A stretch of 64,000 nt of DNA from Microbispora bryophytorum. Lineage in GTDB: Bacteria > Actinomycetota > Actinomycetes > Streptosporangiales > Streptosporangiaceae. Of this stretch, positions 1 to 64,000 are shown one piece after another. The stretch spans positions 62,001-126,000 of the forward strand of contig NZ_VIRL01000001.1 in NCBI RefSeq assembly GCF_006874465.1, written 5' to 3'. Below the pieces are notes generated by a model that worked only from the letters and a program-made list of their open reading frames with translations, was not told where the DNA came from and did no database searches. The position numbers and the translations under genes are program-made. Positions within the stretch are counted from its first letter, which is position 1. Each line of letters opens with the position of its first letter.

Positions 1-64
1 ATACACGGCCACGGCGGCGCGCGCGAATTCGAATAGCCCTCCGGCGCGCGGTTCGGAGCACGGC

Positions 65-487
65 TCAGGGGGTCGGCAGCACCCCGGACAGATCGGCCTC
101 AGGGCGGTGCAGGACAGGCATGTCGGCCGTGATCGCGTACCGGCTGAAGTACCCCTTGCCCTTGACCGGGATCACGCTGCTCAGCGTCACCGTGGCGGCG
201 TACGGCGCGTCGGCGCACTCGGGCAGGCACCAGGTGCCGCTGAGCCTGCCCGCGCCGGTCGCCCGGGTCGGCCCCCAGGTCCGCCAGGTGACCCCGCTCA
301 TCGTGCTGAACTCCGAGAGCACGAGGTTCGCCGGACGCTGCTCGGCCCTGCCCCGCTCGGAGTTCTGGAGGTTGAGCACGTACACCGGCGTCTCGGCCGC
401 GGGGCCGGTGGGCGCCGGCCCGCAACCGCCGACGGCGGCGCAGAGCACGGTGACGCAGAACACGGTGACGGTGACAGGCAGGCGCAT
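65..487 (-). CDS. small predicted lipoprotein
   Basis: A 140-residue protein with a lipoprotein signal: a basic start (MRLP), a hydrophobic stretch, then VGGC, so lipidation at about Cys22 and attachment to the outer face of the membrane are likely. The mature part has a Cys pair in CLPEC and no domain I recognise. The ATG start at 487 is preceded by a strong Shine-Dalgarno (gaggggg). It is transcribed alone, and the next minus-strand ORF upstream is 71 nt away. Function unknown. The lipobox is seen directly; surface location is inferred. Confidence 0.75.
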   Translation of the reverse strand: MRLPVTVTVFCVTVLCAAVGGCGPAPTGPAAETPVYVLNLQNSERGRAEQRPANLVLSEFSTMSGVTWRTWGPTRATGAGRLSGTWCLPECADAPYAATVTLSSVIPVKGKGYFSRYAITADMPVLHRPEADLSGVLPTP

Positions 488-558
488 CGATTCCCCCTCG
501 GCACTCTGAGTGCCCAGGGCCCGCCGCTGTTACGCCTGTGACCAGGCGGACGACCAGG

Positions 559-768
559 CTAATTGACGGCCGTACGGGTGTCGCCGGCCCTGACGTGCAG
601 CGGGATCACCTCGCAGAGGTCGGCGAGATCGACATAACGGGCGACCTCCTCGACCGAGAGACAGTCGGCGACCACCCGACCGTTGCGCCGCACCCGCAGC
701 ACCTGGCGGTCGTGGCGGTACGCGGGGACGATCTCGTATCCGTCCGGTCCCACCCATCGACTGTCCAT
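559..768 (-). CDS. small hypothetical protein (69 aa)
   Basis: A short soluble ORF rich in Arg, Val and Asp with no signal peptide or membrane segment. The middle reads as beta-strand followed by helix (VLRVRRNGRVVADCLSVEEV), reminiscent of small actinobacterial proteins of unknown role. There is no convincing ribosome binding site before the ATG, so it may be leaderless or start elsewhere. It lies between the lipoprotein and the hemerythrin-like gene, which is on the other strand. I do not recognise a family. Confidence 0.5.
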   Translation of the reverse strand: MDSRWVGPDGYEIVPAYRHDRQVLRVRRNGRVVADCLSVEEVARYVDLADLCEVIPLHVRAGDTRTAVN

Positions 769-912
769 AGGGGAACAAGCTAACGCCTTTTCCCCATGTC
801 TATCTCCCGTCCCAGGGGAATCGCCTTAAGTAGGGTCTTAATCGACCCCAAGTGCCGGGCCGCACAGTGAGCGTGACGCACCGCCGTTCCCACGTTCACG
901 AAGGGTCCTCCG

Positions 913-1533
913 ATGTCCGACACCCCCAACCTGCTGGGCTTCCGCATCGCGCACCGGGCGATGCGCACCGACTCCCGGCGCCTCGCCGACGTCACCGCCG
1001 AGATCGCCGCGGGCCGGCAGCCGTGCGGCCCGGAGCGCGCCGCCGCCATCCGCGAGTACGCGACCAAGCTGTGCCGCGGCATCCACCACCACCACAAGGC
1101 GGAGGACGACCACCTGTGGCCGCTGCTCGTCCGCTCGGCGGGCGCCGAGCTCGACCTGAGCGAGCTGAGCGAGGACCACTCCGAGCTCGACCCGCTGCTC
1201 GATGAGATCCGGGCGGTCGCGGGCGACCCGGCCGAGCTGGCCAAGCCGCTGCGCCGGCTGGCCGACCTGCTCGACGAGCACATCCAGGAGGAGGAGCGCA
1301 CGATCTTCCCGATCATCATGCGGCACGTCTCCGGCAAGGACTGGGAGGAGATGGAGCAGCACGTCCGTAAGGGCGGCGACGTGCGCTTCGAGCTGCCCAG
1401 GATCGAGCAGCACGCGCGGCCGGAGGAGCTGGCGCAGCTGCGCAAGCTGGCCGGGCCCGTCCTCGTCGTCATGCTGGCGCTGATGCGCCGCGCCCACCTC
1501 CGCCGCGAGCGGCTCATCTTCGGCGCCGCGTGA
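913..1533 (+). CDS. hemerythrin HHE domain-containing protein
   Basis: A 206-residue all-helical cytoplasmic protein with the spaced His/Glu ligands of the hemerythrin (HHE) fold: HRAMRTD near the N terminus, the HHHHKAEDDHLWP segment, EDHSELD in the middle, and DEHIQEEERTIFP further on. These would bind a di-iron centre for sensing or handling O2, NO or peroxide. ATG 913 follows the ggtcctccg leader. Its 3' end overlaps the 3' end of the convergent SARP gene by 20 nt. The substrate cannot be told from sequence. Confidence 0.85.
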   Translation: MSDTPNLLGFRIAHRAMRTDSRRLADVTAEIAAGRQPCGPERAAAIREYATKLCRGIHHHHKAEDDHLWPLLVRSAGAELDLSELSEDHSELDPLLDEIRAVAGDPAELAKPLRRLADLLDEHIQEEERTIFPIIMRHVSGKDWEEMEQHVRKGGDVRFELPRIEQHARPEELAQLRKLAGPVLVVMLALMRRAHLRRERLIFGAA

Positions 1534-4500
1534 GCGCTGCGTTGTCGGCTTCGCGGCGGGCGGCCTCCTCCCAGTGGGGGGAGCCGACCTGCCGGGCGAC
1601 CTCGGCGGCCCGCAGGTAGTGGGCCTCGGCGTCGCCGGGCCGGCCCAGGAACGCCGCCAGGTCGCCGAGCGTGTGCGCGACCGGCCCGAGGGTGACCGAG
1701 CCCGAGTGCAGGCCGGCCAGCTCGCCGTCGGACGACAGCAGCAGGCGGTAGCACTCCTCGGCCGCCGCCCGGTGACCGAACGCGATCGCGTTGTCCGCGC
1801 GCAGGGACATGAACACGAGCCAGTAGTAGTCGCGGCGGGGGACGCGCGCGGAGGCCCACGCCACGCGGGCCTCCTCCAGGCGGCCGGCCCCGGCGAGCGC
1901 CCGCGTGTACAACTCTGCGACGTCCTGCGGCAGGCGCTCCCACAGGGCGGCGAGCTCCTCCACCGACTCGTGGACCCGCCCCGCCGCCAGTTTGACCACG
2001 AAACGGCCCACCGTCCCCACCATCGCGCCGTTGGCGTCGCCGGTGCTGGCCAGCCGCTCTCCGAGCTGCGTGTAGACGCTCTCGGCCCGCTCGAACTCGC
2101 CCCTGACCAGCAGGTGCACGGCGTCGAGGAAGGCGAGGATGCCGAGGGCCAGGCCGAGCTGGCCGCTCGTCGACAGCTCCATGGCCTTGTCGGCGTGCCG
2201 GCGGGCCGTGGTCCAGTCGTTGCGGCTGAGCGCGACCATGAGCAGCGAGAAGTGGCCGAGCGTCTGGTAGCCGAGGAGCCCGGCGGCGGCCGAGGCGGCC
2301 AGCAGATCATGCCCGAGCGTCTCCAGGTCGTCCCGCCTGTCCGGGGTCAGGCAGACCCAGTAGCGGGCGTTGAGCGCCATGCACCGCAGGTGGAGGTCGC
2401 CGAGGGCGTCCGCGATCGCCAGCGCCTCCGCACTCGCCGCCTCGATGCGCTCCGCGTCGTGTCCTTCGAGCGCGTGGCAGAGGGCGACGAGCATCCGGCA
2501 GCGCAGCTCCCCCGCCTCCGCGGGCAGCGACTCCTCGATCGCCCCGATGAGGTCGGCGTCGAACGCGCGGTCGGGCTGGATGGTCCAGATGATCGGCGCG
2601 TCGAGCGAGGACACCGCCCGCGCCACCGCGCCGCGATCGCCCGTCTGGCGGGCCACCGCGAGCGCCTTCGTCCGGTTGCGCACCGCCGTGATCACGTCGC
2701 CCGCGTGCGACTGCGCGGACACCAGGCGGCACAGGAGGTCGAGCCGGACGTCCCAGGGCGCGTCGCCGGCCCCTCCGCTCACCAGGTCGAGCGCGCCCAG
2801 CGCGCCCTCCAGCAGCGCCGCCGCCTCCTTGTGCGCGTACAACGCGGTCGCCTGCCCGGCGGCCCGAGCCGCGTACTCGGCCGCCGTGAGGGCGGTCGCG
2901 GTGGTCGCGGCGGCGAGCGCGTGGTGCCCGAGCGCCCCCACGTCACCCGGGCGGATCACCTCCAGCGCCGCCAGCACCTTGCCGTGCATCCGCGTACGGC
3001 GCAGCCGCGGGATGTCCTCGTACAGCGTCTCGCGGACGAGCACGTGGGCGAACCGGACGCGGCCGGGGCGCGGCTCCTCCAGCAGGCCGGACAGCACACC
3101 CGCCTCCAGGCCGTCGAGCACGGTCTCCTCGTCGGCCCCCGGCATGGCGATCAGCACGTCGGCGTCGGCCTCCCGGCCGACGACGGCGGCGTTGCGCAGC
3201 GTCGTCCGGGCCGGCGCGGGCAGCCGGGCGAGACGCCTGCGGATGAGGTCGCGCACGCCGGGCGGCAGCGCGTGGGCCGCCGACGGGCCGTCCACCGCGA
3301 GCAGCCGGGCCGTCTCGGTCACGAACAGCGGGTTGCCGCCGCTGCGCTCGGTGACCGTGCGCACCGTGGCCTCGTCGACCTCCGCGCCGGAACGTTCGGC
3401 GAGCAGCCGGGCCACCTCGCGTTCGCCGAGGCCGCCCAGGGTGAAGTTCTCCACCGCCTGCACGGCGAGCGCCGCCGCGGTGGCCGTGAGGTCGTCGGCG
3501 GCCTCGGCCGGCCGGTGCGTCAGCAGGACGAGGACCGGCGTCCGCGCCAGGCGGCCGGCCAGGTGGCGCAGGAGCTGGAGGGTCTCCTCGTCGGCCCGGT
3601 GCACGTCCTCCAGCACGATCAGCAGCGGTCCCGGCACGCCCTCCAGGTAGTCGCCGGCCGCCCGCGCCAGCCAGAACTGGCCCACGGGCGCGGCGTCGTC
3701 GGTCAGCAGGGGCGCCAGCCGGGCCGCGGTCCCGGGTTCGGGCGGGCAGGTCGCCGACAGCTCTCGCAGCACCTCGCTCCACGCCCACGCGGGCGGCACG
3801 CCGCCGGTCGTCTCGGGGCAGCGCCCGACCACGGTCTGCCAGCCGTCGGCCGCCAGGCGTCGCACGAGCGCGTCGGCCAGGGTGCTCTTGCCCGAGCCCG
3901 CCTCACCGCCGAGCCAGGCGATGCGGAAACCGTCCCGGGCCCGCTGCGCCGCGGCGGCCAGCCGGGACAGCTCGGCCGTACGGCCGACCATGCGCACGGG
4001 CTCCTGGACGGGCGACAGTGTGGCCGACGGTGCGGGGACCACGCGCGCAGTGGCCGCCCGGACCACGGGGGTCGCGTCGAGCGACTCGGCCTGCGCGAGG
4101 ATGTCCGCCTCCAGCGCGCGCAGGGCGGGCCCGGGATCGACGCCGAGCTGGTCGGCGAGCAGGCCGCGCGTCCTGCGCAGGACCGCCAGCGCCTCCCCCT
4201 GCCGCCCCGACCGGTAGTAGGCGAGCGCGAGCAGCCGTACGGCGTTCTCGCGCAGAGGATGGGCGGTGAGGTGACGCTCCAGCTCGGGGACGACCTCGGC
4301 GTGGCGGCCGAGTGCGAGCCCGGCCTCGGCGCGATGCTCCACCGCGACCGCCCGGAGCTCGTCCAGGTGGACCGCTTCGGGGAGGGCCCACTCCTCCTCG
4401 CCGAACTCCGCGTACGCGGGGCCGGTCCACAGCGCCAGCGCCTCGTCCACGACCTCGAGCGCCCGCGCGTGCCGCCCCTCGGTGAGCAGGCCGGCGGCCG

Positions 4501-4855
4501 ACTCGACCAGCCGGGGGAGGCGCCAGGCGTCCACGTCACCGGGCTCCAGCGCCAGCCGATAGCCAGGGGGAGCGCTGACCAGCACGCGGGCGGCGGCGCG
4601 GGGGGCGCGGCCCGGCTCCAGTGCCCGCCGCAGGTTGGAGACGTAGACCTGGAGCGCGCCCAGCGCGCGCGGCGGAGGCTGGCCCCTCCACAGGTCGTCG
4701 ACGAACCGGTCGGTCGACACCACGTGTCCCTGTGCGCAGACCAGCCGGGCCAGAACGGCGCGCTGGAGCGAGGTCCCGAGGTCCGCGGGGCGCCCGCCGA
4801 CCTCCGCCGCGATTCGTCCGAGAACCCGCACTTTCACCATGACGGGGGCAAGCAT
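1514..4855 (-). CDS. AfsR/SARP-type transcriptional regulator with BTAD, AAA ATPase and TPR-like domains
   Basis: A 1113-residue regulator. Residues 1-95 form the winged-helix DNA-binding domain (VRVLGRIAAEVGG...), about 100-255 the bacterial transcriptional activation domain, and about 290-560 an AAA/STAND ATPase with Walker A GEAGSGKST near 318 and Walker B LLIVLEDVHRADE near 410. About 500 residues of Ala/Leu-rich TPR-like helices follow. Family members activate secondary-metabolite or development genes in an ATP-dependent way. Only 5 nt separate it from the upstream NlpC/P60 gene on the same strand, so the two are probably co-transcribed. No biosynthetic cluster is adjacent. ATG 4840 (MVKVRVLG) is an equally possible start; neither has a good ribosome site. 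Confidence 0.88.
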   Translation of the reverse strand: MLAPVMVKVRVLGRIAAEVGGRPADLGTSLQRAVLARLVCAQGHVVSTDRFVDDLWRGQPPPRALGALQVYVSNLRRALEPGRAPRAAARVLVSAPPGYRLALEPGDVDAWRLPRLVESAAGLLTEGRHARALEVVDEALALWTGPAYAEFGEEEWALPEAVHLDELRAVAVEHRAEAGLALGRHAEVVPELERHLTAHPLRENAVRLLALAYYRSGRQGEALAVLRRTRGLLADQLGVDPGPALRALEADILAQAESLDATPVVRAATARVVPAPSATLSPVQEPVRMVGRTAELSRLAAAAQRARDGFRIAWLGGEAGSGKSTLADALVRRLAADGWQTVVGRCPETTGGVPPAWAWSEVLRELSATCPPEPGTAARLAPLLTDDAAPVGQFWLARAAGDYLEGVPGPLLIVLEDVHRADEETLQLLRHLAGRLARTPVLVLLTHRPAEAADDLTATAAALAVQAVENFTLGGLGEREVARLLAERSGAEVDEATVRTVTERSGGNPLFVTETARLLAVDGPSAAHALPPGVRDLIRRRLARLPAPARTTLRNAAVVGREADADVLIAMPGADEETVLDGLEAGVLSGLLEEPRPGRVRFAHVLVRETLYEDIPRLRRTRMHGKVLAALEVIRPGDVGALGHHALAAATTATALTAAEYAARAAGQATALYAHKEAAALLEGALGALDLVSGGAGDAPWDVRLDLLCRLVSAQSHAGDVITAVRNRTKALAVARQTGDRGAVARAVSSLDAPIIWTIQPDRAFDADLIGAIEESLPAEAGELRCRMLVALCHALEGHDAERIEAASAEALAIADALGDLHLRCMALNARYWVCLTPDRRDDLETLGHDLLAASAAAGLLGYQTLGHFSLLMVALSRNDWTTARRHADKAMELSTSGQLGLALGILAFLDAVHLLVRGEFERAESVYTQLGERLASTGDANGAMVGTVGRFVVKLAAGRVHESVEELAALWERLPQDVAELYTRALAGAGRLEEARVAWASARVPRRDYYWLVFMSLRADNAIAFGHRAAAEECYRLLLSSDGELAGLHSGSVTLGPVAHTLGDLAAFLGRPGDAEAHYLRAAEVARQVGSPHWEEAARREADNAALTRRRR

Positions 4856-4860
4856 AAGGA

Positions 4861-5385
4861 TCAGGCCCGGTAGTGGTAGTAACCGAGCAGGTCATGCAGA
4901 ACACTCACGTGGTCCATGCGGATCCGTGTCCCGGTGGCGAACGCGTCGATCATCTTTCCTCCGCCGACGTACACCCCGACGTGGTGGGTTCTGCCGGGCC
5001 TACCGTAGAAGACCAGGTCGCCGGGTTGCGGCACGCCGACCCGGCGCAGCCTGCCGAGGTGGTCGTCGGTGTTGCCGGGACCGAGCACGTCGCCGCCGAA
5101 CGCCAGGTCGTACACCCAGCGAGTGAACCCGGAGCAGTCGAAGCCACGCGTCCGGTTCGCCGGGCAGGGCGTGACCGAGCCGCTGTACCCCCGGCAGGTC
5201 CCATTCGACGGCCCCGGCCGCGCCGCGTGCCCCCCGCCCCAGGAGTACGGAAGGGAGCCCTGGGCGGCGTACGCGACGGCGGCGGCCCGGGACAGCTCCT
5301 CGTCGAGCGGCGCCGATCCCACCCCGGCCAGCGCGACGATCGCTCCGATCAGCAGCCGACGCTTAACCCCCATGGATCGGGACAA
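4861..5385 (-). CDS. secreted NlpC/P60 family peptidoglycan endopeptidase
   Basis: A 174-residue exported protein. A short signal-like N terminus (KRRLLIGAIVALAGVGSA) precedes the catalytic NlpC/P60 domain. The catalytic Cys lies in FDCSGF near residue 84 and the His in THHVGVYVGGG near 139. The PGDLVFYG segment is typical of the family, which cuts D-Glu/m-DAP bonds in cell-wall stem peptides. An insert rich in Gly, Pro and Cys (residues 55-80) precedes the catalytic Cys. The start could also be the Met four codons in (5373). The next gene downstream is the SARP regulator. Confidence 0.82.
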   Translation of the reverse strand: MSRSMGVKRRLLIGAIVALAGVGSAPLDEELSRAAAVAYAAQGSLPYSWGGGHAARPGPSNGTCRGYSGSVTPCPANRTRGFDCSGFTRWVYDLAFGGDVLGPGNTDDHLGRLRRVGVPQPGDLVFYGRPGRTHHVGVYVGGGKMIDAFATGTRIRMDHVSVLHDLLGYYHYRA

Positions 5386-5579
5386 TAGCCACCCGTCTTT
5401 TTATTAGCCAGAGAAGCTTTACCCCACTCGATCGACGCACCGGAGGGGGATTGTTACTCTGAGTACGGCTCAGCTCGTACGTTCATCGGCGTGTCGGTCG
5501 AAGCGCTTCGTCGGTCGCCCCGGACCCCGTCCCGCTCCCCCGGTGGTCCCCGGCGCCAAGGAGAGCGAAGGGAACCACC

Positions 5580-5915
5580 GTGGAGACGTGGACGGCACAA
5601 CCCCCTTCCCCCACCCGCTGGTGGGTGCTGGGGCTGCGCGGAGAGCTGGATCTCCACGCGGTGCGGCACCTGCGCGAGCCGCTGCTCAGCCAGATCGAGG
5701 CCCACGGCCCGTGGCTGGCGATCGACCTCAGCGAGGTGCGGTTCATCGACACCACGGGCGTGGGGCTGCTCGTGCGCCTGGTGCACAATCTGCGCGGCAG
5801 GAACGGCGACCTCGCCCTCATCGCGCCGGCCGGCCAGGTGCTGCGGATCCTCCGCTGGACGAACCTGACCAGGGTGTTCCGCGTCCTCGACACGGCCGAC
5901 GCGCTGGACGACTAG
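5580..5915 (+). CDS. STAS domain anti-sigma factor antagonist
   Basis: A 111-residue single STAS domain. The strand-helix pattern LRGELDLHAVRHL ... LAIDLSEVRFIDTTGVGLLVRL contains the conserved Asp-Thr-Thr/Ser phosphorylation site (DTTGVGLL). Such proteins bind anti-sigma kinases of the RsbW type when unphosphorylated and so free a stress sigma factor. No anti-sigma kinase gene is adjacent, so the partner must be elsewhere. GTG 5580 follows gaagggaaccacc, a good ribosome site. Confidence 0.85.
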   Translation: METWTAQPPSPTRWWVLGLRGELDLHAVRHLREPLLSQIEAHGPWLAIDLSEVRFIDTTGVGLLVRLVHNLRGRNGDLALIAPAGQVLRILRWTNLTRVFRVLDTADALDD

Positions 5916-5921
5916 CCGGCG

Positions 5922-8069
5922 CTAGTTGGGCAGGATGGTCACCGGCGTGTCGTCGCCTCCCGTCGGACCGTCGTCCCCCGTCGGGGGCGTCACGGACACC
6001 AGGCTGCGGCAACTGTCGCCACAGCCGCCGAACCTCCCGGCGTCGACCGGCGTGAAGTCGGTCGGCGGCACGCCGCGCAGCGCGCCGATCATGGTGTCCT
6101 TCCAGATCGGCCCGGGAACGCTGGCGCCGAACACCGAGCCGTAGTAGCGGCCGCCGATCGTGACGCCGTTCAGCTTGTACTTCGACGTGCCACGGGGGTC
6201 GCCGAGGCTGACCGCGCCGGCGAGGTCGGGGGTGAACCCGGCGAACCAGGCGGAGGAGGAGTCGTCGTTGGTGCCGGTCTTGCCCGCCGCGTCACGCCGG
6301 ATGCCGCCGACCGCCGCCATCGTGCCCTTGGTCAGGACGCCCGACAGCACGTGCGCCGCCGCGTCCGCCACCTCGGGGTCGAGGGCCTGGCGGCACTTGG
6401 GCCTGTAATCCGTCGTCTTGCCGGTGCTGTCGGTGATCCGGCTGATCGCCATCGGCGTGCAGTACCTGCCGCGCGCGCCGATCGCGGCGTAGGCGTTGGC
6501 GACCGTCACGGGGTCCATCTCGTTGATGCCGAGCGTGAACGTCTCGAACTCCTTGAGCGGGTCGCCGTCGGAGCGATGGATGCCCAGCGACTTGGCCGTC
6601 TTGACGACGTTGCAGAGCCCGACCCGCCGCTCGAGTTCCATGAAGAACGTGTTGACCGAGTGCCAGGTGCCGGTCTGCAGGGTCAGCCAGCCGGGCGACC
6701 CCTCGTCGTTGGTGACGGTGTGGCTCGGGTCGCCGATGGACTGGCCCGCACAGTTCTTGAACGTCGAGTAGGCCGGCGCGGTGTAGCCGGCGCCCGCACT
6801 GAACCCGTCGTTGATCTTCATGCCCTGCTTGAGCGCGGTGAGCAGGGTGAACGTCTTGAAGGTCGAGCCGGCCTGGAAGCCGATGCCGCCGCCGTGCGCG
6901 GCGTCGGCCACGAGGTTGTAGGACATCTGATTCTTGCTCTTGCGCGTGCCGTACGGACGGCTCGCGGCCATCGCCTTGATCGCACCGGTGCCGGGCTGGA
7001 CCAGCGCCTCGGCGGCCACGGGGTTGTCGGTCGGGTGGACCCACTTCCTGATCGCCTTGTCGGCGGCGGCCTGCATCGTGGGGTCGATCGTGGTCCTGAT
7101 GGTCAGGCCGCCCCGGTTGAGGAACGCCAGGCGCTGCTTGGCCGTCTTGCCGAAGTCGGGGTTCCTGAGGATCTCGTTGCGCACGTAGACGCAGAAATAC
7201 GGATACGTGCTCGACTCGCAGCCGCCGGGCAGCGGGGTCCCCTTGTAGCCCAGCCTGGCCTTCTTCGCCTCGGCCGCCTGATCCTTGGTGATCTTGTTCA
7301 GCTCCGCCATCCGGTCGAGCACGACGTTGCGCCGCTTCAGCAGCCGGTCGCGGCTGGTCTTGCCCAGGTTGGGGTCGGTGGCGTTGGGGTCCTGCACCGC
7401 GCCCGCCAGCGTCGCCGCCTGCGACAGCGTCAGCTCGCTCGCGCTGACCCCGAAGAACCGCTTGGCCGCCGCCTCGACGCCGTACGCTCCCGCGCCGAAG
7501 TAGGCGATGTTGAGGTACTTCTCCAGGATCTCGTCCTTGGAGTACTTCTCCTCCACGCCCATCGCGTAACGCAGCTCGTTGAGCTTGCGGGCATAGCTGG
7601 GCGCCAGGGCCTTGTTCTTCTCCTCCTCGGTCTGGGCGGCGTTGAGCAGCACCTGCTTCACGTACTGCTGGGTGATGGAGGAGCCGCCCTGGGCCACCCC
7701 GCCCGACTGCAGGTTCTTCGCCAGGGCGCGGACAGTGCCCTCGATGTCGATCGGACCGTGCTCGTAGAACCGATAGTCCTCGATCGAGATGATGGCCGTC
7801 TTCATGATGTCGGCGATGTGGTCGAGCGGGACGACCTCGCGATACTGCTCGTAGAACCGCGCGATCTCGTGACCCTTGACGTCCTGGACGACCGAAACCT
7901 GCGCGAGCGGGGGCTCGGCGAGGTCGCGGGGCTCAAGACCCACGTCCTCGACGGCCGACACCAGCCCCACGCCCGCGCCTCCGACCGCCGGCAGCGCGAT
8001 CCCCGCGACCAGCACGCCCGCCGCCGCTCCCATGGCGGCCAGACGAAGCACCTTCCCCGTGGCGTTCAC
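5922..8069 (-). CDS. class A penicillin-binding protein (glycosyltransferase/transpeptidase)
   Basis: A 715-residue bifunctional peptidoglycan synthase. A membrane anchor covers residues 7-40. The GT51 glycosyltransferase has EDYRFYEHGPID (97-108) and GGSSITQQYVK (128-138). The transpeptidase has the acyl-serine motif STFK (402-405), SVN (471-473) and KTG (597-599). The C terminus is a short Pro/Gly/Asp-rich tail without PASTA repeats. I chose GTG 8069 because gggagg lies 5 nt upstream; the reading frame stays open further upstream but there it only overlaps the beta-lactamase gene. That gene lies immediately upstream on the same strand, with a 10-bp palindrome between them. Confidence 0.93.
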   Translation of the reverse strand: MNATGKVLRLAAMGAAAGVLVAGIALPAVGGAGVGLVSAVEDVGLEPRDLAEPPLAQVSVVQDVKGHEIARFYEQYREVVPLDHIADIMKTAIISIEDYRFYEHGPIDIEGTVRALAKNLQSGGVAQGGSSITQQYVKQVLLNAAQTEEEKNKALAPSYARKLNELRYAMGVEEKYSKDEILEKYLNIAYFGAGAYGVEAAAKRFFGVSASELTLSQAATLAGAVQDPNATDPNLGKTSRDRLLKRRNVVLDRMAELNKITKDQAAEAKKARLGYKGTPLPGGCESSTYPYFCVYVRNEILRNPDFGKTAKQRLAFLNRGGLTIRTTIDPTMQAAADKAIRKWVHPTDNPVAAEALVQPGTGAIKAMAASRPYGTRKSKNQMSYNLVADAAHGGGIGFQAGSTFKTFTLLTALKQGMKINDGFSAGAGYTAPAYSTFKNCAGQSIGDPSHTVTNDEGSPGWLTLQTGTWHSVNTFFMELERRVGLCNVVKTAKSLGIHRSDGDPLKEFETFTLGINEMDPVTVANAYAAIGARGRYCTPMAISRITDSTGKTTDYRPKCRQALDPEVADAAAHVLSGVLTKGTMAAVGGIRRDAAGKTGTNDDSSSAWFAGFTPDLAGAVSLGDPRGTSKYKLNGVTIGGRYYGSVFGASVPGPIWKDTMIGALRGVPPTDFTPVDAGRFGGCGDSCRSLVSVTPPTGDDGPTGGDDTPVTILPN

Positions 8070-8099
8070 ACAAACCTCCCCCAAACGGCTATAGACAAG

Positions 8100-8134
8100 G
8101 TTATGGGGCTGTAAAACGCGATTGGCCCCATAAC
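8100..8134. promoter_or_regulatory. perfect 10-bp palindrome between bla and PBP genes
   Basis: The arms GTTATGGGGC and GCCCCATAAC are exactly complementary across a 15-nt spacer. The element lies 31-65 nt upstream of the PBP start codon and just after the beta-lactamase stop. There is no T-tract, so an operator or mRNA structure is more likely than a classical terminator. The binding protein is unknown. Confidence 0.5.
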
Positions 8135-8143
8135 GGTGTTCAC

Positions 8144-9085
8144 TTATGGCAGCCGGCCGAGGCCGCGCGCGAGCACGGTGGCCGTCTTGGCGATCACTTT
8201 GTCGTCGGTGGCACCGGCGGCCGCCCGGCGGTTGGTGGAGATCGCCATCACGATCGGGGCGGAGCCCTTGGCGGGCCAGACGACGGCGATGTCGTTGGCG
8301 GCGCCGTACGCGCCGCCGGTGCCGGTCTTGTCCCCGACGATCCACGTCTTCGGCAGCCCGGCGCGGATGCGCGCGTCCCCGGTCGTGTTGCCGCGCAGCC
8401 ACCCGATCAGCCGGGATCGGTCCTTCGCGCCGAGCGCGCCGCCGGTCGTGAGCGCCCTCAGGTCGCGGGCCACGGACGCGGGCGTGGTGGTGTCGCGCTT
8501 CTCCTTGGGCGACCAGTCGTTGAGCTCGGTCTCCCAGCGGTCCAGCCGGGACAGCGGGTCCTTGAGCGTGCGGAAGTATCGGGTGAGGCCCCGCGGCCCG
8601 CCGATCCGCTTCAGCAGCATGTTGCCCGCGGTGTTGTCGCTGTAGATGATCGCCGCCCGGCACAGCTCGGCGAGGGTCATGCCGTCCTTGACGTGCTTGC
8701 TCGTCTCCGGTGAGTTCGGCTTCACCTCGCCGGCCGTCCAGTGGACGACCTTCCGCGTCAGCTCCCGGTCGGTCGTCTTGGCCAGCACCGCGCCCGCGGC
8801 CACCGCCTTGAAGGTGGACAGCAGCGCGAACCGCTCGCCCGCCCGGTAGCCGACCGTCTTCCCGGTCGCCGTGTCGATCGCGTACGCGCCGATGCGGCCC
8901 TTGAACGACGTCTCCAGCGCGCGCAGCGCGGCGGCCACGTCCGTCCGGGGCACGGTGGTGGTGGCGGGCACGGCGGCGGCGGTGGCGGGCGCGGCGGTGG
9001 CGGGGGTCGCCGTGGATACGGCCCCCGCCAGGAGGAAGACGGTGATCGTGGCGGCCTTCCGCGCGACCGGCGTCGTCCGTGTCAT
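8144..9085 (-). CDS. class A beta-lactamase
   Basis: A 313-residue exported serine beta-lactamase. It has a signal sequence ending in an Ala/Pro/Thr-rich region, then all four class A motifs: STFK (90-93), SDN (149-151), ETELN with the general-base Glu at 185, and KTG (253-255). It hydrolyses beta-lactams outside the membrane. ATG 9085 is preferred because aagga lies 7 nt upstream; an in-frame GTG at 9112 has no ribosome site. The placement next to a penicillin-binding protein suggests a beta-lactam response unit, but no BlaI/BlaR pair is nearby. Confidence 0.92.
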   Translation of the reverse strand: MTRTTPVARKAATITVFLLAGAVSTATPATAAPATAAAVPATTTVPRTDVAAALRALETSFKGRIGAYAIDTATGKTVGYRAGERFALLSTFKAVAAGAVLAKTTDRELTRKVVHWTAGEVKPNSPETSKHVKDGMTLAELCRAAIIYSDNTAGNMLLKRIGGPRGLTRYFRTLKDPLSRLDRWETELNDWSPKEKRDTTTPASVARDLRALTTGGALGAKDRSRLIGWLRGNTTGDARIRAGLPKTWIVGDKTGTGGAYGAANDIAVVWPAKGSAPIVMAISTNRRAAAGATDDKVIAKTATVLARGLGRLP

Positions 9086-9163
9086 GGGCTTGTCCTTGCT
9101 CTCGTCCGTCACAGGGGCGTTAGACGCAGGAGCAAAGCAAAGTGTTCAGAACATGTCCAATAT

Positions 9164-9188
9164 TCATATGGACCCCAGATCCATATGA
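9164..9188. promoter_or_regulatory. 9-bp palindrome upstream of beta-lactamase
   Basis: Perfect inverted arms TCATATGGA and TCCATATGA are separated by 7 nt, about 80-105 nt upstream of the bla start and in an unusually AT-rich patch. Size and symmetry fit a dimeric repressor or activator site. No regulator gene is adjacent. Confidence 0.5.
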
Positions 9189-9260
9189 GTTCCCGTATCG
9201 ACCCAGCTCACAGCGGTGGAGTGGCCGCTCCCGGTGACCGTGATCACGATCGGGGATGGA

Positions 9261-9297
9261 GAGGCGGCCCCCGCGCCGGTAAAACGGGGGCCGCCTC
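9261..9297 (-). terminator. hairpin terminator downstream of DUF2809 gene
   Basis: A perfect 12-bp stem (GAGGCGGCCCCC with GGGGGCCGCCTC) encloses a 13-nt loop. It lies about 130 nt past the DUF2809 stop on that strand. There is no T-run, as is common in actinomycetes. Confidence 0.5.
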
Positions 9298-9428
9298 GGT
9301 CCTCGGGAGATCACCGGGAGGTCACCCGACGGGCGCCCGGTCGGGCGGGCGGAGGAGGAGCCGACCCGTGGGCGACAGGAAAACGCCCAGGAAGTCGCGG
9401 CTCATCCACACAATTGAGTAAACGGATG

Positions 9429-9821
9429 TTAGCTTTCCCGACAGAAACGGTCAATGGTCGATAGTACGGAACGATGAATGGCGTATCCGACGGCGGCGCC
9501 CCCCGCGTACCAGAACAGGTCAGGACCGTTGAACGTCGTGCCGAGCACCAGCCGCGCCGTCGTGCTGTGCGCCGACAGCGCGGCCGGCACTCCGGTGAGC
9601 TGGGCGAACTCGACCAGCCAGCTCACCCCGAGCGCCACCGCCGCCACCGCGAACGGCCGGGCGCGCGGCGCGGCCACGACGACCAGCGCGTACACGAGGA
9701 GGGTGTAGAGAAGGTCGCCCGCATACTTGCCGACCATGCCGGGCAGCAGCGCCCGGACCGACAGACCGGCGACCACGACCACCACGGCGGCGGCCAGCGC
9801 GGCGAGTCGGCGATGCGGCAT
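9429..9821 (-). CDS. DUF2809 family membrane protein
   Basis: A 130-residue polytopic protein with about four hydrophobic segments. It shows features I associate with DUF2809: SVRALLPGMVGKYAGDLLYTLLVYAL near the N terminus, WLVEFAQLTGVP in the middle, and DLFWYAGGAAVGYAI near the end. The family's role is unknown; it is thought to be a small integral membrane protein. It is monocistronic and followed by a hairpin terminator. Its frame would also fit a slightly later start, but MPHRR is the first Met. Confidence 0.75.
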   Translation of the reverse strand: MPHRRLAALAAAVVVVVAGLSVRALLPGMVGKYAGDLLYTLLVYALVVVAAPRARPFAVAAVALGVSWLVEFAQLTGVPAALSAHSTTARLVLGTTFNGPDLFWYAGGAAVGYAIHRSVLSTIDRFCRES

Positions 9822-9841
9822 CCGGGCACCCTACCGGGAAT

Positions 9842-10086
9842 CCGGGGCCGCCCATTCCCACCGAAGCGGAGCTCCGCACGGTCTACGGCGGCATCGCCCT
9901 GACGCCGCCCGCCGATAAGGCCGCCGACCTGCTGAAGCTGCCCGGTTCAGCGGCCGTACAGACGGTCAATGGCGTGTCCTCGGGCACCGGCACCGGCACC
10001 ACCGGCACCTCCACTCCCCAGGTGAAGGGCATCACGGTCGAGGTCGACAAGATCACCCTTCGGTGGGATTCCGGGGCTTTCCGCAA
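9842..10086 (+). pseudogene. coding-like fragment lacking start and stop
   Basis: One plus frame reads as protein-like sequence (TEAELRTVYGGIALTPPADK ... a Gly/Thr linker ... VKGITVEVDKITLRWDS) with actinomycete-like third-position GC. It has no start codon with a ribosome site and runs without a stop into the hairpin at 10087-10116. I read it as the decayed C-terminal part of a lost gene. The family is not recognised. The alternative is non-coding GC-rich DNA that happens to stay open. Confidence 0.3.
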
Positions 10087-10116
10087 GGCCCGGCGGACCC
10101 GCGTGTCCGCCGGGCC
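10087..10116. terminator. strong hairpin terminator
   Basis: A perfect 12-bp GC stem (GGCCCGGCGGAC with GTCCGCCGGGCC) and a 6-nt loop lie between the plus-strand fragment and the 3' end of the kinase gene on the minus strand. It could stop transcripts from either side. Confidence 0.65.
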
Positions 10117-10130
10117 CTCGTCCCCCGGGT

Positions 10131-11498
10131 TCAGTCGATGGCGATCTGAGCGCGTACGGCGGGGCTGAGCCCGGCCAGGAGGCGAGCCGCGCGGCCGTCC
10201 GTGGTCGCCCGGAGCAGGGCCGCGGTGACCGGCGGCGGCACGTACTCCAGCACCTGCCTGGCCCGCCGGGTCGTCATCGCCTCGACCAGCCGGACCGCGG
10301 CGGGGGTGACGCCGAGCGCGTTGAGGATGTCGGCGGCGACCCGATCGGGGACGTCCGCGAGGATGCTCGCACCCCGGCTCGCGGGCAGCTGCCGCAGCAG
10401 CGCGGCCGCTCCCGCCGCGGTCATGTGACCGACCGCCCGCCCGGCCTGACCGGACGGCAGCAGGGCCAGCACGCCGGCCGCCCGGGACGGATCATCGGTC
10501 ATGGCGTCCAGCGCCTGCCCGATGGCGGCCGGCGCCATCGCGGCGAGCGCCGCGGCGGCACTGCGTAGAGAGGAGGCATCGCGTAGAGAAGAGGCCTGCC
10601 GCGGCGGCGGAGGCTCGGGTCGCGACTGGGGTGGTCGTGCTCGCGGCCTCTCGACCGGCGGCTCACGCCGCGGCGGGGCGGCGATCGCCGCCAGCCTGCG
10701 GTCGAGTTCGGCTGCTCCCATGCGGAGAGCGGGGTCCTTCCTGAGCAGCCCGGCGACCACGTCGTACAGCGGCCCGCCGCGGCGGGGTGGCGGAAGGTCG
10801 TCGGTGCAGACGGCGTGCACGGTCGCGTAGGCGTTGTCCCGCCGGAAGGGCGAGTAGCCCTCCAGCGCGCAGAAGAACGTGACGCCGAGCGACCACAGGT
10901 CGGCGGCGGGCCCCACCGCCCGCCCGTCGATCCGCTCCGGCGCCATGAACTCGGTGGTGCCGAGCATGATGCTGCGCGAGGTGAGCCCGCTCTCGCCGAC
11001 GATCTGCGCGATGCCGAAGTCGACGAGCACCACCTTTCCCTCGTGGCCCACCACGATGTTGGCCGGCTTGACGTCACGGTGCACCACGTGGGCGGCGTGT
11101 GCGGCCGTCAGCCCGGCCAGCACCTCGCGTCCCAAGGCGGCGATCTCGCGCTCGGACAGCGTCCGCCGCCGGATCAGGTCGTCCAGGGAGCCGCCCTCGA
11201 CGTGGACCATGACGATCCACGGCGAGCCGCCCTCCTCGAAGACGTCGTAGATCTCGGCTATCGCGGGGTGTCTGATCCGGGCCAGCGACCGGGCCTCGCG
11301 CAGGGCCCTCGCGCGCTGGATCTCGATCCCCTCGCCGTACGGCGTCAGCACGACTTCCTTGAGCGCGACGAGCCGACCGAGCATCCGGTCCATCGCGAGC
11401 CAGACCGTGCCCATGCCGCCGCGGCCGAGCTGGGTCCTCAGCTCGTAGCGGTTTTTGATCAGCCGTACCGGGCCCCCCGCCGGAGCGTCAGTCGTCAT
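10131..11498 (-). CDS. soluble Ser/Thr protein kinase with C-terminal helical repeats
   Basis: A 455-residue protein. Residues 18-275 are a Hanks-type kinase: glycine loop GRGGMG (25-30), catalytic Lys47 in VALKEV, HRDVKPAN (140-147), DFG (160-162), APE (186-188). All catalytic residues are present, so it should be active. A Pro/Arg linker (275-310) leads to about 140 residues of short helical repeats (for example ADVPDRVAADILNALG and LLPSGQAGRAVGHM) that resemble the MgtE N-terminal/FliG-type superhelix. Unlike PknB-type kinases it has no membrane segment or PASTA repeats. ATG 11498 overlaps the upstream DUF4407 stop by 11 nt, so the two are translationally coupled. I infer that the repeats recruit a partner. 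Confidence 0.88.
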   Translation of the reverse strand: MTTDAPAGGPVRLIKNRYELRTQLGRGGMGTVWLAMDRMLGRLVALKEVVLTPYGEGIEIQRARALREARSLARIRHPAIAEIYDVFEEGGSPWIVMVHVEGGSLDDLIRRRTLSEREIAALGREVLAGLTAAHAAHVVHRDVKPANIVVGHEGKVVLVDFGIAQIVGESGLTSRSIMLGTTEFMAPERIDGRAVGPAADLWSLGVTFFCALEGYSPFRRDNAYATVHAVCTDDLPPPRRGGPLYDVVAGLLRKDPALRMGAAELDRRLAAIAAPPRREPPVERPRARPPQSRPEPPPPRQASSLRDASSLRSAAAALAAMAPAAIGQALDAMTDDPSRAAGVLALLPSGQAGRAVGHMTAAGAAALLRQLPASRGASILADVPDRVAADILNALGVTPAAVRLVEAMTTRRARQVLEYVPPPVTAALLRATTDGRAARLLAGLSPAVRAQIAID

Positions 11499-12891
11499 CG
11501 GGGAGCAGCTCGACACCGCCGGGGCGGTCGGCGCCGGTCCGCGGCACCCGCGTGGTCCTGGCGTCCGGCATCCGCCTCAGTTCCTGGTCCTCCATCGAGT
11601 CGTACGCGTCGGTCTCGCCGACGGTCTCCGCGCGGGTGCCGGTGGGGCCACGGTAGGCCGCGCCGTCCTCGGGGAGGGTGACGACCGGTTGCGGACCTGT
11701 CTCGCCCGTGCGGGACCAGATGCGCCAGACGTCCTGCGAACGGCCCGAGGGCGACGCGGGCGTCCCTCGGCCGTCCGTGCCGTGCGAGGTGAAAGCGCCC
11801 TGGGCGGCGAAGGTGCCACGCGCGTCCCGGAACTCGTGCTTCTCGGCCAGCGCGAGGACTTTCTCGTAGTTGCCCGGCCGCTGCATCAGCTTGATCGTCA
11901 CCGGCAGGCACTCGATGAGGAGGAACAACAGGAACAGCAGCAGGCGGGTGACGCCGAGGCTGCTGTCCTTGCCGGTCACCTCGTTGAGCGCCTGAATGCG
12001 GATGAGCAGGCCGTTGGTCGCCATGTTCTCCGCGTCGAAGGTCGCCTGGAGGTCCGCCTGCCGCTTGATCCCCGCGTCGAGCTGCGCCTTCGCCTTGGGC
12101 AGGGCGTCCCGCGCGCTCGCGAGGCGGGCCTGCTTGGCCTCCTCACTGCCGGCGTTCAGCTCCCGCTTCCGGTCCTCGATCTGCCGGTTGATCAGGTCGA
12201 GGCGCCGCTTGTCCTTCTCGTACGCGCGCCGGCTGTCCTGGGCGAGAGGGCCGTCGCCCTTCTTCGGACACGACGGTCCTCCGTACAGCTGGCACTGCCA
12301 CTCGCCGTAGTGCTTGTCGGCCAGCTTCTGCTGTCTGGCGCGCTCGGCGGTCAGCGCCTTGACGTTCGGGTCCTGCTCGGTGTCGATGGGCACGTCACCT
12401 CCGGAGGAGATGACTTTTTCCAGGTCCGCCACCTCTTTGCGGAGCTGGCCGACGTCTTTGCCGACGTTGCCCTGCTGCTGCCGTGCGGCGAACGCGTCCG
12501 CGCGCTGCTGCTTGATCTGGACAATCTGGGCATCGATTTCGGACTGGAAGATCTGGAGCACCAATGGCGTGGAGATGACGAACCCGAGCAGAAGCGCCAT
12601 GAGAAAGCGCGGAACGGCCAGCGGCCAGCGGCGCGGGGCGTCCGCCTTCATCGTGCTGACCAGCCAGCGGTCGAGGCTCAGGATCATCAGGCCCCATACC
12701 AGCGCGGCGAGAACGGCCAGGACGACGTTGACACCCAGAGCGCTGTTGAGGGCGAACGTCATCGAGACGACCGCGAGGACGGCCGTCGTGAGCACGGCGC
12801 CGCCGATTCCCTCGAACTTCCCGTACTCGCTCGGGCACCGTTCGAGCACCTCAGGCCGTGCTCCGGACAGCCCAATCAGAAACCGTCGCAT
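11488..12891 (-). CDS. DUF4407 membrane/coiled-coil protein
   Basis: A 467-residue protein with the DUF4407 layout: a short N terminus, two closely spaced hydrophobic pairs (about 28-75 and 90-115), a long charged region predicted to form coiled coil (about 120-290, rich in Gln, Lys and Glu), another membrane segment near 300 (LLLFLLFLLIECLPVTIKLM), and a disordered C-terminal tail. The coiled-coil part would lie outside the membrane. Family function is unknown. The ATG start has gaggag upstream. It is the first gene of a pair with the Ser/Thr kinase, and its tail (many Thr/Ser in Arg/Asp context) is a plausible kinase substrate, which is inference. Confidence 0.82.
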   Translation of the reverse strand: MRRFLIGLSGARPEVLERCPSEYGKFEGIGGAVLTTAVLAVVSMTFALNSALGVNVVLAVLAALVWGLMILSLDRWLVSTMKADAPRRWPLAVPRFLMALLLGFVISTPLVLQIFQSEIDAQIVQIKQQRADAFAARQQQGNVGKDVGQLRKEVADLEKVISSGGDVPIDTEQDPNVKALTAERARQQKLADKHYGEWQCQLYGGPSCPKKGDGPLAQDSRRAYEKDKRRLDLINRQIEDRKRELNAGSEEAKQARLASARDALPKAKAQLDAGIKRQADLQATFDAENMATNGLLIRIQALNEVTGKDSSLGVTRLLLFLLFLLIECLPVTIKLMQRPGNYEKVLALAEKHEFRDARGTFAAQGAFTSHGTDGRGTPASPSGRSQDVWRIWSRTGETGPQPVVTLPEDGAAYRGPTGTRAETVGETDAYDSMEDQELRRMPDARTTRVPRTGADRPGGVELLPDDD

Positions 12892-13106
12892 GCTTCTCCT
12901 CGCCTACGCGCACATATTGGAACGTGGCATAACGATCGAGACTCGGGCTATCGTAGATCACCGCAAGATTGTGGGAAACCGAGAATGATTCGACGCAACG
13001 ACACAACAAGAACCCTACCGTTATGACAAGTCGTCTTTTCGTTGTTACCCACTAGTTCGGATATAGGGGGACAGGGGCGACGAATAGGACAATAAACGGA
13101 GGATCC

Positions 13107-14531
13107 GTGTCAGAGCCCGACAAGGCTCTGCTTCGCAAGGCCGTCGCCCGAGCCGTTGCGGGGCTCACCGCCACCGGCCGCCTCACGATCGTGGAGGTCG
13201 CCGCCGACGGCATGACCGTCTTCCGGATCCACCGGGACGACAACGGCAGGCCTCGCTGCCATTACTGGTCGTCGTCATGGGAGGACCTGACCTCCGAACA
13301 GGGGTGGGAGCACGAGTCCTCCCGGCAGGCCGTGCTCCGGGCCGCCGACCCGCTCTCCGCCGACGAGGTCGTCCTCGTCTGCTCGTTTCCCGAGGGCGCC
13401 GAGGCCAACCGGGCGCTGGCCTGGCTGAGCGAGGCGCGGCCCGCCGCCGTCCTCCCCTGCGACGGGCCGGCCGTCGCGGTCGTCGAGGACGTCCTGGCCT
13501 CCGACCCGCTCTCACGGTCGTACGACCTGGTCGTGCTGCGCGCCGACCACGCGAGCGGGCGGTTGCGGCTGGGGAGCAAGCAGTTGTTCCCCATTGGCAC
13601 CCTGCCCGGGACCAGAGCCGAGGTGACCGTCCGCTGCGAGCCCGGCGACGAGTACGGCACCGCGTTCGCCGTCGTCACCTGGCAGGGCCGGGAGCCCAGG
13701 CTGCTGTCGGTGCACAGCGCCAGGCTCACCCCCGGCCGTTATCTGCTGACGGCCGAGCTGGTGCGGCCGGGGAAGGTGCGGTTCACCGGCGTGCCCGAGC
13801 TGACGCGGGACCCGCGCGGCTGGAACGACCTCGTGGCGGCGGCGCCGTCACAACTGCCGCCCAGGGCCGGGCCGGCACACCTGATCTGCGCGGTGGAGGT
13901 GAGCGGGCCGGACGCGAAGGTGGAGGAGCGCCTGAGCCGGGTGCGCCAGATGGTCAGTCATCTGTCCGCCGAGCTCGCGGACCTCCTGCGGGTCTCCCTC
14001 GTGGCGTACGGCGCGCACTCCTACGACGACCGGGCGGCCAGAGAGCATCCGGTGGAGGTCGCCGCGTGGCAGGTCACGCCCGAGCGCGCGCTGGCCGCCC
14101 TGGAGTGGTTGGAGGAACGCGGCGCGATCACCGAGGGCTACCCCTACTATCCGCACGCCGCCCAGGTGGAGGACATGCTGGAGGCGGTGGCCCGGCGCCT
14201 CACGACGGCGGAGCAGGTGCGCACGGTCCTGCTCACGGTCGGCGACCGCCCGCCGCACCCGGCGCGGACGAACCGGTCGCTGATCCTGCCCTGCCCGCAC
14301 CCACATGACTGGCGGTTACTCGTGGGCCGCGTCCAGAGCCGGCCGGACACCGTGCTCGCCGCGATCTGCGACCGCGAGGACACCTTCGCGCACCCGGCCT
14401 GGCGCCGGCTCGGCGCGAACGCGCTCGCGCATCTCGACGCCCTCGACATCCGGGGGCTGGCCGCCGACCTGGGGCTGGCCGCGCCCGCCGCCCTCCCCAT
14501 CCCGTTCCCCCTCCTCGACGAGACGGAGTGA
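13107..14531 (+). CDS. vWA-like protein of a GTPase gene cluster
   Basis: A 474-residue soluble protein I cannot assign to a named family. The N-terminal 240 residues are mixed alpha/beta. From about residue 250, the pattern AHLICAVEVSGPD ... VRQMVSHLSAEL ... RVSLVAYGAHSYDD looks like a von Willebrand A Rossmann fold (central strand, helix, strand) with a possible degenerate metal site. GTG 13107 has ggagg 5 nt upstream. It opens a plus-strand operon: the next gene starts inside its stop (GTGA). In related predicted systems a vWA protein pairs with a TRAFAC GTPase and a GAP1 protein, which fits its neighbours here. Confidence 0.7.
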   Translation: MSEPDKALLRKAVARAVAGLTATGRLTIVEVAADGMTVFRIHRDDNGRPRCHYWSSSWEDLTSEQGWEHESSRQAVLRAADPLSADEVVLVCSFPEGAEANRALAWLSEARPAAVLPCDGPAVAVVEDVLASDPLSRSYDLVVLRADHASGRLRLGSKQLFPIGTLPGTRAEVTVRCEPGDEYGTAFAVVTWQGREPRLLSVHSARLTPGRYLLTAELVRPGKVRFTGVPELTRDPRGWNDLVAAAPSQLPPRAGPAHLICAVEVSGPDAKVEERLSRVRQMVSHLSAELADLLRVSLVAYGAHSYDDRAAREHPVEVAAWQVTPERALAALEWLEERGAITEGYPYYPHAAQVEDMLEAVARRLTTAEQVRTVLLTVGDRPPHPARTNRSLILPCPHPHDWRLLVGRVQSRPDTVLAAICDREDTFAHPAWRRLGANALAHLDALDIRGLAADLGLAAPAALPIPFPLLDETE

Positions 14532-15526
14532 GACCAGACATGCAGTCCGACCCGGCGCAGGGACCATCGGCCCACGACATCGCCATGTGGGGCGCCCCCG
14601 GCAGCGGCAAGACCACGCTTCTGGCCGCCCTGAACATCGCGCTGATGCGGCGGAAGGACGAATGGAAGATCGTCGGCTCCGACGCCGCCTCGTCCGACTA
14701 CCTCATCGAGAGAACGAACGCGCTGTCGAGCGGGAAGATCTTCCCGGAGGCGAGCCAGAGCCTGGAGCACTACCGCTGGACGCTGGTCGGACCGGCCGAG
14801 CGGCAGGAACGCCGGTGGCTCCGCAAAGCCCGGCCCACCGCACCGCTGAAGATCGGCATCAGCATGGTCGACGCGCCGGGCGGTCTGTTCAGCGCGGGCC
14901 CTCTCCATCTGGGGAACGGCTCCGGCGTCGCCGACGACCTGCGCCGGCGCCTGATGGACAACCTGGTGAAGAGCCGGGGCCTGGTCTTCCTCTTCGACCC
15001 CATCCGGGAGTTCGAGCTCGGCGACGCCTTCGACCACCTGCACCCGCCGCTCACCCGCCTGGCCGAGAAGATGCTCGAGAGCGGGGAACTGCGGGACGGC
15101 ATGCTCCCCCATCACGTCGCGGTCTGCATCACCAAGTTCGACGACCCCAGGGTGCTGGAGACCGCGGAGAAGCTACACCTGCTCGACTCCGCGCCCGACG
15201 ACGAGTACGGATTCCCCCGGGTGACCAGCGAAGACGCCGGTGACCTGTTCCGGGCGCTGTGCGAGGTGTCCGCGAGCGGCAACGCGGACATGGTCGTCAA
15301 CGCCCTGGACCAGTTCTTCCACCGCTCCCGCGTCGAGTTCTTCGTCACCTCGTCGATCGGCTTCTACCTGCGGCCGCACACCAAGACGTTCGACCGGAAC
15401 GACTACCAGAACCTGCTCCCCGAGGCGGGCAGGGACCTGCGGATCCGGGGACAGGTCCATCCCATCAACGTCGTCGAGCCCATGCTGTGGCTCGGTCGGC
15501 GCCTCGCCGCCGGCGGTCCGCGGTGA
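14528..15526 (+). CDS. TRAFAC-type GTPase (double-GTPase/GAP1-system type)
   Basis: A 332-residue P-loop protein. The G1/Walker A motif is GAPGSGKTT (22-30), a G3-like DAPGG lies at 115-119 at the end of a beta strand, and a G4-like TKFD lies at 202-205. The last is close to the N/TKxD guanine-specificity motif and argues for GTP rather than ATP. There is no membrane segment. It resembles the GTPases predicted to work with GTPase-associated protein 1 in bacterial conflict systems. The start (GTG 14528) overlaps the upstream stop by 4 nt and its own stop overlaps the next start (GTGA), so the three gene products are probably made in fixed ratio. Confidence 0.78.
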   Translation: MRPDMQSDPAQGPSAHDIAMWGAPGSGKTTLLAALNIALMRRKDEWKIVGSDAASSDYLIERTNALSSGKIFPEASQSLEHYRWTLVGPAERQERRWLRKARPTAPLKIGISMVDAPGGLFSAGPLHLGNGSGVADDLRRRLMDNLVKSRGLVFLFDPIREFELGDAFDHLHPPLTRLAEKMLESGELRDGMLPHHVAVCITKFDDPRVLETAEKLHLLDSAPDDEYGFPRVTSEDAGDLFRALCEVSASGNADMVVNALDQFFHRSRVEFFVTSSIGFYLRPHTKTFDRNDYQNLLPEAGRDLRIRGQVHPINVVEPMLWLGRRLAAGGPR

Positions 15527-17778
15527 TCGGTTTCGAGTGGGCGCTGGAAGGCAAGCGGCCCGGCAGCTACGACGAATACGGCCTGCTGGAGTGGAGCGAC
15601 GGGCGGCTCGACCGCGAGGTGTTCGACAAGCTCAGGCACCGCTACACGGCGAGCACCGCCGGTGACCTGCCCCAGGTGACGATCGGGACCGCGAGGATCA
15701 GCGAGAACGGCCAGATCTCCTACTACCTGGTTCTGGCGATCCGGCAGTGGTCGGGTCACCGCGACTTCGCCAACCGCAAGATCGCCTACACCCGGTGGTT
15801 CTACGTGCCGTACGAGCAGCTTGTCGACCGGCCGGTGTCGTACACCGCGCTCTACACCGCCTTCGCCGCGCTGCCGCTGGAGCCGCGGCCTCCGCTGACC
15901 GTGACCGTGCCGCCGTACGACCCGGGGGTCATGGCTCCCGGCCCGGACACGTTCTCCGCCGCGGCGCTGCTGCTGAACGGCCGGCCCGTGTGCGTGGTCG
16001 GCGCCGACACCGTCCCCATGATCGATCGGCTGCGCTTCGCGGACACCGTCGCGGCGCTGCTGCCGTACGGGACGCGGACCAGGTTCACCGCCGCCACCTG
16101 GACCAGCAGCACGAGCGAGCACAGCATCAAGCTGTCGTTCGCGCGGTATGCCCCAGAAGGGGCGCAGACGGTGGTCTGGGGACGCGCGGCCGACAGCGTC
16201 CTCGACCAGACGCCGTCGAAACTCTGCCACCAGTTCTACACGCGGTCCGACGTCCCGGCTGCGGAGATGATCGCCAGGCTCGCCCGGCAGACCGAGCCAC
16301 TGTCGATCGAGAAGGACCGGCCCAAGGTGCTCCAGCTGGTCGAGCTCTCCGGTTCCGCGGCGCCAGAACCCGAACCCGAGCCGGATCGCTCCCCGCCCGC
16401 CGCTCCTCCCGCCCTGCCCACGGGCTCCACGGAGCCCACGGTGGCGTACCGGAACCGCGCGGGAAGCCCCTTGACCGAGGCGCTGGCCGACGCGCTCCCG
16501 TACGCCGCGGACGTCAGCGCCGCGGTCGAGGACCTGGTTCGCTCGGTCACGAACCCCACCGCCCTCCAGAGGGTGCTGCTCAAGCGCAACTGCTTCCGGA
16601 GTGTGATCGATCCCCGGAGTGACGCGACCCGGCTCTACGCGCGGCTCGTGGACGCGGCCTTCCCGGCCGAGGAGATGCGGAGGCAGGCCAGCCAGGACGT
16701 CGCCGATGCCCTCATCTGCTCGACGGCCACGCCGGATGCCGTCCGGCACAGGCTCGCCGCCCTCATGGGCACGCCTGCCGTCGAGCCCCGGCGGACCTGG
16801 TGGCCTCCCGGCCGCCGCGTCCGCCTGGCGTTGATCCTGACCGGCACGGCCGCGCTCGTCGCGGTGGCGGTCGTGGCCGTCTTCCTGACCCTGGGCGACG
16901 CCGGGGAGACCCCACAGGAGAGCCTCTCCCCTCCGCCGCTGGCGGTGGTCGTCCAGGCGCCCGCGGACCAGCGGTACGCCGCCGAGGCCTTCGCCGAGAG
17001 GCTCCGCCGCGACGGCTACGCCCCGTCCGTCGAGACGATCGACCCCACGAGCGTCACGCCGCCGGTGGGCAAGCCGGCCGTGACCGTCGCGTACGACCTC
17101 GACGTCCTGGAGTCGGTCAGCGGCGGCCGGCACTCCGGCAAGGACGTACGAGAGGGCCTGCAGGAGCGGGGCCTCAGCGAACTGGCGGACCTCCGGGTGA
17201 CGAGCACCGACGTCCTGCTCGTCAGGGACGGCGTCAAGCCGCAGCGGTTTCTCGACGACCCCGGCGAGGGCGACGACATCCTCATTCGCGACACGATCGG
17301 CGGGGAGCAGCTGCGCGCGCTGACCGATCACGGCCTCCGGCTGGTCACCGTGCCGGCCCGGGACATCTCACGCCGGCTGGCCGAGGGATCCGCCGACGCC
17401 GCGATCGTGCCCGAGAGTGTGAGCGCGTTCGAGGGCTACCAGCGCCCCGCTCCGCGGGACCTGCCGCTTGCGCAACGCAGGCTGGTCGTGCTCGTCAACC
17501 GCGAGGCGGACGAACCGATGCGGCAGGACCTGCTCCAGGTCGCAGGAGCGACCGATCTCGGGCACGCGCCCGAAGGCGACCCCATCCTGGCCGCGAAGGC
17601 CCTCGTCGATCGGATCGCCCCAGTAGGGGAACCGACGTCCATAGAAGAGCCGGAAGGGACAGATTCCTTCCCGTACGTCCTCTTCTTCGTGGTGGTCGCC
17701 CTCGCCTTCGTGGCGGTGGTGCTGTTGATGTGGCGGCCCGCCCGGCTCGGCGGAACGATCAGCCGGCACCGCCGATGA
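15523..17778 (+). CDS. GAP1-like GTPase-associated protein with exported binding-protein-like domain
   Basis: A 751-residue protein. Residues 1-275 match my picture of the GAP1 N-terminal region (FEWALEG ... SYYLVLAIRQ ... YVPYEQL; AALLPYGTRTRFTAATWTS at 178-195), followed by a Pro/Glu linker (276-310) and a helical middle domain (310-420). A first membrane helix (434-457) leads to about 250 residues outside the cell that read like a periplasmic binding-protein fold (PLAVVVQAPADQRYAAEAF, TSTDVLLVRDG, ADAAIVPESVSAF). A second membrane helix spans 716-736. The start is GTG 15523, inside the GTPase stop; a longer upstream frame only repeats the GTPase DNA. The exported domain suggests that ligand sensing is passed to the cytoplasmic GTPase, which is inference. 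Confidence 0.72.
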   Translation: MIGFEWALEGKRPGSYDEYGLLEWSDGRLDREVFDKLRHRYTASTAGDLPQVTIGTARISENGQISYYLVLAIRQWSGHRDFANRKIAYTRWFYVPYEQLVDRPVSYTALYTAFAALPLEPRPPLTVTVPPYDPGVMAPGPDTFSAAALLLNGRPVCVVGADTVPMIDRLRFADTVAALLPYGTRTRFTAATWTSSTSEHSIKLSFARYAPEGAQTVVWGRAADSVLDQTPSKLCHQFYTRSDVPAAEMIARLARQTEPLSIEKDRPKVLQLVELSGSAAPEPEPEPDRSPPAAPPALPTGSTEPTVAYRNRAGSPLTEALADALPYAADVSAAVEDLVRSVTNPTALQRVLLKRNCFRSVIDPRSDATRLYARLVDAAFPAEEMRRQASQDVADALICSTATPDAVRHRLAALMGTPAVEPRRTWWPPGRRVRLALILTGTAALVAVAVVAVFLTLGDAGETPQESLSPPPLAVVVQAPADQRYAAEAFAERLRRDGYAPSVETIDPTSVTPPVGKPAVTVAYDLDVLESVSGGRHSGKDVREGLQERGLSELADLRVTSTDVLLVRDGVKPQRFLDDPGEGDDILIRDTIGGEQLRALTDHGLRLVTVPARDISRRLAEGSADAAIVPESVSAFEGYQRPAPRDLPLAQRRLVVLVNREADEPMRQDLLQVAGATDLGHAPEGDPILAAKALVDRIAPVGEPTSIEEPEGTDSFPYVLFFVVVALAFVAVVLLMWRPARLGGTISRHRR

Positions 17779-18821
17779 CCGTGAGGAGCGCCGTGTCCGG
17801 CATGACGACCGAGGACGAGGTGGCGGAGTGGCTCAAAGCGCGAGCGACACCGCTGAACGGTCTGGAACCGGGCGCCGGAACCGCCGACCTGGCGCCGCTC
17901 CGCGTCGCGCTGGACGGCGTACGGGTGGTGGGGCTCGGCGAGGCCACGCATGGCAGCCGGGAGTTCTTCCTGATCAGGCACCGGTTGCTGGAGTTCCTGG
18001 TCGAGGAGTTGGGGTTCACGACGCTCGCGGTGGAGGCCAGCGCCTCGGCGTCCCGAGCCGTGGACGACTACATGCAGGGCGGCTCCGGCGATCCGGTCGA
18101 GGCGCTCGCCGGAAAGCGCCTGGGCGTCGGCCCACCGCTCGACCGGCGGATCGACGCGGACGCCCGCCGTGTGGAGGACTTCCTGACGGGCGTCTCCACC
18201 CCGGACGAGGCGGCGGCGCATGCGCGGATCGTGCGCCAGAGCGCCGACCTCGCGAGCCGGCCGCTCCGGCACCCCGACCCCGCACAAACCGTGAGCGTCG
18301 CCCGCGACCGCTACCTCGCCGACAACGTGGACCTGCTCCTGGCCGACCCGGACGCCAGGGTCGCCGTCTGGGCGCACAACGGCCACATCATGAAGGGCGG
18401 CCACAGCGGCGGGTCGGTGACCGCGATGGGCCGCCACCTCAGGCAGCGCCACGGCGAGGCGTACTACGCACTCGGCGTGTTCTTCGGCGCGGGCCGGTTC
18501 CGGGCCCGCCGACGGCGATTCGGAAAGGTGGACCCGGCCACGCCTCCGGTCACCTTCCGCGTCCCGCTCGTCCGGAGACCGACGATCGTGGAGGCCCGCC
18601 TGGCCACCGCCCATCCGGGTGAACATGTGATCGACCTGCGGAGCGGCCCACGGCCGGAGTCCGTGACGCGGTGGCTCGGCGAGCCCCTCCACATGCGCGG
18701 TTACGGAGGGGCGGTGGCGAGGCGGTTCACCTACAAACTCGGCTACATGCCCACGGTGCTCGCCGAGCACTTCGACGGCATCGCCTTCGTGCCCGAGACC
18801 ACCGCCTCCACCCCTCTGTGA
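17775..18821 (+). CDS. shortened erythromycin-esterase-like protein
   Basis: A 348-residue protein of the erythromycin esterase/EreA-like superfamily. It keeps the catalytic signatures GEATHG (55-60), the VEAS strand (86-89) and AHNGH (200-204). Compared with my memory of typical members (about 400 residues or more), the segment after DDYMQGGSGDPVEALAG is replaced by KRLGVGPPLDRRIDADARR, so some 50-70 residues around the usual Trp/Glu-containing helix seem missing. It may therefore not be an active macrolide esterase. The start ATG 17775 overlaps the GAP1-like stop (ATGA), tying it to that operon. Its stop is 4 nt from the stop of the convergent serine hydrolase gene. Confidence 0.8.
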   Translation: MTVRSAVSGMTTEDEVAEWLKARATPLNGLEPGAGTADLAPLRVALDGVRVVGLGEATHGSREFFLIRHRLLEFLVEELGFTTLAVEASASASRAVDDYMQGGSGDPVEALAGKRLGVGPPLDRRIDADARRVEDFLTGVSTPDEAAAHARIVRQSADLASRPLRHPDPAQTVSVARDRYLADNVDLLLADPDARVAVWAHNGHIMKGGHSGGSVTAMGRHLRQRHGEAYYALGVFFGAGRFRARRRRFGKVDPATPPVTFRVPLVRRPTIVEARLATAHPGEHVIDLRSGPRPESVTRWLGEPLHMRGYGGAVARRFTYKLGYMPTVLAEHFDGIAFVPETTASTPL

Positions 18822-18825
18822 ATCC

Positions 18826-20322
18826 TCACAGGTCGAGAGCGAGCGTGGCGAGGTGGCGGGCGATCCCGGCGGTGTCGGTGTCCTGCACGTTGCTGAGCAG
18901 GACGACCTGGATGTCGTCGTCGGGCAGGTACATGTTGCTCGCCGTGTAGCCCATGAAGAGACCCGGGTGATACCGGAGCCGGTGCCCTTGGAGCCGGTCG
19001 ACGAGCCAGCCGAAGGCGTACGCGCTCGACGGCAGGTTGAGGCAGCCGGTGGAGGGGCACTTCGCCTGCGGCGTGAACGCCTGCTTGACCGTGGCGGGCG
19101 GCGCGACCTTGTACGAGCCGAACGCCCGGTCCCAGCGGGCGAGGTCGTCGACGGTGGAGTAGACGCCGGTCGCGGAGAACAGCTCGGAGCCGTTGAGGAG
19201 CGGGGCCGGTGACCCGAGCGTGAAGTAGCCCTTCGCGTACCCGGCGGGCGGATATCCCCTGCTGTAACCGGTGTTCGGGAGGTTCAGCGGGCCGGTGATC
19301 AGCTTGCGCAGTACGGCGCCGTACGGCTGGTGCGTCACCGCCTGGATGAGCGCGCCGGCCAGCACGTAGCCGGAGTTGGTGTACTTCCACATGGTGCCGG
19401 GCTCGAAGTCCAGTGGCAGGTTCACGAACTGCTGGATGAGCTTCCGGGGCGTGGTCGGTCGCGTGACATTGGCGAGGTAGCTGGGCAGTGTCTCGATGTT
19501 GGGGATGCCCGAGGTGTGGGTGAGCGTCTCGCGGATCGTGATGGGACGCCACGCTGCCGGGCAGGCCTTGATGTATTCCGGGACGATATACCGGCAGATC
19601 GGGTCGTTCAGCTTGAACAGCCCGCGGTCGCGCAGTTTCAGCACGATCATCGAGGTGATCTGCTTGGTGACCGACATGACCCGGTAGACCGTGTCCGGCC
19701 GGTTGGGGATGTGCCGGCTCTCGTCCGCCTCGCCCGCGGCGAAACGAGCCAGCACCCGCCCATGCCGTACGACCAGCGCCGAGCCGGTGAACTGCTTCTT
19801 GGCCGCCAGATCCCGCAGGTACGCCAGCATCTCCGCACTGGCGGCAGCGTCCTGCGGCGCCGACGACGTGGCCGGTGACGTGACCGGCCGGTCCGATTTC
19901 TGCGTGGAATCGCTCGTGTCGCCGGTGGCCGTCGAGTCCGATGTCTGGGCGGGCCGGTTCGTGAGGTCCGACAGGCTGTTCTGATCGCTGGAGGAGTTCG
20001 CGATCGTGTCGGTTTTCTGCCAGTTGTACGGCATGGCCCGCGAATCCGTCTGGCCCTTCTGCATGGGCGTGAGGGCAAGCGTGACGTCATGGAGCAGGTT
20101 CTGCTGTTGGCGCCCCGACTGCTGCTGCTTGTCGTGTTGCCCGGCGCGATTGCGCCCATGCGCGCGGGCGTGATCGCCTGCACCAGGGTGATCCCCGCCG
20201 GGGCCGGTCACGACGGCGTCCCCGGCGGACGCGGCGACGGCGGGAGTGCCCAGGGGCACGGCCCCACCGGACAGCACGGTGCCGAGCATAAGGAACCCGA
20301 CAACATTAGGATACTTGGGCAT
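18826..20322 (-). CDS. secreted serine hydrolase, class C beta-lactamase/DD-peptidase family
   Basis: A 498-residue exported protein. A signal peptide (residues 1-32) is followed by an unusual hydrophilic linker of about 125 residues rich in Gln, Ser, Thr and Asp (35-160). The hydrolase domain follows, with SVTK (217-220) as nucleophile motif, YTN (314-316) and HPG (452-454) in place of KTG. This is typical of the EstB/D-aminopeptidase/AmpC-like group rather than a true class C lactamase. ATG 20322 was chosen because ggggag lies just upstream; Mets at 20334 and further up are possible. It is monocistronic and convergent with the Ere-like gene. Confidence 0.87.
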   Translation of the reverse strand: MPKYPNVVGFLMLGTVLSGGAVPLGTPAVAASAGDAVVTGPGGDHPGAGDHARAHGRNRAGQHDKQQQSGRQQQNLLHDVTLALTPMQKGQTDSRAMPYNWQKTDTIANSSSDQNSLSDLTNRPAQTSDSTATGDTSDSTQKSDRPVTSPATSSAPQDAAASAEMLAYLRDLAAKKQFTGSALVVRHGRVLARFAAGEADESRHIPNRPDTVYRVMSVTKQITSMIVLKLRDRGLFKLNDPICRYIVPEYIKACPAAWRPITIRETLTHTSGIPNIETLPSYLANVTRPTTPRKLIQQFVNLPLDFEPGTMWKYTNSGYVLAGALIQAVTHQPYGAVLRKLITGPLNLPNTGYSRGYPPAGYAKGYFTLGSPAPLLNGSELFSATGVYSTVDDLARWDRAFGSYKVAPPATVKQAFTPQAKCPSTGCLNLPSSAYAFGWLVDRLQGHRLRYHPGLFMGYTASNMYLPDDDIQVVLLSNVQDTDTAGIARHLATLALDL

Positions 20323-20584
20323 TTTCTCCCCCATGAAACGTACCACTGTCCCGAATTCAGACATTTCCCGAACTAATTGATTTCGAGAACACCCGGCGGA
20401 CAGTTCTTCCGTCGGGCTGTTTTCCTTTCGCCGCCGCCACAAAACGCCGATAGACGTGGCTTTCCTTATTTGTTAGAACGCGCTACCGAGGGAAGACCTC
20501 AATGTCTCAGCTCGGCTTCCATGAGACTGCTCCTGGGAGGATCGGATCTGCCGACGAGGTCACCGGCTCAAGGAGGGGATCGGC

Positions 20585-21430
20585 GTGCCTGACGGATGGC
20601 AATGGGACAGCACCCTGTTTCAGGGGTGCGCGGCCTACTACGAGCGCGGCCGGCTGCCGTATGCTCCGGGGTTCGCCGAAACGCTGGCCGCGACGCTCGG
20701 TCTGGATGGCCGGGGCCGGCTTCTCGACGTCGGCTGCGGGCCGGGCACCGTGATTCTCGCGCTGGCGCGGTACTTCACCGAGGGGGTCGGCATCGACCCG
20801 GATGAGGACATGCTGGCCGAGGCCGAGCGACAGGCCGAACGTCGGAGGGTGACCAACGCGCGTTGGGTGGCCGCCCGCGCCGAGGACCTGCCGGCCGGTC
20901 TGGGCACATTCCGGGTCGTGGTGTTCGCCCAGTCCTTCCACTGGACCGATCGAGATCGCGTCGCTGCGGCCGTGCTGGAGATCCTGGAGCCAGGAGGCAC
21001 GTTCGTCCACATGAGCGATTGTGAGAATCCGACCGCGGAGCCGGCGCCACTGCCGCTGCCCGCTCCCCCGTACGCGCAGATCAGCGACCTGGTACGTCGG
21101 TATCTGGGGCCGGTGCGCCGCGCGGGACAGGGAACGCTCGTCAACGGCACGCCGGACCGCGAGGACCTCGTCCTGGCACGGGCGGGGTTCGAGAACTTCG
21201 AACGACATGTCGTGGCAGCCGGAGCGGTGGCCGATCGCACCGCAGACGACATCGTGGCGTGGGTGTTCTCCCGATCCGACTCCGCCCCTCACCTGTTCGG
21301 CGACAGGCTGGAGGACTTCGAGCGGGACCTGCGCGCGGTGCTGCGACAAGCGTCACCCGGCGATCGCTTCGCGGAGCGTCTTCCATCGACCAAGATCATG
21401 ATGTGGCACAAGCCGCATGGTGAGCGGTGA
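20585..21430 (+). CDS. class I SAM-dependent methyltransferase
   Basis: A 281-residue cytoplasmic protein. SAM-binding motif I is LLDVGCGPGTV (about residues 42-52) and the acidic end of strand 2 is GIDPDEDML. The motif IV region is RVVVFAQSFHWTDRD, typical of the methyltransferase type 11 group with FHW. The substrate is unknown. GTG 20585 follows a very strong ribosome site (ggagggg). It is monocistronic as far as can be seen. Confidence 0.87.
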   Translation: MPDGWQWDSTLFQGCAAYYERGRLPYAPGFAETLAATLGLDGRGRLLDVGCGPGTVILALARYFTEGVGIDPDEDMLAEAERQAERRRVTNARWVAARAEDLPAGLGTFRVVVFAQSFHWTDRDRVAAAVLEILEPGGTFVHMSDCENPTAEPAPLPLPAPPYAQISDLVRRYLGPVRRAGQGTLVNGTPDREDLVLARAGFENFERHVVAAGAVADRTADDIVAWVFSRSDSAPHLFGDRLEDFERDLRAVLRQASPGDRFAERLPSTKIMMWHKPHGER

Positions 21431-21561
21431 CGACAACACCGCAATGGCATGGTTGTGGATCGTTGGACCAGTCGTGGCGCGTGATCCGGGTCGCTGCGGC
21501 GGGATTCGCCTGAGCGGTACGGGACTGTGGAAGACGCCCACCGGCCGGTAGTGTCGTCCAG

Positions 21562-22506
21562 GTGGATCTTGACGACATCGCCGCCCGGCTCGGGGTGCCC
21601 GTCGAGGACGTCGACCGGGTGCACCGGCTCGCCGCCGACCGGCCGTCGGCTCCGCTGCCCGCCAAGGCCGACGCGCCCTCGATCCTCGACCGGCTCGGGG
21701 TGGAGCCGGACGACGCCGCCGAGATCATGGCGGGCTGGCCCGATCCCGGCTCTCCACTGTGGACTCCTGAGCTGCGCTGGCTGCTCGACCGCTCGATCGC
21801 CCTGGTCCGCGCCGACCTCGGAGGCTACGACTGGCTGTCGCCCGGTCCCGAGCTGCCGCGCGAGCGGGGCCCGGCCTGGCGGCATCTCTACGTGTACGCG
21901 TACCTGGCCCTGATCGACGTCGTCACGGGTTACCACCGCGACCACGGCATCGCCGGCGCCGTGTCGTGGACGACCCTCGCCGACCTGGGCCGCAACCTCG
22001 CCGTCGACCGGCGGATGCACGGCGAGGGCTGGCCGGTCATGCAGAGCTGGCTGACGCTGCACGCGCGCGGCGGGCTCTACGAGCTGGGCCGGCTGCAGTA
22101 TCACCGCGGCGACACCGCCATCGGCATACACATCCCCGAGTCGGGACCGATGACCCCGGAGGCGGTCACGGCGTCGCTAGACGAGGCCCGCACGTTCTTC
22201 CCGCGCCACTTTCCCGACGAGCGCTACACGGCGTTCTCCTGTGGCTCGTGGCTGCTCGACCCGCAGTTGCGGGATTACCTGCCCGAGGACTCCAACATCG
22301 TCAGGTTCCAGCGAAGGTTCGAGCTGGAGCCCTACGAGGAGCCGGAAGGCCTGGACGCCGACGTCGAGGTGCGACGGTTCGTGTTCCGTACCCTGACCAC
22401 GCCGCTCGACCGGCTGCCGCGCCGCACCGTGCTCCAGCGCGCGGTCGTCGACCACCTGAAGGCCGGCCGCCACTGGTACTGGCGCCGCGGCCGCTTCCCC
22501 ATCTAG
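21562..22506 (+). CDS. acyltransferase domain-containing protein (NAT_N/GNAT_C type)
   Basis: A 314-residue protein matching my memory of actinobacterial acyltransferase proteins with a helical N-terminal NAT_N domain (MDLDDIAARLGVPVEDV...) and a GNAT-like C-terminal domain. Recognisable patterns are GLYELGRLQYH, IGIHIPESGPMTPEAV, YTAFSCGSWLLDPQL and the closing GRHWYWRRGRF. The substrate is unknown. GTG 21562 is supported by the family start. It converges with the PEP-mutase-like gene; the two 3' ends overlap by 4 nt. Confidence 0.75.
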   Translation: MDLDDIAARLGVPVEDVDRVHRLAADRPSAPLPAKADAPSILDRLGVEPDDAAEIMAGWPDPGSPLWTPELRWLLDRSIALVRADLGGYDWLSPGPELPRERGPAWRHLYVYAYLALIDVVTGYHRDHGIAGAVSWTTLADLGRNLAVDRRMHGEGWPVMQSWLTLHARGGLYELGRLQYHRGDTAIGIHIPESGPMTPEAVTASLDEARTFFPRHFPDERYTAFSCGSWLLDPQLRDYLPEDSNIVRFQRRFELEPYEEPEGLDADVEVRRFVFRTLTTPLDRLPRRTVLQRAVVDHLKAGRHWYWRRGRFPI

Positions 22507-23252
22507 AGGCACACCACCCCGGGTTCCGTCTCCCGGACAGGCGCGCGTAGCCGTGTCGCGAGTTCGCCGGTGGCGCGGGTCGCGTGCTGCTGCATGCCGG
22601 GGCCGAAGGTGATGCGTGTCGCGCCCAGCCGGGCCAGGTCGATGATGGAACTGATCCCCGGCTGGGCTGCCATGTTGATGGGGCCCTCGATGCCCTCCCG
22701 CAGTACGGGCAGCACCTCGGGCGGCGCCAGAAGGGGGTAGATGCAGTCGGCGCCGGCGGCCAGATACAGGCGGGCCCGTGCCAGGGCGTCGGCCGGGTCG
22801 CCGGAACCGAACAGGAAAGTGTCGACGCGCGCGTTGATGAAAAGCGCGTCACCTGCGTGGGCGCGGACTTCGGCCAGCCAGTCCGCGTGCCGGCGTGGGT
22901 CTTTGAGCGTGGCGTTCTCGGAGTCCTCCAGGTTGCAGCCGACGGCGCCGGCCTCCAGGAGGCGCCCGACAAGTTCTCCGGGGGCGAGTCCGTAGCCGTC
23001 CTCGACGTCGGCGGATACGGGGACGGGGACCCCCCGGGCTATGCGCGCTATCGCGGCGAACATCTCCTCCGGCGGGGTCGAGCCGTCCGCGTAACCGAGC
23101 GAGGCGGCGATCCCGGCGCTTGGTATGGCGAGCGCGGGAAAGCCGGCGTTGGCGAAGACGCGGGCACTGGCCACGTCCCAGGGTCCGGGCAGGATGAGCG
23201 GGTCGCCGGGGGCGCGCCCGTGGTGCAGGGCGCGGAAAGTAGCCACATGCAT
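22503..23252 (-). CDS. isocitrate lyase/PEP mutase family protein
   Basis: A 249-residue TIM-barrel protein. Landmarks are LILPGPWDVASARVFANAGFPALAIPSAG at the N terminus, PVSADVEDGYG with the metal-binding acidic residues, and GCNLEDS. These fit the PEP mutase/isocitrate lyase superfamily, whose members break or make C-C or C-P bonds next to a carboxylate with Mg2+. The usual lyase KKCGH motif is not seen, so this is the phosphonomutase-like branch with unknown substrate. ATG 23252 is chosen; an in-frame TTG at 23273 is less likely. It is divergent from the MocR regulator with 47 nt between starts, so MocR probably controls it. Confidence 0.83.
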   Translation of the reverse strand: MHVATFRALHHGRAPGDPLILPGPWDVASARVFANAGFPALAIPSAGIAASLGYADGSTPPEEMFAAIARIARGVPVPVSADVEDGYGLAPGELVGRLLEAGAVGCNLEDSENATLKDPRRHADWLAEVRAHAGDALFINARVDTFLFGSGDPADALARARLYLAAGADCIYPLLAPPEVLPVLREGIEGPINMAAQPGISSIIDLARLGATRITFGPGMQQHATRATGELATRLRAPVRETEPGVVCL

Positions 23253-23299
23253 GCCCGCAACACTAGACACCAAATGGCCCTGGGGTATGGTCCATTGCT

Positions 23300-24739
23300 A
23301 TGACAGATTGCCGGGCCAATTCGGCGGCTGCCGCACCTTCCACGTTCGGCGCCGACCTGCATCTGGAACTGTCCGGGCCTGGGCTGCGGGCCGGGCTCAC
23401 AGACGCTCTGCGTGAGGCCGTCCGCACGGGACGCCTGGCGCCCGGCACTCGGCTGCCGTCGTCCCGTTCGCTTGCCGCCGATCTCGGCATCGCCCGTAAC
23501 ACAGTGGCCGACTCCTATGCCGAACTGGTCGCCGAGGGCTGGCTCACCGCCCAGCAGGGCTCCGGGACCCGGGTGGCCGAACGGTCCGAGCCGCGCAGGG
23601 CGGCACCCTCCGCTCCCCGGACGCGGCGGGCCCAGCCCCGTCCCACCTACGGCCTGCTGCCGGGCGCGCCGGACCTCGCGAAGTTTCCTCGCACACAGTG
23701 GCTCGCCGCAGCCCGCCGCGCTCTGACCGCGGCGCCACACGACGCCTTCGGCTACGGCGACGCACGTGGCCGGGCGGAACTGCGCGCCGCCCTCGCGGAC
23801 TATCTGGCGCGGGCCCGCGGGGTGTACGCCGAGCCGGAGCGGATCGTCGTCTGCTCCGGTTTCCACCACGGTCTGACGCTGATGGCGCAGGTGCTCCGGG
23901 CCCGGCGGGTTCGGGCCATGGCCGTCGAGTCGTACGGACTCGACATCTATCGCGACCTGCTGAGCGACGCCGGCCTGCGCATCCCGCCCCTCTACGTCGA
24001 CGAACACGGCGCCCGCACCGACGATCTGGCGCGGTTGAACGGGGCCGGCGCAGCACTGCTGACACCGGCGCATCAGTACCCGACAGGGGTCGCGCTGAGC
24101 CCGGCCCGGCGCACGGCGGCCGTCGACTGGGCGCGTACCACCGGCGGGCTGATCCTGGAGGACGACTACGACGGAGAGTTCAGATACGACCGTCAGCCGG
24201 TGGGTGCTCTGCAGGGCCTCGATCCAGAACGGGTGGTGTACTTCGGCACGGCGAGCAAGTCACTGGCGCCGGGACTGCGGCTCGCCTGGATGGTGCTGCC
24301 CGAGGAACTGGTCCCGGAGATCGTGGCGGCCAAGGGGCACATCGACTACATGTCCAGCGCGTTGGAACAGCTGACGCTCGCGGAGTTCATCACGTCGGGC
24401 GCGTACGACCGCCATGTGCGCTCGATGCGGCTGCGCTACCGGCGTCGCCGCGACCAACTGGTCGCGGCCCTGGCGCAGCGCGCCCCCGGCGTCCGCGTGA
24501 CCGGCTTGGCCGCCGGGTTGCAGGTGGTCCTGGAACTCCCGCATGGAACCGAGCGCTCGGTCGTCCAGGCGGCGGCCCGGCAGGGCCTGGCGGTCAGCGG
24601 GATGGCGCCGTTCCGCCACGAGGTGGCGGGCTCGGGCCGGCGGTTGCCCGAGCGGGACGCGCTGGTGGTCAACTACGCGGCCCCCTCGGACAGCGCATGG
24701 GCGGGTGCGCTGGACGCACTGTGCCGGGTGCTGCCGTAG
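23300..24739 (+). CDS. MocR/PdxR-type regulator (GntR-aminotransferase fusion)
   Basis: A 479-residue regulator. An N-terminal GntR winged helix (about 20-95; LREAVRTGRLAPGTRLPSSRSLAADLGIARNTVADSY) is joined to a class I aminotransferase domain. PLP-binding features include DDYDGEFRYDRQP and the Schiff-base Lys in GTASKSLAPGLRLAW. Such proteins sense PLP or an amino compound and regulate a divergent gene, here the PEP-mutase-like gene. There is no ribosome site before ATG 23300; the transcript may be leaderless. Confidence 0.9.
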   Translation: MTDCRANSAAAAPSTFGADLHLELSGPGLRAGLTDALREAVRTGRLAPGTRLPSSRSLAADLGIARNTVADSYAELVAEGWLTAQQGSGTRVAERSEPRRAAPSAPRTRRAQPRPTYGLLPGAPDLAKFPRTQWLAAARRALTAAPHDAFGYGDARGRAELRAALADYLARARGVYAEPERIVVCSGFHHGLTLMAQVLRARRVRAMAVESYGLDIYRDLLSDAGLRIPPLYVDEHGARTDDLARLNGAGAALLTPAHQYPTGVALSPARRTAAVDWARTTGGLILEDDYDGEFRYDRQPVGALQGLDPERVVYFGTASKSLAPGLRLAWMVLPEELVPEIVAAKGHIDYMSSALEQLTLAEFITSGAYDRHVRSMRLRYRRRRDQLVAALAQRAPGVRVTGLAAGLQVVLELPHGTERSVVQAAARQGLAVSGMAPFRHEVAGSGRRLPERDALVVNYAAPSDSAWAGALDALCRVLP

Positions 24740-24787
24740 CCGACCACGGCCGGCAGGCCCGCTGCCGGGCCGATGATCCCGCCGTGG

Positions 24788-25228
24788 TCAGCTCCCCGCG
24801 GGCTGCGTATCGGTGTCGAAGGCCTTTTGGTGGCGTCGGATTTCGGCCTGGTTGTCGGCCGACCACGCGGCCAGCGCCAGCACGGTCGAAAGCAACGACG
24901 TGCCGAGGCCGGTCAGCTCGTACTCGACCCGGGGCGGGACCTCGGGGTAGGCGGTTCGGCTGACGATCCCGTTGCGTCGCAGTTGCTTCAACGTCAGCGT
25001 CAGCATGCGCTGCGAGATGCCGGGGATCGCGGCGGCCAGGTCGGAGTAGCGTGTCGCGCCGTCGGCGAGGGTGCCGATGACGAGCACGCTCCACTTGTCG
25101 CCGACGAGGTCGAGGACCTCGCGGATGAAGTCCGCGTCCTGGTCGTCCCAATGGGCGCAGGGTCCCGGCGCGGTGCGCACGTCGGCCCGCACTCCGGCCC
25201 TGACCTTCCGGGTCTTCTCCGCCGCCAT
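24788..25228 (-). CDS. HxlR family transcriptional regulator
   Basis: A 146-residue winged-helix protein. HxlR features are DKWSVLVIGTLADGATRYSDLAAAIPGISQRMLTLTLKQLRRNGIVSRTAYPEVPPRVEYELTGLG. A single N-terminal Cys (PCAHW) could serve as a redox switch, as in HypR/QorR-type members. ATG 25228 follows gaggggtgg; an in-frame start further upstream lacks a ribosome site. It is divergent from the DsbA/old-yellow-enzyme pair, which it likely represses. Confidence 0.87.
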   Translation of the reverse strand: MAAEKTRKVRAGVRADVRTAPGPCAHWDDQDADFIREVLDLVGDKWSVLVIGTLADGATRYSDLAAAIPGISQRMLTLTLKQLRRNGIVSRTAYPEVPPRVEYELTGLGTSLLSTVLALAAWSADNQAEIRRHQKAFDTDTQPAGS

Positions 25229-25353
25229 GCGCGCCACCCCTCTGGCGTAACCGCTTCCACACACATGAATGTGCCTTTTGTACGGGTTCTGATTCTAATG
25301 CACGATGTGGCTACGAACAGAAGGTATGTAACCAGGAAGCGAGGGTGATTCCC

Positions 25354-26079
25354 GTGAAGATCGAATTCTGGTCGGACATCGTGTGCCCGTACTGCGGGCT
25401 GATGGACCACAGGCTGCGCCAGGCACTGGACCGCTTCGAGCACGCCTCGGACGTCCACGTGGTCCATCGCTCGTTCCAGCTGCATCCCGACCTCCCTCGT
25501 GAGGGAGTCACCCAGCGGGAGCTGTTCCGCATGGCCGGGATGCCCGAGGCGACCGGCGAGCAGGTCCTGCGCCGGATCGAGGTGGCCGCCGAGGCCGAGG
25601 GACTCACGCCGTACAACGCGCTCGAACGCCGGCTCGGGCCGACCGACTTCGCCCACGAGCTTCTCGCGTACGCCGCCGGCCAGGGCCGTTCGGGCGAGAT
25701 CTGGTCGGCGATGTTCCGCGCCCACTTCGGTCAGGGCCGCGACCTGTGGACCGTTGAGCAGGTGCTCGACTTCGCCTCGGAGGTGGGACTGGACCGCGAC
25801 GGCGCGGCTGCCGCGCTGCACGACGGCAGATACCGGGCGCGGGTGGCCGACGACCAGCACGCGGCCCAGCGCCTCGGCGCCCGCGGCACGCCGTTCATCG
25901 TCCTGGACGGAAAGTACGCCATGTCCGGCGCGATCGGCCCTGACGAACTGCTCTCGGCCATTGGTTCCGTCTGGGAGGAGGGCCATCCGGCCGCCGTCTC
26001 CCCTCTGCCTCCGATAACCGGCGGCGACGGGGTGTGCACCCCGGACGGCTGCATGGCCCCCGCCCCCAGCGGCGAATGA
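25354..26079 (+). CDS. DsbA family (FrnE-like) oxidoreductase
   Basis: A 241-residue cytoplasmic thioredoxin-fold protein. The active site CPYC lies at residues 11-14 in IEFWSDIVCPYCG, a helical insertion follows, and the cis-Pro loop is RGTPFIVLDGKYAMSGA. This layout is that of the DsbA/FrnE/2-hydroxychromene isomerase group. Two extra Cys near the C terminus (GVCTPDGC) are unusual and could form a second redox pair. GTG 25354 fits the family start; GTG 25345 is also possible. An old yellow enzyme gene follows 40 nt later. Confidence 0.87.
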   Translation: MKIEFWSDIVCPYCGLMDHRLRQALDRFEHASDVHVVHRSFQLHPDLPREGVTQRELFRMAGMPEATGEQVLRRIEVAAEAEGLTPYNALERRLGPTDFAHELLAYAAGQGRSGEIWSAMFRAHFGQGRDLWTVEQVLDFASEVGLDRDGAAAALHDGRYRARVADDQHAAQRLGARGTPFIVLDGKYAMSGAIGPDELLSAIGSVWEEGHPAAVSPLPPITGGDGVCTPDGCMAPAPSGE

Positions 26080-26119
26080 TCCGTCCCGTCTCGCCGAATC
26101 TGATCAAAGAGAGAGTCTC

Positions 26120-27193
26120 ATGTCCACAGCGTTCGAACCGATCACCATCGGCCGGTACACCGCCCGCAACCGGGTGGTAATGGCCCCGATGACGCGGAAC
26201 CGCGCGTACGGGCCGGGAGCGAGCCCGACCCGGCTGATGGCGACCTACTACGCCCAGCGCGCCGACGCTGGTCTGATCATCACCGAGAGCACCCAGCCTT
26301 CACCCATCGGCCAGGGCTTCCCGAACACGCCGGGGCTGCACAGCGCCGAACAGGTCGAGGCCTGGCGGAGGGTGACCGCCGGGGTGCACGAACGGAACGG
26401 CCTGATCTTCGCTCAGCTGATGCACGCTGGGCGGGTCGGCCACCCCAGCCTGCACGGGGGAACGCTGACACCGGTCGGGCCGTCGCCGGTGAAGGCCGCC
26501 GGAACGGTGTTCACCATGGACGGCCCGCAGGAGTTCGTCACCCCGCGGGCGCTGGACCGGGTCGGCATCAGGGAGACCATCGAGGACTTCGCGTCGGCGG
26601 CGCGCAACGCGATCGAGGCCGGCTTCGACGGGGTGGAACTTCACGCGGGCAGCGGCTTTCTGCTGCACCAGTTCCTGTCGACCAACGCCAACCAGCGTGA
26701 CGACGAGTGGGGCGGTAGCGCCCGGGGACGCGGCCGGTTCAGCGTCGAGGTGGCCAGGGCCGTCGCGGACGCCGTCGGCGCCGACCGCGTCGGACTGCGG
26801 ATCTGGCCGTCCCATGTCTACAACGACATCGTCGAAGACGGCCACCACGACACCTACCTCGCGCTGCTCGACGCGCTCAACCCGCTCGGCCTGGCCTACC
26901 TGCACATCGCCGAAGGACCCGACACGGAGCTCACCCACCGGCTGCGGGAACGGTGGACCGGCACGCTGATTCTCAACCCGTACACCCCCGGCGCATTCAC
27001 CGGGCCTGAGTCGCTGAAGCTCATCGACAGCGGCGCCGCCGACCTGATCTCCTACGCCTCGCTCTTCATGGCCAACCCGGATCTGCCTCGCCGGTTGCGG
27101 GCCGGCGGGCCCTTCAACACCCCCGACTTCAGCCGGGCCTACGGCGGCGACCACAAGGGGTACACCGACTACCCGCCCCTTCCCGGCCCCTGA
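26120..27193 (+). CDS. old yellow enzyme family alkene reductase
   Basis: A 357-residue FMN-dependent TIM barrel of the NemA/OYE group. It reduces activated C=C bonds of enones or nitro compounds with NAD(P)H. Visible signatures are NRVVMAPMTRNRA near the N terminus, LMHAGRVGHPSLH, VELHAGSGFLLHQFLSTNANQRDDEWGG with the usual substrate-contacting segment, and ISYASLFMANPDLPRRL near the FMN phosphate site. agagag before ATG 26120 is the ribosome site. It likely forms an electrophile-response unit with the DsbA gene and the divergent HxlR regulator. Confidence 0.92.
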   Translation: MSTAFEPITIGRYTARNRVVMAPMTRNRAYGPGASPTRLMATYYAQRADAGLIITESTQPSPIGQGFPNTPGLHSAEQVEAWRRVTAGVHERNGLIFAQLMHAGRVGHPSLHGGTLTPVGPSPVKAAGTVFTMDGPQEFVTPRALDRVGIRETIEDFASAARNAIEAGFDGVELHAGSGFLLHQFLSTNANQRDDEWGGSARGRGRFSVEVARAVADAVGADRVGLRIWPSHVYNDIVEDGHHDTYLALLDALNPLGLAYLHIAEGPDTELTHRLRERWTGTLILNPYTPGAFTGPESLKLIDSGAADLISYASLFMANPDLPRRLRAGGPFNTPDFSRAYGGDHKGYTDYPPLPGP

Positions 27194-27194
27194 C

Positions 27195-27224
27195 TTGCCT
27201 CCAGGAAAGCCGGCCGTCTAAGCT
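27195..27224 (+). promoter_or_regulatory. predicted promoter of epimerase cassette 1
   Basis: TTGCCT and TAAGCT lie 18 nt apart, beginning right after the OYE stop. The -10 hexamer is followed by GACTACTA, so GCTGACTACTA straddles it. The same spacing and box occur at the second cassette (44636-44673). Confidence 0.5.
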
Positions 27225-27255
27225 GACTACTAGATTGTGTAGCTAGGTGAGGCGC

Positions 27256-27846
27256 ATGAGGATCTTTCTGGCCGGCGCGTCCGGCGTGATCGGGCAGCGG
27301 CTGATTCCCCGCCTGGTCAAGGAAGGGCACGTGGTCGGCGGCATGACCCGCTCGGCCGGTAAGACGGAGCTGCTGGCCCGGCTCGGCGCCGAGCCGATCC
27401 TGTGCGACGTCTTCGACCAGGACGCCCTGGTCAAGGTGGTCCGCGACTTCGCCCCGGACGTCATCCTGAACGAGCTGACCGATCTGCCGGACGAGGCGGA
27501 GAAGATCGGTGACCACGTGGAGCTGAACGCCCGCATCCGGACCGAGGGCAACCAGAACCTGATCGAAGCGGCCCGGAAGAGCGGATCACCGAAGATCCTC
27601 GCCCAGACCGTCGCCTGGCAGCTGCAGGCCGGCCCCGGCGCCGACGCCGTCGCCGAGCTCGAACGCTCCGTACTCGCCGAGGGCGGGGTCGTGCTCAGCT
27701 ACGGGCAGTTCTACGGGCCCGGCACCTACTACGAACAGCGGATCCCCGCCGAGCCACGCGTCCAGATCGACCACGCCGCCGACCGTACGGTGGAACTGCT
27801 CGACGCGCCGTCAGGCGTCGTCGTCATCACCGACCAGCCCGCATAG
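27256..27846 (+). CDS. short NAD(P)-dependent epimerase/oxidoreductase, copy 1
   Basis: A 196-residue Rossmann protein starting MRIFLAGASGVIG with the GxxGxxG dinucleotide motif at residues 7-13. It is shorter than full epimerases (about 300 residues) and has no clear YxxxK pair; QFYGPGTYYEQ is the nearest motif. It belongs to the atypical SDR group; substrate unknown. ATG 27256 follows ggtgagg. It is followed 15 nt later by an HxlR regulator. It differs at 11 of 196 residues from the copy at 44697, and the first 99 nt are identical in DNA. Confidence 0.85.
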   Translation: MRIFLAGASGVIGQRLIPRLVKEGHVVGGMTRSAGKTELLARLGAEPILCDVFDQDALVKVVRDFAPDVILNELTDLPDEAEKIGDHVELNARIRTEGNQNLIEAARKSGSPKILAQTVAWQLQAGPGADAVAELERSVLAEGGVVLSYGQFYGPGTYYEQRIPAEPRVQIDHAADRTVELLDAPSGVVVITDQPA

Positions 27847-27861
27847 AGATCAGGGGACATC

Positions 27862-28353
27862 ATGCCGCTCTCATTCGAGGGTGTTCTGGCCGATCGGACC
27901 ACGTGGCGGCTGGACAACTGCTCGATCGGCAGGTCGATGGAGACCATCGGCACGCGCTCGTCGATGCTGATCCTGCGCGAGGCCTTCTACGGCACGACCC
28001 GGTTCGACGACTTCGTACGGCGGACGAAGATCGGTGACGCGATCGTCGCGGCACGGCTCAAGGACCTGACCGACATCGGGGTGTTCACCAAGCAGCCCTA
28101 TCGGGAGCCGGGCAGGCGCACCCGGTACGAATATCTCCTGACGGAGAAGGGCCAGGACCTGTTCCCTGCCGTCTTCGCGCTCATGCAGTGGGGCAACAAG
28201 CACTTACAGGGCGAGGACGGCGGCCCGCTGCGCCTCGTCGAACGGGGCACCGGCGAGCCGGTCGTGATCGGCGCGCGCACCGCCTCCGGCAGGGACGTCG
28301 GCCCCGAGGATCTCGCCATCGTGGCCCACGGCGACTGGGCCGACCCGCAGTGA
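27862..28353 (+). CDS. HxlR family transcriptional regulator of epimerase cassette 1
   Basis: A 163-residue winged-helix regulator: NCSIGRSMETIGTRSSMLILREAFYGTTRFDDFVRRTKIGDAIVAARLKDLTDIGVFTKQPYREPGRRTRYEYLLTEKG is the HxlR core. The C-terminal 35 residues (GTGEPVVIGARTASGRDV...) extend beyond the core and are preserved as a fragment behind the second epimerase copy. aggggacatc precedes ATG 27862. It probably binds the GCTGACTACTA element at both cassette promoters (inference). Confidence 0.87.
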   Translation: MPLSFEGVLADRTTWRLDNCSIGRSMETIGTRSSMLILREAFYGTTRFDDFVRRTKIGDAIVAARLKDLTDIGVFTKQPYREPGRRTRYEYLLTEKGQDLFPAVFALMQWGNKHLQGEDGGPLRLVERGTGEPVVIGARTASGRDVGPEDLAIVAHGDWADPQ

Positions 28354-28472
28354 GGCTGACCGTGCATCAGGCGCTGTTCGACACTCCAGGCGGAACGGCG
28401 GCGAAGTGGCCCGGAAATCCCCTGCGGAAATGGCCCATGTCCGGCATCCGCCGGACGCGTTAGCGTCTCCGC

Positions 28473-29183
28473 ATGCCGATCCGTGCCGTGCTCTGGGACA
28501 TCGACGACACTCTGTTCGACTACGCCGGCGCCGACCGCGCCGGCCTCCGCGACCATCTGGCCGCCGAAGGGCTCGCCGAGCTGTTCCCCTCCGTCGACGA
28601 CGCCCTTCGTCACTGGAAGGCCCAGACAGAGCTGCACTGGGCGAGATTCATCGCGCGGGAGACCGACTTCCAGGGACAGCGCCGCGCGCGTGTCCAGGGC
28701 TTTCTCGGCGTGGACATGGACGACTCCGAAGCGGACGCCTGGTTCGATCGCTACGTGGTTCACTTCGAAGCCTGCTGGGCGCTCTTCCCTGACAGCCTCG
28801 CGACCTTGCACGAGCTCGCCACCGACTTCCGGCAAGCCGTGCTGTCGAACTCCAGGCTGGACTACCAGGAACGCAAGTTGCGCATCCTCGGCGTGCGGGA
28901 CCATTTCGAAACCGTCCTGTGCGCAGCCGAACTCGGCGTGTCCAAACCCCAGGCCGCCGCCTTTCACGCGGCGTGCGACGCGCTGAAGCTGCCCCCGGGC
29001 GAGGTGCTGTACGTCGGCAACGAGCCCGACATCGACGCGGGCGGCGCGATGGCCGCCGGGCTCGCCGCGGTCTGGCTTGACCGGGACGGCGTCGGCGGGC
29101 GTTCCGAGCTGGTGCGGATCGGCGATCTCGGCCAGCTTTCCCGGTTGCTGACGCTGGGACGATCCTCATGGAGCGCCGGGTAG
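28473..29183 (+). CDS. HAD family hydrolase
   Basis: A 236-residue Rossmann-like phosphatase/dehalogenase. HAD motif I is DIDDTLFDY (residues 9-17, nucleophile Asp), motif II is VLSNSR, motif III Lys is in GVSKPQAAAF, and motif IV acidic residues are in YVGNEPDIDAGGAMAAGLAAVW. The helical cap domain is inserted after motif I (C1 type). Probably a small-molecule phosphatase of the YjjG/haloacid group; substrate unknown. ATG 28473 has no strong ribosome site. Confidence 0.9.
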   Translation: MPIRAVLWDIDDTLFDYAGADRAGLRDHLAAEGLAELFPSVDDALRHWKAQTELHWARFIARETDFQGQRRARVQGFLGVDMDDSEADAWFDRYVVHFEACWALFPDSLATLHELATDFRQAVLSNSRLDYQERKLRILGVRDHFETVLCAAELGVSKPQAAAFHAACDALKLPPGEVLYVGNEPDIDAGGAMAAGLAAVWLDRDGVGGRSELVRIGDLGQLSRLLTLGRSSWSAG

Positions 29184-29237
29184 CGCCGGCCTGTTCGGCA
29201 TCAGCTCGGCAGTCGAGTTCGTGGTCAGCTCGAGTGG

Positions 29238-30215
29238 TCAGCTCGACGTGGGACACCGCTTGCCGAGAGCGGACAGCTCACCGGAGAAGGCCTTCGCGTG
29301 CTTCAGTTCGTCGTTCGCGGTGTCCTTGAGCATTTTGGCCGCCTCCGTGTCGCCGTCCGCCGAGGCTTGGCGGGCGTAAGCGGGATACACCTGCGTGCCC
29401 TCGCGCGTCTCCCCTTTGATCGTCGCGCACAGATTCGTCCCGGTGTCGCGCACCGCGCCGGCCAGATTCGCGTACTCGGCGAAGTGCTCGGCGTGCTCGA
29501 CGGCGGCCGTCCGGTGGAACAACGTGGCGAGTCCGGGTTGCCCGGTCTCCCCTGCCCTGTCGCCGTACAGCGTGTACTTGGCGTAGGCGAAGGCCTCGTC
29601 CTTCATCGCCACCCGCAGGTTCTCAAGGGTGCGGAACGAGGAGACCGTGGACGGGCCGGCCTGTATCTCGACCGGCTCGGCCTGCACGTCGGTCGGGACG
29701 TTCGCCGGGGGCGAGCTCCCGGTGATGGCCTTCTCCGCCTGGAGGAACTTCGCACAGTGATCGGCCTCGTCCTGGGCGACTTCGGTAAAGAGCCTGGCGG
29801 CCTCCTTCTCGCCGTCCGCCGTGGCCTGCTCGGCGAACTGCCTGTACATCATCGTCGCCTCGTAGGACTCGCCGCGGGTGCTGGCACGGAGGTTCGCCGC
29901 GTTGTCGCCGACCAGGCCGATCAGCCTCGCCTGCTCGGTGAAGTGTTCGCGCAGTTCCGTGTGCGCGGTGCGCCGGTACAGCGCCGCCAGATCGGGCAGG
30001 TTCTCCCTGTCCGCCTGATCGGCGTAAGCGCGGTACGTCACGTGCGCCAACGCCTCACCCAGCATCGCGTTCGTGACGTTGGTACGCGTCGACGGAGCGA
30101 CATTGTCCTCGTGGGAAGCGGACGCCGCCGTCGCGTTCCCGGCCCCTACGGCGAGAAGGGTGACCGCGCCGGCAGTCGTAAGACACGCTCTCCAGCAGGC
30201 GATTCGGGTTCCCAT
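29238..30215 (-). CDS. exported protein with two rubrerythrin-like ferritin domains
   Basis: A 325-residue protein. The N-terminal signal peptide (TRIACWRACLTTAGAVTLLAVGAGNATA-A) has a Sec-type cleavage site. Two homologous four-helix domains follow (about 45-165 and 190-315). Each holds the ExxxxY and ExxEHF-type motifs (GEALAHVTYRAYA...TELREHF; KDEAFAYAKYTLYG...EHAEHFAEYA) and a second half with DEADH/DELKH, the di-iron ligand pattern of rubrerythrins. The rubredoxin domain of classical rubrerythrin is absent. Export of a di-iron protein is unusual; peroxide detoxification or iron binding outside the cell is possible. ATG 30215 follows gggggg. Confidence 0.82.
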   Translation of the reverse strand: MGTRIACWRACLTTAGAVTLLAVGAGNATAASASHEDNVAPSTRTNVTNAMLGEALAHVTYRAYADQADRENLPDLAALYRRTAHTELREHFTEQARLIGLVGDNAANLRASTRGESYEATMMYRQFAEQATADGEKEAARLFTEVAQDEADHCAKFLQAEKAITGSSPPANVPTDVQAEPVEIQAGPSTVSSFRTLENLRVAMKDEAFAYAKYTLYGDRAGETGQPGLATLFHRTAAVEHAEHFAEYANLAGAVRDTGTNLCATIKGETREGTQVYPAYARQASADGDTEAAKMLKDTANDELKHAKAFSGELSALGKRCPTSS

Positions 30216-30374
30216 ACGACCCCCCCGGATGTGCGTGCGGCCCCGTGCCCGAGCACGCCGGCAAGGGCGCGCGGCTTTCCCTGGGCCTGGTACCCACCGT
30301 GTAAGCGAAATCTCCAAAAACACCCTGAGCTATGCCGTGATAGGAAAAATCGGCACAGACAGGCATCCATACGT

Positions 30375-30407
30375 CGAGGCCGGCGGTGACGAGCACCGCC
30401 GGCCTCG
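30375..30407 (-). terminator. strong hairpin terminator of the beta-propeller gene
   Basis: A 14-bp GC-rich perfect stem (CGAGGCCGGCGGTG with its complement) and a 5-nt loop lie 36 nt past the stop of the 775-residue secreted protein. It also lies ahead of the rubrerythrin-like gene and would insulate it. Confidence 0.65.
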
Positions 30408-30442
30408 GTGAGCGGCGAACGCTCAATCCGTGCCTGTCAGGA

Positions 30443-32770
30443 TCACTTGAACGCGAACTCGGCCCGGTGGAGGCTGCCGTCGGCCAACGTCACCGTGAAG
30501 GTGCGCCGACTCCCTGCCCACGACCGCGGCGTGTCGACGTTGAGGTGGTAGGAACCGAGTTTGCCGATCCAGTGGTACTCGGCACCCGGTTCGTCGAAGG
30601 TGGCCGACACGACCGCCGACTCGCCGTCCTCCTCGCCGTCGATCGTCCACTTGATCGGGATGGTCCGGCCGGCTTGAACGGCGTTGACGCCGTCCGATTT
30701 GACCGGGGGCCTGAACCCGCCGAACCTGCCGGGCCGTGGGACGGCGACGGTGGCGGTGGCGGACCGGGAGGCGTCGACGGTCGAGGTCGCGGCCACCGTC
30801 AGAGCCCGTGCCGTCTCGTCGGACGCGACCGTCAGCAGCCCCTCGCCGTCGATGGTCGTGCCGGTGCTCGCGTTGCCGCGCACGCTCCACGTGACGCTCT
30901 GCGCCGGGTGGCCGTCGCCGGTCACCGTGGCGGTGAAGGACTGCGTCCCACCCCTGGAGACGGTGACGGCCGAGGGAGTGACCGAGACTCCGGTCACGAC
31001 CGGCGCCGGAGGCGTCGCCGTGAACGAGAAGTTGGTGTCGTCCCAGAAGTAGCCCACTCCGGTGTTGGCGTTCACGCCCCCGAAGTAGTGGTTGTCCGGG
31101 TCGTGGAAGACCGCTTCGAAGTACTGGGACTGCGCGGAGTTGCGGTAGACCTCGTAGTCCATGTGGCCGTCGTCCTGCAGGTCGATGACCGCGATCGACA
31201 TGGGGCCATGGCCCAGGCCGATCACGAGGTGACCACGCACCCATGCCGCGCTCTGGACGACGTCGTACGCGCTGTTGATGTGATAGGTCGCCAGGAGGTC
31301 CCAGGTGCCGTTGTACCCAGCGCCGGCGGCCGGCGCGTAGACGCCGTACTGCCCGTGCTCGGTGCCGGTGGCCAGCTTGATCTTGCGTACCGTGGTGCCG
31401 TCGTCGGTCAGCATCACCGCGACGCCGGGCTGATCGGTCCAGATCACGTTGCACTTGGCGCCGAAGTCGTCGGGGACGTCGAAGGCGGTGGCGTGCACGC
31501 CATCGAGCGTGTTCGTGCCGTCGAGGTCGATGTTCGACTCCTTGACGACGTAGAACTCCGGCGCCTGGGTGTAGCTGCTGGATCCGTTGCCGAAGATCAG
31601 ATCGCCGCTCGCCTCGTCGTAGGAGAACGAGTTGAGGTGGCCGAAGTCGTGCGTGAACGTGTGGGCGAGGGTGGCCGTCTTCGTGGCGTAGTCGATGTCG
31701 TAGACGTACACGTGGCCGTTCGCGACGGTGTGGCTGTCGTCGCTGGCGGCGCCGATCCACAGCTTGCCGTCGACGAAGTTGCCGCCCTGCTCGTCGTGCA
31801 TCCCGGGGATGGTGAACTGCGGCGTGACGGTCGAGGCGTTCACCTTGTAGTTGTCCCGCGGGTCCAGCTTGACGGTGCTGAGCGTGACCCAGGGGCTTCG
31901 CTCGCTCACGTTGATCGGCTGCACCGAGTTGGCGTCGTGGCTGAGGACGTACGAGATCTTCGCGGTGGCGGCGGGGATCACGTAGACGTACGGCGAGGCC
32001 AGGCTCTTCCAGCCGGTCGACGGCGACAGGAAGGTGCCGTTGGCGTCGTAGGCGAAGACCGTGACCGAGACGTCGGAGCCCTTGGGGCCGCCGTCGAACT
32101 TCAGCGCCTGCCAGGACCGATCGACGGCGACCGGCGCCTTCAGGCGGATCCGAGTCGCGACGTCGCTCGCGCCGTCCCGCTTCACTCCGGTCGCCGAGGC
32201 GATCGTCCCCTGCTCGAAGTCGTTGAACCCGGGGTCGCTCGTGGAAGGCGGAGCCGTGGTGCCGGTGCCGGCGACGCCGATGGTGAGCCAGGCGGCGTGG
32301 TCGGCCGGGGTGACCGCCCCGCCCGCGTGGTACTTCAGGACGTAGCGGATCTTCGCCGTGCCGGCGGGGATCGTGTAGGTGTACGGGCTCACCAGGCTCT
32401 GCCAGCCGGTGGACGGCGACAGATAGGTGCCGTCGGCGTCGTAGGCGAAGACCGTCACGTCGATGTCGGGGTTGCCGGCGGCCTCGGTGAACGCCAGCGT
32501 CTGCCACGAGCTGTCGACGGCAGCGGCGGTCTTGAGGCGAAGGCGCGTCGAGTCACCGCCGTCGAGGCCTGTGGCGGACGCGATGGTGCCCGACTCCAGG
32601 CCGTAGAACACCGGGTCGGTGATCGTCGTGGCGGCCGTCGCCGCCGAGGCCGGAGCGGCGAGCCCCGGGAGAACGAGGATCACGGTCAGCGCGGCGAGGA
32701 TCGCGCTGAGTGCCCTGTGGGCGACCCCGCGTTTCGACCCTGTCGGCCCGGGTGGGAACGCCAGCTGCAC
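30443..32770 (-). CDS. large secreted protein: two jelly-roll-like domains, beta-propeller, Ig-like domains
   Basis: A 775-residue exported protein. The signal peptide ends about residue 43 (PGLAAPASA). Two repeats of about 125 residues follow (ESGTIASATGLDGG...FAYDADGTYLSPSTGWQSLVSPYTYTIPAGTAKIRYVL and a second at about 175-300), resembling carbohydrate-binding beta-sandwiches. A region of about 270 residues with WxD/GD turns looks like a beta-propeller. Then comes a bacterial Ig-like domain (VTGVSVTPSAVTVSRGGTQSFTATV...) and a last domain with the pattern FRPPVKSDGVNAVQAGRTIPIKW. GTG 32770 has ggagga 5 nt upstream. Function unknown; glycan or surface binding is plausible. Confidence 0.78.
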   Translation of the reverse strand: MQLAFPPGPTGSKRGVAHRALSAILAALTVILVLPGLAAPASAATAATTITDPVFYGLESGTIASATGLDGGDSTRLRLKTAAAVDSSWQTLAFTEAAGNPDIDVTVFAYDADGTYLSPSTGWQSLVSPYTYTIPAGTAKIRYVLKYHAGGAVTPADHAAWLTIGVAGTGTTAPPSTSDPGFNDFEQGTIASATGVKRDGASDVATRIRLKAPVAVDRSWQALKFDGGPKGSDVSVTVFAYDANGTFLSPSTGWKSLASPYVYVIPAATAKISYVLSHDANSVQPINVSERSPWVTLSTVKLDPRDNYKVNASTVTPQFTIPGMHDEQGGNFVDGKLWIGAASDDSHTVANGHVYVYDIDYATKTATLAHTFTHDFGHLNSFSYDEASGDLIFGNGSSSYTQAPEFYVVKESNIDLDGTNTLDGVHATAFDVPDDFGAKCNVIWTDQPGVAVMLTDDGTTVRKIKLATGTEHGQYGVYAPAAGAGYNGTWDLLATYHINSAYDVVQSAAWVRGHLVIGLGHGPMSIAVIDLQDDGHMDYEVYRNSAQSQYFEAVFHDPDNHYFGGVNANTGVGYFWDDTNFSFTATPPAPVVTGVSVTPSAVTVSRGGTQSFTATVTGDGHPAQSVTWSVRGNASTGTTIDGEGLLTVASDETARALTVAATSTVDASRSATATVAVPRPGRFGGFRPPVKSDGVNAVQAGRTIPIKWTIDGEEDGESAVVSATFDEPGAEYHWIGKLGSYHLNVDTPRSWAGSRRTFTVTLADGSLHRAEFAFK

Positions 32771-33036
32771 TGTCTTCCTCCATCACGTCGTCGACTACCG
32801 GCCTCGACACCGCGCAGTCGCCCTCGCGGAGTCGCGGGGCCTCAGCAGATTGAATTCGACCCCCGTGAACGGAATCCGGCACGACGCCGAAGATCGGCTG
32901 ACTGAAGATGAATCTTCGCGAACGGGACGTCGCACGCAATTCGGTAGACCGCTTGGACCTCGGCCGGGCCGGAACCTTTGGCGAGTCGGCGGTGTAGAGG
33001 TAGCGACCACGTAGGCCCTCGTGACGGGAGTCGCCC

Positions 33037-33483
33037 ATGCTTCGCATCGCCCTGACAGTGACCCTGGCCTGTTCCCTGCTGGCGGGGTGTGCCGAGCAGC
33101 CGTCCGGCGGGTGTCCCGACCGGTTGTCACCGGCGCCGCTGCCCACCTGGGCCCGTACGGGGTTCCAGCCGCCCGACCAGCCGGTGACGTACGTCCTGGG
33201 GGACCGGGGCGACATCGCGGCCGTGGTGTTCGGAGATCCGTTGCTGTCGCCGCCGGGCAAGGATCGCGGCAACAAGATCCTCTGGGTGTCGCGGGTGTCC
33301 CAGGACGGGGATCCCCTCCTGATCGAGGCGCGCCTGGACGGCACGGGGGCGCCGGTCACGCGCGAGGTGCCGGGCGGTCCCGGTCCGTCGGGCGTCGACT
33401 TGCCGGAGGCGGGCTGCTGGCACGTGACGTTGCGCTGGTCCGGGCACGTCGACACCCTCAGACTGCGGTACGTCCAGCCGTGA
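33037..33483 (+). CDS. small predicted lipoprotein
   Basis: A 148-residue protein with a clean lipobox (LTVTLACSLLAGC, Cys18). The mature region is a small beta-rich domain with two further Cys (GGC and GCW) that could form a disulfide; the ending AGCWHVTLRWSGHVDTLRLRY recalls secreted actinomycete proteins of unknown role. gggag precedes ATG 33037. A long GC hairpin with a T-run follows the stop. Confidence 0.75.
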   Translation: MLRIALTVTLACSLLAGCAEQPSGGCPDRLSPAPLPTWARTGFQPPDQPVTYVLGDRGDIAAVVFGDPLLSPPGKDRGNKILWVSRVSQDGDPLLIEARLDGTGAPVTREVPGGPGPSGVDLPEAGCWHVTLRWSGHVDTLRLRYVQP

Positions 33484-33514
33484 CGGCGGGGCAGCGGGTG
33501 GCGGGGCAGCGGGT

Positions 33515-33572
33515 GGCGCGGCGGCGGGCATCGCCCGAAGCGGTGCCGCCCGCCGCCCCGCGCCGGGTTTTT
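33515..33572 (+). terminator. rho-independent terminator
   Basis: A long imperfect GC hairpin (left arm GGCGCGGCGGCGGGCA, right arm with two bulges) ends in TTTTT at 33568-33572. It follows the small lipoprotein gene. A 15-nt unit (gggtggcggggcagc) is partly repeated just before it. Confidence 0.7.
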
Positions 33573-33587
33573 ACTGCGGGCGGGGTG

Positions 33588-34196
33588 TTACTGCGGGCCG
33601 GGCCGGAGCGCGCGGCCGCCGCCGTACGCCTTCACGCGACAGTCGTCCTGGATCTTGGAGATGTCGACGTCGGGGCCGGGGACGCTCGCGTACCGCCAGC
33701 CGAGCTTCGCGGGGCCGTCCACCTTGACGAGGTGGACGTCGAAGCCGTGGTCCTGCAGGCACTTGGCCTCGATGCGGACGCTCTTGGCGTAGTTCGGGTT
33801 CTTGGCGGGGTCGAGCTCCGGCGGCAGCAGCGGCCGCAGGTGCTCGCAGGCGGCCCGCGCGGACTTCTCCGCCGCCTTGGTCCAGGTCCCCTTGCTCGGC
33901 ATGCCGTGCTCCGTCAGGCAGCCGGCGTACGCCGCGCGGAACTTCCGCACCTCGGCCTCGGAACTGTCCAGGCGCAGCTGCGGGCGGGACTTCGTGGCAC
34001 GGGCGGGCTTGGACTCGGCCTGCGCCGCGACCGGTCGGGTGGCTGACACCTGGCCGGCCTGGGCGGGTGCGGGGGTGCCCGGACCGCTCGCCGCCTCGGC
34101 GGCGCCGCAGGCGGTGAGGAGGCCGCAGGCGAGGGCGGCGATGGAAAGCGCGGTGGCGTGTCGTGCGGACACGCGCTGATCGGTTCGGTTGCTCAT
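33588..34196 (-). CDS. predicted lipoprotein divergent from a two-component system
   Basis: A 202-residue protein with a lipobox in ALACGLLTAC (Cys about 30), then an Ala/Pro/Thr spacer. The conserved-looking domain has four Cys in paired contexts (AYAGCLTEHGM, AACEHL, AKCLQDHGFDV, DDCRVKAYGG), which suggests two disulfides outside the membrane. Its start lies 23 nt from a direct repeat shared with the divergent response regulator gene, so it is likely a sensor accessory or target of that system. Exact function unknown. Confidence 0.75.
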   Translation of the reverse strand: MSNRTDQRVSARHATALSIAALACGLLTACGAAEAASGPGTPAPAQAGQVSATRPVAAQAESKPARATKSRPQLRLDSSEAEVRKFRAAYAGCLTEHGMPSKGTWTKAAEKSARAACEHLRPLLPPELDPAKNPNYAKSVRIEAKCLQDHGFDVHLVKVDGPAKLGWRYASVPGPDVDISKIQDDCRVKAYGGGRALRPGPQ

Positions 34197-34218
34197 GCCG
34201 GAGAGGATGGTCGAGCAA

Positions 34219-34238
34219 TGTCAGGAAGTTGTCAGGAA
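34219..34238. promoter_or_regulatory. direct repeat typical of an OmpR-family site
   Basis: TGTCAGGAA occurs twice with an 11-nt period (34219-34227 and 34230-34238), one DNA turn apart. This is the usual layout of OmpR/PhoP-type response regulator sites. It lies in the divergent promoter region of the lipoprotein and the response regulator. Confidence 0.55.
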
Positions 34239-34299
34239 CCCTTGGTCGGCGGATGAGCACGGGCGAGGTGGTCACCAGCCCGACCTAGTATCGCCACCT

Positions 34300-35019
34300 G
34301 TGGGTGCATATGTCCTGGTCGCAGAGGACGACACGAAGCAGGCCGAGCTCATCCGCCGCTACCTGGAACGGGAGGGCCACGAGGTCGTCGCCGTCCACGA
34401 CGGCCGCGCGGCCCTGGAGTCGGTACGCCGGCGGGCCCCCGACCTGATGGTGCTCGACGTGATGATGCCCAAGGTCGACGGACTGGACGTCTGCCGCATC
34501 CTGCGCGCCGAGTCGGACCTCCCGGTGCTGATGCTGACCGCCCGTTCCACCGAGGACGACCTGCTGCTCGGCCTCGACCTCGGCGCGGACGACTACATGA
34601 CCAAGCCGTACAGCCCGCGCGAGCTGATGGCGCGCGTCCGCACGCTGCTCAGGCGTGCCCGCGCCGTCGCCGCGCCGGCCCGGCCGCCCGCGCCGGTGCT
34701 GAGGGCCGGCGCCCTGGTCGTCGACCCGGACCGCCACGAGGTCAGCGTGGACGGCGTGCCCGTCGAGTGCACCCCCGGCGAGTTCGCGGTGCTGGAGCTG
34801 CTGGTCAGCGAGCCGGGACGGGTGTTCACCCGCGAGCAGATCCTCGCCCGGCTGCACGGGTTCGACCGCTACATCACCTCGCGCACCGTGGACGTCCACG
34901 TGATGAACCTCCGCCGGAAGATCGAGCCCACGCCGCGCCGTCCCGTACGGCTCCTCACCGTCTACGGGGTGGGCTACAAGCTCGCCGACGACCGGCGGGA
35001 CCCGCGCGATGCGGGGTGA
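34300..35019 (+). CDS. OmpR family response regulator
   Basis: A 239-residue regulator. The receiver domain (1-115) has the acidic pair EDD near residue 8, phospho-acceptor Asp in LMVLDVMMP, conserved Thr in MLTAR and Lys in MTKPYSPREL. The C-terminal winged helix (135-232) is of OmpR type (CTPGEFAVLELLVSEPGRVFTREQI ... RTVDVHVMNLRRKIE ... TVYGVGYKL). GTG 34300 is chosen because a TAGTAT -10 box at 34286-34291 sits 8 nt upstream, implying a leaderless transcript; the longer upstream frame crosses the promoter. The histidine kinase gene overlaps its end. Confidence 0.92.
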   Translation: MGAYVLVAEDDTKQAELIRRYLEREGHEVVAVHDGRAALESVRRRAPDLMVLDVMMPKVDGLDVCRILRAESDLPVLMLTARSTEDDLLLGLDLGADDYMTKPYSPRELMARVRTLLRRARAVAAPARPPAPVLRAGALVVDPDRHEVSVDGVPVECTPGEFAVLELLVSEPGRVFTREQILARLHGFDRYITSRTVDVHVMNLRRKIEPTPRRPVRLLTVYGVGYKLADDRRDPRDAG

Positions 35020-36898
35020 CGTGCCGCTGCACCGCAGCCTGCTGCTGCGGCTGCTCGCGGTGTCCGTCCTGGTGTCGGTCTGCTCGATCGCGGCGACGGC
35101 CTGGCTGACCGCGCGGAGCACCACCGTGGCGATCAGGCAGGAACAGGGACAGGCGCTCACCGACGACGCCCGCACGTACGACACCCTGCTCGGCTACGCG
35201 GCCACCCATCCCGGCTGGGACGGCGCGGGGGACGTCGTGCGGGGGCTGGCCCGCGACACCGGTCGCCGCGTCACGATCACCACGGAGCAGCGCGTGCCGC
35301 TCGTGGACTCCGACGCCGGGCCGCCCGCGACGCTGCCCGCCCGGCCGACCGCGTCGATCGACCCGCTGCACGTGGACACGGTCCTGGCGGCCGCGTCCGG
35401 TTCGTCCCTGACGGCCGGATCCGATGCCCTGCTGCCGCAGGGCGACCTTCTGGCGGCCGTGACCGACCACATCGACCCGCGCGCCGTGGGCCCCTTCCTG
35501 CTGCCGCGCAAGGAACGTGACACCCTGCGCGTCGCCGCCGAACGGCGTGCCGCCTGCCTGCGCAGCGGCTTCGGCGCCGTCGCCACGATCGCCTACAGCC
35601 CGAGCGGACGGCCCGTGCTCGACACCCGGGGCGCGCGCCCATACTCCGAGACCCGGTGCCCGAGCACCGTCCTCGACCGGCCGACCGCCACCGAGGCCAA
35701 GGCCCTCGCGGCGCTGCAGAAGCTCGTCGACAGCTGCCTGGAGCGGCGGCACGAGTCGCACGTGCGGCTCAACCTCGACTTCACCTGGACGCGGTTGCCC
35801 GCGGCCGTTCCCGCCCAGACGGCGGCGGACGACGCCCCCCGCGGCAACGTCGTCCCGGAATGCGTCACCGGCAGCCGCCGCGAGCAGCTCGCGCCGTACG
35901 TCGCCCCGCCCGCGCTGCTCTTCCTCAGCAGCCGCGGTGGCGGCGACATCTCGACCGTCTTCGACCTGTCGCCGGAGAACCGGACCCGCATCGCCGGAGT
36001 GGCCGCCCTCGTGCTGCTGATCACCGTGACCGCCAGCGTCATGGCCGGAACCCGGTTGAGCCGCCCCCTGCGGGCGCTCACCGACGCCGTACGGAACATG
36101 GAGGAAGGGCGCGCCGCCCGCGCCGAGGTCAGGGGGAAGGACGAGATCGGCAGGCTCGCCGCGGCCTTCAATGCCATGGCCGAGCGGCGCGAGCGGCTGG
36201 AAGAGCTGCGCAAGGCGATGGTCGGCGACGTCGCCCACGAGCTGCGGACGCCGCTGAGCAACATCCGCGGCTGGCTGGAGGCCGCCCAGGACGGGCTCGC
36301 CGACCCCGATCCGGAACTCGTGTCGTCGCTACTGGAGGAGGCCCTGCTGCTCCAGCACGTCATCGACGACCTCCAGGACCTGGCGGTGGCCGACGCGGGC
36401 GAGCTGAGAGTGCACGCCGAGCCGGTCGACGTGGCCGATCTGCTGGCCCAGGTCGCGACCGCGCACCGGGGCGGCGCGGAGACGGCCGGCGTCACGCTGC
36501 TGACGCAGGCCGACGGCCGCCTCCAGTTGGTCGCCGACCCCGTGCGGCTGCGCCAGGCGGTGGGCAACCTCGTCTCGAACGCCGTACGGCACACCCCGCC
36601 CGGCGGCACCGTACGCCTGCAGGCCCGCCGCGCGGACGGCGACGTGGCGATCGACGTGACCGACACGGGCAGCGGGATCGCGCCCGCCGACCTCCCGCTG
36701 GTCTTCGAGAGGTTCTGGCGGGTGGAGAAGTCACGCAGCAGGCGCAGCGGAGGCAGCGGGCTCGGCCTGCCCATCGCCCGCAAGCTCGCCGAGGCCCACG
36801 GAGGGTCGCTCAGCGCCACGAGCGTCGTCGGCGAAGGTTCGACCTTCACGCTCCGACTCCCCGCCCACGGTCACGCCTGGGAGAGCAGCGAGGCGTAG
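35009..36898 (+). CDS. membrane sensor histidine kinase
   Basis: A 629-residue kinase. A first membrane helix (about 10-32) is followed by about 290 residues outside the cell with six or more Cys (AACLRSG, RCPSTV, DSCLERR, PECVTG), a second membrane helix near 330, HAMP (about 350-400), the H-box VAHELRTPLSNIRG with His near 410, and an HATPase with GNLVSNAVRHTP near 517 and DTGSGIAPADL. The Cys-rich sensor could pair with the Cys-rich lipoprotein next door. ATG 35009 overlaps the response regulator stop by 11 nt. Confidence 0.92.
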   Translation: MRGDVPLHRSLLLRLLAVSVLVSVCSIAATAWLTARSTTVAIRQEQGQALTDDARTYDTLLGYAATHPGWDGAGDVVRGLARDTGRRVTITTEQRVPLVDSDAGPPATLPARPTASIDPLHVDTVLAAASGSSLTAGSDALLPQGDLLAAVTDHIDPRAVGPFLLPRKERDTLRVAAERRAACLRSGFGAVATIAYSPSGRPVLDTRGARPYSETRCPSTVLDRPTATEAKALAALQKLVDSCLERRHESHVRLNLDFTWTRLPAAVPAQTAADDAPRGNVVPECVTGSRREQLAPYVAPPALLFLSSRGGGDISTVFDLSPENRTRIAGVAALVLLITVTASVMAGTRLSRPLRALTDAVRNMEEGRAARAEVRGKDEIGRLAAAFNAMAERRERLEELRKAMVGDVAHELRTPLSNIRGWLEAAQDGLADPDPELVSSLLEEALLLQHVIDDLQDLAVADAGELRVHAEPVDVADLLAQVATAHRGGAETAGVTLLTQADGRLQLVADPVRLRQAVGNLVSNAVRHTPPGGTVRLQARRADGDVAIDVTDTGSGIAPADLPLVFERFWRVEKSRSRRSGGSGLGLPIARKLAEAHGGSLSATSVVGEGSTFTLRLPAHGHAWESSEA

Positions 36899-37081
36899 GC
36901 GCCGGAGTGCTGTCGCCCGGACATGAAGGAGACGACTGCTTGACGAACGCGCCGCGGGTGTAGCTGCCGCGCTGGGCAGCCGCACGCCCCGGCACGGTGA
37001 CGCCTGCGCTGAGCCCGCGCCTGGTCATGCCGGCGACCCAGTCACTATCACGCGGCCCTCCCGTCCTCGTAGGGTCTGTTC

Positions 37082-37643
37082 ATGCTCCTGTGGATCAATG
37101 GCCCCTTCGGCGGCGGCAAGACGCAGGCCGCTCACGAGATCCAGCGGAGGCTACCCGGCAGCGTCATCTGCGACCCCGAACATGTCGGGTTCGGCCTACA
37201 TCGGATGATGCCCCCGCTTTTGCGCGGAGATTTTCAAGACCTTCCGGCCTGGCGGCAAGGCGTGTACGAGGTGCTGGACCTGGCGGCGGCCGGCTCAGGG
37301 AGCGCGGCCATGACGTCCGGCACTTCGCGCTACTAGCCGACCGCGAGACGGTACTGCGACGGCTCCGCGAGCGCGATTTCGGCATGTTGTGCAGTTCATC
37401 GCGGGAAAGGACGCCCCGTTGCGCCGCGAGAGCTTCGCCGTAGCGAAACTCGACCTCTGCCTGGAGCGCCTGCGCGAGGAGGAGTTTGCCGAGCATGTAT
37501 GGACCGATCGCCTCATGATCCCGCAGGTCGCCGACCGCATCGCCGCCTCGGCCGGACTGACCCTGACCCCGAACACGGACAACGCACTACGAGGGCGCCT
37601 GCGCCAAGCCTGGACAGGGATCAAGCACATCCGGTTCGACTGA
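37082..37643 (+). pseudogene. frameshifted P-loop ATPase/kinase-like gene
   Basis: The reading frame is broken twice. Frame one gives MLLWINGPFGGGKTQAAHEI (Walker A GPFGGGKT) to about 37293. A second frame continues with LRERGHDVRHFALLADRETVLRRLRERDFG. A third resumes near 37385 with QFIAGKDAPLRRESFAVAKL and runs to the stop at 37643. Joined, they would make a protein of about 187 residues resembling small AAA/chloramphenicol-phosphotransferase-like NTPases of actinomycetes. Sequencing error is an alternative, but two separate shifts favour real decay. Confidence 0.75.
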
Positions 37644-37758
37644 GTGCCTCCGGCGGGGGACTCGGCGGAAGGCGTGCTGCGACCTGCGAGGATGGAGGGA
37701 CCGGTGAGTCTTTCGGCGACGCCGGTAATCCAGATGGGCCCTCCGAACACTTCTTAGC

Positions 37759-38271
37759 GTGGACGATCCCGAAGAACGATTCACCGATCTTTACGACCAG
37801 CACTATCGGAACGTTCTGGGCTATGCCCTGCTGCGCGCCGAGCCTGCGCTGGCGGAAGACGTGGCAAGCGAGACGTTCCTGGTCGCCTGGCGGCGTTGGG
37901 ACGACATACCCGAGCCGCCGTTGCCGTGGTTGCTCGGCGTCACCAGGAACCTGCTGCGCAACCAGCGCGTCAAGCGGCTCCGCAGTGACGAACTGGTCAC
38001 CCGGCTCGCTCAGCTGAGCACGTTCGCCGACGGAGACGTCGCCGAACGCGTGGCCGACCGGCAAGAGGCACTCGCCGTACTCGCCGGCCTGCGGGAACAG
38101 GACATCGAGGCGGTCGTCCTGGCCAGTTGGTACGGCCTCACACCCGCGCAGGCGGCGGAGGTCGCGGGCTGCTCGGCCCGCACCTACAACGTCCGTCTCC
38201 ACCGTGCACGCCGCCGGCTCGCGAACGCGCTTCGCCCGCATCCCCCGCTGACCTTCCAGGAGCAGGCATGA
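37759..38271 (+). CDS. ECF-type RNA polymerase sigma factor
   Basis: A 170-residue sigma-70 family protein. Region 2 is FTDLYDQHYRNVLGYALLRAEPALAEDVASETFLVAWRR, followed by PPLPWLLGVTRNLLRNQ. Region 4 is a helix-turn-helix (LTPAQAAEVAGCSARTYNVRLHRARRRL). GTG 37759 has no ribosome site; a leaderless start is possible. Its stop overlaps the start of the next gene (ATGA), which encodes its membrane partner. Confidence 0.9.
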   Translation: MDDPEERFTDLYDQHYRNVLGYALLRAEPALAEDVASETFLVAWRRWDDIPEPPLPWLLGVTRNLLRNQRVKRLRSDELVTRLAQLSTFADGDVAERVADRQEALAVLAGLREQDIEAVVLASWYGLTPAQAAEVAGCSARTYNVRLHRARRRLANALRPHPPLTFQEQA

Positions 38272-39536
38272 ACGACGAAGACTCTGTGAACGAACTGATC
38301 GCCACGCTGCGTCCCGACTCGCTCACCGAGGAGGCGCACCGGCGACGACGCTCCGCGGACCTCGCCCAGGCGTTCCGGACGCCCCGCGCCCCTCACCACA
38401 CCCGGAGATTTCCCATGCCCCAGCGTCGCCCCCTTTATCTGATCACCGGTACGGCCGTGGCGGGGCTCGCCGCCGCCGCGATCATCGTCCCTCAGGTCCT
38501 CTCAGGCGACTCCTCGCCACTCGCGATCTCCGCCGGCGAAAGCCCCGGCGGCGTCGGCGGCGTCGGTGGCGTCGGTGGCGAGGCCTTCCGAAGCACCGAT
38601 ACGTCCACCACCACCGTGAACACCCGGACAGTCCTGCTCGCCGCGGCCAAGGTGTCCACCGAGGAACCGGCCGGCTCAGGCAAGTTCTGGTACTCGCGGG
38701 TGCGTACCACCCAACTGGTCCGAGTGGCCCCGGACGAGTACGCGGCCAAGATCAAGAAACTGCTGGCCGAGCAGGACGCCAAGAAGGAGGAGCTGAAGAA
38801 CAAGCCGGACGAACTCAATGCCGCGATGAAGGAGTTCGACAAGAAGGTCCATGAGCTGAAGACCACAAGACTGCCGTACGCCGCAAGCCGTTCGGAGACC
38901 ACCGACACCTGGCGCTCGCTCGGCGGCGCCGCCGGCCGCCGGGTGACCGGCCTGGACATGAAGATCGCATTCGCGACTCCGGCCGATGAGGCGAAGTGGA
39001 AGCAAGCCGGTTCGCCGCGCCTGGCCGACGACCCCTCCGGCTCTCGGGAAACCCTGCCCACCGGCGTGGTGTCGATCGACAACCCCAGCTTGACCTGGTC
39101 GAACGTCGCGAAGCTGCCGACCGACAAGCAGGGGTTGAAGGACAGGCTGCTGAGCCTGCATGAGAAGAGCCCTGCCAGTGGCAAGAAGCAGCTCGCCGAC
39201 TACCTGTGGCAGACAGGCGCCGATCTGCTGACCGCGCCGATCACGCCAGGAACCAGGGCCGCCCTGTACCAGGTGCTGGCCGACTCGGCGTCCGGGCTGA
39301 AGTCGAGCACTGGAGTAACCGACGCACTCGGCCGCACCGGCGTCGCCCTCGACACGACGGGACCGGACGACGCCGGCGAGGCCGGCAGGATCACCTACCG
39401 CCTGATCTTCGACGACAAGACCGGCAAGGCGCTGGAGCTCGACGTCATCGAGGCGGGGACCGCCATGCCCCTGCTCCAGCAGACGTTCGAGACCACCGGC
39501 TACGTCGACGCCCTCGGGGACACCCCGGCGCAGTGA
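38268..39536 (+). CDS. CU044_5270-family membrane protein, partner of the ECF sigma factor
   Basis: A 422-residue protein. A cytoplasmic N terminus of about 55 residues, rich in Arg and suited to sigma binding, is followed by one membrane helix (LYLITGTAVAGLAAAAIIV). A Gly/Val repeat (GGVGGVGGVGG) leads to a large extracellular domain with a Lys/Glu-rich helical hairpin (about 155-205). Its architecture is that of the CU044_5270 family usually found beside ECF sigma factors, so an anti-sigma or regulatory role is inferred. ATG 38268 follows aggag and overlaps the sigma stop. Confidence 0.8.
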   Translation: MNDEDSVNELIATLRPDSLTEEAHRRRRSADLAQAFRTPRAPHHTRRFPMPQRRPLYLITGTAVAGLAAAAIIVPQVLSGDSSPLAISAGESPGGVGGVGGVGGEAFRSTDTSTTTVNTRTVLLAAAKVSTEEPAGSGKFWYSRVRTTQLVRVAPDEYAAKIKKLLAEQDAKKEELKNKPDELNAAMKEFDKKVHELKTTRLPYAASRSETTDTWRSLGGAAGRRVTGLDMKIAFATPADEAKWKQAGSPRLADDPSGSRETLPTGVVSIDNPSLTWSNVAKLPTDKQGLKDRLLSLHEKSPASGKKQLADYLWQTGADLLTAPITPGTRAALYQVLADSASGLKSSTGVTDALGRTGVALDTTGPDDAGEAGRITYRLIFDDKTGKALELDVIEAGTAMPLLQQTFETTGYVDALGDTPAQ

Positions 39537-39672
39537 TCGCGGTCTGATCGTGGACTCGTCCGAGGTCATGGCTGCGCGGGCCTGACACGGAAGCGAGCGG
39601 ACGGCCGGGGCTCCTCGCCGGGACCGCGTATGTTAGCAATGACTACAAATTCCATTCGGTCTGGAGGCGACC

Positions 39673-40275
39673 ATGGCCGGGGGACGACCGCGTACCTTCG
39701 ACAGCGACGCGGCCCTCGATGGGGCGATGGAGGTGTTCTGGCGCCAGGGTTACGAGGGCACCGGGATTTCCGACCTGCTCAAGGCGATGGGCATCAGCAA
39801 TGCGCCCAGCCTCTACAACGCCTTCGGCAACAAGGAGCAGTTGTTCCGTAAGGTGCTCGACCGATACGCCGACGGCCCCGCCCGCTACATCCGCGAGGCG
39901 TTCGCGGAGCCGACGGCACGTGCGGCCGTGGAAGCCCTCCTGCACGGCGCCGCTGACGCGACGACCGAGCCCGGCCATCCACGCGGGTGCATCACCGTGC
40001 AGGGCGGCTTGGCCTGCTCGCCCGGCGCGGAGGCTGCACGCGATGAACTGACGATGCGCAGGGCGGCCGGAGAGGCGGCCCTGCGGGAACGACTGCAGCA
40101 GGCGGGCAGAAGCGGTGAGCTTCCGGACGGCAGCGATCCCGAACGTCTGGCGCGCTACTTCACCACCATCTACCAGGGCATAGCCGTCCAGGCGGCCGGT
40201 GGCACGCCGCGAGAGCAACTTCACCAGATCGTGGACATGGCCATGACCGTCTGGCCGCAGCGGCCCGGCGCCTGA
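39673..40275 (+). CDS. TetR/AcrR family transcriptional regulator
   Basis: A 200-residue regulator. The N-terminal helix-turn-helix (RTFDSDAALDGAMEVFWRQGYEGTGISDLLKAMGISNAPSLYNAFGNKEQLFRKVLDRY) is a standard TetR domain. The C-terminal ligand domain includes the GCITVQGGLACS segment typical of the AcrR/YbiH-like branch that controls SDR and nitroreductase genes. ggagg precedes ATG 39673. It most likely binds the palindrome at 40472-40495 ahead of the SDR gene. Confidence 0.9.
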   Translation: MAGGRPRTFDSDAALDGAMEVFWRQGYEGTGISDLLKAMGISNAPSLYNAFGNKEQLFRKVLDRYADGPARYIREAFAEPTARAAVEALLHGAADATTEPGHPRGCITVQGGLACSPGAEAARDELTMRRAAGEAALRERLQQAGRSGELPDGSDPERLARYFTTIYQGIAVQAAGGTPREQLHQIVDMAMTVWPQRPGA

Positions 40276-40445
40276 CGGTGGCCCCACCGCCCGTGTGCGG
40301 CGGATCCAGCCGGCGATCACCCTCCGCGCACGAGTAACAGGCGCGAGCGGCGCCAGATACGCCCGGACGCGGGCCGGGCTGCTGCGCCGCCTTTGATGAC
40401 GCCGTCCGTCGCTCGCGGGCGGCAGGTACCAGGCATCCCTTCCGG

Positions 40446-40495
40446 TTGACACGCGCTCCTCGCCGAGGCTAGTTTTTTAGTGCTCGATAAAAAAC
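40446..40495 (+). promoter_or_regulatory. promoter with overlapping TetR-type operator
   Basis: TTGACA (40446-40451) and TAGTTT (40470-40475) are spaced by 18 nt. A perfect palindrome overlaps the -10 box: GTTTTTTA (40472-40479) and TAAAAAAC (40488-40495) with an 8-nt centre. Its position would let a TetR dimer block the SDR-F420-hydrolase operon. AT content here is far above the surroundings. Confidence 0.65.
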
Positions 40496-40518
40496 ATTCG
40501 GACGTAAGGAGTCGCCCC

Positions 40519-41268
40519 ATGGGACAGCTCGACGGCAAGACGGCCATCGTGACCGGAGGAACCAGCGGAATCGGCCTGGCCACCGCAGAGCGCTTCGCAG
40601 CGGAGGGCGCGCACGTCTTCGTCACCGGCCGCCGCCAGGACGCACTCGACGCCGCGGTGGCCCAGATCGGCCGCAATGCGACCGGCGTACGAGGCGACGT
40701 CGCCGATCTGGCCGACCTCGACCGGCTCTATGCCGCTGTCGCCCAGCAGAACCGGCGCATCGACGTGCTCTACGCCAATGCGGGAGGCGGCGAGTTCGCC
40801 ACTTTGGAGCAGGTCACCGAGAAGCACTTCGACCAGACCTTCGGCACCAACACCAAGGGCGTGCTCTTCACCGTCCAGAAGGCACTGCCGCTGCTCAACG
40901 ACGGCGCCTCGATCATCCTGCAGTCATCCAACGCCGGCACCCTCGGCAATGAGGCGTTCGGCGTGTACGCGGCGTCCAAGGCGGCCGTACGCTCCTTCGC
41001 CCGCACCTGGGCGGCCGAACTCAAGGGTCGATCGATCCGGGTCAACGCCGTCAGCCCCGGCACGATCGACACCCCCGGCATCGACGGCCTCGCTCCCGAC
41101 CAGGAGGGAGCCGACCAGCTCAAGTCCTACATGGCCGGCACGATCCCGATGGGCCGTGTCGGACGGCCGGACGAGGTGGCCAGTGCCGTTCTCTTCCTCG
41201 CCTCGGACCAGAGCACCTTCATCACCGGCATCGAGCTCTTCGTCGACGGCGGCCGTAACCAGATCTAG
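40519..41268 (+). CDS. short-chain dehydrogenase/reductase (SDR)
   Basis: A 249-residue classical SDR. The NAD(P) motif is TGGTSGIG (about 12-19), NAGG follows the fourth strand, and the catalytic Ser (QSSNAG) and YAASK (Tyr/Lys) are present. The C-terminal VNAVSPGTIDTPG and FITGIELFVDGG are typical. Substrate unknown. ATG 40519 follows aaggag. It is the first gene behind the palindromic operator and is followed by F420-oxidoreductase and hydrolase genes. Confidence 0.92.
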   Translation: MGQLDGKTAIVTGGTSGIGLATAERFAAEGAHVFVTGRRQDALDAAVAQIGRNATGVRGDVADLADLDRLYAAVAQQNRRIDVLYANAGGGEFATLEQVTEKHFDQTFGTNTKGVLFTVQKALPLLNDGASIILQSSNAGTLGNEAFGVYAASKAAVRSFARTWAAELKGRSIRVNAVSPGTIDTPGIDGLAPDQEGADQLKSYMAGTIPMGRVGRPDEVASAVLFLASDQSTFITGIELFVDGGRNQI

Positions 41269-41326
41269 GCACCGGCCTCAGCCCGCCTGCCGGACTGTCA
41301 CTTTCACGGATGAAGGCACACGGCAC

Positions 41327-42184
41327 ATGCAACTGGGTCGAACAGGTATTTGGAGTATCGAGCTGCGGATGGCCGATCCGCACGAGATCGGCGACGCCGC
41401 CGCCGAGCTCGATGAACTGGGCTGGGGCGCATTGTGGATACCGGGTCTGGGCGGCGGTGACATCCTCGGCGACTCGGAACGTCTGCTGCGGGCCACCCGC
41501 AACACGATGGTGGCTGTCGGGGTCGCGAGTATCTGGCGTCATCAAGCCGCCGACATGGCGGCAGGACACGCGCGCCTGCAGAGCACCTACGGCCGTCGGC
41601 ACCTGCTCGGCCTCGGCGTCAGCGACCCGGCAGCAGCCCGAAGCGCGGGACAGCCGTATCGGCCCCTGGCCGACATGACCGCCTACCTGGACAGACTCGA
41701 ACAAGCTCCAGCGCCGGTGCCCGCGGGCGAGCGAGTCATGGCGGCACTCGGCCCCAAGATGACCGAGCTGGCGGGACAACGCACCGCGGGCGTACACCCG
41801 TTCATGGTCACCCCGGAGTACACGGCCGCAGCGCGCGAGCAGCTGGGTGACGGGCCGGTCATCGCGCCGTACCAGGCCGTCGTCCTCGAAGAGGATCCCG
41901 GCAAGGCCCGCGCCGCCGCACGCGACTTCCTGAGCGTGTTCCTCGGCATGGACCATTACGCGCGAAACCTGCGCCGCCAGGGGTTCACCGACGACGACCT
42001 CGCCCACGGCGGGAGCGATCGTCTCATCGACAGCGTCGTGGCCTGGGGCGACATCGAGGCCATCGGCACGCGCATCCGCGCACACCACCAAGCCGGAGCC
42101 GACCATGTCTGCCTGCACGTCGTGGGCGCAGCCTCGGCGATGCCCCTGCCCGAGTGGCGAAGGCTGGCGCCGCTCGCCTCCTGA
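41327..42184 (+). CDS. LLM class F420-dependent oxidoreductase (TIGR03620-like)
   Basis: A 285-residue TIM-barrel enzyme of the luciferase-like monooxygenase superfamily, branch using coenzyme F420. Landmarks are GRTGIWSIELR at the N terminus, LDELGWGALWIPGLGGGD, RHLLGLGVSDP, and the barrel end AGADHVCLHVVG. It would carry out an F420-dependent redox step on an unknown substrate. ATG 41327 gives the usual start for this subfamily. It shares the operon with the SDR and the alpha/beta hydrolase. Confidence 0.86.
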   Translation: MQLGRTGIWSIELRMADPHEIGDAAAELDELGWGALWIPGLGGGDILGDSERLLRATRNTMVAVGVASIWRHQAADMAAGHARLQSTYGRRHLLGLGVSDPAAARSAGQPYRPLADMTAYLDRLEQAPAPVPAGERVMAALGPKMTELAGQRTAGVHPFMVTPEYTAAAREQLGDGPVIAPYQAVVLEEDPGKARAAARDFLSVFLGMDHYARNLRRQGFTDDDLAHGGSDRLIDSVVAWGDIEAIGTRIRAHHQAGADHVCLHVVGAASAMPLPEWRRLAPLAS

Positions 42185-42235
42185 CGCCGAGCAGGCCGGC
42201 ATGACATTCGACCTCCTCCAGAAAGGTTTCCCTCC

Positions 42236-43273
42236 ATGAACCCCGACAGTGAAAACGAAAGATTCAGCAGGCGATGGCTGCTCGGGACCGCAGCAGTCGG
42301 CGCCGCTGCCATGCCGTTCCTGACCGGAGGCACATCGCAGGCCCTCGCCCGGTCGACGGGCGGGAAGCCCACGCCCGCCACCCGCCTGCCCGGCCTGCCG
42401 AAGGGCTTCTGGAAGACCTTCACCAGCCGGTACGTCGACGTCGACGGGCTGCGGCTGCACGCGGTGACCGGCGGGGATGGCCCGCCGGTGCTGTTCATCG
42501 GCGGCTGGCCGCAGACGTGGTACGCCTGGCGGAACGTACTGCCCGCCTTCACACGGGACTTCAGCGTCGTCGCGATCGACTCCCGCGGAGTGGGCCTGTC
42601 GGCCAAACCCGCGTCGGGCTATGACTCGGGCACCCTCGCCAACGACTCGGTGAAGCTCATGAGAGCCCTGGGCCACAAACGTTTCGCCCTCGTCACCCAC
42701 GACGTGGGTGCCTGGACGGGTTACGCGCTCGCCTCGGACCACCCGACGGCCGTGGACCGGTTCGTGGCCATGGAGACGATCACTCCTGGTCTCACCGAAC
42801 CCGGCGCCCTGCTGATCCCGGGACAGCTGAACAACCTGCTGTGGCACTTCCCGTTCAATCGCGTCGACGGCATCAACGAACAACTGGTGCGGGGCCGGGA
42901 GGACCTCTACTTCAGGTACCAGTTCGCGTCCAAGGGCACGACGCCCACCTCGATGCCACCGGTCGCCGTTCAGGTCTACGTCGACGCGCTCAAGTCGAGC
43001 CCGCAGGCGCTGCGCAGCAGTTTCGAGTTCTACCGCGCCATCGACGAGATCATCGCCCAGAACACCGAGCGCAAGAAGACCAAGCTCAAGATGCCGGTCC
43101 TCGCCGTCGCGGGCGAGCGAGCCGTCGGCACCGGCGTGGAGACGGAGATGCGGGCCGTCGCGACGCACGTCAGCAGCGTGATCATCCCCGGCGCCGGTCA
43201 CTTCCTCATGGACGAGAACCCCGATCAGGTGATCGCGGCCCTCAAGCCCTTCCTCGCGCCCTACCGGGGCTGA
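42236..43273 (+). CDS. Tat-exported alpha/beta hydrolase (epoxide hydrolase-like)
   Basis: A 345-residue protein with a twin-arginine signal (SRRWLLGTAAVGAAAMPFL, residues 11-29). The hydrolase core has FIGGWPQTWYAWR (oxyanion loop), nucleophile elbow THDVGAW with Asp as nucleophile as in epoxide hydrolases and dehalogenases, and the catalytic His in GAGHFLMDE. Export makes an external substrate likely. gaaaggtttccctcc precedes ATG 42236. It is the last gene of the TetR-controlled operon. Confidence 0.87.
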   Translation: MNPDSENERFSRRWLLGTAAVGAAAMPFLTGGTSQALARSTGGKPTPATRLPGLPKGFWKTFTSRYVDVDGLRLHAVTGGDGPPVLFIGGWPQTWYAWRNVLPAFTRDFSVVAIDSRGVGLSAKPASGYDSGTLANDSVKLMRALGHKRFALVTHDVGAWTGYALASDHPTAVDRFVAMETITPGLTEPGALLIPGQLNNLLWHFPFNRVDGINEQLVRGREDLYFRYQFASKGTTPTSMPPVAVQVYVDALKSSPQALRSSFEFYRAIDEIIAQNTERKKTKLKMPVLAVAGERAVGTGVETEMRAVATHVSSVIIPGAGHFLMDENPDQVIAALKPFLAPYRG

Positions 43274-43310
43274 AACCAGGTCATGGCGGCACCAGCGCAA
43301 CGCCCAGGCG

Positions 43311-43745
43311 CTAGCGGGGTGCGGCGAGAACGTCCCGGAGTACGTTCTCCAGCGTGATGCGGGCCAGCTCGTGCCTCAGCGTCTCCTCGACGCCCTCGTA
43401 GATGCCCTGCATCGCCGGCTGGATGCCGTAACCGATCACGCAGTCCTGATCGGGTGTGGCGCGGTGCATCGCGAACAGCGGACCGGGTTCGACCGCCTCG
43501 TACACGTCGAGCAGCGTGATCGACTCCAGCTCGCGTGCGAGCGCCCAGCCCGCGCCCAAGCCGCGCCGGGACTCGACGAGCCCTGCCTTGCGAAGCTCGG
43601 CGAGCAGTCGCCTGATCACCACGGGATTGGTGTTCGCGCTGGTCGCGATCTGCTCGGAGGTGGCGACCTCATGGCCCTGGCGCTGGTAGAGGCCGATCCA
43701 GGCCAGCGCGTGGGCGGCGATGGTCAACCTGCTGTTGGCGCTCAT
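43311..43745 (-). CDS. Rrf2 family transcriptional regulator
   Basis: A 144-residue winged-helix regulator: NSRLTIAAHALAWIGL ... VATSEQIATSANTNPVVIRRLLAELRKAGLVESRRGLGAGWALARELESITLLDVYEAVE is the Rrf2 core. Only one Cys (DQDCVIGYG) is present, so it lacks the three-Cys Fe-S cluster of IscR/NsrR and may use a thiol switch as YwnA/CymR-like members do. It is divergent from an SDR gene with inverted repeats between. Confidence 0.9.
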   Translation of the reverse strand: MSANSRLTIAAHALAWIGLYQRQGHEVATSEQIATSANTNPVVIRRLLAELRKAGLVESRRGLGAGWALARELESITLLDVYEAVEPGPLFAMHRATPDQDCVIGYGIQPAMQGIYEGVEETLRHELARITLENVLRDVLAAPR

Positions 43746-43777
43746 GAGCCCTCACTCCCTCAGCCGTAACGCATCAT

Positions 43778-43828
43778 GTTACGACACTGCTGATGTAACA
43801 GCTTTGGTTGCGATAACACTGTCGTAAC
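43778..43828. promoter_or_regulatory. inverted repeats in the Rrf2-SDR divergent promoter
   Basis: GTTACGACA (43778-43786) and TGTCGTAAC (43820-43828) are exact inverted complements 33 nt apart. Further GTAAC/GTTAC half-sites lie at 43766-43782 and in between. They are good candidates for Rrf2 binding sites controlling both genes. Confidence 0.5.
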
Positions 43829-43878
43829 CAATATTGTTCTGACAACTGAGCCAACGATGCAACAGAGAGGTGCGAAGA

Positions 43879-44634
43879 ATGAACAAGCCACTCACAGGAA
43901 AGGTCGCCCTGGTCACTGGCGGGTCCCGCGGACTGGGAGCCGCGACCGTACGGCTGCTCGCCGAGCAGGGCGCCGACGTCGCGTTCACCTACGTCAGCTC
44001 CGACCAGCAGGCGAAGGCCGTCGTCGACGAGGTGCGCGGCAAGGGGGCGAAGGCCGTCGCCTTCCGGACCGATCAGGCCGACACGAGCCGGGCGCCGGCG
44101 CTGATCGCCGACGTGGTCGCACACTTCGGCGGCCTGGACATCCTCATCAACAACGCGGCGATCTCGCCGGAACAGGGCCGCACCGTGGACGACCCGGACG
44201 CCGACACCGCCGCGCTCGACCGCATGCACGCCACCAACTATCTCGGCGTGATCGCCACCATCCGGGCCGCTTCCAGAGTGCTGCGCGCCGACGGCCGGAT
44301 CATCACGGTGAGTTCGGGGCTGGGCTCGCGGGTGGGCGTCCCGGGCCTTGCCGACTATTCGGCGACCAAGTCTGGTGTCGAGAGGTACACGATGGGCGTC
44401 GCCCGCGACCTTGGCCGCCGGGGCATCACGGCCAACGTCGTGGAGGCCGGACTGATGGAGAGCGGGATGGAGCCGCCGGACGCCGAGACCCTCCAGGCCC
44501 TGCTCAGCTCACTGTCGCTGCAGCGCATGGGCCATCCCGACGAGATCGCCGCGGCGATCGTCTTCCTGGCGAGCCCCGCCGCGTCGTACATCACGGGCGC
44601 AGTGCTGGACGCCCACGGCGGCTACAACGCCTGA
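43879..44634 (+). CDS. short-chain dehydrogenase/reductase (SDR)
   Basis: A 251-residue classical SDR: TGGSRGLG at about 14-21, NNAAISPEQ, catalytic Ser in VSSGLGSRVG, YSATKSG (Tyr/Lys), and SYITGAVLDAHGG at the C terminus. It resembles 3-oxoacyl-ACP reductase-like SDRs of the redox-stress type found beside Rrf2 or LysR regulators. gagagg precedes ATG 43879. The second epimerase cassette begins 2 nt after its stop. Confidence 0.92.
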   Translation: MNKPLTGKVALVTGGSRGLGAATVRLLAEQGADVAFTYVSSDQQAKAVVDEVRGKGAKAVAFRTDQADTSRAPALIADVVAHFGGLDILINNAAISPEQGRTVDDPDADTAALDRMHATNYLGVIATIRAASRVLRADGRIITVSSGLGSRVGVPGLADYSATKSGVERYTMGVARDLGRRGITANVVEAGLMESGMEPPDAETLQALLSSLSLQRMGHPDEIAAAIVFLASPAASYITGAVLDAHGGYNA

Positions 44635-44635
44635 C

Positions 44636-44673
44636 TTGACCATATAGTAGTCAGCCACTTAGGCTGACTACTA
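44636..44673 (+). promoter_or_regulatory. promoter and palindromic operator of epimerase cassette 2
   Basis: TTGACC (44636-44641) and TAGGCT (44660-44665) are 18 nt apart. A perfect 12-bp palindrome, arms TAGTAGTCAGCC (44645-44656) and GGCTGACTACTA (44662-44673), overlaps the -10 box. The right arm matches the single GCTGACTACTA at cassette 1. Confidence 0.65.
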
Positions 44674-44696
44674 AAGAGTCAAGTCAGGAGAGGCAT

Positions 44697-45287
44697 ATGA
44701 GGATCTTTCTGGCCGGCGCGTCCGGCGTGATCGGGCAGCGGCTGATTCCCCGCCTGGTCAAGGAAGGGCACGTGGTCGGCGGCATGACCCGCTCGTCCGG
44801 CAAGACCGAGCTGCTGGCCCGGCTCGGCGCCGAGCCGATCCTGTGCGACGTCTTCGACCGCGACGCGTTGATCAAAGCGGTTCGCGACTTCGCCCCGGAC
44901 GTCATCCTGAACGAACTGACCGATCTGCCGGACGAGGTCGAGAAGATCGGTGACCACGTGGAGCTCAACGCCCGCATCCGGACCGAGGGCAACCAGAACC
45001 TGATCGAGGCGGCACGGCAGAGCGGATCACCGAAGATCCTCGCCCAGACCGTCGCCTGGCAGCTACCGGCCGGCCCCGACGCCGACGCCGTCATCGAGCT
45101 CGAACGCTCCGTACTCGCCGAGGGCGGGGTCGTGCTCAGCTACGGGCAGTTCTACGGACCCGGCACCTACAACGAACAGCAGATCCCCGCCGAGCCACGC
45201 GTCCAGATCGACCACGCCGCCGACCGGACGGTGGAACTGCTCGACGCGCCGTCAGGCGTCGTCGTCATCACCGACCAGCCCGCGTAG
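44697..45287 (+). CDS. short NAD(P)-dependent epimerase/oxidoreductase, copy 2
   Basis: A 196-residue near-duplicate of the 27256 gene: same length, same GASGVIG dinucleotide motif, 11 substitutions. The substitutions are spread through the middle and C-terminal parts, while the first 99 nt are identical, which suggests recent duplication or gene conversion. The ribosome site is aggagagg. Behind it lies only a fragment of the HxlR regulator that follows copy 1, so control must come from the regulator of cassette 1 or another protein. Confidence 0.85.
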   Translation: MRIFLAGASGVIGQRLIPRLVKEGHVVGGMTRSSGKTELLARLGAEPILCDVFDRDALIKAVRDFAPDVILNELTDLPDEVEKIGDHVELNARIRTEGNQNLIEAARQSGSPKILAQTVAWQLPAGPDADAVIELERSVLAEGGVVLSYGQFYGPGTYNEQQIPAEPRVQIDHAADRTVELLDAPSGVVVITDQPA

Positions 45288-45304
45288 GAGTCGGGGGACG
45301 TCAG

Positions 45305-45418
45305 GGCACCCGCGAGCCCGTCGTGATCGGCGCCCGCACCGCGTCCGGCAAGGACGTCGAGCTCGAAGACCTCGCCATCGTGGCGCACGGCGACCGGGCC
45401 GGCCCACAGAGCGGCTGA
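45305..45418 (+). pseudogene. 3' remnant of an HxlR regulator gene
   Basis: 38 codons ending in TGA translate to GTREPVVIGARTASGKDV... AIVAHGD, matching the C-terminal 35 residues of the HxlR protein at 27862-28353. The region between epimerase stop and start codon also aligns with cassette 1 (about 20 nt), after which some 128 codons are missing. So the regulator gene was lost by one internal deletion. Confidence 0.85.
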
Positions 45419-45501
45419 CCGTCCACCTGGCCTGGTCCAGCCAAGCCCGGTCCCGGGCCGGCCCATCCCGGCCATCACCAATTTCTCAGGCCACCGCGCT
45501 C

Positions 45502-46755
45502 ATGCGTGCGTGGATTCTTCAGGGACCTGTTTTGTCATCTCATGTAACCGTCGGGACGCGCGCGATCCCCCGCCGGCGCACTCTCCCCGCCGGACTCGCC
45601 CTGACGGGCGCGGCGCTCGCGTTCACCGGTCTCTACCTCGCGGCAGGCGCGCTGACGCCGCTGCTCGTGCTCTACAAACAGCAGTGGGACTTCCCGCCGT
45701 CGCTCCTCACCCTGGCGTTCGCCGTGTACGCGGCCGGCTTCCTCGCCGCCGTCCTGACGCTGGGCTCGCTCTCCGACCACGTCGGCCGGAGCCCGGTCCT
45801 GATCGGAGCCCTGGTCGTCCAGCTCGTGTCGAACGTCCTGTTCCTCCTCGCCTCCGACATCGGATGGGTGATCGCCGGACGCATCGTGCAGGGCGTCTCC
45901 AGCGGCGCCGCGACGGCCGCCTTCACCGCGGCGCTCGTGGAACTCGCCCCCGCGGGCAGCAAGAGGCTCGGCACGATCCTCGGCAGCGCCGGCCTGACGG
46001 GCGGCCTCGGCGCCGGATCCCTGCTGGCCGGCCTCGCGATCCAGCTCACGCCCACGGCGAACACCATCACCTTCACCGTCCTCATCGTCCTGACCCTTCT
46101 CGGGATCGTCGCCGTCGTCCTGTCGCCCGAGACCATGACCCGCACCCCCGGCGCGCTCCGCTCGATGGTCCCGCGCGTGGCGATCCCGCGCGCCGCCCGG
46201 AAGGAGTTCGCCGCCGCCGCACCCGTGGTCGCCGCGGTCTGGATGCTCGCCGGCCTGTCCGGAGGGCTCGCGCCGAACATGGTCCGCAGCGTCTTCCACC
46301 TGGACAGCGGCCTGCTCAACGGCCTGACCGGATTCATCGCGCCAGCGGTCTCGACCGTCGTCGGGCTGTCGTTCGCCCGCGTCGACCCGCGACGGGCGAT
46401 GACCGTCGGCATCTACGCGTCCGTCGCCGGGGCCGTCGGCATCATCGGCGGGGTGTACGCCGGAAGCCTCACCGTCATGATCATCGGGCAGGCCGTCGCC
46501 GGTGTCGGCTTCGGGGCGTCCTTCTCCGCGGCCCTGCGCCTGGTCTTCCCGCTCGCGGCCGCGCACCAGCGGGCGGGCGTCGTCGCCGGGATCTACGTGG
46601 TCTCCTACGTCGCCTTCGGCGTGCCCATCGTCATCGAGGGTCAGCTCGTGGGCCCGCTCGGCGAGGTCCCGGCCGTCGTCTGCTACACGGCCCTGACCGT
46701 CCTGCTCGCGCTCGTCAGCCTCGTCGCCCAGACGCGCATGAGACACCGTGCCTGA
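45502..46755 (+). CDS. MFS transporter
   Basis: A 417-residue integral membrane protein with 12 predicted hydrophobic segments. The loop 2-3 motif is GSLSDHVGRSPVLIGAL, the classic MFS motif A, and segment 4 begins GRIVQGVSSGAATAAF. It probably exports a small molecule by proton antiport; substrate unknown. The ATG 45502 start has no ribosome site and the first 28 residues are hydrophilic, so the true start may lie slightly downstream. An SDR gene follows after 142 nt. Confidence 0.87.
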   Translation: MRAWILQGPVLSSHVTVGTRAIPRRRTLPAGLALTGAALAFTGLYLAAGALTPLLVLYKQQWDFPPSLLTLAFAVYAAGFLAAVLTLGSLSDHVGRSPVLIGALVVQLVSNVLFLLASDIGWVIAGRIVQGVSSGAATAAFTAALVELAPAGSKRLGTILGSAGLTGGLGAGSLLAGLAIQLTPTANTITFTVLIVLTLLGIVAVVLSPETMTRTPGALRSMVPRVAIPRAARKEFAAAAPVVAAVWMLAGLSGGLAPNMVRSVFHLDSGLLNGLTGFIAPAVSTVVGLSFARVDPRRAMTVGIYASVAGAVGIIGGVYAGSLTVMIIGQAVAGVGFGASFSAALRLVFPLAAAHQRAGVVAGIYVVSYVAFGVPIVIEGQLVGPLGEVPAVVCYTALTVLLALVSLVAQTRMRHRA

Positions 46756-46897
46756 GCCAAGGGCTCGGCTTAGACCGACGGACGGGGACCTCGTCCGGAC
46801 CCCGGCTGGGCTCATCTTCACATTCAGCATGCCCGGCGATCAGATCAGCCTTCACATCCATGTGTGCATCAACCGTCGCGAAAGAACGGAAACCGCA

Positions 46898-47896
46898 ATG
46901 ACGCTTATCTCTACTCCCTTCGGTGCGCGTACCACTGCAGCGGAGGTTCTGGCCGGGGTGGACCTGACCGGACGCCGCATGATCGTCACGGGAGGAGCGT
47001 CGGGGGTGGGAACCGCAACGGTCCGCGCCCTCGCCGGCGCCGGCGCACGCGTCACGATCGCCACCCGTAACCCCGCCATCGCCAAGCCGCTCGTGGAGGA
47101 GTCCCCGAACATCGACGTCGCCGCGGTCGACCTCGCCGACCTGGACTCGGTGCGGGCCTTCTGCGCCGCCTGGGACGGTCCGGTGGACGCCGTCGTCGCC
47201 AACGCGGGCGTGATGATGCTGCCCGAGCGCCAGGTCAACGCACAGGGCTGGGAGATGCAGCTCGCCACCAACTACCTCGGCCACTTCGCACTGGTGACGG
47301 GCCTGCGGACGGCCCTTCGGTCGGCGGAGGGGGCTCGCGTGGTCATGGTCAGTTCCGGTGCGCACCTGCTGGCGGGGGTCGACTTCGAGGACCCGCAGTT
47401 CGAGCGGAAGCCGTACGACTCCAGGATCGCCTACGCACAGTCGAAGACCGCCGACGTGCTGCTCGCCGTCGGGATCAGCCGCCGATGGGCACAGGACGGC
47501 ATCCGCGCCAACGCCTGCGCTCCGGGGCAGATTCTGACGAACCTGATGCGTCACCTGGATGCGGCCACCCTGCAGGCGCTCGGCGTGACGGACCCGGACG
47601 GGAACACGACCATTCCGGATCACTACAAGACGCCTGAGGAAGGGGCTGCCACCAGCGTCCTGCTCGCCGCGTCACCGCTCCTCGAAGGCGTGACCGGACG
47701 CTACTTCGAGAACAACCAGGAGGCCCCGGTCGTCGAGGGCGGCCCCCATCTGATGGCGGAGGGCGGCCCCGAGGCGATGGTGGACATGGTGGCCGAGTGG
47801 GCCGTCGATCCCGCCGCCGCGGACCGCCTCTGGGAGTACGCGTCCACGACCATCGGCGACACCACCGACCTCTCCGGCACCTCGGACTCACGCTGA
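46898..47896 (+). CDS. SDR family oxidoreductase
   Basis: A 332-residue protein of the extended/retinol-dehydrogenase-like SDR type: TGGASGVGTATV (about 31-42), VANAGVMM, MVSSGAHLL with the catalytic Ser, and YAQSKTADVLL (Tyr and Lys). An N-terminal extension of about 25 residues (STPFGARTTAAEVLAG) precedes the Rossmann fold, as usual in this subgroup. ATG 46898 follows acgga. Substrate unknown. Confidence 0.9.
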   Translation: MTLISTPFGARTTAAEVLAGVDLTGRRMIVTGGASGVGTATVRALAGAGARVTIATRNPAIAKPLVEESPNIDVAAVDLADLDSVRAFCAAWDGPVDAVVANAGVMMLPERQVNAQGWEMQLATNYLGHFALVTGLRTALRSAEGARVVMVSSGAHLLAGVDFEDPQFERKPYDSRIAYAQSKTADVLLAVGISRRWAQDGIRANACAPGQILTNLMRHLDAATLQALGVTDPDGNTTIPDHYKTPEEGAATSVLLAASPLLEGVTGRYFENNQEAPVVEGGPHLMAEGGPEAMVDMVAEWAVDPAAADRLWEYASTTIGDTTDLSGTSDSR

Positions 47897-47988
47897 CCTC
47901 GCGCCCCACTGATCTCATCGAGGGCGCGGTGGGTGCGGGATACCGAGAAGACCGATGGCTCTCCACCTGGCAGGAAGGACTATGACCT

Positions 47989-48615
47989 GTGAAGGATCTG
48001 ACCATCATCCGGCTGCCCGTGGACGCGAGTGCTGATGCCGCCCTCATGACCGACGTCGCCCTTCTCGTCAACCGGGTGTACGCGGTCGCCGAACAGGGGT
48101 TGTGGCGGGCGGGCGCCGAACGAACGTCAGCGGATGAGATCTCCCGACTGACCCTCGCCGGCGAGATCGCGGTGGCCCGGTTGGAGGGGCGGCTCGTCGG
48201 CTGCGTCCGGGTGCGGCATCTCGACGACATCACCGGCGAGTTCGGAATGCTCGCCGCAGACCCTGATCACCGCGGCATCGGGATCGGACGGGAACTCGTC
48301 CATTTCGCGGAGCAGGGATGCAAGAACGCCGGGCTCGCCGTGATGCAGCTTGAGGTGCTTTTCCCGCGGGAGTGGTCCCACCCCTCGAAGGAGTTCTTGG
48401 CCACCTGGTACACCAGCATCGGCTACCGGAAAGTCCGCACCGGGGTCATCGACGAGTCCTACCCCCATCTGGCGCCCCTCCTGGCGACACCATGCGCCTT
48501 CGTGGTCTACAACAAGGACCTTCTGAGTGAGCCCTCAACGCCTTGGTACGTTCACGTCCTTGGCGGCCCGAAGGGGCCGGTACGGCCAACAGGAGATCGC
48601 CAACCGGAGGATTGA
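47989..48615 (+). CDS. GNAT family N-acetyltransferase
   Basis: A 208-residue acetyltransferase. Motif A for acetyl-CoA binding is FGMLAADPDHRGIGIGRELVHFAEQ (about 82-106), preceded by VARLEGRLVGCVRVR and followed by LEVLFPREWSHPSKEFLATWYTSIGYRKV. It resembles the ArgA-like/YhbS-type single-domain GNATs. Substrate unknown. GTG 47989 has aggaagga upstream. The C-terminal 25 residues are Pro/Gly rich and may be non-native extension. A hairpin follows. Confidence 0.87.
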   Translation: MKDLTIIRLPVDASADAALMTDVALLVNRVYAVAEQGLWRAGAERTSADEISRLTLAGEIAVARLEGRLVGCVRVRHLDDITGEFGMLAADPDHRGIGIGRELVHFAEQGCKNAGLAVMQLEVLFPREWSHPSKEFLATWYTSIGYRKVRTGVIDESYPHLAPLLATPCAFVVYNKDLLSEPSTPWYVHVLGGPKGPVRPTGDRQPED

Positions 48616-48652
48616 TGACGCCCTGGCGGCGTGACTCGCAGCCGTACAGACT

Positions 48653-48677
48653 GGGTCCCGGAAGCCATCCGGGACCC
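48653..48677 (+). terminator. hairpin terminator after GNAT gene
   Basis: A perfect 10-bp stem (GGGTCCCGGA with TCCGGGACCC) with a 5-nt loop lies 38 nt past the GNAT stop and is followed by a weakly T-rich stretch. Confidence 0.55.
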
Positions 48678-48772
48678 TTCCGCGCTCTTGGCCCAGGATC
48701 CCGGATGCACGGACCGGAGCGCTGGACGATTTCCGGGATCATGATGGGCGTGTAAGCCGTTACGCTCCACTT

Positions 48773-49312
48773 GTGGCAGGACCGGTACTGGGAGTGGAGC
48801 TGCCGGGACCGCTCTCAGATGAGCGGCTAGGGGTTTTGCGTCGGATGCTCTCCCATATATCAGACCGGTTCGTGGAGGAGCGTCCCGGGCACTTTGATCT
48901 CAGCGTGGTCGCGGAGTCTTTGGGTGTCGTTGATCTTGATCAGGAACGTTCTCGGCCTTTCCTGGTTATCACCGCCGGACCGGGAGTCGGTGACGAGGAG
49001 ACGTTCGAGGCCGAGCATGCCGATCTACCGAATCTCGAACCGGTGATTGGGTTCACTCCAACTCACGATGTAAGCATCATCGCGATGTGCAACGGCCGAG
49101 TGGACCATATGGTCACCGCCCTGCTAACCGCCGAGGTGATGGCCCTCGTGGATGGTGTCGTCTCAATCGAGATCCATCACTGGCAGGCGCCCGCTATCCG
49201 GGACCTGCCTGGCTTGATTGCGATCACGCCCGGACCCGTGTGCACTGCGTACGGCACCAGTGAACTGGTGCGGGCGTGGGTGGCTCACCCCAACTTCCAG
49301 CTCGTCAAGTAG
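48773..49312 (+). CDS. DUF6368-like protein
   Basis: A 179-residue soluble alpha/beta protein. The opening (GPVLGVELPGPLSDERLGVLRRMLSHISDRFVEE) and the core (EPVIGFTPTHDVSIIAMCNGRVDHMVTALLTAEVMALVDG, AYGTSELVRAWVAHPNFQLVK) recall the DUF6368 family of actinomycetes, proposed to include immunity-like proteins. No toxin gene is beside it. GC at third positions is lower than in neighbours, which hints at transfer. GTG 48773 is the only good start. Confidence 0.6.
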   Translation: MAGPVLGVELPGPLSDERLGVLRRMLSHISDRFVEERPGHFDLSVVAESLGVVDLDQERSRPFLVITAGPGVGDEETFEAEHADLPNLEPVIGFTPTHDVSIIAMCNGRVDHMVTALLTAEVMALVDGVVSIEIHHWQAPAIRDLPGLIAITPGPVCTAYGTSELVRAWVAHPNFQLVK

Positions 49313-49501
49313 ACCCGATGGCCATCCCCGTTGCTCAACCGCCGAACTGGAGGCCCTGACACAGCGTCTGGGCCAGAAGCCATGCCCGAAAGCCATCGTG
49401 ACCAGGGAAAACACGGTGAAGATCATTGCGCGTATATTGCGCGACTCCCGACAGACCGCCGCTCAGAGTGGCCTACGGCTGCATAGGCCGGAAAAAGCAG
49501 A

Positions 49502-49521
49502 AGAGGCCCCGGAGGGCCTCT
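49502..49521 (-). terminator. rho-independent terminator of tRNA-Tyr
   Basis: An 8-bp perfect stem (AGAGGCCC with GGGCCTCT on the minus strand) and 4-nt loop are followed on that strand by TCTGCTTTTT. It lies 16 nt past the tRNA 3' end. Confidence 0.8.
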
Positions 49522-49539
49522 GAGCTGCTGTTCTGCTGG

Positions 49540-49621
49540 TGGCAGGTGCAAGGTTCGAACTTGCGTAGGCTGAGCCGACGGTTTTACAGACCGCTCCCTT
49601 TGGCCACTCGGGCAACCTGCC
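49540..49621 (-). tRNA. tRNA-Tyr (GTA anticodon)
   Basis: The 82-nt class II tRNA begins GGCAGGT and ends ACCTGCC plus discriminator A, forming a 7-bp acceptor stem. The anticodon loop reads CTGTAAA, giving GTA for tyrosine. A long variable arm and the GTTCGAACC T-loop are present. CCA is encoded at 49537-49539. A terminator follows. Confidence 0.95.
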
Positions 49622-49830
49622 TTGTCTTCCGCTCGCCGCGGCGACAGGTAGAAGAATAGCGGACTTCCCGCGTACACGTGACATGGGTTCCGGCCCGCCC
49701 CTCCCATGATCGGCAAAGGCCTCCCGGGACTCGGAGGCGGCCGCGGCGCAGCACCGGCCAGGGTGGGACGGTGGCCAGACAGGGCGGCGGATTTCGTGGC
49801 CCTCACGGGGATCGAGCGAGCGGCGGACGG

Positions 49831-50016
49831 AGTGTCGCACCGCTCGGCATCGTCTTCCCGCCGGGCATCACGGTCGTCGGAGAGTGCGACGATGCCAGGC
49901 GTGTCATCGTGGCCGGCCGGCCGCCGGCGGGGTTCGCCCTGCTCGGGGTGGTCGACGGCCTGGCCCACCTCGGCAGTGGAGGTGGCGCCCACGTCGTCAT
50001 GAGGAAAGACCTCTGA
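49831..50016 (+). pseudogene. possible GNAT acetyltransferase fragment
   Basis: In the 449 nt between tRNA-Tyr and the YajQ gene one plus frame reads LGIVFPPGITVVGECDD ... VIVAGRPPAGFALLGVVDGLAHL, which looks like the N-terminal half of a GNAT fold up to the fourth strand. It then breaks into unrelated residues and a stop before the acetyl-CoA motif. There is no start codon with a ribosome site. The rest of the interval shows nothing I can assign. Confidence 0.4.
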
Positions 50017-50070
50017 TCACATCGGGGCCCACTAATCTCGAAGGGCAACGGAGAGAGGACACGGACACCG

Positions 50071-50562
50071 ATGGCCGACAGCAGTTTCGACGTGGTGAGC
50101 AAGATCGACCAGCAGGAGGTCGACAACGCCCTGAACCAGACGGTCAAGGAGGTCGGGCACCGTTTCGACTTCAAGGGCACCGGCGCGAGCATCTCCTGGT
50201 CGGGGCAGAAGGACATCGAGATCAAGGCGAACAGCGAGGAGCGGGCCAACGCGGTTCTCGACGTCTTCAAGGAGAAGATCGTCAAGCGCAGCCTGTCTCT
50301 GAAGATCCTGGACGCGGGCGAGCCGAAGCTGTCCGGCAAGGAGTATCGCCTGATGGTGTCCCTCAAGGAGGGCATCGACCAGGAGAACGCCAAGAAGATC
50401 TCGAAGCTGATCCGGGACGAGGGCCCCAAGGGCGTGAAGGCTCAGATCCAGGGCGAGGAGCTCCGGGTCAGCTCGAAGAAGAAGGACGACCTTCAGGAGG
50501 TGATCTCCCTGCTCAAGGGCAAGGACCTCGACATCGCCCTCCAGTTCGTCAACTACCGGTGA
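50071..50562 (+). CDS. YajQ family nucleotide-binding protein
   Basis: A 163-residue protein matching the YajQ family along its whole length: [83 protein letters not shown] and the ending [11 protein letters not shown]. Family members bind cyclic di-GMP or other nucleotides and can act as effectors. ATG 50071 lies behind gagagagg. It is monocistronic, with a terminator after it. Confidence 0.95.
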
Positions 50563-50589
50563 GACGCGTCACAGCGCGACACTGACGGA

Positions 50590-50618
50590 AAGGCCCTGAC
50601 CTGCGGGTTCAGGGCCTT
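50590..50618 (+). terminator. hairpin terminator of YajQ gene
   Basis: A 10-bp perfect stem (AAGGCCCTGA with TCAGGGCCTT) with a 9-nt loop is followed by CGTCGTTTT, 27 nt past the stop. Confidence 0.75.
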
Positions 50619-50685
50619 CGTCGTTTTCGGCCGCCCCCGCGCCATGACCATTTGGTTGCCCGAAGCAACGATCAGATTATGATTG

Positions 50686-50700
50686 CTTAGGGAAACTAAG
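50686..50700. promoter_or_regulatory. probable MarR operator of the MFS-YceI operon
   Basis: CTTAG-GGAAA-CTAAG forms a 5-bp inverted repeat in an AT-rich stretch 26 nt upstream of the MFS start, flanked by TTG and TTTGATC. It fits a MarR dimer site; a MarR gene is the last gene of this operon. Confidence 0.5.
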
Positions 50701-50725
50701 TTTGATCACATGGGGAAGGACTTCG

Positions 50726-53332
50726 ATGGCGACTGCGATGGCCAGGGAGACGCCGCCGGGCACGGCGGCCCCCGCGATGACGCACCGGGAGATCCTGGAG
50801 GCGCTCTCGGGGCTGATGTTGGGGTTGTTCGTCGCGATCCTGTCGTCGACCGTCGTGTCGAACGCGCTCCCCACGATCACGGCAGACCTGCACGCGAACG
50901 AGACCACCTACACGTGGGTGATCACCGCGACCCTGCTCGCCACGACGGTGTCCACCCCGATCTGGGGCAAGCTCGCCGACCTGATGAGCAAGAAGATCCT
51001 CATCCAGCTCGGACTGACCGTCTACGTCATCGGCTCGGCGATCGCCGGTCTGTCGCAGAACCCCACCATGCTGATCGCGGCACGAGTGATCCAGGGCCTC
51101 GGCGCCGGCGGCCTCACCGCGCTCACCCAGGTCATCATGGCGGCGATGATCTCGCCGCGGGAACGCGGCCGCTACTCCGGCTACCTGGGCGCGGTGTTCG
51201 CCGTCGCCACGATCGGCGGCCCGCTCGTCGGCGGCCTCATCGTCGACACCTCGTGGCTCGGCTGGCGCTGGTGCTTCTACGTCGGCGTGCCGTTCGCGGT
51301 CCTCTCGCTGATCGTGCTGCAGAAGACCCTGCACCTGCCGACCGTCAAGCGTGACGTGCGCATCGACTGGGGCGGCGCGACGCTGATCACCGCCGCGGTC
51401 TCGCTGCTGCTGATCTGGGTCTCCTTCGCCGGTAACAAGTACGACTGGCTGTCGTGGCAGACCGGCGCGATGGTCGGCGGCGCTGTCGTCCTCGCGATGC
51501 TCTTCCTCCTGGTCGAGTCCAAGGTGAGCGAGCCCATCGTCCCGCTGCGCCTGTTCAGGATGCGGACCGTCAGCCTCAGCGTGGTCGCCAGCGTGCTGGT
51601 CGGCGTCGCGATGTTCGGCGGCACGACCTTCCTCAGCCAGTACTTCCAGCTCGCCCGGGGCGAGACGCCCACGGTGGCCGGCCTGATGACGCTGCCGATG
51701 ATCCTCGGCCTGGCGATCTCCTCCACGGTCTCCGGGCAGATCATCACCCGCACCGGCCACTGGAAGGTCTTCCTGGTCTCCGGAACCTTCTTCCTCACCG
51801 CCGGGTTCGCCCTGATGGGCACGCTGCGGTACGACACCGACTACTGGCTCGTCGCGATATTCATGTTCTTCGTCGGCGTCGGCATCGGCATGAGCCAGCA
51901 GAACCTCGTTCTCGCGGTGCAGAACCAGGTCCGTGCGCAGGACCTAGGCGCGGGCAGCTCGCTGGTCTCGTTCTTCCGCTCCCTCGGCGGCGCGATCGGT
52001 GTCTCGGCCCTCGGCGCCCTGCTGGGCGACCGCGTCCAGCGCTACCTGGCGGACGCCCTGGCCGCGCTGGGCGTCCACGGCACCGGCCAGGAGAGCGGCG
52101 CGATCCCCAAGCTCTCGGCGCTGCCGGCCCCGATCCGCACGGCGGTGAAGAGCGCGTACGGCCACAGCATCGGCGACCTGTTCCTCTACGCGGCGCCGCT
52201 CGCCCTCCTCGCGCTGATCGCCGTGCTGTTCATCAAGGAGGTCGCGCTGCGGACCAGCGCGATCACGGTCAGCGCCGACGCGCAGGAGACCGACGCCACC
52301 CCCGACCCCGAGATCGCCCGCCAGCGGAACGGCGCCGTGGCCGGACGCCACGCCCAGAGGGACAGGCAGCAGCACGACCGGCAGCGGCCGATCACGGCCG
52401 AGGCCGAGTTCGCTTCGCCGAACGGCCACTCCGCCACGCAGCCCCCGGCCGCCGCAGAACCGGCCGCACAGCACCCAACGGCCGCACAGACCGCACAGCC
52501 CCTGACCGCACATGTCCTCACCACCACCCAGGCCCAGCCGTACGCCGCGCTCGCCGTGGAGTCGCACGAGCCGGGCGGCGTGGGCATCCGCGGGTCGGTC
52601 AAGGGCCGGGACGGCGTGCCCGTGGGCCGCGCCACGCTCACGCTGATCGACGTGCGCGGCCACCAGCTCGGCCGTACGGTCACCCGGGACGACGGGGGCT
52701 ACGCGCTCCAGGCGCCGGGCGGCGGGACGTACGTGCTGATCGCGTCGGCGGGCGACCGGGAGCCGCAGGTCGCGACGCTGGTCGTGGGCGACCAGCCGGT
52801 CGACTTCGACATGGTGCTCGCGGCATCGGGCCGGCTCGTCGGCACCGTGCGCGGCGTCGACGGGACGCCGGTCGCCGACGCGGTGGCCGTCGTGACCGAC
52901 GTGCGCGGCGAGGTCGTGGCCACGAGCTCGACCGACGCCGAGGGCGGCTTCTCCTTCTCCGGCGTCGTGGCCGGCACCTACACGCTCACGGTGAGCGGCT
53001 CGGCATACCGTCCGGCCGCCGTTCCGATCGAGGTGCTGGGCACCGGCCAGACCCGGCACGACGTCGTGTTGCTGCCCGGCGCGCGGGTGCAGGGCACGGT
53101 CCGCGTCAAGGACGGCGTGCCCCTGGCCGACGCGAGGGTCACGCTGCTCGACGCCGCGGGCAACGTGGTGGGCGGGGTGACCACCGGCGAGGACGGCGAG
53201 TACGCCTTCACCGACCTGACCGGCGGGCAGTACACCATCGTCGCGAGCGGTTACCCGCCCGTGGCGAGCACGCTGAACCTGGACGGCCAGGGCGACGAGC
53301 CGTACGACGTGTGGCTGGGGCACGAGCGATGA
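50726..53332 (+). CDS. DHA2-type MFS exporter fused to three carboxypeptidase-regulatory-like domains
   Basis: An 868-residue fusion. Residues 30-510 form a 14-segment EmrB/QacA-type drug/H+ antiporter: motif C-like LFVAILSSTVVSNALPTI in segment 1, motif A GKLADLMSKK, and ARVIQGLGAGG. A Gln/Ala/Pro linker (515-610) leads to three tandem beta-sandwich domains of about 83 residues (617-698, 700-783, 785-868), each reading xxGTVxxxDGxPVxxAxVxLxDxxGxxV...T..DGxYxFxxLxGGxYTLxASG, the carboxypeptidase-regulatory/CnaB-like pattern. By topology they would be cytoplasmic, which is odd for this fold. gggaagga precedes ATG 50726. Confidence 0.88.
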   Translation: MATAMARETPPGTAAPAMTHREILEALSGLMLGLFVAILSSTVVSNALPTITADLHANETTYTWVITATLLATTVSTPIWGKLADLMSKKILIQLGLTVYVIGSAIAGLSQNPTMLIAARVIQGLGAGGLTALTQVIMAAMISPRERGRYSGYLGAVFAVATIGGPLVGGLIVDTSWLGWRWCFYVGVPFAVLSLIVLQKTLHLPTVKRDVRIDWGGATLITAAVSLLLIWVSFAGNKYDWLSWQTGAMVGGAVVLAMLFLLVESKVSEPIVPLRLFRMRTVSLSVVASVLVGVAMFGGTTFLSQYFQLARGETPTVAGLMTLPMILGLAISSTVSGQIITRTGHWKVFLVSGTFFLTAGFALMGTLRYDTDYWLVAIFMFFVGVGIGMSQQNLVLAVQNQVRAQDLGAGSSLVSFFRSLGGAIGVSALGALLGDRVQRYLADALAALGVHGTGQESGAIPKLSALPAPIRTAVKSAYGHSIGDLFLYAAPLALLALIAVLFIKEVALRTSAITVSADAQETDATPDPEIARQRNGAVAGRHAQRDRQQHDRQRPITAEAEFASPNGHSATQPPAAAEPAAQHPTAAQTAQPLTAHVLTTTQAQPYAALAVESHEPGGVGIRGSVKGRDGVPVGRATLTLIDVRGHQLGRTVTRDDGGYALQAPGGGTYVLIASAGDREPQVATLVVGDQPVDFDMVLAASGRLVGTVRGVDGTPVADAVAVVTDVRGEVVATSSTDAEGGFSFSGVVAGTYTLTVSGSAYRPAAVPIEVLGTGQTRHDVVLLPGARVQGTVRVKDGVPLADARVTLLDAAGNVVGGVTTGEDGEYAFTDLTGGQYTIVASGYPPVASTLNLDGQGDEPYDVWLGHER

Positions 53333-54150
53333 GCGTCCCCGAGACGGTCCCCAGGGGATTGCACGCCCTGGTCAGGAGCAAGGACGGCTGGGCCGTGCAG
53401 CATGCGGTCGTCACGGTGACGGACACGACCGGCCACCAGGTGGCGCGGGCGGAGGCGGACGCCGACGGGCAGGTCGTCACCGCCCCGCTGCCGCCGGGGG
53501 TCTACACGGTGGTCGCGACCGCGATCGGGTACGCGCCCGCCGCGTCCACCGCGATCGCGACCGCCTCGGGCGCCGCCGAGGCCGGCACGCTGGTGCTGGC
53601 CCGGCAGGGCGGCACCGAGCTCCCGCCGCCCGGCGAGTGGACGATCGACCCGGAACACTCGAAGATCTCGGCCACGGCCCGGCACCTCGGCCTCAGCAGC
53701 GTGCAGGGGCGGTTCACCGAGTTCTCCGGGCGGATCGAGATGGGAGCCACGCCGGAGGAGTCGTCCGTGGTCGCCGAGATCGTCGCCGAGTCCATCGACA
53801 CGGGCAGCCGGATGCGCGATGATCACCTGCGTTCGGCGGACTTCCTCGACGTCCCGGTGCACCCGGTGATCACGTTCCGGAGCACGGGACTGTCGCCGGC
53901 GGGCCCGGACCGGTGGACGGTGCACGGCGTGCTGACGCTGAGCGGCGTCAGCCGCCCGGTCGATCTCGACATGACCTACCTCGGCACAGGACCGGACCTG
54001 TGGGGCGGGCTGCGGGCGGCGTTCCGCGCGGTCACGGAGTTGCGCCGCGACGACTTCGCGATGACCTACAACCAGGTCGTCCAGGCGGGGATCTCACTGA
54101 TCGGCGCGACACTGAAAGTAGAGCTGGACATCCAGGCGGTGCGCGGGTAG
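53329..54150 (+). CDS. YceI family protein with N-terminal carboxypeptidase-regulatory-like domain
   Basis: A 273-residue protein. Residues 8-92 are another beta-sandwich of the type found three times in the preceding transporter (GLHALVRSKDGWAVQHAVVTVTDTTGHQVARAEADADGQVVTAPLPPGVYTVVATAIGY). Residues 100-273 are a YceI lipocalin-like barrel (EWTIDPEHSKISATARHL ... VAEIVAESIDTGSRMRDDHLRSADFLDVPVHPVITFRST ... VHGVLTLSGVSRPVDLDM) that binds isoprenoid or amphiphilic chains. There is no signal peptide. ATG 53329 overlaps the transporter stop (ATGA), so both are coupled and may share a ligand. Confidence 0.87.
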   Translation: MSVPETVPRGLHALVRSKDGWAVQHAVVTVTDTTGHQVARAEADADGQVVTAPLPPGVYTVVATAIGYAPAASTAIATASGAAEAGTLVLARQGGTELPPPGEWTIDPEHSKISATARHLGLSSVQGRFTEFSGRIEMGATPEESSVVAEIVAESIDTGSRMRDDHLRSADFLDVPVHPVITFRSTGLSPAGPDRWTVHGVLTLSGVSRPVDLDMTYLGTGPDLWGGLRAAFRAVTELRRDDFAMTYNQVVQAGISLIGATLKVELDIQAVRG

Positions 54151-54185
54151 ACCCCCTGCCACACGCAGTCAGGAGGAGGCAGGCC

Positions 54186-54668
54186 ATGACGGAGGCGGAC
54201 ATCGCTCTCCGGCCGCCCACGGTCGGCGAACACGAGGCGTACTGCGCGGTCGAGCGGCAGCTTGCCATCCTGCTTCGGCGCGCCAGGACGTTCTCCGCGG
54301 GGATGGGGCGCAAGGTGCACCCCGAGCTGGACCCCGGCGCGTACGGCCTCCTGGTCCGCATCGACCAGAGCTCCCCGATGCGGTCCAGTGACCTGGCCGC
54401 CTACCTGCGGGTCGGCCGGGCGACGATCAGCCGCCAGCTCAAGGTGCTGGAGGAGCTGGGGCTGATCAGCCGCAGCCCCGACCCGGAGGACGGCCGGGCT
54501 CACCTGCTGGCTCTCACCGCCGAGGGCCGCAGGCGGCTCGACGACGCGCGATCCGCCCGCGAGGGCCAGCTGCGCACGCTGCTGGCCGCCTGGCCGGAGG
54601 AGGACGTACGGCTGCTCGGGCGGATGCTGGAGCGGTTCAACATGCTCACCGAGGGCATGCACCCCTGA
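54186..54668 (+). CDS. MarR family transcriptional regulator
   Basis: A 160-residue winged-helix regulator. The DNA-binding core is SDLAAYLRVGRATISRQLKVLEELGLISRSPDPEDGRAHLLALTAEGRRRL, with the wing Asp/Arg pair (DPEDGRA). Helices at both ends serve dimerisation. It is the third gene of the MFS-YceI operon, 35 nt after YceI, with ribosome site aggaggagg, and likely represses the operon from the site at 50686-50700. Confidence 0.92.
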   Translation: MTEADIALRPPTVGEHEAYCAVERQLAILLRRARTFSAGMGRKVHPELDPGAYGLLVRIDQSSPMRSSDLAAYLRVGRATISRQLKVLEELGLISRSPDPEDGRAHLLALTAEGRRRLDDARSAREGQLRTLLAAWPEEDVRLLGRMLERFNMLTEGMHP

Positions 54669-54777
54669 CACCAGAGGTCACGGCGTTACTCGCTCCGTTC
54701 CATGCGGTGGCCAAACCGTCATAAGGGACGTTTAAACTGCGCCTCAGACGTTTTCGCACCACAGCAAGGAGGCCGGT

Positions 54778-55671
54778 GTGGCTCCCTGGTCCACTTATCG
54801 GAAAGCGGCGAGCATCGGGGCGGTGGCTCTGGCGGCGACGCTGACCGTCACCGCCTGCGGGAGCGACTCCGCCGACTCGGGCACGGCGACGGCCTCGGCC
54901 GCCCCCGGCGGTGTCGCCCTGGTCAACGCCGGAAAGATCACGACCTGCACGAATATTCCGTACGAGCCGTTCCAGTTCAACCAGGGCGACAAGGTCGTCG
55001 GGTTCGACGTGGACATCGTCGACCTGGTCGCGAAGAAGCTGGGCGTGACCCAGGACATCGTGGACATCGACTTCGCGGCGATCAAGAGCGGCGCCGCCCT
55101 GAACTCCCGCAAGTGCGACGTGGCCGCCGCCGGTATGACGATCACGCCGGAGCGGCAGCAGAACCTGCTGTTCTCCGATCCGTACTTCGACGCCACCCAG
55201 GCGCTGATGGCCAAGAAGGGCAGCGGGATCACCTCGCTCGACGACGTCAAGGCCAAGAACCTCAAGCTGGGCGCGCAGGCGTCCACGACGGGCCTCGACT
55301 ACGTCAAGAGCAAGGGGTTCGAGCCGACCGAGTTCGCCGACTCCCCCAAGGAGCTGCTCGGCCTGCAGACCGGCCAGGCGGACGTGATCGTGCAGGACCT
55401 CCCCGTCGTGCTGACCTGGCTGAAGAAGCCCGAGATCAGCGCCAAGTTCGAGCATGTCGCCAGCCTCGACACCGGTGAGCAGTACGGCATCGGCATGAAG
55501 AAGGACAACACGGCGCTCAAGAAGGTCGTCGACGAGGTCCTCGCCGCCGCCAAGTCCGACGGCACCTACAACGAGATCTACAAGAAGTGGTTCGGCACCG
55601 AACCCGGTGGCGCCTCGGGCGGCTCTTCGACGGGTGAGACCGGAACCGAATCGCCCGCCGCCGGATCATGA
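54778..55671 (+). CDS. amino acid ABC transporter substrate-binding lipoprotein
   Basis: A 297-residue family 3 solute-binding protein. The lipobox is LTVTACG (Cys27). The mature fold has TCTNIPYEPFQFNQGDKVVGFDVDIVDLVAKKLG, DFAAIKSGAALNSRKCDVAAAGMTITPERQQNLLFSDPYF, the family 3 signature region, and ends in a Gly/Ser tail. It captures a polar amino acid outside the membrane. GTG 54778 has aaggagg upstream. Permease and ATPase genes follow with 4-nt overlaps. Confidence 0.93.
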   Translation: MAPWSTYRKAASIGAVALAATLTVTACGSDSADSGTATASAAPGGVALVNAGKITTCTNIPYEPFQFNQGDKVVGFDVDIVDLVAKKLGVTQDIVDIDFAAIKSGAALNSRKCDVAAAGMTITPERQQNLLFSDPYFDATQALMAKKGSGITSLDDVKAKNLKLGAQASTTGLDYVKSKGFEPTEFADSPKELLGLQTGQADVIVQDLPVVLTWLKKPEISAKFEHVASLDTGEQYGIGMKKDNTALKKVVDEVLAAAKSDGTYNEIYKKWFGTEPGGASGGSSTGETGTESPAAGS

Positions 55672-56507
55672 GTGCTGTGAGCGAGCAGCAGGCCACTACG
55701 CCGACTGAGCCCCGCAAGGGGCTCAGCCCGCGCAAGAAGCAGCGCATCAGCCGAAGCGTCCAGTACGCCGTGCTGTTGGTGATCGTCGTCGTCCTGGCCG
55801 CCCTGGCCGACTGGGGAGCGATCCGCGAGTCGTTCCTCAACCTCGACGTCGCCGGCAAGGGCCTGCCCGAACTGTTCACGGTGGCGCTCCGCAACACCGT
55901 GATCTACACGCTGTCGGGCTTCGCCCTGGGCTTCGTGGTGGGTCTGGTGCTGGCGCTGATGCGGCTGTCCACGGTCGCGCCGTACCGGTGGATCTCGGCG
56001 ATCTACATCGAGATCTTCCGTGGCCTGCCGATCCTGCTCATCTTCCTGATGATCGGCAGCCTCCCGCTGGCGTTCCCCGGCTTCGAGCTGCCCGGCGGGG
56101 TCTACGGCAGCGCCGCGCTCGGGCTCGGCGTCGTCTCGGCGGCGTACATGGCGGAGAACTTCCGGGCGGGCATCCAGGCGGTGCCGAAGGGACAGATGGA
56201 GGCGGCGCGCTCGCTCGGCATGCCGCACATGCGGGCGATGGTGTCGATCGTCATCCCGCAGGCGATCAGGATCGTGCTGCCGCCGCTCACCAACCAGCTC
56301 GTCTCGCTGCTGAAGGACTCGTCGCTGGTGCTGATGCTCGGCGTGACGGCCTCGCAGGTCGAGCTGGCGAAGTTCGGCAACGACCAGTCCTCAACGTTCG
56401 CCAACCCCACGCCGATCCTCGCGACCGGGTTGACCTACCTGCTGATCACGATCCCCCTCGGGTACGTCGCGAGGCGGCTCGAAGCGCGTCAGGGAGCGGG
56501 CCGATGA
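55668..56507 (+). CDS. amino acid ABC transporter permease
   Basis: A 279-residue membrane protein of the HisM/GlnP type. A basic cytoplasmic N terminus ([13 protein letters not shown]) precedes five to six membrane segments. The EAA loop is [34 protein letters not shown], contacting the ATPase, and [17 protein letters not shown] is typical of polar amino acid permeases. ATG 55668 overlaps the binding-protein stop; its own stop overlaps the ATPase start. There is only one permease gene, so a homodimer is expected. Confidence 0.94.
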
Positions 56508-57244
56508 GCACCGTCGAGATCAGGAACCTGCACAAGTCGTTCGGGAAGCTCGAGGTGCTCAAGGGCATCGACTTCACGGTCGAGAGCGGCCAGGTCGTCT
56601 GCGTGATCGGGCCGTCCGGCTCGGGCAAGTCCACGCTCCTGCGCTGCGTCAACCTCCTGGAGCAGCCGACCTCCGGCACGGTGGTCGTGGACGGCATCGA
56701 TCTGACCGACCCCGACGCCGACATCGACGCCGCCCGGCGGCACATCGGCATGGTGTTCCAGCAGTTCAACCTGTTCCCCCACCTGACGGTGCGGCGCAAC
56801 GTCACGATCGCCCAGGAGCGGGTTCTCAAGCGGAGCAAGGGCGAGTGCGACCACGTCGCCCGGGAGAACCTGGAGAAGGTCGGCCTCATCGACAAGATCG
56901 CCGCCTACCCGCCCCAGTTGTCCGGCGGCCAGCAGCAGCGCGTGGCGATCGCCCGCGCGCTCGCCATGAACCCCTCGCTGATGCTGTTCGACGAGCCGAC
57001 CTCCGCTCTCGACCCCGAGCTGGTCGGCGACGTGCTGTCGGTCATGCGGAAGCTCGCGGAGGACGGCATGACCATGCTGGTCGTCACCCATGAGATGGGC
57101 TTCGCCCGCGAGGTGGCCGACCGTGTGGTGTTCATGGACGGCGGCGTGATCGTTGAGGACGGGCCGCCGGAGCAGGTCATCGCCGACCCGCAGCACGAGC
57201 GGACCCGCGAGTTCCTGAGCCGCGTGCTGCACCCCGGAGTCTGA
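56504..57244 (+). CDS. amino acid ABC transporter ATP-binding protein
   Basis: A 246-residue ABC ATPase: Walker [10 protein letters not shown] (about 36-44), Q-loop [13 protein letters not shown], signature [15 protein letters not shown], Walker [15 protein letters not shown] and H-loop [12 protein letters not shown]. The closest relatives are GlnQ/HisP-type ATPases for polar amino acids. It completes the three-gene uptake system. The start ATG 56504 overlaps the permease stop (ATGA). Confidence 0.95.
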
Positions 57245-57389
57245 CGCCCGAAGCGTCCCCTTCTTGGAACAACGGCGTTCTTCGCAAGGGGATGGGCGGG
57301 GCGGACGCGCCGGCGGGGCGCATCGCCGGCCTCGCCGGGAAGACCGGCGCCAAGCCCGGCGGGGCCTGCCGAGGCGCTCCACCCGACCG

Positions 57390-58238
57390 TCACCGTCGGT
57401 AGCCGGCCATCCGCTCCAGACGGGCGATCCGCGCGGCGACCGGCGGGTGGGTCGCGAACAGCCTGCCGATCCGGGCACCCCGGAACGGATTGACGATCAT
57501 CATGTGGCCGGCGGAGGCGAGCCTGCCGTTCTCCGGGAGCGGCAGCCTGCGGACCTCCATCTCGATCTTGCGAAGCGCGGAGGCGAGGGCCAGCGGGTCG
57601 CCGGTCAGTCGTACGCCCGCGTCGTCTGCCGCGAACTCCCGCGAGCGCGCGATCGCCATCTGGATCATCGCGGCCGCGACCGGCCCGAGGATCATCACGA
57701 GGATGGCGCCGAGAAACCCCGGACCCTCGTCGTCGTCGGACCCGAAGAACAGGCCGGCGTACCCGAAGTATGTGATCATGGTCGCAAGCGCGCCCGCGAC
57801 CGAGGAGATCAGGATGTCGCGGTTGTGGATGTGCGACAGCTCGTGACCGAGCACGCCCTTGAGTTCGCGCTCGTCCAGCAGCCCGAGGAGACCGTGCGTG
57901 ACGCACACCACCCCGTCACGCGGGTTGCGCCCGGTCGCGAACGCGTTGGGCTGCATCGTCGGGGACACGTACAGGCGGGGCATCGGCGCGCGGGCCTCGG
58001 TGCACAGCTCGCGGACGACGCGGTAGAGGCCCGGCTGTTCCACCTCCGCCACGGGCCGGGCCCGCATGGCCGACAGCGCGATCCTGTCGGCGCAGAAATA
58101 GGAGACGCCGCTGACCGCGAGGGCGGCCACGACCGCGATCCGGGCCCCCGTGCCACCCCCCAGCCAGGCCCCCGCCACCAGGAGCAACGAGGACAGCGCC
58201 CCCAGCAGGACCGCGGTGCGCAGGCGGTTGTGGTGCAC
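57390..58238 (-). CDS. htpX: HtpX-like M48 membrane zinc metalloprotease
   Basis: A 282-residue protein. Two N-terminal hydrophobic segments (about 9-50) are followed by the metalloprotease domain with HELSH (132-136) as zinc site, NAFATGRNP before it, the downstream membrane pair (about 145-195) and the third ligand Glu in SREFAADDAGVRLTGDP. HtpX cleaves misfolded membrane proteins on the cytoplasmic side. GTG 58238 follows gggaggagg. A set of 13-nt tandem repeats lies just upstream. Confidence 0.9.
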   Translation of the reverse strand: MHHNRLRTAVLLGALSSLLLVAGAWLGGGTGARIAVVAALAVSGVSYFCADRIALSAMRARPVAEVEQPGLYRVVRELCTEARAPMPRLYVSPTMQPNAFATGRNPRDGVVCVTHGLLGLLDERELKGVLGHELSHIHNRDILISSVAGALATMITYFGYAGLFFGSDDDEGPGFLGAILVMILGPVAAAMIQMAIARSREFAADDAGVRLTGDPLALASALRKIEMEVRRLPLPENGRLASAGHMMIVNPFRGARIGRLFATHPPVAARIARLERMAGYRR

Positions 58239-58257
58239 GCCTCCTCCTCCCGGTTCG

Positions 58258-58313
58258 ATGTGTCGGGTTCATGTGTCGGGTTCATGTGTCGGGTTCGATG
58301 TGTCCGGCTCGGT
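58258..58313. repeat. 13-nt tandem repeats upstream of htpX
   Basis: The unit ATGTGTCGGGTTC occurs three times exactly (58258-58270, 58271-58283, 58284-58296), then after one base a degenerate copy (58298-58310) and traces of a fifth. It lies 20-75 nt upstream of the htpX start, between that gene and nuoN. Repeat number probably varies between strains. Confidence 0.85.
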
Positions 58314-58389
58314 GTGTTCAGCTCGGCGGCTCGATGCGTCCAGCCGTACCAACGCGCATGGCCTGGACGAACGTTCCCCGTGACGCGCC

Positions 58390-60009
58390 TCACCCTGTGA
58401 AGGACAGCACCACCTGCGGGGCGACGGAGAAGACCACGGTGACCGCGAGCGCGACCGCGACGGCGACCCCCGCCGCCGTCCTCGTCGCGACCGTACGGCT
58501 CTCGCCCGCCGCGGGCGGCGCGAACAGCCGGGCGGTCCAGGCGATGTAGTAGTAGAGCCCGGCCACCGTGTTGGCCGCCATGACCAGGGCCAGCCAGCCG
58601 AGCCCGCCGTCCACGACGGCCCGGAAGACGACGATCTTCGCGAACAGGCCCGCGAGCCCGGGCGGCAGCCCGGCCAGGCAGACGAGGGCGAAGGCGAGGG
58701 ACAGCCCGGCGGCGGGGCTGCGCAGCGCCAGCCCCCGGTATGCCTCCAGGTCCTGCCCTTCGGGCAGCCGCGCCACCAACAGGACCACCGCGAAGGCGAT
58801 CAGGTTCATCGCGGCGTAGAAGACGAGGTAGGCGACCGACGCACCGACGGCGGCGCGGGGGGCGACGGCGTAGACGGCCAGCGGCGCGAGGATGTAGCCC
58901 GATTGCGCGACCGACGACCAGGCCAGCAGCCGGACGGCCGCGCGCTGGCGCATCGCGAGGACGTTGCCCGCCGTCATCGTCAGTGCGGCGACGACCGCCA
59001 CCCCCGGCGCCCACAGCGCCGCCCTCCCCGGCAGCGCGGACGTCAGCAGCAGGATCAGCCCGGCGAAGCCCGACGCCTTGGACACCACCGACAGCAGCGC
59101 CGCGACCGGGACCGGTGCGCCTCGGTAGACGTCTGCCGCCCAGAAGTGGAACGGCACTGCGGCGATCTTGAACGCGAAGCCCGCCGCCACCAGCACGATC
59201 GCCACCGCCGTGACCTGGACCATGTCCCCGGCCGTGCTCCCGGCCAGATTCCCGGTCATGTCCCCGGCCGTGTCTCCGGTCGCCCGCAGGGCTGCGTCGA
59301 TGCGGTCGAGGTGGACCGAGCCGGTCACCCCGTAGAGCAGCGAGGCGCCGAACAGCGTGACCGCGGTGGAGACCACCGAGACCAGGAAGAGCTTGAGGGC
59401 CGCCTCGGCGGCGCGGCCGTCGTGACGCTTGAGCGCGGTCAGCGCGAAGACCGGCAGCGACACCAGTTCCAGGGACACGACCAGCATGATCAGATCACGG
59501 GAGGCGGGCAGGAGGACGGCCCCGGTCAGCGTGGCCAGCAGCAGGAAATACCACTCCCCCGCCGGAATCCGGCCGCGCTCTCCTGGCCCGCCGTGCTCTG
59601 CCGGCCCGCCGCGCTCTGCCGGCCCGCCGCCGCGTTCCGCGGCGATCTCGGTCATCGACAGCAACACGACGACCACCCCGGCGGCCAGCACGACCGCCGC
59701 GATGAGCAGCGAGAAGCGGTCCGCGACGAACGAGCACGACGCCGGGGCGGCCCGCCCCGCGGCAGGTGCGCCGCCGAGCGAGGCGGGGACGCAGAACGTG
59801 CGCCGGGTCCCGCCGCCCGCGGCCTGGACGGCCACCACGGCCAGGGCCGCGACCAGGCCGCCAAGGGTGACGAGACCGAGCATCCGCGCCCCGCCGGGGC
59901 GGGCGGGCAGGAACGCGTCGAGCAGCAGCACGAGCCCGGCGACCAGCGCGAGGACCAGCGGCGCCGCCACTGCGGCGTAGTCGATGGACTGGATCACCCC
60001 ACCCGTCAC
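58390..60009 (-). CDS. nuoN: NADH-quinone oxidoreductase subunit N
   Basis: A 539-residue integral membrane protein of the ND2/antiporter-like type with about 14 segments, one of the proton-pumping subunits of complex I. Conserved parts include LELVSLPVFALTALKRHDGRAAEAALKLFLVS, FKIAAVPFHFWAADVYRGAPVPVAALLSVVSKA (with the channel Lys) and AYLVFYAAMNLIAF. GTG 60009 overlaps the nuoM stop (GTGA). A hydrophilic insertion of repeated Gly/Pro/Glu/Arg lies near residues 124-150. Confidence 0.93.
   Translation of the reverse strand: MTGGVIQSIDYAAVAAPLVLALVAGLVLLLDAFLPARPGGARMLGLVTLGGLVAALAVVAVQAAGGGTRRTFCVPASLGGAPAAGRAAPASCSFVADRFSLLIAAVVLAAGVVVVLLSMTEIAAERGGGPAERGGPAEHGGPGERGRIPAGEWYFLLLATLTGAVLLPASRDLIMLVVSLELVSLPVFALTALKRHDGRAAEAALKLFLVSVVSTAVTLFGASLLYGVTGSVHLDRIDAALRATGDTAGDMTGNLAGSTAGDMVQVTAVAIVLVAAGFAFKIAAVPFHFWAADVYRGAPVPVAALLSVVSKASGFAGLILLLTSALPGRAALWAPGVAVVAALTMTAGNVLAMRQRAAVRLLAWSSVAQSGYILAPLAVYAVAPRAAVGASVAYLVFYAAMNLIAFAVVLLVARLPEGQDLEAYRGLALRSPAAGLSLAFALVCLAGLPPGLAGLFAKIVVFRAVVDGGLGWLALVMAANTVAGLYYYIAWTARLFAPPAAGESRTVATRTAAGVAVAVALAVTVVFSVAPQVVLSFTG
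59585..59636. repeat. 18-nt in-frame repeats inside nuoN
   Basis: The unit GGCCCGCCG(T/C)GCTCTGCC occurs twice in full (59585-59602, 59603-59620) and once in part, encoding the AERGG/PAERGGPAEHGG stretch of NuoN. The repeat is in multiples of three, so the frame is kept. It encodes a loop between membrane segments. Confidence 0.8.
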
Positions 60010-61691
60010 GGCGCCACCCCCGATCCGAGGAGCGACTGCACGGCGGGCGTGGTGACGGCGAGAAGAGCCTTCGGCCACAGGCCGAACAGCACGATCAGCG
60101 CCACCAGCGGGAGCCACGCCGCAAGCTCGTGGGCCGTCACGTCCCGGAAAGGCCGCCGCGCCTTGCCCGTCTGTCCGCCCGTCTGTCCGGCATCGGCGGC
60201 GACGGGCTCAACCGGTTTCGCGGCCTCCCCCGCCTCGCTCAGCACCTCGCGTACGCCTTCCGCCGTGGCGAGCGGCCCCGGCGGTTCATACAGCCCCGAC
60301 GGCTCATCCGGCTCCGGCGGTTCGAGGGGCCCGGCGAGCGGGACGGTCTCGACCGCCCGGCCGTGCGTCACCCGCGAGAGCATGGCCAGGAAATAGGCCG
60401 CGGTGAGCACCGCGCCGAGCCCGCCGACGGCCATGAACACGAGGAACAGCGGCCGGGAGAGCCCGGCAACCGGGCGGAACGCGCCGAGCAGCGCGAGCAT
60501 CTCCCCCCAGAACCCGGCGAGGCCGGGCAGGCCCAGCGAGGCGACGCAGGCGAAGGTCAGCAGCGAGGCGACGTACGGCAGGCGGCGCAGCATGCCCCCG
60601 CCCAGCCGGACCATGTCGGCCGTGCCGTACCGCTCCTTGACGGCTCCGGCGAGGAAGAACAGCAGGCCGGTGATCAGCCCGTGGGCGACGTTGGCGAACA
60701 GGGCGCCGTTCAGGCCCACCGGCGTGAGCGAGGCGAACCCGAGCAGCACGAACCCCATGTGGCCGACGGATGAGTAGGCGATCATCCGTTTGAGATCGCG
60801 CTGCGCGAGGCAGGCGAGCGATCCGTACGCGATGCCGGCCACGGCGAACGCGCCGAGCCAGGGGGCCAGGGCCGCCGCGCCCTCGGGGAGCACGGGGATC
60901 GCGATCCTGGCGAAGCCGTAGGAGCCCATCTTCAGCAGCACGCCCGCGAGCAGGACCGAGCCGACGGTCGGCGCCTCGGTGTGCGCGTCGGGCAGCCAGG
61001 TGTGCAGCGGCCACATGGGCGTCTTCACCGCCAGGCCGAGCCCTATGGCGAGGAACGCGAGGATCTGCGCCGACCGGGCCATGCCCGAGCCGTGGCGCCC
61101 GGCCAACGCGACCATGTCGAGCGTGCCGGCCTGGGTCCAGACGACGAGCAGGCCGATGAGGAGGACGGCCGAGCCGAGCAGCGTGTAGAGGATGAACTTC
61201 ACCGCCGCCGCCCGCCTTGCCGCGCCGCCCCACAGGGCGATCACGAAATACATCGGGACCAGCACGACCTCGAAAAACACGAAGAACAGCAGCAGGTCGA
61301 GGGCGAGGAACGTGCCGATCATGCCGACTTCGAGCACGAGCAGCGTGACGACCAGTGCGCCGGGTCTGCCGCCCTCGGGCGGGTGCCCGGCGAGGTGGAC
61401 GAAGCACAGGAACGTCAGCAGCGCGGTCAGCACGACGAGCGGCAGCGAGACGCCGTCCACGCCCAGGTGGAACCGCAGGCCGAGGCCGGGGATCCACGGC
61501 CGGTCGCTCTGCAGTTGCATGTCGGCGGGGCGCGCGTATTCGAAGGCCGCGGCGAGCGCGACGGCGAGGACCAGCACCCCGGCGGAGACGGCGATCCCCC
61601 AGGCCACCGCCCTGTCCCGGACGGCCGGGACGGTGGCGACGAGGGCCCCCAGCAGCGGGACGCCCACAAGCGCGATCGGCAGCCAGCTCAC
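60006..61691 (-). CDS. nuoM: NADH-quinone oxidoreductase subunit M
   Basis: A 561-residue ND4-type antiporter-like subunit with about 14 membrane segments. Landmarks are [61 protein letters not shown] (with proton-channel Lys and His), and [19 protein letters not shown]. Two hydrophilic stretches near the C terminus (about 445-515) are Pro/Glu-rich and longer than usual. GTG 61691 overlaps the stop of an 18-codon micro-ORF; its own stop overlaps nuoN. Confidence 0.94.
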   Translation of the reverse strand: [561 protein letters not shown]

Positions 61692-61744
61692 GTCGTCACC
61701 ACCGCGCGAAGCAGCGCTGTGCCGCTGGGAGCCCGCCGCATCAT
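61688..61744 (-). CDS. 18-codon micro-ORF tiled between nuoL and nuoM
   Basis: ATG ATG CGG... to TGA gives [18 protein letters not shown]. Its first ATG overlaps the nuoL stop (ATGA) and its TGA overlaps the nuoM GTG start (GTGA). Together with the 4-nt overlaps of nuoK/nuoL and nuoM/nuoN this would keep ribosomes in continuous contact from nuoK to nuoN. It may be a coupling device without a functional peptide. Confidence 0.35.
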   Translation of the reverse strand: MMRRAPSGTALLRAVVTT

Positions 61745-63702
61745 GTCAACACCACCGCCGCGACCGCGATCAGCACGAGCCCGGCCAGCAGGCCGGTGAC
61801 GTAGAGCTGGGCGTTGCCGTTCTGGGCGAGCCGCACCAGGCCGGAAAGACCGAGCGTCGCCCGGCCGGAACCGCGGACCGCGCCGTCCACCACCCGCGCG
61901 TCCGTGCGGACCACCCCTCTGGCCAGGCGCAGGACGGGCCGGGTGACCAGCGCCGCGTACGCGGCGTCGACGTAGAAGGCCCGCTCGCACGGCGCCCGGA
62001 ACGGGCCGAGCAGCCGGGCGGGGTCCTGTTCCGGCGCGGCCCGCCACAGGGCGTACACGATCCCGGCGCCGAGCAGTGCGACGGCGAGGCTGGCGGCCGC
62101 CGGCCCCCACTCGACCTGCACACCGGCCGCCCATCCGGCGAGGCCGAGCAGCAGGGCGGGCACGGCCAGCACGCCGGCCGGCCACAGCATCGACGGGGGC
62201 GCCTCCCGGCCGTCGAAGACGTGGGCGACACCCGGCGGCGGCTCCGGGAGCGGCTCGATCCGGGCGGGCCCGAAGAACGTGCGCAGCCAGGCCCGGGCGG
62301 CGTACGCCCCGGTCACCCCCACCGTCAGCAGCGCCGACGCGTACACGAGCGGCTGGGCCGGTCCCGTCCCGTGCTCGACGGCCGAGAGCACCGCGTCCTT
62401 GCTGAAGAAGCCGCTCGCGGGCGGCAGCCCAGCGAGCGCGGCGAAACCGATGGTCATCGTCCAGAACGTCACGGGAAGGGCGGTACGCAGCCCGCCCATG
62501 TGGCTGATCAGATTCGACCCGACATGGTGGATCACCAGGCCGGCGCAGAGGAACAGCAGGGCCTTGAACGCGCCGTGCGACACCAGGTGGAACATCGCCG
62601 CCCGGTCGGACCCGGCTGCCAGCGCCGCGGCCATGTAGGCGAGCTGGCTGATCGTCGAGTAGGCGAGCACGCGCTTGAGGTCGTCCTGAGCGAGCGCCGC
62701 GAGCGCGGCGCCCAGCATGCCGACGGCCGCGACCACGCCCAGCACGTCGAGCGTGGGCGGCGCCGCGAGGAAGGCGGGATAGAGCCGGGCGACGACGAAG
62801 ATCCCGGCCGCGACCATCGTGGCCGCGTGGATGAGCGCGCTGATCGGGGTGGGGCCGGCCATCGCGTCGGGCAGCCAGGTCTGCAGCGGCACCTGCGCGC
62901 TCTTGCCCGCGACCCCGGCGAGCAACAGCAGCGTCGCGGCGACCAGAGTGCCCCTGGGCAGGTCGGCGCGCAGCACGTCGTCGATCCGGAAACTGCCCGC
63001 CGACAGTCCCAGGACGAAGATCCCGAACAGGAAGCCGACGTCGCCGAGGCGGGTGACCAGGAACGCCTTGACCGCCGCCCGGGAGTTGGCCCGGTCCTCC
63101 CACCAGTGCCCGATGAGCAGGTAGGAGCACAGGCCCATGATCTCCCAGCCGGCGTAGAGGACGATCAGGTCCCCCGCGTAGACCACCAGCAGCATGGCGC
63201 TGGTGAACAGGCTGACGAACGCGCTGTAGGACGGGTAGCGGGGTTCGTCCCGCATGTACCCGACCGAGTAGACCTGCACCGCCAGCGCGACCACGACGAC
63301 CAGGATGCCCGCGAGCACTGACAATCCGTCGGCCCGCAGAGTCAGGGAGATCGGCACCGACCCCGTCTCGACCACCGTCAGGGTGCCCTCGGTTCGCCCG
63401 GGGAGCAGTTCCGCCCAGAAGCGCCCGTCCGTCGCAGGCGTGCCCCGCGCGAGGGCGGCGGCCAGCCACACCGTGAGCGCCGCCGACACCGTGCCCGGGA
63501 CGATCGCGAACCACGCCGCCCGCCGGTACGCCGCCCGTTCCGCGCGGGCGCCGACATCTGCGGTACGCGCATCTCGGGCGCCTACACCTCGCGTGCGCAC
63601 ATCTTCGGCGCGCACGTCTCGGGTGCCCAGGCGGGTCGCGAGCAGCCCGGCCACGGCGGCGGCGAACGGCAGCAGGACGATCAGAGCCACCACGGCGGTC
63701 AC
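61741..63702 (-). CDS. nuoL: NADH-quinone oxidoreductase subunit L
   Basis: A 653-residue ND5-type subunit with about 16 membrane segments and a long lateral C-terminal helix. Signatures are [68 protein letters not shown] and [21 protein letters not shown] cytoplasmic loop after segment 1 (about 22-55) contains an Arg/Asp-rich repeat ([21 protein letters not shown]) that is not usual in NuoL. GTG 63702 overlaps the nuoK stop. Confidence 0.94.
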
Positions 63703-64000
63703 GAGGCGCCCTCCCCGTCCGGGCGCCCCGGCTCGGGCGTGCGTACGACTTCGGCGAGCGCCCGCAACCGGTCGACGTCGACGGTCCGGCGCGTGCGGAA
63801 GACGGCCAGCACGATCGCCAGCCCCAGGCCCACCTCGGCCGCGGCGATCACGATGACGAACAGCGTCAGCACCTGGCCGCCGTGCAGGCGGTCCCCGAGC
63901 CAGACGTCGAAGGCCACCAGGTTGAGGTTGACCGCGTTGAGCATCAGCTCGACCGACATCAGCACGAGGATCGCGTTGCGCCGGGCCAGCACGCCGTAGA
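63699..64000 (-). CDS. nuoK: NADH-quinone oxidoreductase subunit K (partial, 5' end outside)
   Basis: The protein runs off the window edge. The visible part starts in [30 protein letters not shown], which in full-length NuoK lies near residue 25, and continues with the second and third membrane helices ([22 protein letters not shown]; both membrane Glu of the proton path are present, in VELML and AAEVGL). A C-terminal extension of about 35 hydrophilic residues is longer than in many NuoK. Its stop overlaps the nuoL start. Confidence 0.93.

Follow-up and report, generated by a model that had tools for sequence, protein, structure and literature searches.

Five adjoining genes in the 64,000-nucleotide stretch of Microbispora bryophytorum DNA analysed here (the window) are a conserved unit, in which genes for a Ser/Thr kinase and a DUF4407 membrane protein are divergent from those for a vWA-like protein, a GTPase and a GAP-like protein (Table 1). 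Many filamentous soil bacteria keep the locus together, and it appears to represent an undescribed branch of a class of predicted GTPase switches. This class, that of the DO-GTPase/GAP1 systems, was predicted from genomes in the text of Kaur et al. 2020 (eLife, PMC7159879), and our literature search met no experimental test of it.

Table 1. Features of the five-gene unit (window positions)
Feature	Position	Strand	Evidence
Ser/Thr protein kinase	10131..11516	-	Pfam Pkinase E 1.2e-49; MgtE_N E 1.9e-10
DUF4407 membrane protein	11488..12891	-	Pfam DUF4407 E 3.9e-83
Shared divergent upstream region, 215 nt	12892..13106	.	sequence; conserved in Microbispora
vWA-like protein, soluble, without Pfam family	13107..14531	+	neighbour of GTPase gene
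GTPase, putative remote DO-GTPase2 relative without zinc ribbons	14528..15526	+	motifs, profile matches, C-terminal motif
GAP1-like protein (probable)	15523..17778	+	sub-threshold GAP1-M, profile-profile alignment, TMs, dN/dS

The six open reading frames grouped in an earlier note, i.e. these five and an erythromycin esterase-like (Ere) gene, were all located within 10131..18821 from the ORF list and translations, as was the divergent region; the GAP-like and Ere starts (15523 and 17775) are both internal to longer mechanical ORFs. The 4-nt overlaps it described are present at three junctions of the forward-strand genes (vWA-like/GTPase, 14528-14531; GTPase/GAP-like, 15523-15526; GAP-like/Ere, 17775-17778), and the kinase and DUF4407 genes overlap by 29 nt (11488-11516). 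The divergent gap shows 88% mean column identity across seven Microbispora copies, and a scan of it found no sigma-70-like site. The genes are judged real because the median dN/dS values over these copies range from 0.08 to 0.63 (eleven regions); single-pair values go up to 1.14, and do so in the GAP linker alone. Clear Pfam matches are seen in the kinase, the DUF4407 protein and Ere (erythromycin esterase, E 6.2e-39), and the kinase carries the catalytic motifs VALK, HRDVKPAN and DFG. These three labels of the earlier note thus hold, whereas the labels vWA-like and GAP1-like lack Pfam support when the window proteins are taken alone.

The unit is supported by gene neighborhoods. Among the 80 named loci (the best 80 of 100) the vWA-like gene adjoins the GTPase gene in 76, the GAP-like gene adjoins it directly downstream in 78, and the divergent kinase and DUF4407 genes are found in 52. 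An AAA+ ATPase is encoded at 17 of the 80 and 11 have neither it nor a kinase (five of the latter have less than 2 kb upstream of the GTPase); kinase and AAA+ together occur in none, and hence never co-occur among the 69 loci having one of them. A second set of 60 loci, drawn from the stronger profile matches as a part of all and sharing genomes with the first, contains the kinase in 56 and DUF4407 in 57, in agreement with the expectation that the two divergent gene sets occur together. This linkage persists across deep divergence, with GTPase identity as low as 36%, and DUF4407 keeps company with the trio also in other gene orientations. Strong DUF4407 matches adjoin the GTPase at 38 of 40 places and weaker ones at 0 of 27, counts that ignore kinship and use a line of 250 bits chosen after the list was seen. 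Divergent neighbour genes are common in bacteria, and the AAA+ loci and the 11 others have the trio but no kinase; the two arms might accordingly be separate operons whose promoter region is common to both by chance or for co-regulation, with no joint action. The linkage retained at such low identity, the constancy of DUF4407 in other orientations and its strong matches beside the GTPase argue against this, and we consider it very improbable.

Ere lies outside the conserved unit. It is near the block in only 6 of the 60 loci, all close relatives, where it appears as a Microbispora neighbour, with a spacing that reaches ~1.5 kb and only a fragment in locus L035; a six-gene system, as the earlier note had it, is rejected on this count. 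In the window Ere and the GAP-like gene overlap, in loci L160 and L127 they are 1-10 nt apart, and the window Ere is ~65 aa shorter than its relatives; these features might suggest a recruited sixth component or an inactive effector, with a precedent in the inactive enzymes that act as effectors in some systems described in the text of Kaur et al. 2020 (PMC7159879). Given the rarity, distance and decay of the association, this is the least probable of the alternatives, and we give it hardly any credence.

For the protein families we used three alignments, each including the window member together with 44 of 60 loci (A1), 42 of 59 (A2) and 35 of 59 (A3); starts in the relatives were script-assigned, and the protein sets omit the GTPase of L069 and the kinase of L079. 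The GTPase is, judged from its sequence, a remote relative of DO-GTPase2 with an intact nucleotide site. The GAPGSGKTT, DAPGG and TKFD motifs noticed earlier are all found in it, and across an alignment of 45 relatives no substitution occurs in GKT, in T-K-x-D or at the D and G of DxxG. Pfam DO-GTPase2 matches all 45 of these (best E 8e-7), although general P-loop families match many too. When the family profile was run against 2511 ORFs, its 19 best matches were to the DO-GTPases encoded at 19 of the 20 true GAP1-N2 loci; these DO-GTPases and the locus GTPases also have a C-terminal motif in common. The window GTPase itself falls below the Pfam cut-off of 27 (DO-GTPase1 16.6 and DO-GTPase2 16.4 bits, in the P-loop region only), and in the HMM check set beforehand as a refuting one no window protein passes the Pfam GAP1 or DO-GTPase cut-off. 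The proposed DO-GTPase kinship is thus upheld by deep profiles and fails at curated Pfam cut-offs. The Walker-B glutamate is not conserved, being a glycine in the window (DAPGG) and a glutamate in 9 of 59 relatives. The zinc-ribbon CxxC ahead of the P-loop is seen in 0 of 59 relatives and in 19 of 19 DO-GTPases compared; N-terminal zinc ribbons occur in 60% of the DO-GTPase family and are usual in GAP1-N2 systems, according to the text of PMC7159879.

Along the GAP-like protein, a conserved N region (~1-280) is followed by a variable linker, a predicted TM segment at 437-455, a fast-changing segment and a second predicted TM at 719-737, all TM segments here and below being predicted by a simple hydropathy rule. 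In the seven Microbispora copies its ectodomain-like part has a dN/dS of 0.56 against 0.22 for the N region. This two-TM layout around the fast-changing part is shared by nearer relatives; among the 91 GAP-like proteins of the named set, 30 lack a predicted TM altogether and another 33 have a single one, and membrane anchoring of GAP is therefore not general. The many members without a TM speak against a membrane-linked switch. As to its origin, neither GAP1-N1 nor GAP1-N2 is among the 17 Pfam families that 43 members match at E values of 1 or lower, and GAP1-M is sub-threshold in 25 of the 43 (best E 0.0019) and absent from the window member. A deep profile-profile comparison with GAP1-N2 plus M scores 31.6 over 181 columns, with 0 of 100 shuffles as high and an HH-suite probability of only 20%; in a shallower comparison 3 of 100 shuffles scored higher, and hmmsearch from the family to GAP1 yields no match. 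Kinship with GAP1 is probable, not proven, and in this remote form alone does the suggested GAP1 pairing survive. The vWA identity of the remaining forward-strand product is unproven: Pfam vWA matches none of 36 members, and a profile comparison gave 16.2 against a maximum of 15.2 in 60 shuffles, yet lies inside the range of unrelated family pairs. Sequence searches of the PDB gave P-loop or low-complexity matches at most.

In the other arm, the window kinase has an MgtE_N-like helical C-terminal part behind the catalytic domain and no TM segment by hydropathy. The DUF4407 protein has three predicted TMs (29-47, 52-70 and 96-114), a ~200-residue segment, a fourth TM (317-335) and a C-terminal tail. 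Its dN/dS is 0.08 in TM1-3 and 0.15 in the outer segment, which is thus conserved, a point against a sensory switch. The AAA+ proteins of the relatives that were tested match AAA and AAA_lid_6, or AAA_2 in Kribbella. As the AAA+ ATPase replaces the kinase in other lineages, the ATP-using module appears exchangeable, with a constant GTPase core.

The GTPase is found in 95 of 297 genomes of Streptosporangiales, and the block is missing as a whole from some Microbispora; a housekeeping envelope system less often shows such presence and losses. One penicillin-binding gene shares a contig with the block, 1-21 kb away, in 9 of the 10 block-carrying Microbispora genomes checked (in the genome G140 they are split between contigs), and a mobile island in this genus is rejected. 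The patchy presence and loss as a block, the duplicated cassettes at some loci, the fast-changing C-terminal part of GAP and the kinship with the conflict class predicted in the text of Kaur et al. (PMC7159879) would all be in keeping with an anti-invader DO-GTPase/GAP1-type system, whose membrane effector, acting once an invader is sensed, might be that C-terminal part or DUF4407. No variable effector component was found, the gene set being constant in kinase-type loci; a same-strand gene follows within 60 nt beyond GAP in 6 of 51 loci, and in 31 of the 51 the next gene runs the other way. A conflict system with variable effectors is not supported by this pattern. PADLOC 2.0 matched no specific component: its generic kinase models hit the kinase, DUF4407 and the GTPase gave weak matches (best E 0.002), and the vWA-like, GAP-like and Ere proteins none. 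No relative was found in phage records or viral contigs, and one among 72,556 plasmid records; together with the position near one chromosomal gene, these results make the anti-invader function unlikely, though a good deal less so than separate operons.

We instead favor, with about an even chance of being right, a membrane-linked, envelope-sensing GTPase/kinase signalling switch formed by the five genes. It is favored because the gene set is constant over deep divergence with no variable gene behind GAP in most loci, because of the strong DUF4407 matches beside the GTPase, the TM anatomy and the GTPase kinship, because the ectodomain-like part of GAP evolves faster than its N region and DUF4407 TM1-3, and because kinase and AAA+ are mutually exclusive in the named loci. 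The earlier proposal that a signal from outside reaches the GTPase and the kinase would fit the anatomy of the window proteins. The fast-changing part of GAP and the DUF4407 segment might lie outside the cell and sense the envelope state or a ligand, while the cytoplasmic part of the GAP-like protein might dock the GTPase and set its nucleotide state, with the vWA-like protein as a possible scaffold. The kinase would phosphorylate a partner, the DUF4407 tail being the first candidate, and thereby set a threshold; in other lineages the AAA+ ATPase would take its place on the constant GTPase core. These associations give DUF4407, for which a literature search returned only titles on other subjects, consistent partners, and connect a GTPase arm with a Ser/Thr kinase arm or, alternatively, with the AAA+ ATPase. 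Microbispora and Streptosporangium can be cultured, and their compact, constant version of the system, together with its natural losses for comparison, offers a practical test case.

The Streptomyces conservons (cvn) are conserved actinobacterial operons that combine a membrane sensor with a small GTPase, as in this locus; the conservon parts, namely the sensor-kinase-like protein, roadblock and DUF742, are absent from the Pfam scan of the block. Closer is the third theme of the GAP1-N2 systems (kinase, PP2C and vWA) in the text of Kaur et al. (PMC7159879), with which the locus shares an actinobacterial setting, a GAP1-like gene behind the GTPase gene, an active protein kinase and a possible vWA protein, as well as the C-terminal TM segments seen on GAP1 in part of that family. 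It differs from GAP1-N2 systems in having no GAP1-N2 match, zinc ribbons or conserved Walker-B glutamate. Pfam scans detected no FNIII in the six proteins (GAP1-N2 systems have an FNIII-repeat protein), no PP2C among the block proteins, and no family named GASH, as in GAP1-N1 systems, in the block. As zinc ribbons, the Walker-B glutamate, the FNIII partner and variable effectors are missing, we do not file the locus as GAP1-N2. DUF4407, a partner here, has 0 mentions in the text of PMC7159879, whose supplementary tables may hold some loci. Relative to the MoxR-vWA ternary systems of that text, the core here is a GTPase rather than VMAP or iSTAND and is without variable effectors; the likeness lies in the constant core with partner modules and, in AAA+ type relatives, in an AAA+ beside a possible vWA protein. 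On balance we lean towards a third, unnamed DO-GTPase/GAP1 class, which in filamentous actinobacteria would act as a membrane-sensing switch and have a DUF4407 branch to itself. Its constant core (vWA-like, GTPase and 'GAP1-N3') would be joined by exchangeable ATP-using modules: kinase and DUF4407, AAA+ (DUF4407 being optional), or kinase-propeller and secreted-type vWA.

The conserved unit consists of five genes, coding for a kinase, a DUF4407 protein, a vWA-like protein, a GTPase and a GAP-like protein (see table). ORF calls and the sequence bore out the reading frames, gene overlaps and divergent gap described in an earlier note. The gap retains long identical stretches across seven Microbispora copies (e.g. 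the run at ~13020-13040), and a scan of it for a sigma-70-like site found none. Of 297 genomes of the order, 95 carry the GTPase, as do 16 of 197 sampled from the class; the window's genome, a Microbispora by its close relatives, has one GTPase match and one DUF4407 match. Among 60 regions fetched around the stronger GTPase matches, 59 contain the vWA-like gene, 59 the GAP-like gene, 57 DUF4407 and 56 the kinase, which supports the view that the two divergent gene sets travel together. One of these regions (L053) has only the GTPase, and two (L052 and L089) stop at contig ends; locus L090 lacks the kinase and has DUF4407 at a distance. The erythromycin esterase (Ere)-like gene, previously counted as a sixth component, lies close to the block in only 6 of the 60 regions, all from near relatives of the window and at spacings from contact up to ~1.5 kb from the GAP-like gene; it is a neighbour of the block, outside the conserved unit. 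In locus L035 only a fragment of it, the C-terminal third, was matched.

Coordinates of the block genes and associated features (window positions unless a locus is named; TM, transmembrane segments predicted by a hydropathy rule)
Feature	Position	Strand	Observation
Kinase	10131..11516	-	Pfam kinase match, MgtE_N-like C-terminal part; no TM
DUF4407	11488..12891	-	Pfam match; four TM
Divergent gap	12892-13106		215 nt
vWA-like	13107..14531	+	no Pfam match; no TM
GTPase	14528..15526	+	no TM
GAP-like	15523..17778	+	no Pfam match; two TM (residues 437-455 and 719-737)
Ere-like	17775-18821		Pfam erythromycin esterase match; ~65 aa shorter, mid-protein, than L032, L034 and L036 copies
Long ORFs	58001-64000	-	consecutive, ~560-650 aa; AT skew up to 0.24-0.30
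Locus L042 (Microtetraspora glauca)	~10357-11700		~1.3 kb between vWA-like and GTPase matches, elsewhere nearly touching
Locus L053 (genome G069)	9497-10468		lone GTPase, no other block gene nearby
Locus L240 (genome G069)	~4600-5420		deletion scar

NCBIfam and PADLOC scans of the block contributed generic kinase and weak P-loop matches, and no published description of this gene set was found in the literature searched. DUF4407 is a dedicated partner of the GTPase: in 150 genomes, 38 of the 40 places with a strong match (>= 250 bits, a line chosen after the list was seen) adjoin the GTPase, against 0 of the 27 with a weaker one. Counted per genome, with kinship ignored, 39 of the 150 have both, none has strong DUF4407 alone, 2 have the GTPase alone and 109 have neither.

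In Microbispora, the block and one penicillin-binding gene share a contig, 1-21 kb apart, in 9 of 10 block-carrying genomes checked. Genome G197 lacks the block and has its flanking genes 1.9 kb apart. In G069, whose lone GTPase lies at a separate site, one deletion joins sequence matching window position 10261 to that matching 16905, such that what remains of the kinase tail runs into the middle of the GAP-like gene, and a remnant of the Ere gene lies beyond. This linkage, empty site and set of remnants suggest that the block was probably present in the Microbispora ancestor and later lost in some lines.

The 80 loci taken from a scan of named genomes, the best of 100, include those of Microbispora, Microtetraspora, Streptosporangium, Herbidospora, Actinomadura, Nonomuraea, Frankia, Nocardia, Kribbella and others. 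Of these, 76 have the vWA-like gene with the GTPase and 78 the GAP-like gene. A divergent kinase is present in 52, always with divergent DUF4407, and in 17 the kinase is replaced by an AAA+ ATPase, which lies upstream of the core trio; DUF4407 is within the retrieved stretch in 11 of these. No locus has both modules and 11 have neither. The four AAA+ proteins scanned match Pfam AAA with AAA_lid_6 or, in Kribbella, AAA_2. Mapped on the GTPase tree, 5 changes account for the kinase type and 7 for the AAA+ type, below all 500 label shuffles, but near-copies promote clustering of this kind and several long branches of the tree are unsure. One linear replicon of Streptomyces has the trio, annotated as hypothetical, ahead of a gene for a protein with a true vWA match and one for a kinase whose C-terminal match is of beta-propeller type; L255 appears similar. 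Many distant relatives carry a tandem pair of GAP-like genes.

Kinship of the GTPase with DO-GTPases, a check named in the earlier note, holds as a remote one at the level of profiles: searched against 2511 ORFs from 20 GAP1-N2 loci, the GTPase profile ranked the DO-GTPases of 19 of these loci as its top 19 matches (E 3e-9 to 0.004). The window protein itself gives only sub-threshold P-loop matches; those to DO-GTPase1 and DO-GTPase2 score 16-17 bits, where the Pfam cut-off is 27 bits. All 45 relatives match Pfam DO-GTPase2 (best E 8e-7), though many match general P-loop families as well. A C-terminal motif, P..V.[DE]P..WL, is found in 59 of 59 block GTPases, 12 of the 19 DO-GTPases and no other of the 2511 ORFs; in the block loci it marks 136 of 16,925 ORFs, all GTPases.

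The GAP1 relationship proposed for the GAP-like protein is less clear: GAP1-M is far ahead of any other Pfam family, matched by 25 of 43 family members (best E 0.0019, below cut-off) but not by the window protein, and one other family matches two members. No direct link to GAP1 was recovered by hmmsearch. Profile-profile comparisons were weak at first, giving E 0.027 to 0.87 and later a score of 22.2, with 3 of 100 shuffles above it. With 140 rows the score reached 31.6 over 181 collinear columns (shuffle maximum 21.95, other family pairs <= 21.1, HH-suite probability 20%). The GAP-like protein is a probable diverged GAP1. The vWA label remains a resemblance: 36 members gave no Pfam vWA match, and the profile comparison was indistinguishable from unrelated family pairs.

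If the N-termini are inside, ~260 residues of the window GAP-like protein and ~200 of DUF4407 would lie outside; the two-TM layout is not general, as among 91 GAP-like proteins of the named set 33 have a single predicted TM and 30 none. Median dN/dS was compared across the seven Microbispora copies: in DUF4407 it is 0.08 over TM1-3 and 0.15 over the outer segment, in the GTPase 0.23, and in the GAP-like protein 0.22 over the N region and 0.56-0.63 over the linker and the part between the TMs. Of 51 kinase-type loci, 31 have an opposite-strand gene next after GAP; in 6 the following gene is on the same strand within 60 nt, in 13 it is on that strand but farther away, and one stretch ends there. 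With its constant set of genes, its membrane anatomy and only rarely a coupled gene behind GAP, the block is most likely a signalling switch rather than a toxin-delivering conflict system. Its patchy occurrence and its kinship with predicted conflict systems still lend some weight to a role against invaders, which we consider rather unlikely in view of that same constancy and rare coupling. In the favoured signalling switch, GAP and DUF4407 would sense through their outer parts, the GTPase, docked onto the cytoplasmic part of the GAP-like protein, would act as the switch, and the kinase or AAA+ module would set the threshold; these steps go beyond the anatomy by inference.

Kaur et al. (2020; PMC7159879) do not mention DUF4407 in their text. 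As described there, DO-GTPases have a Walker-B glutamate and often zinc ribbons, and precede a GAP1 protein built of N, M and C domains; in GAP1-N2 systems an FNIII protein and variable components join them, one actinobacterial theme comprising a kinase, PP2C and vWA. Of 121 genomes of the order, 53 have true GAP1-N2; the window's genus, with nine genomes, contributes none. Only 9 of 59 block GTPases have the Walker-B glutamate, and none of the 59 has a CxxC before the P-loop. Four loci (L246, L250, L253 and L254) each carry two face-to-face GTPase–GAP cassettes, an arrangement that resembles the GTPase pairs of the DO-GTPase class.
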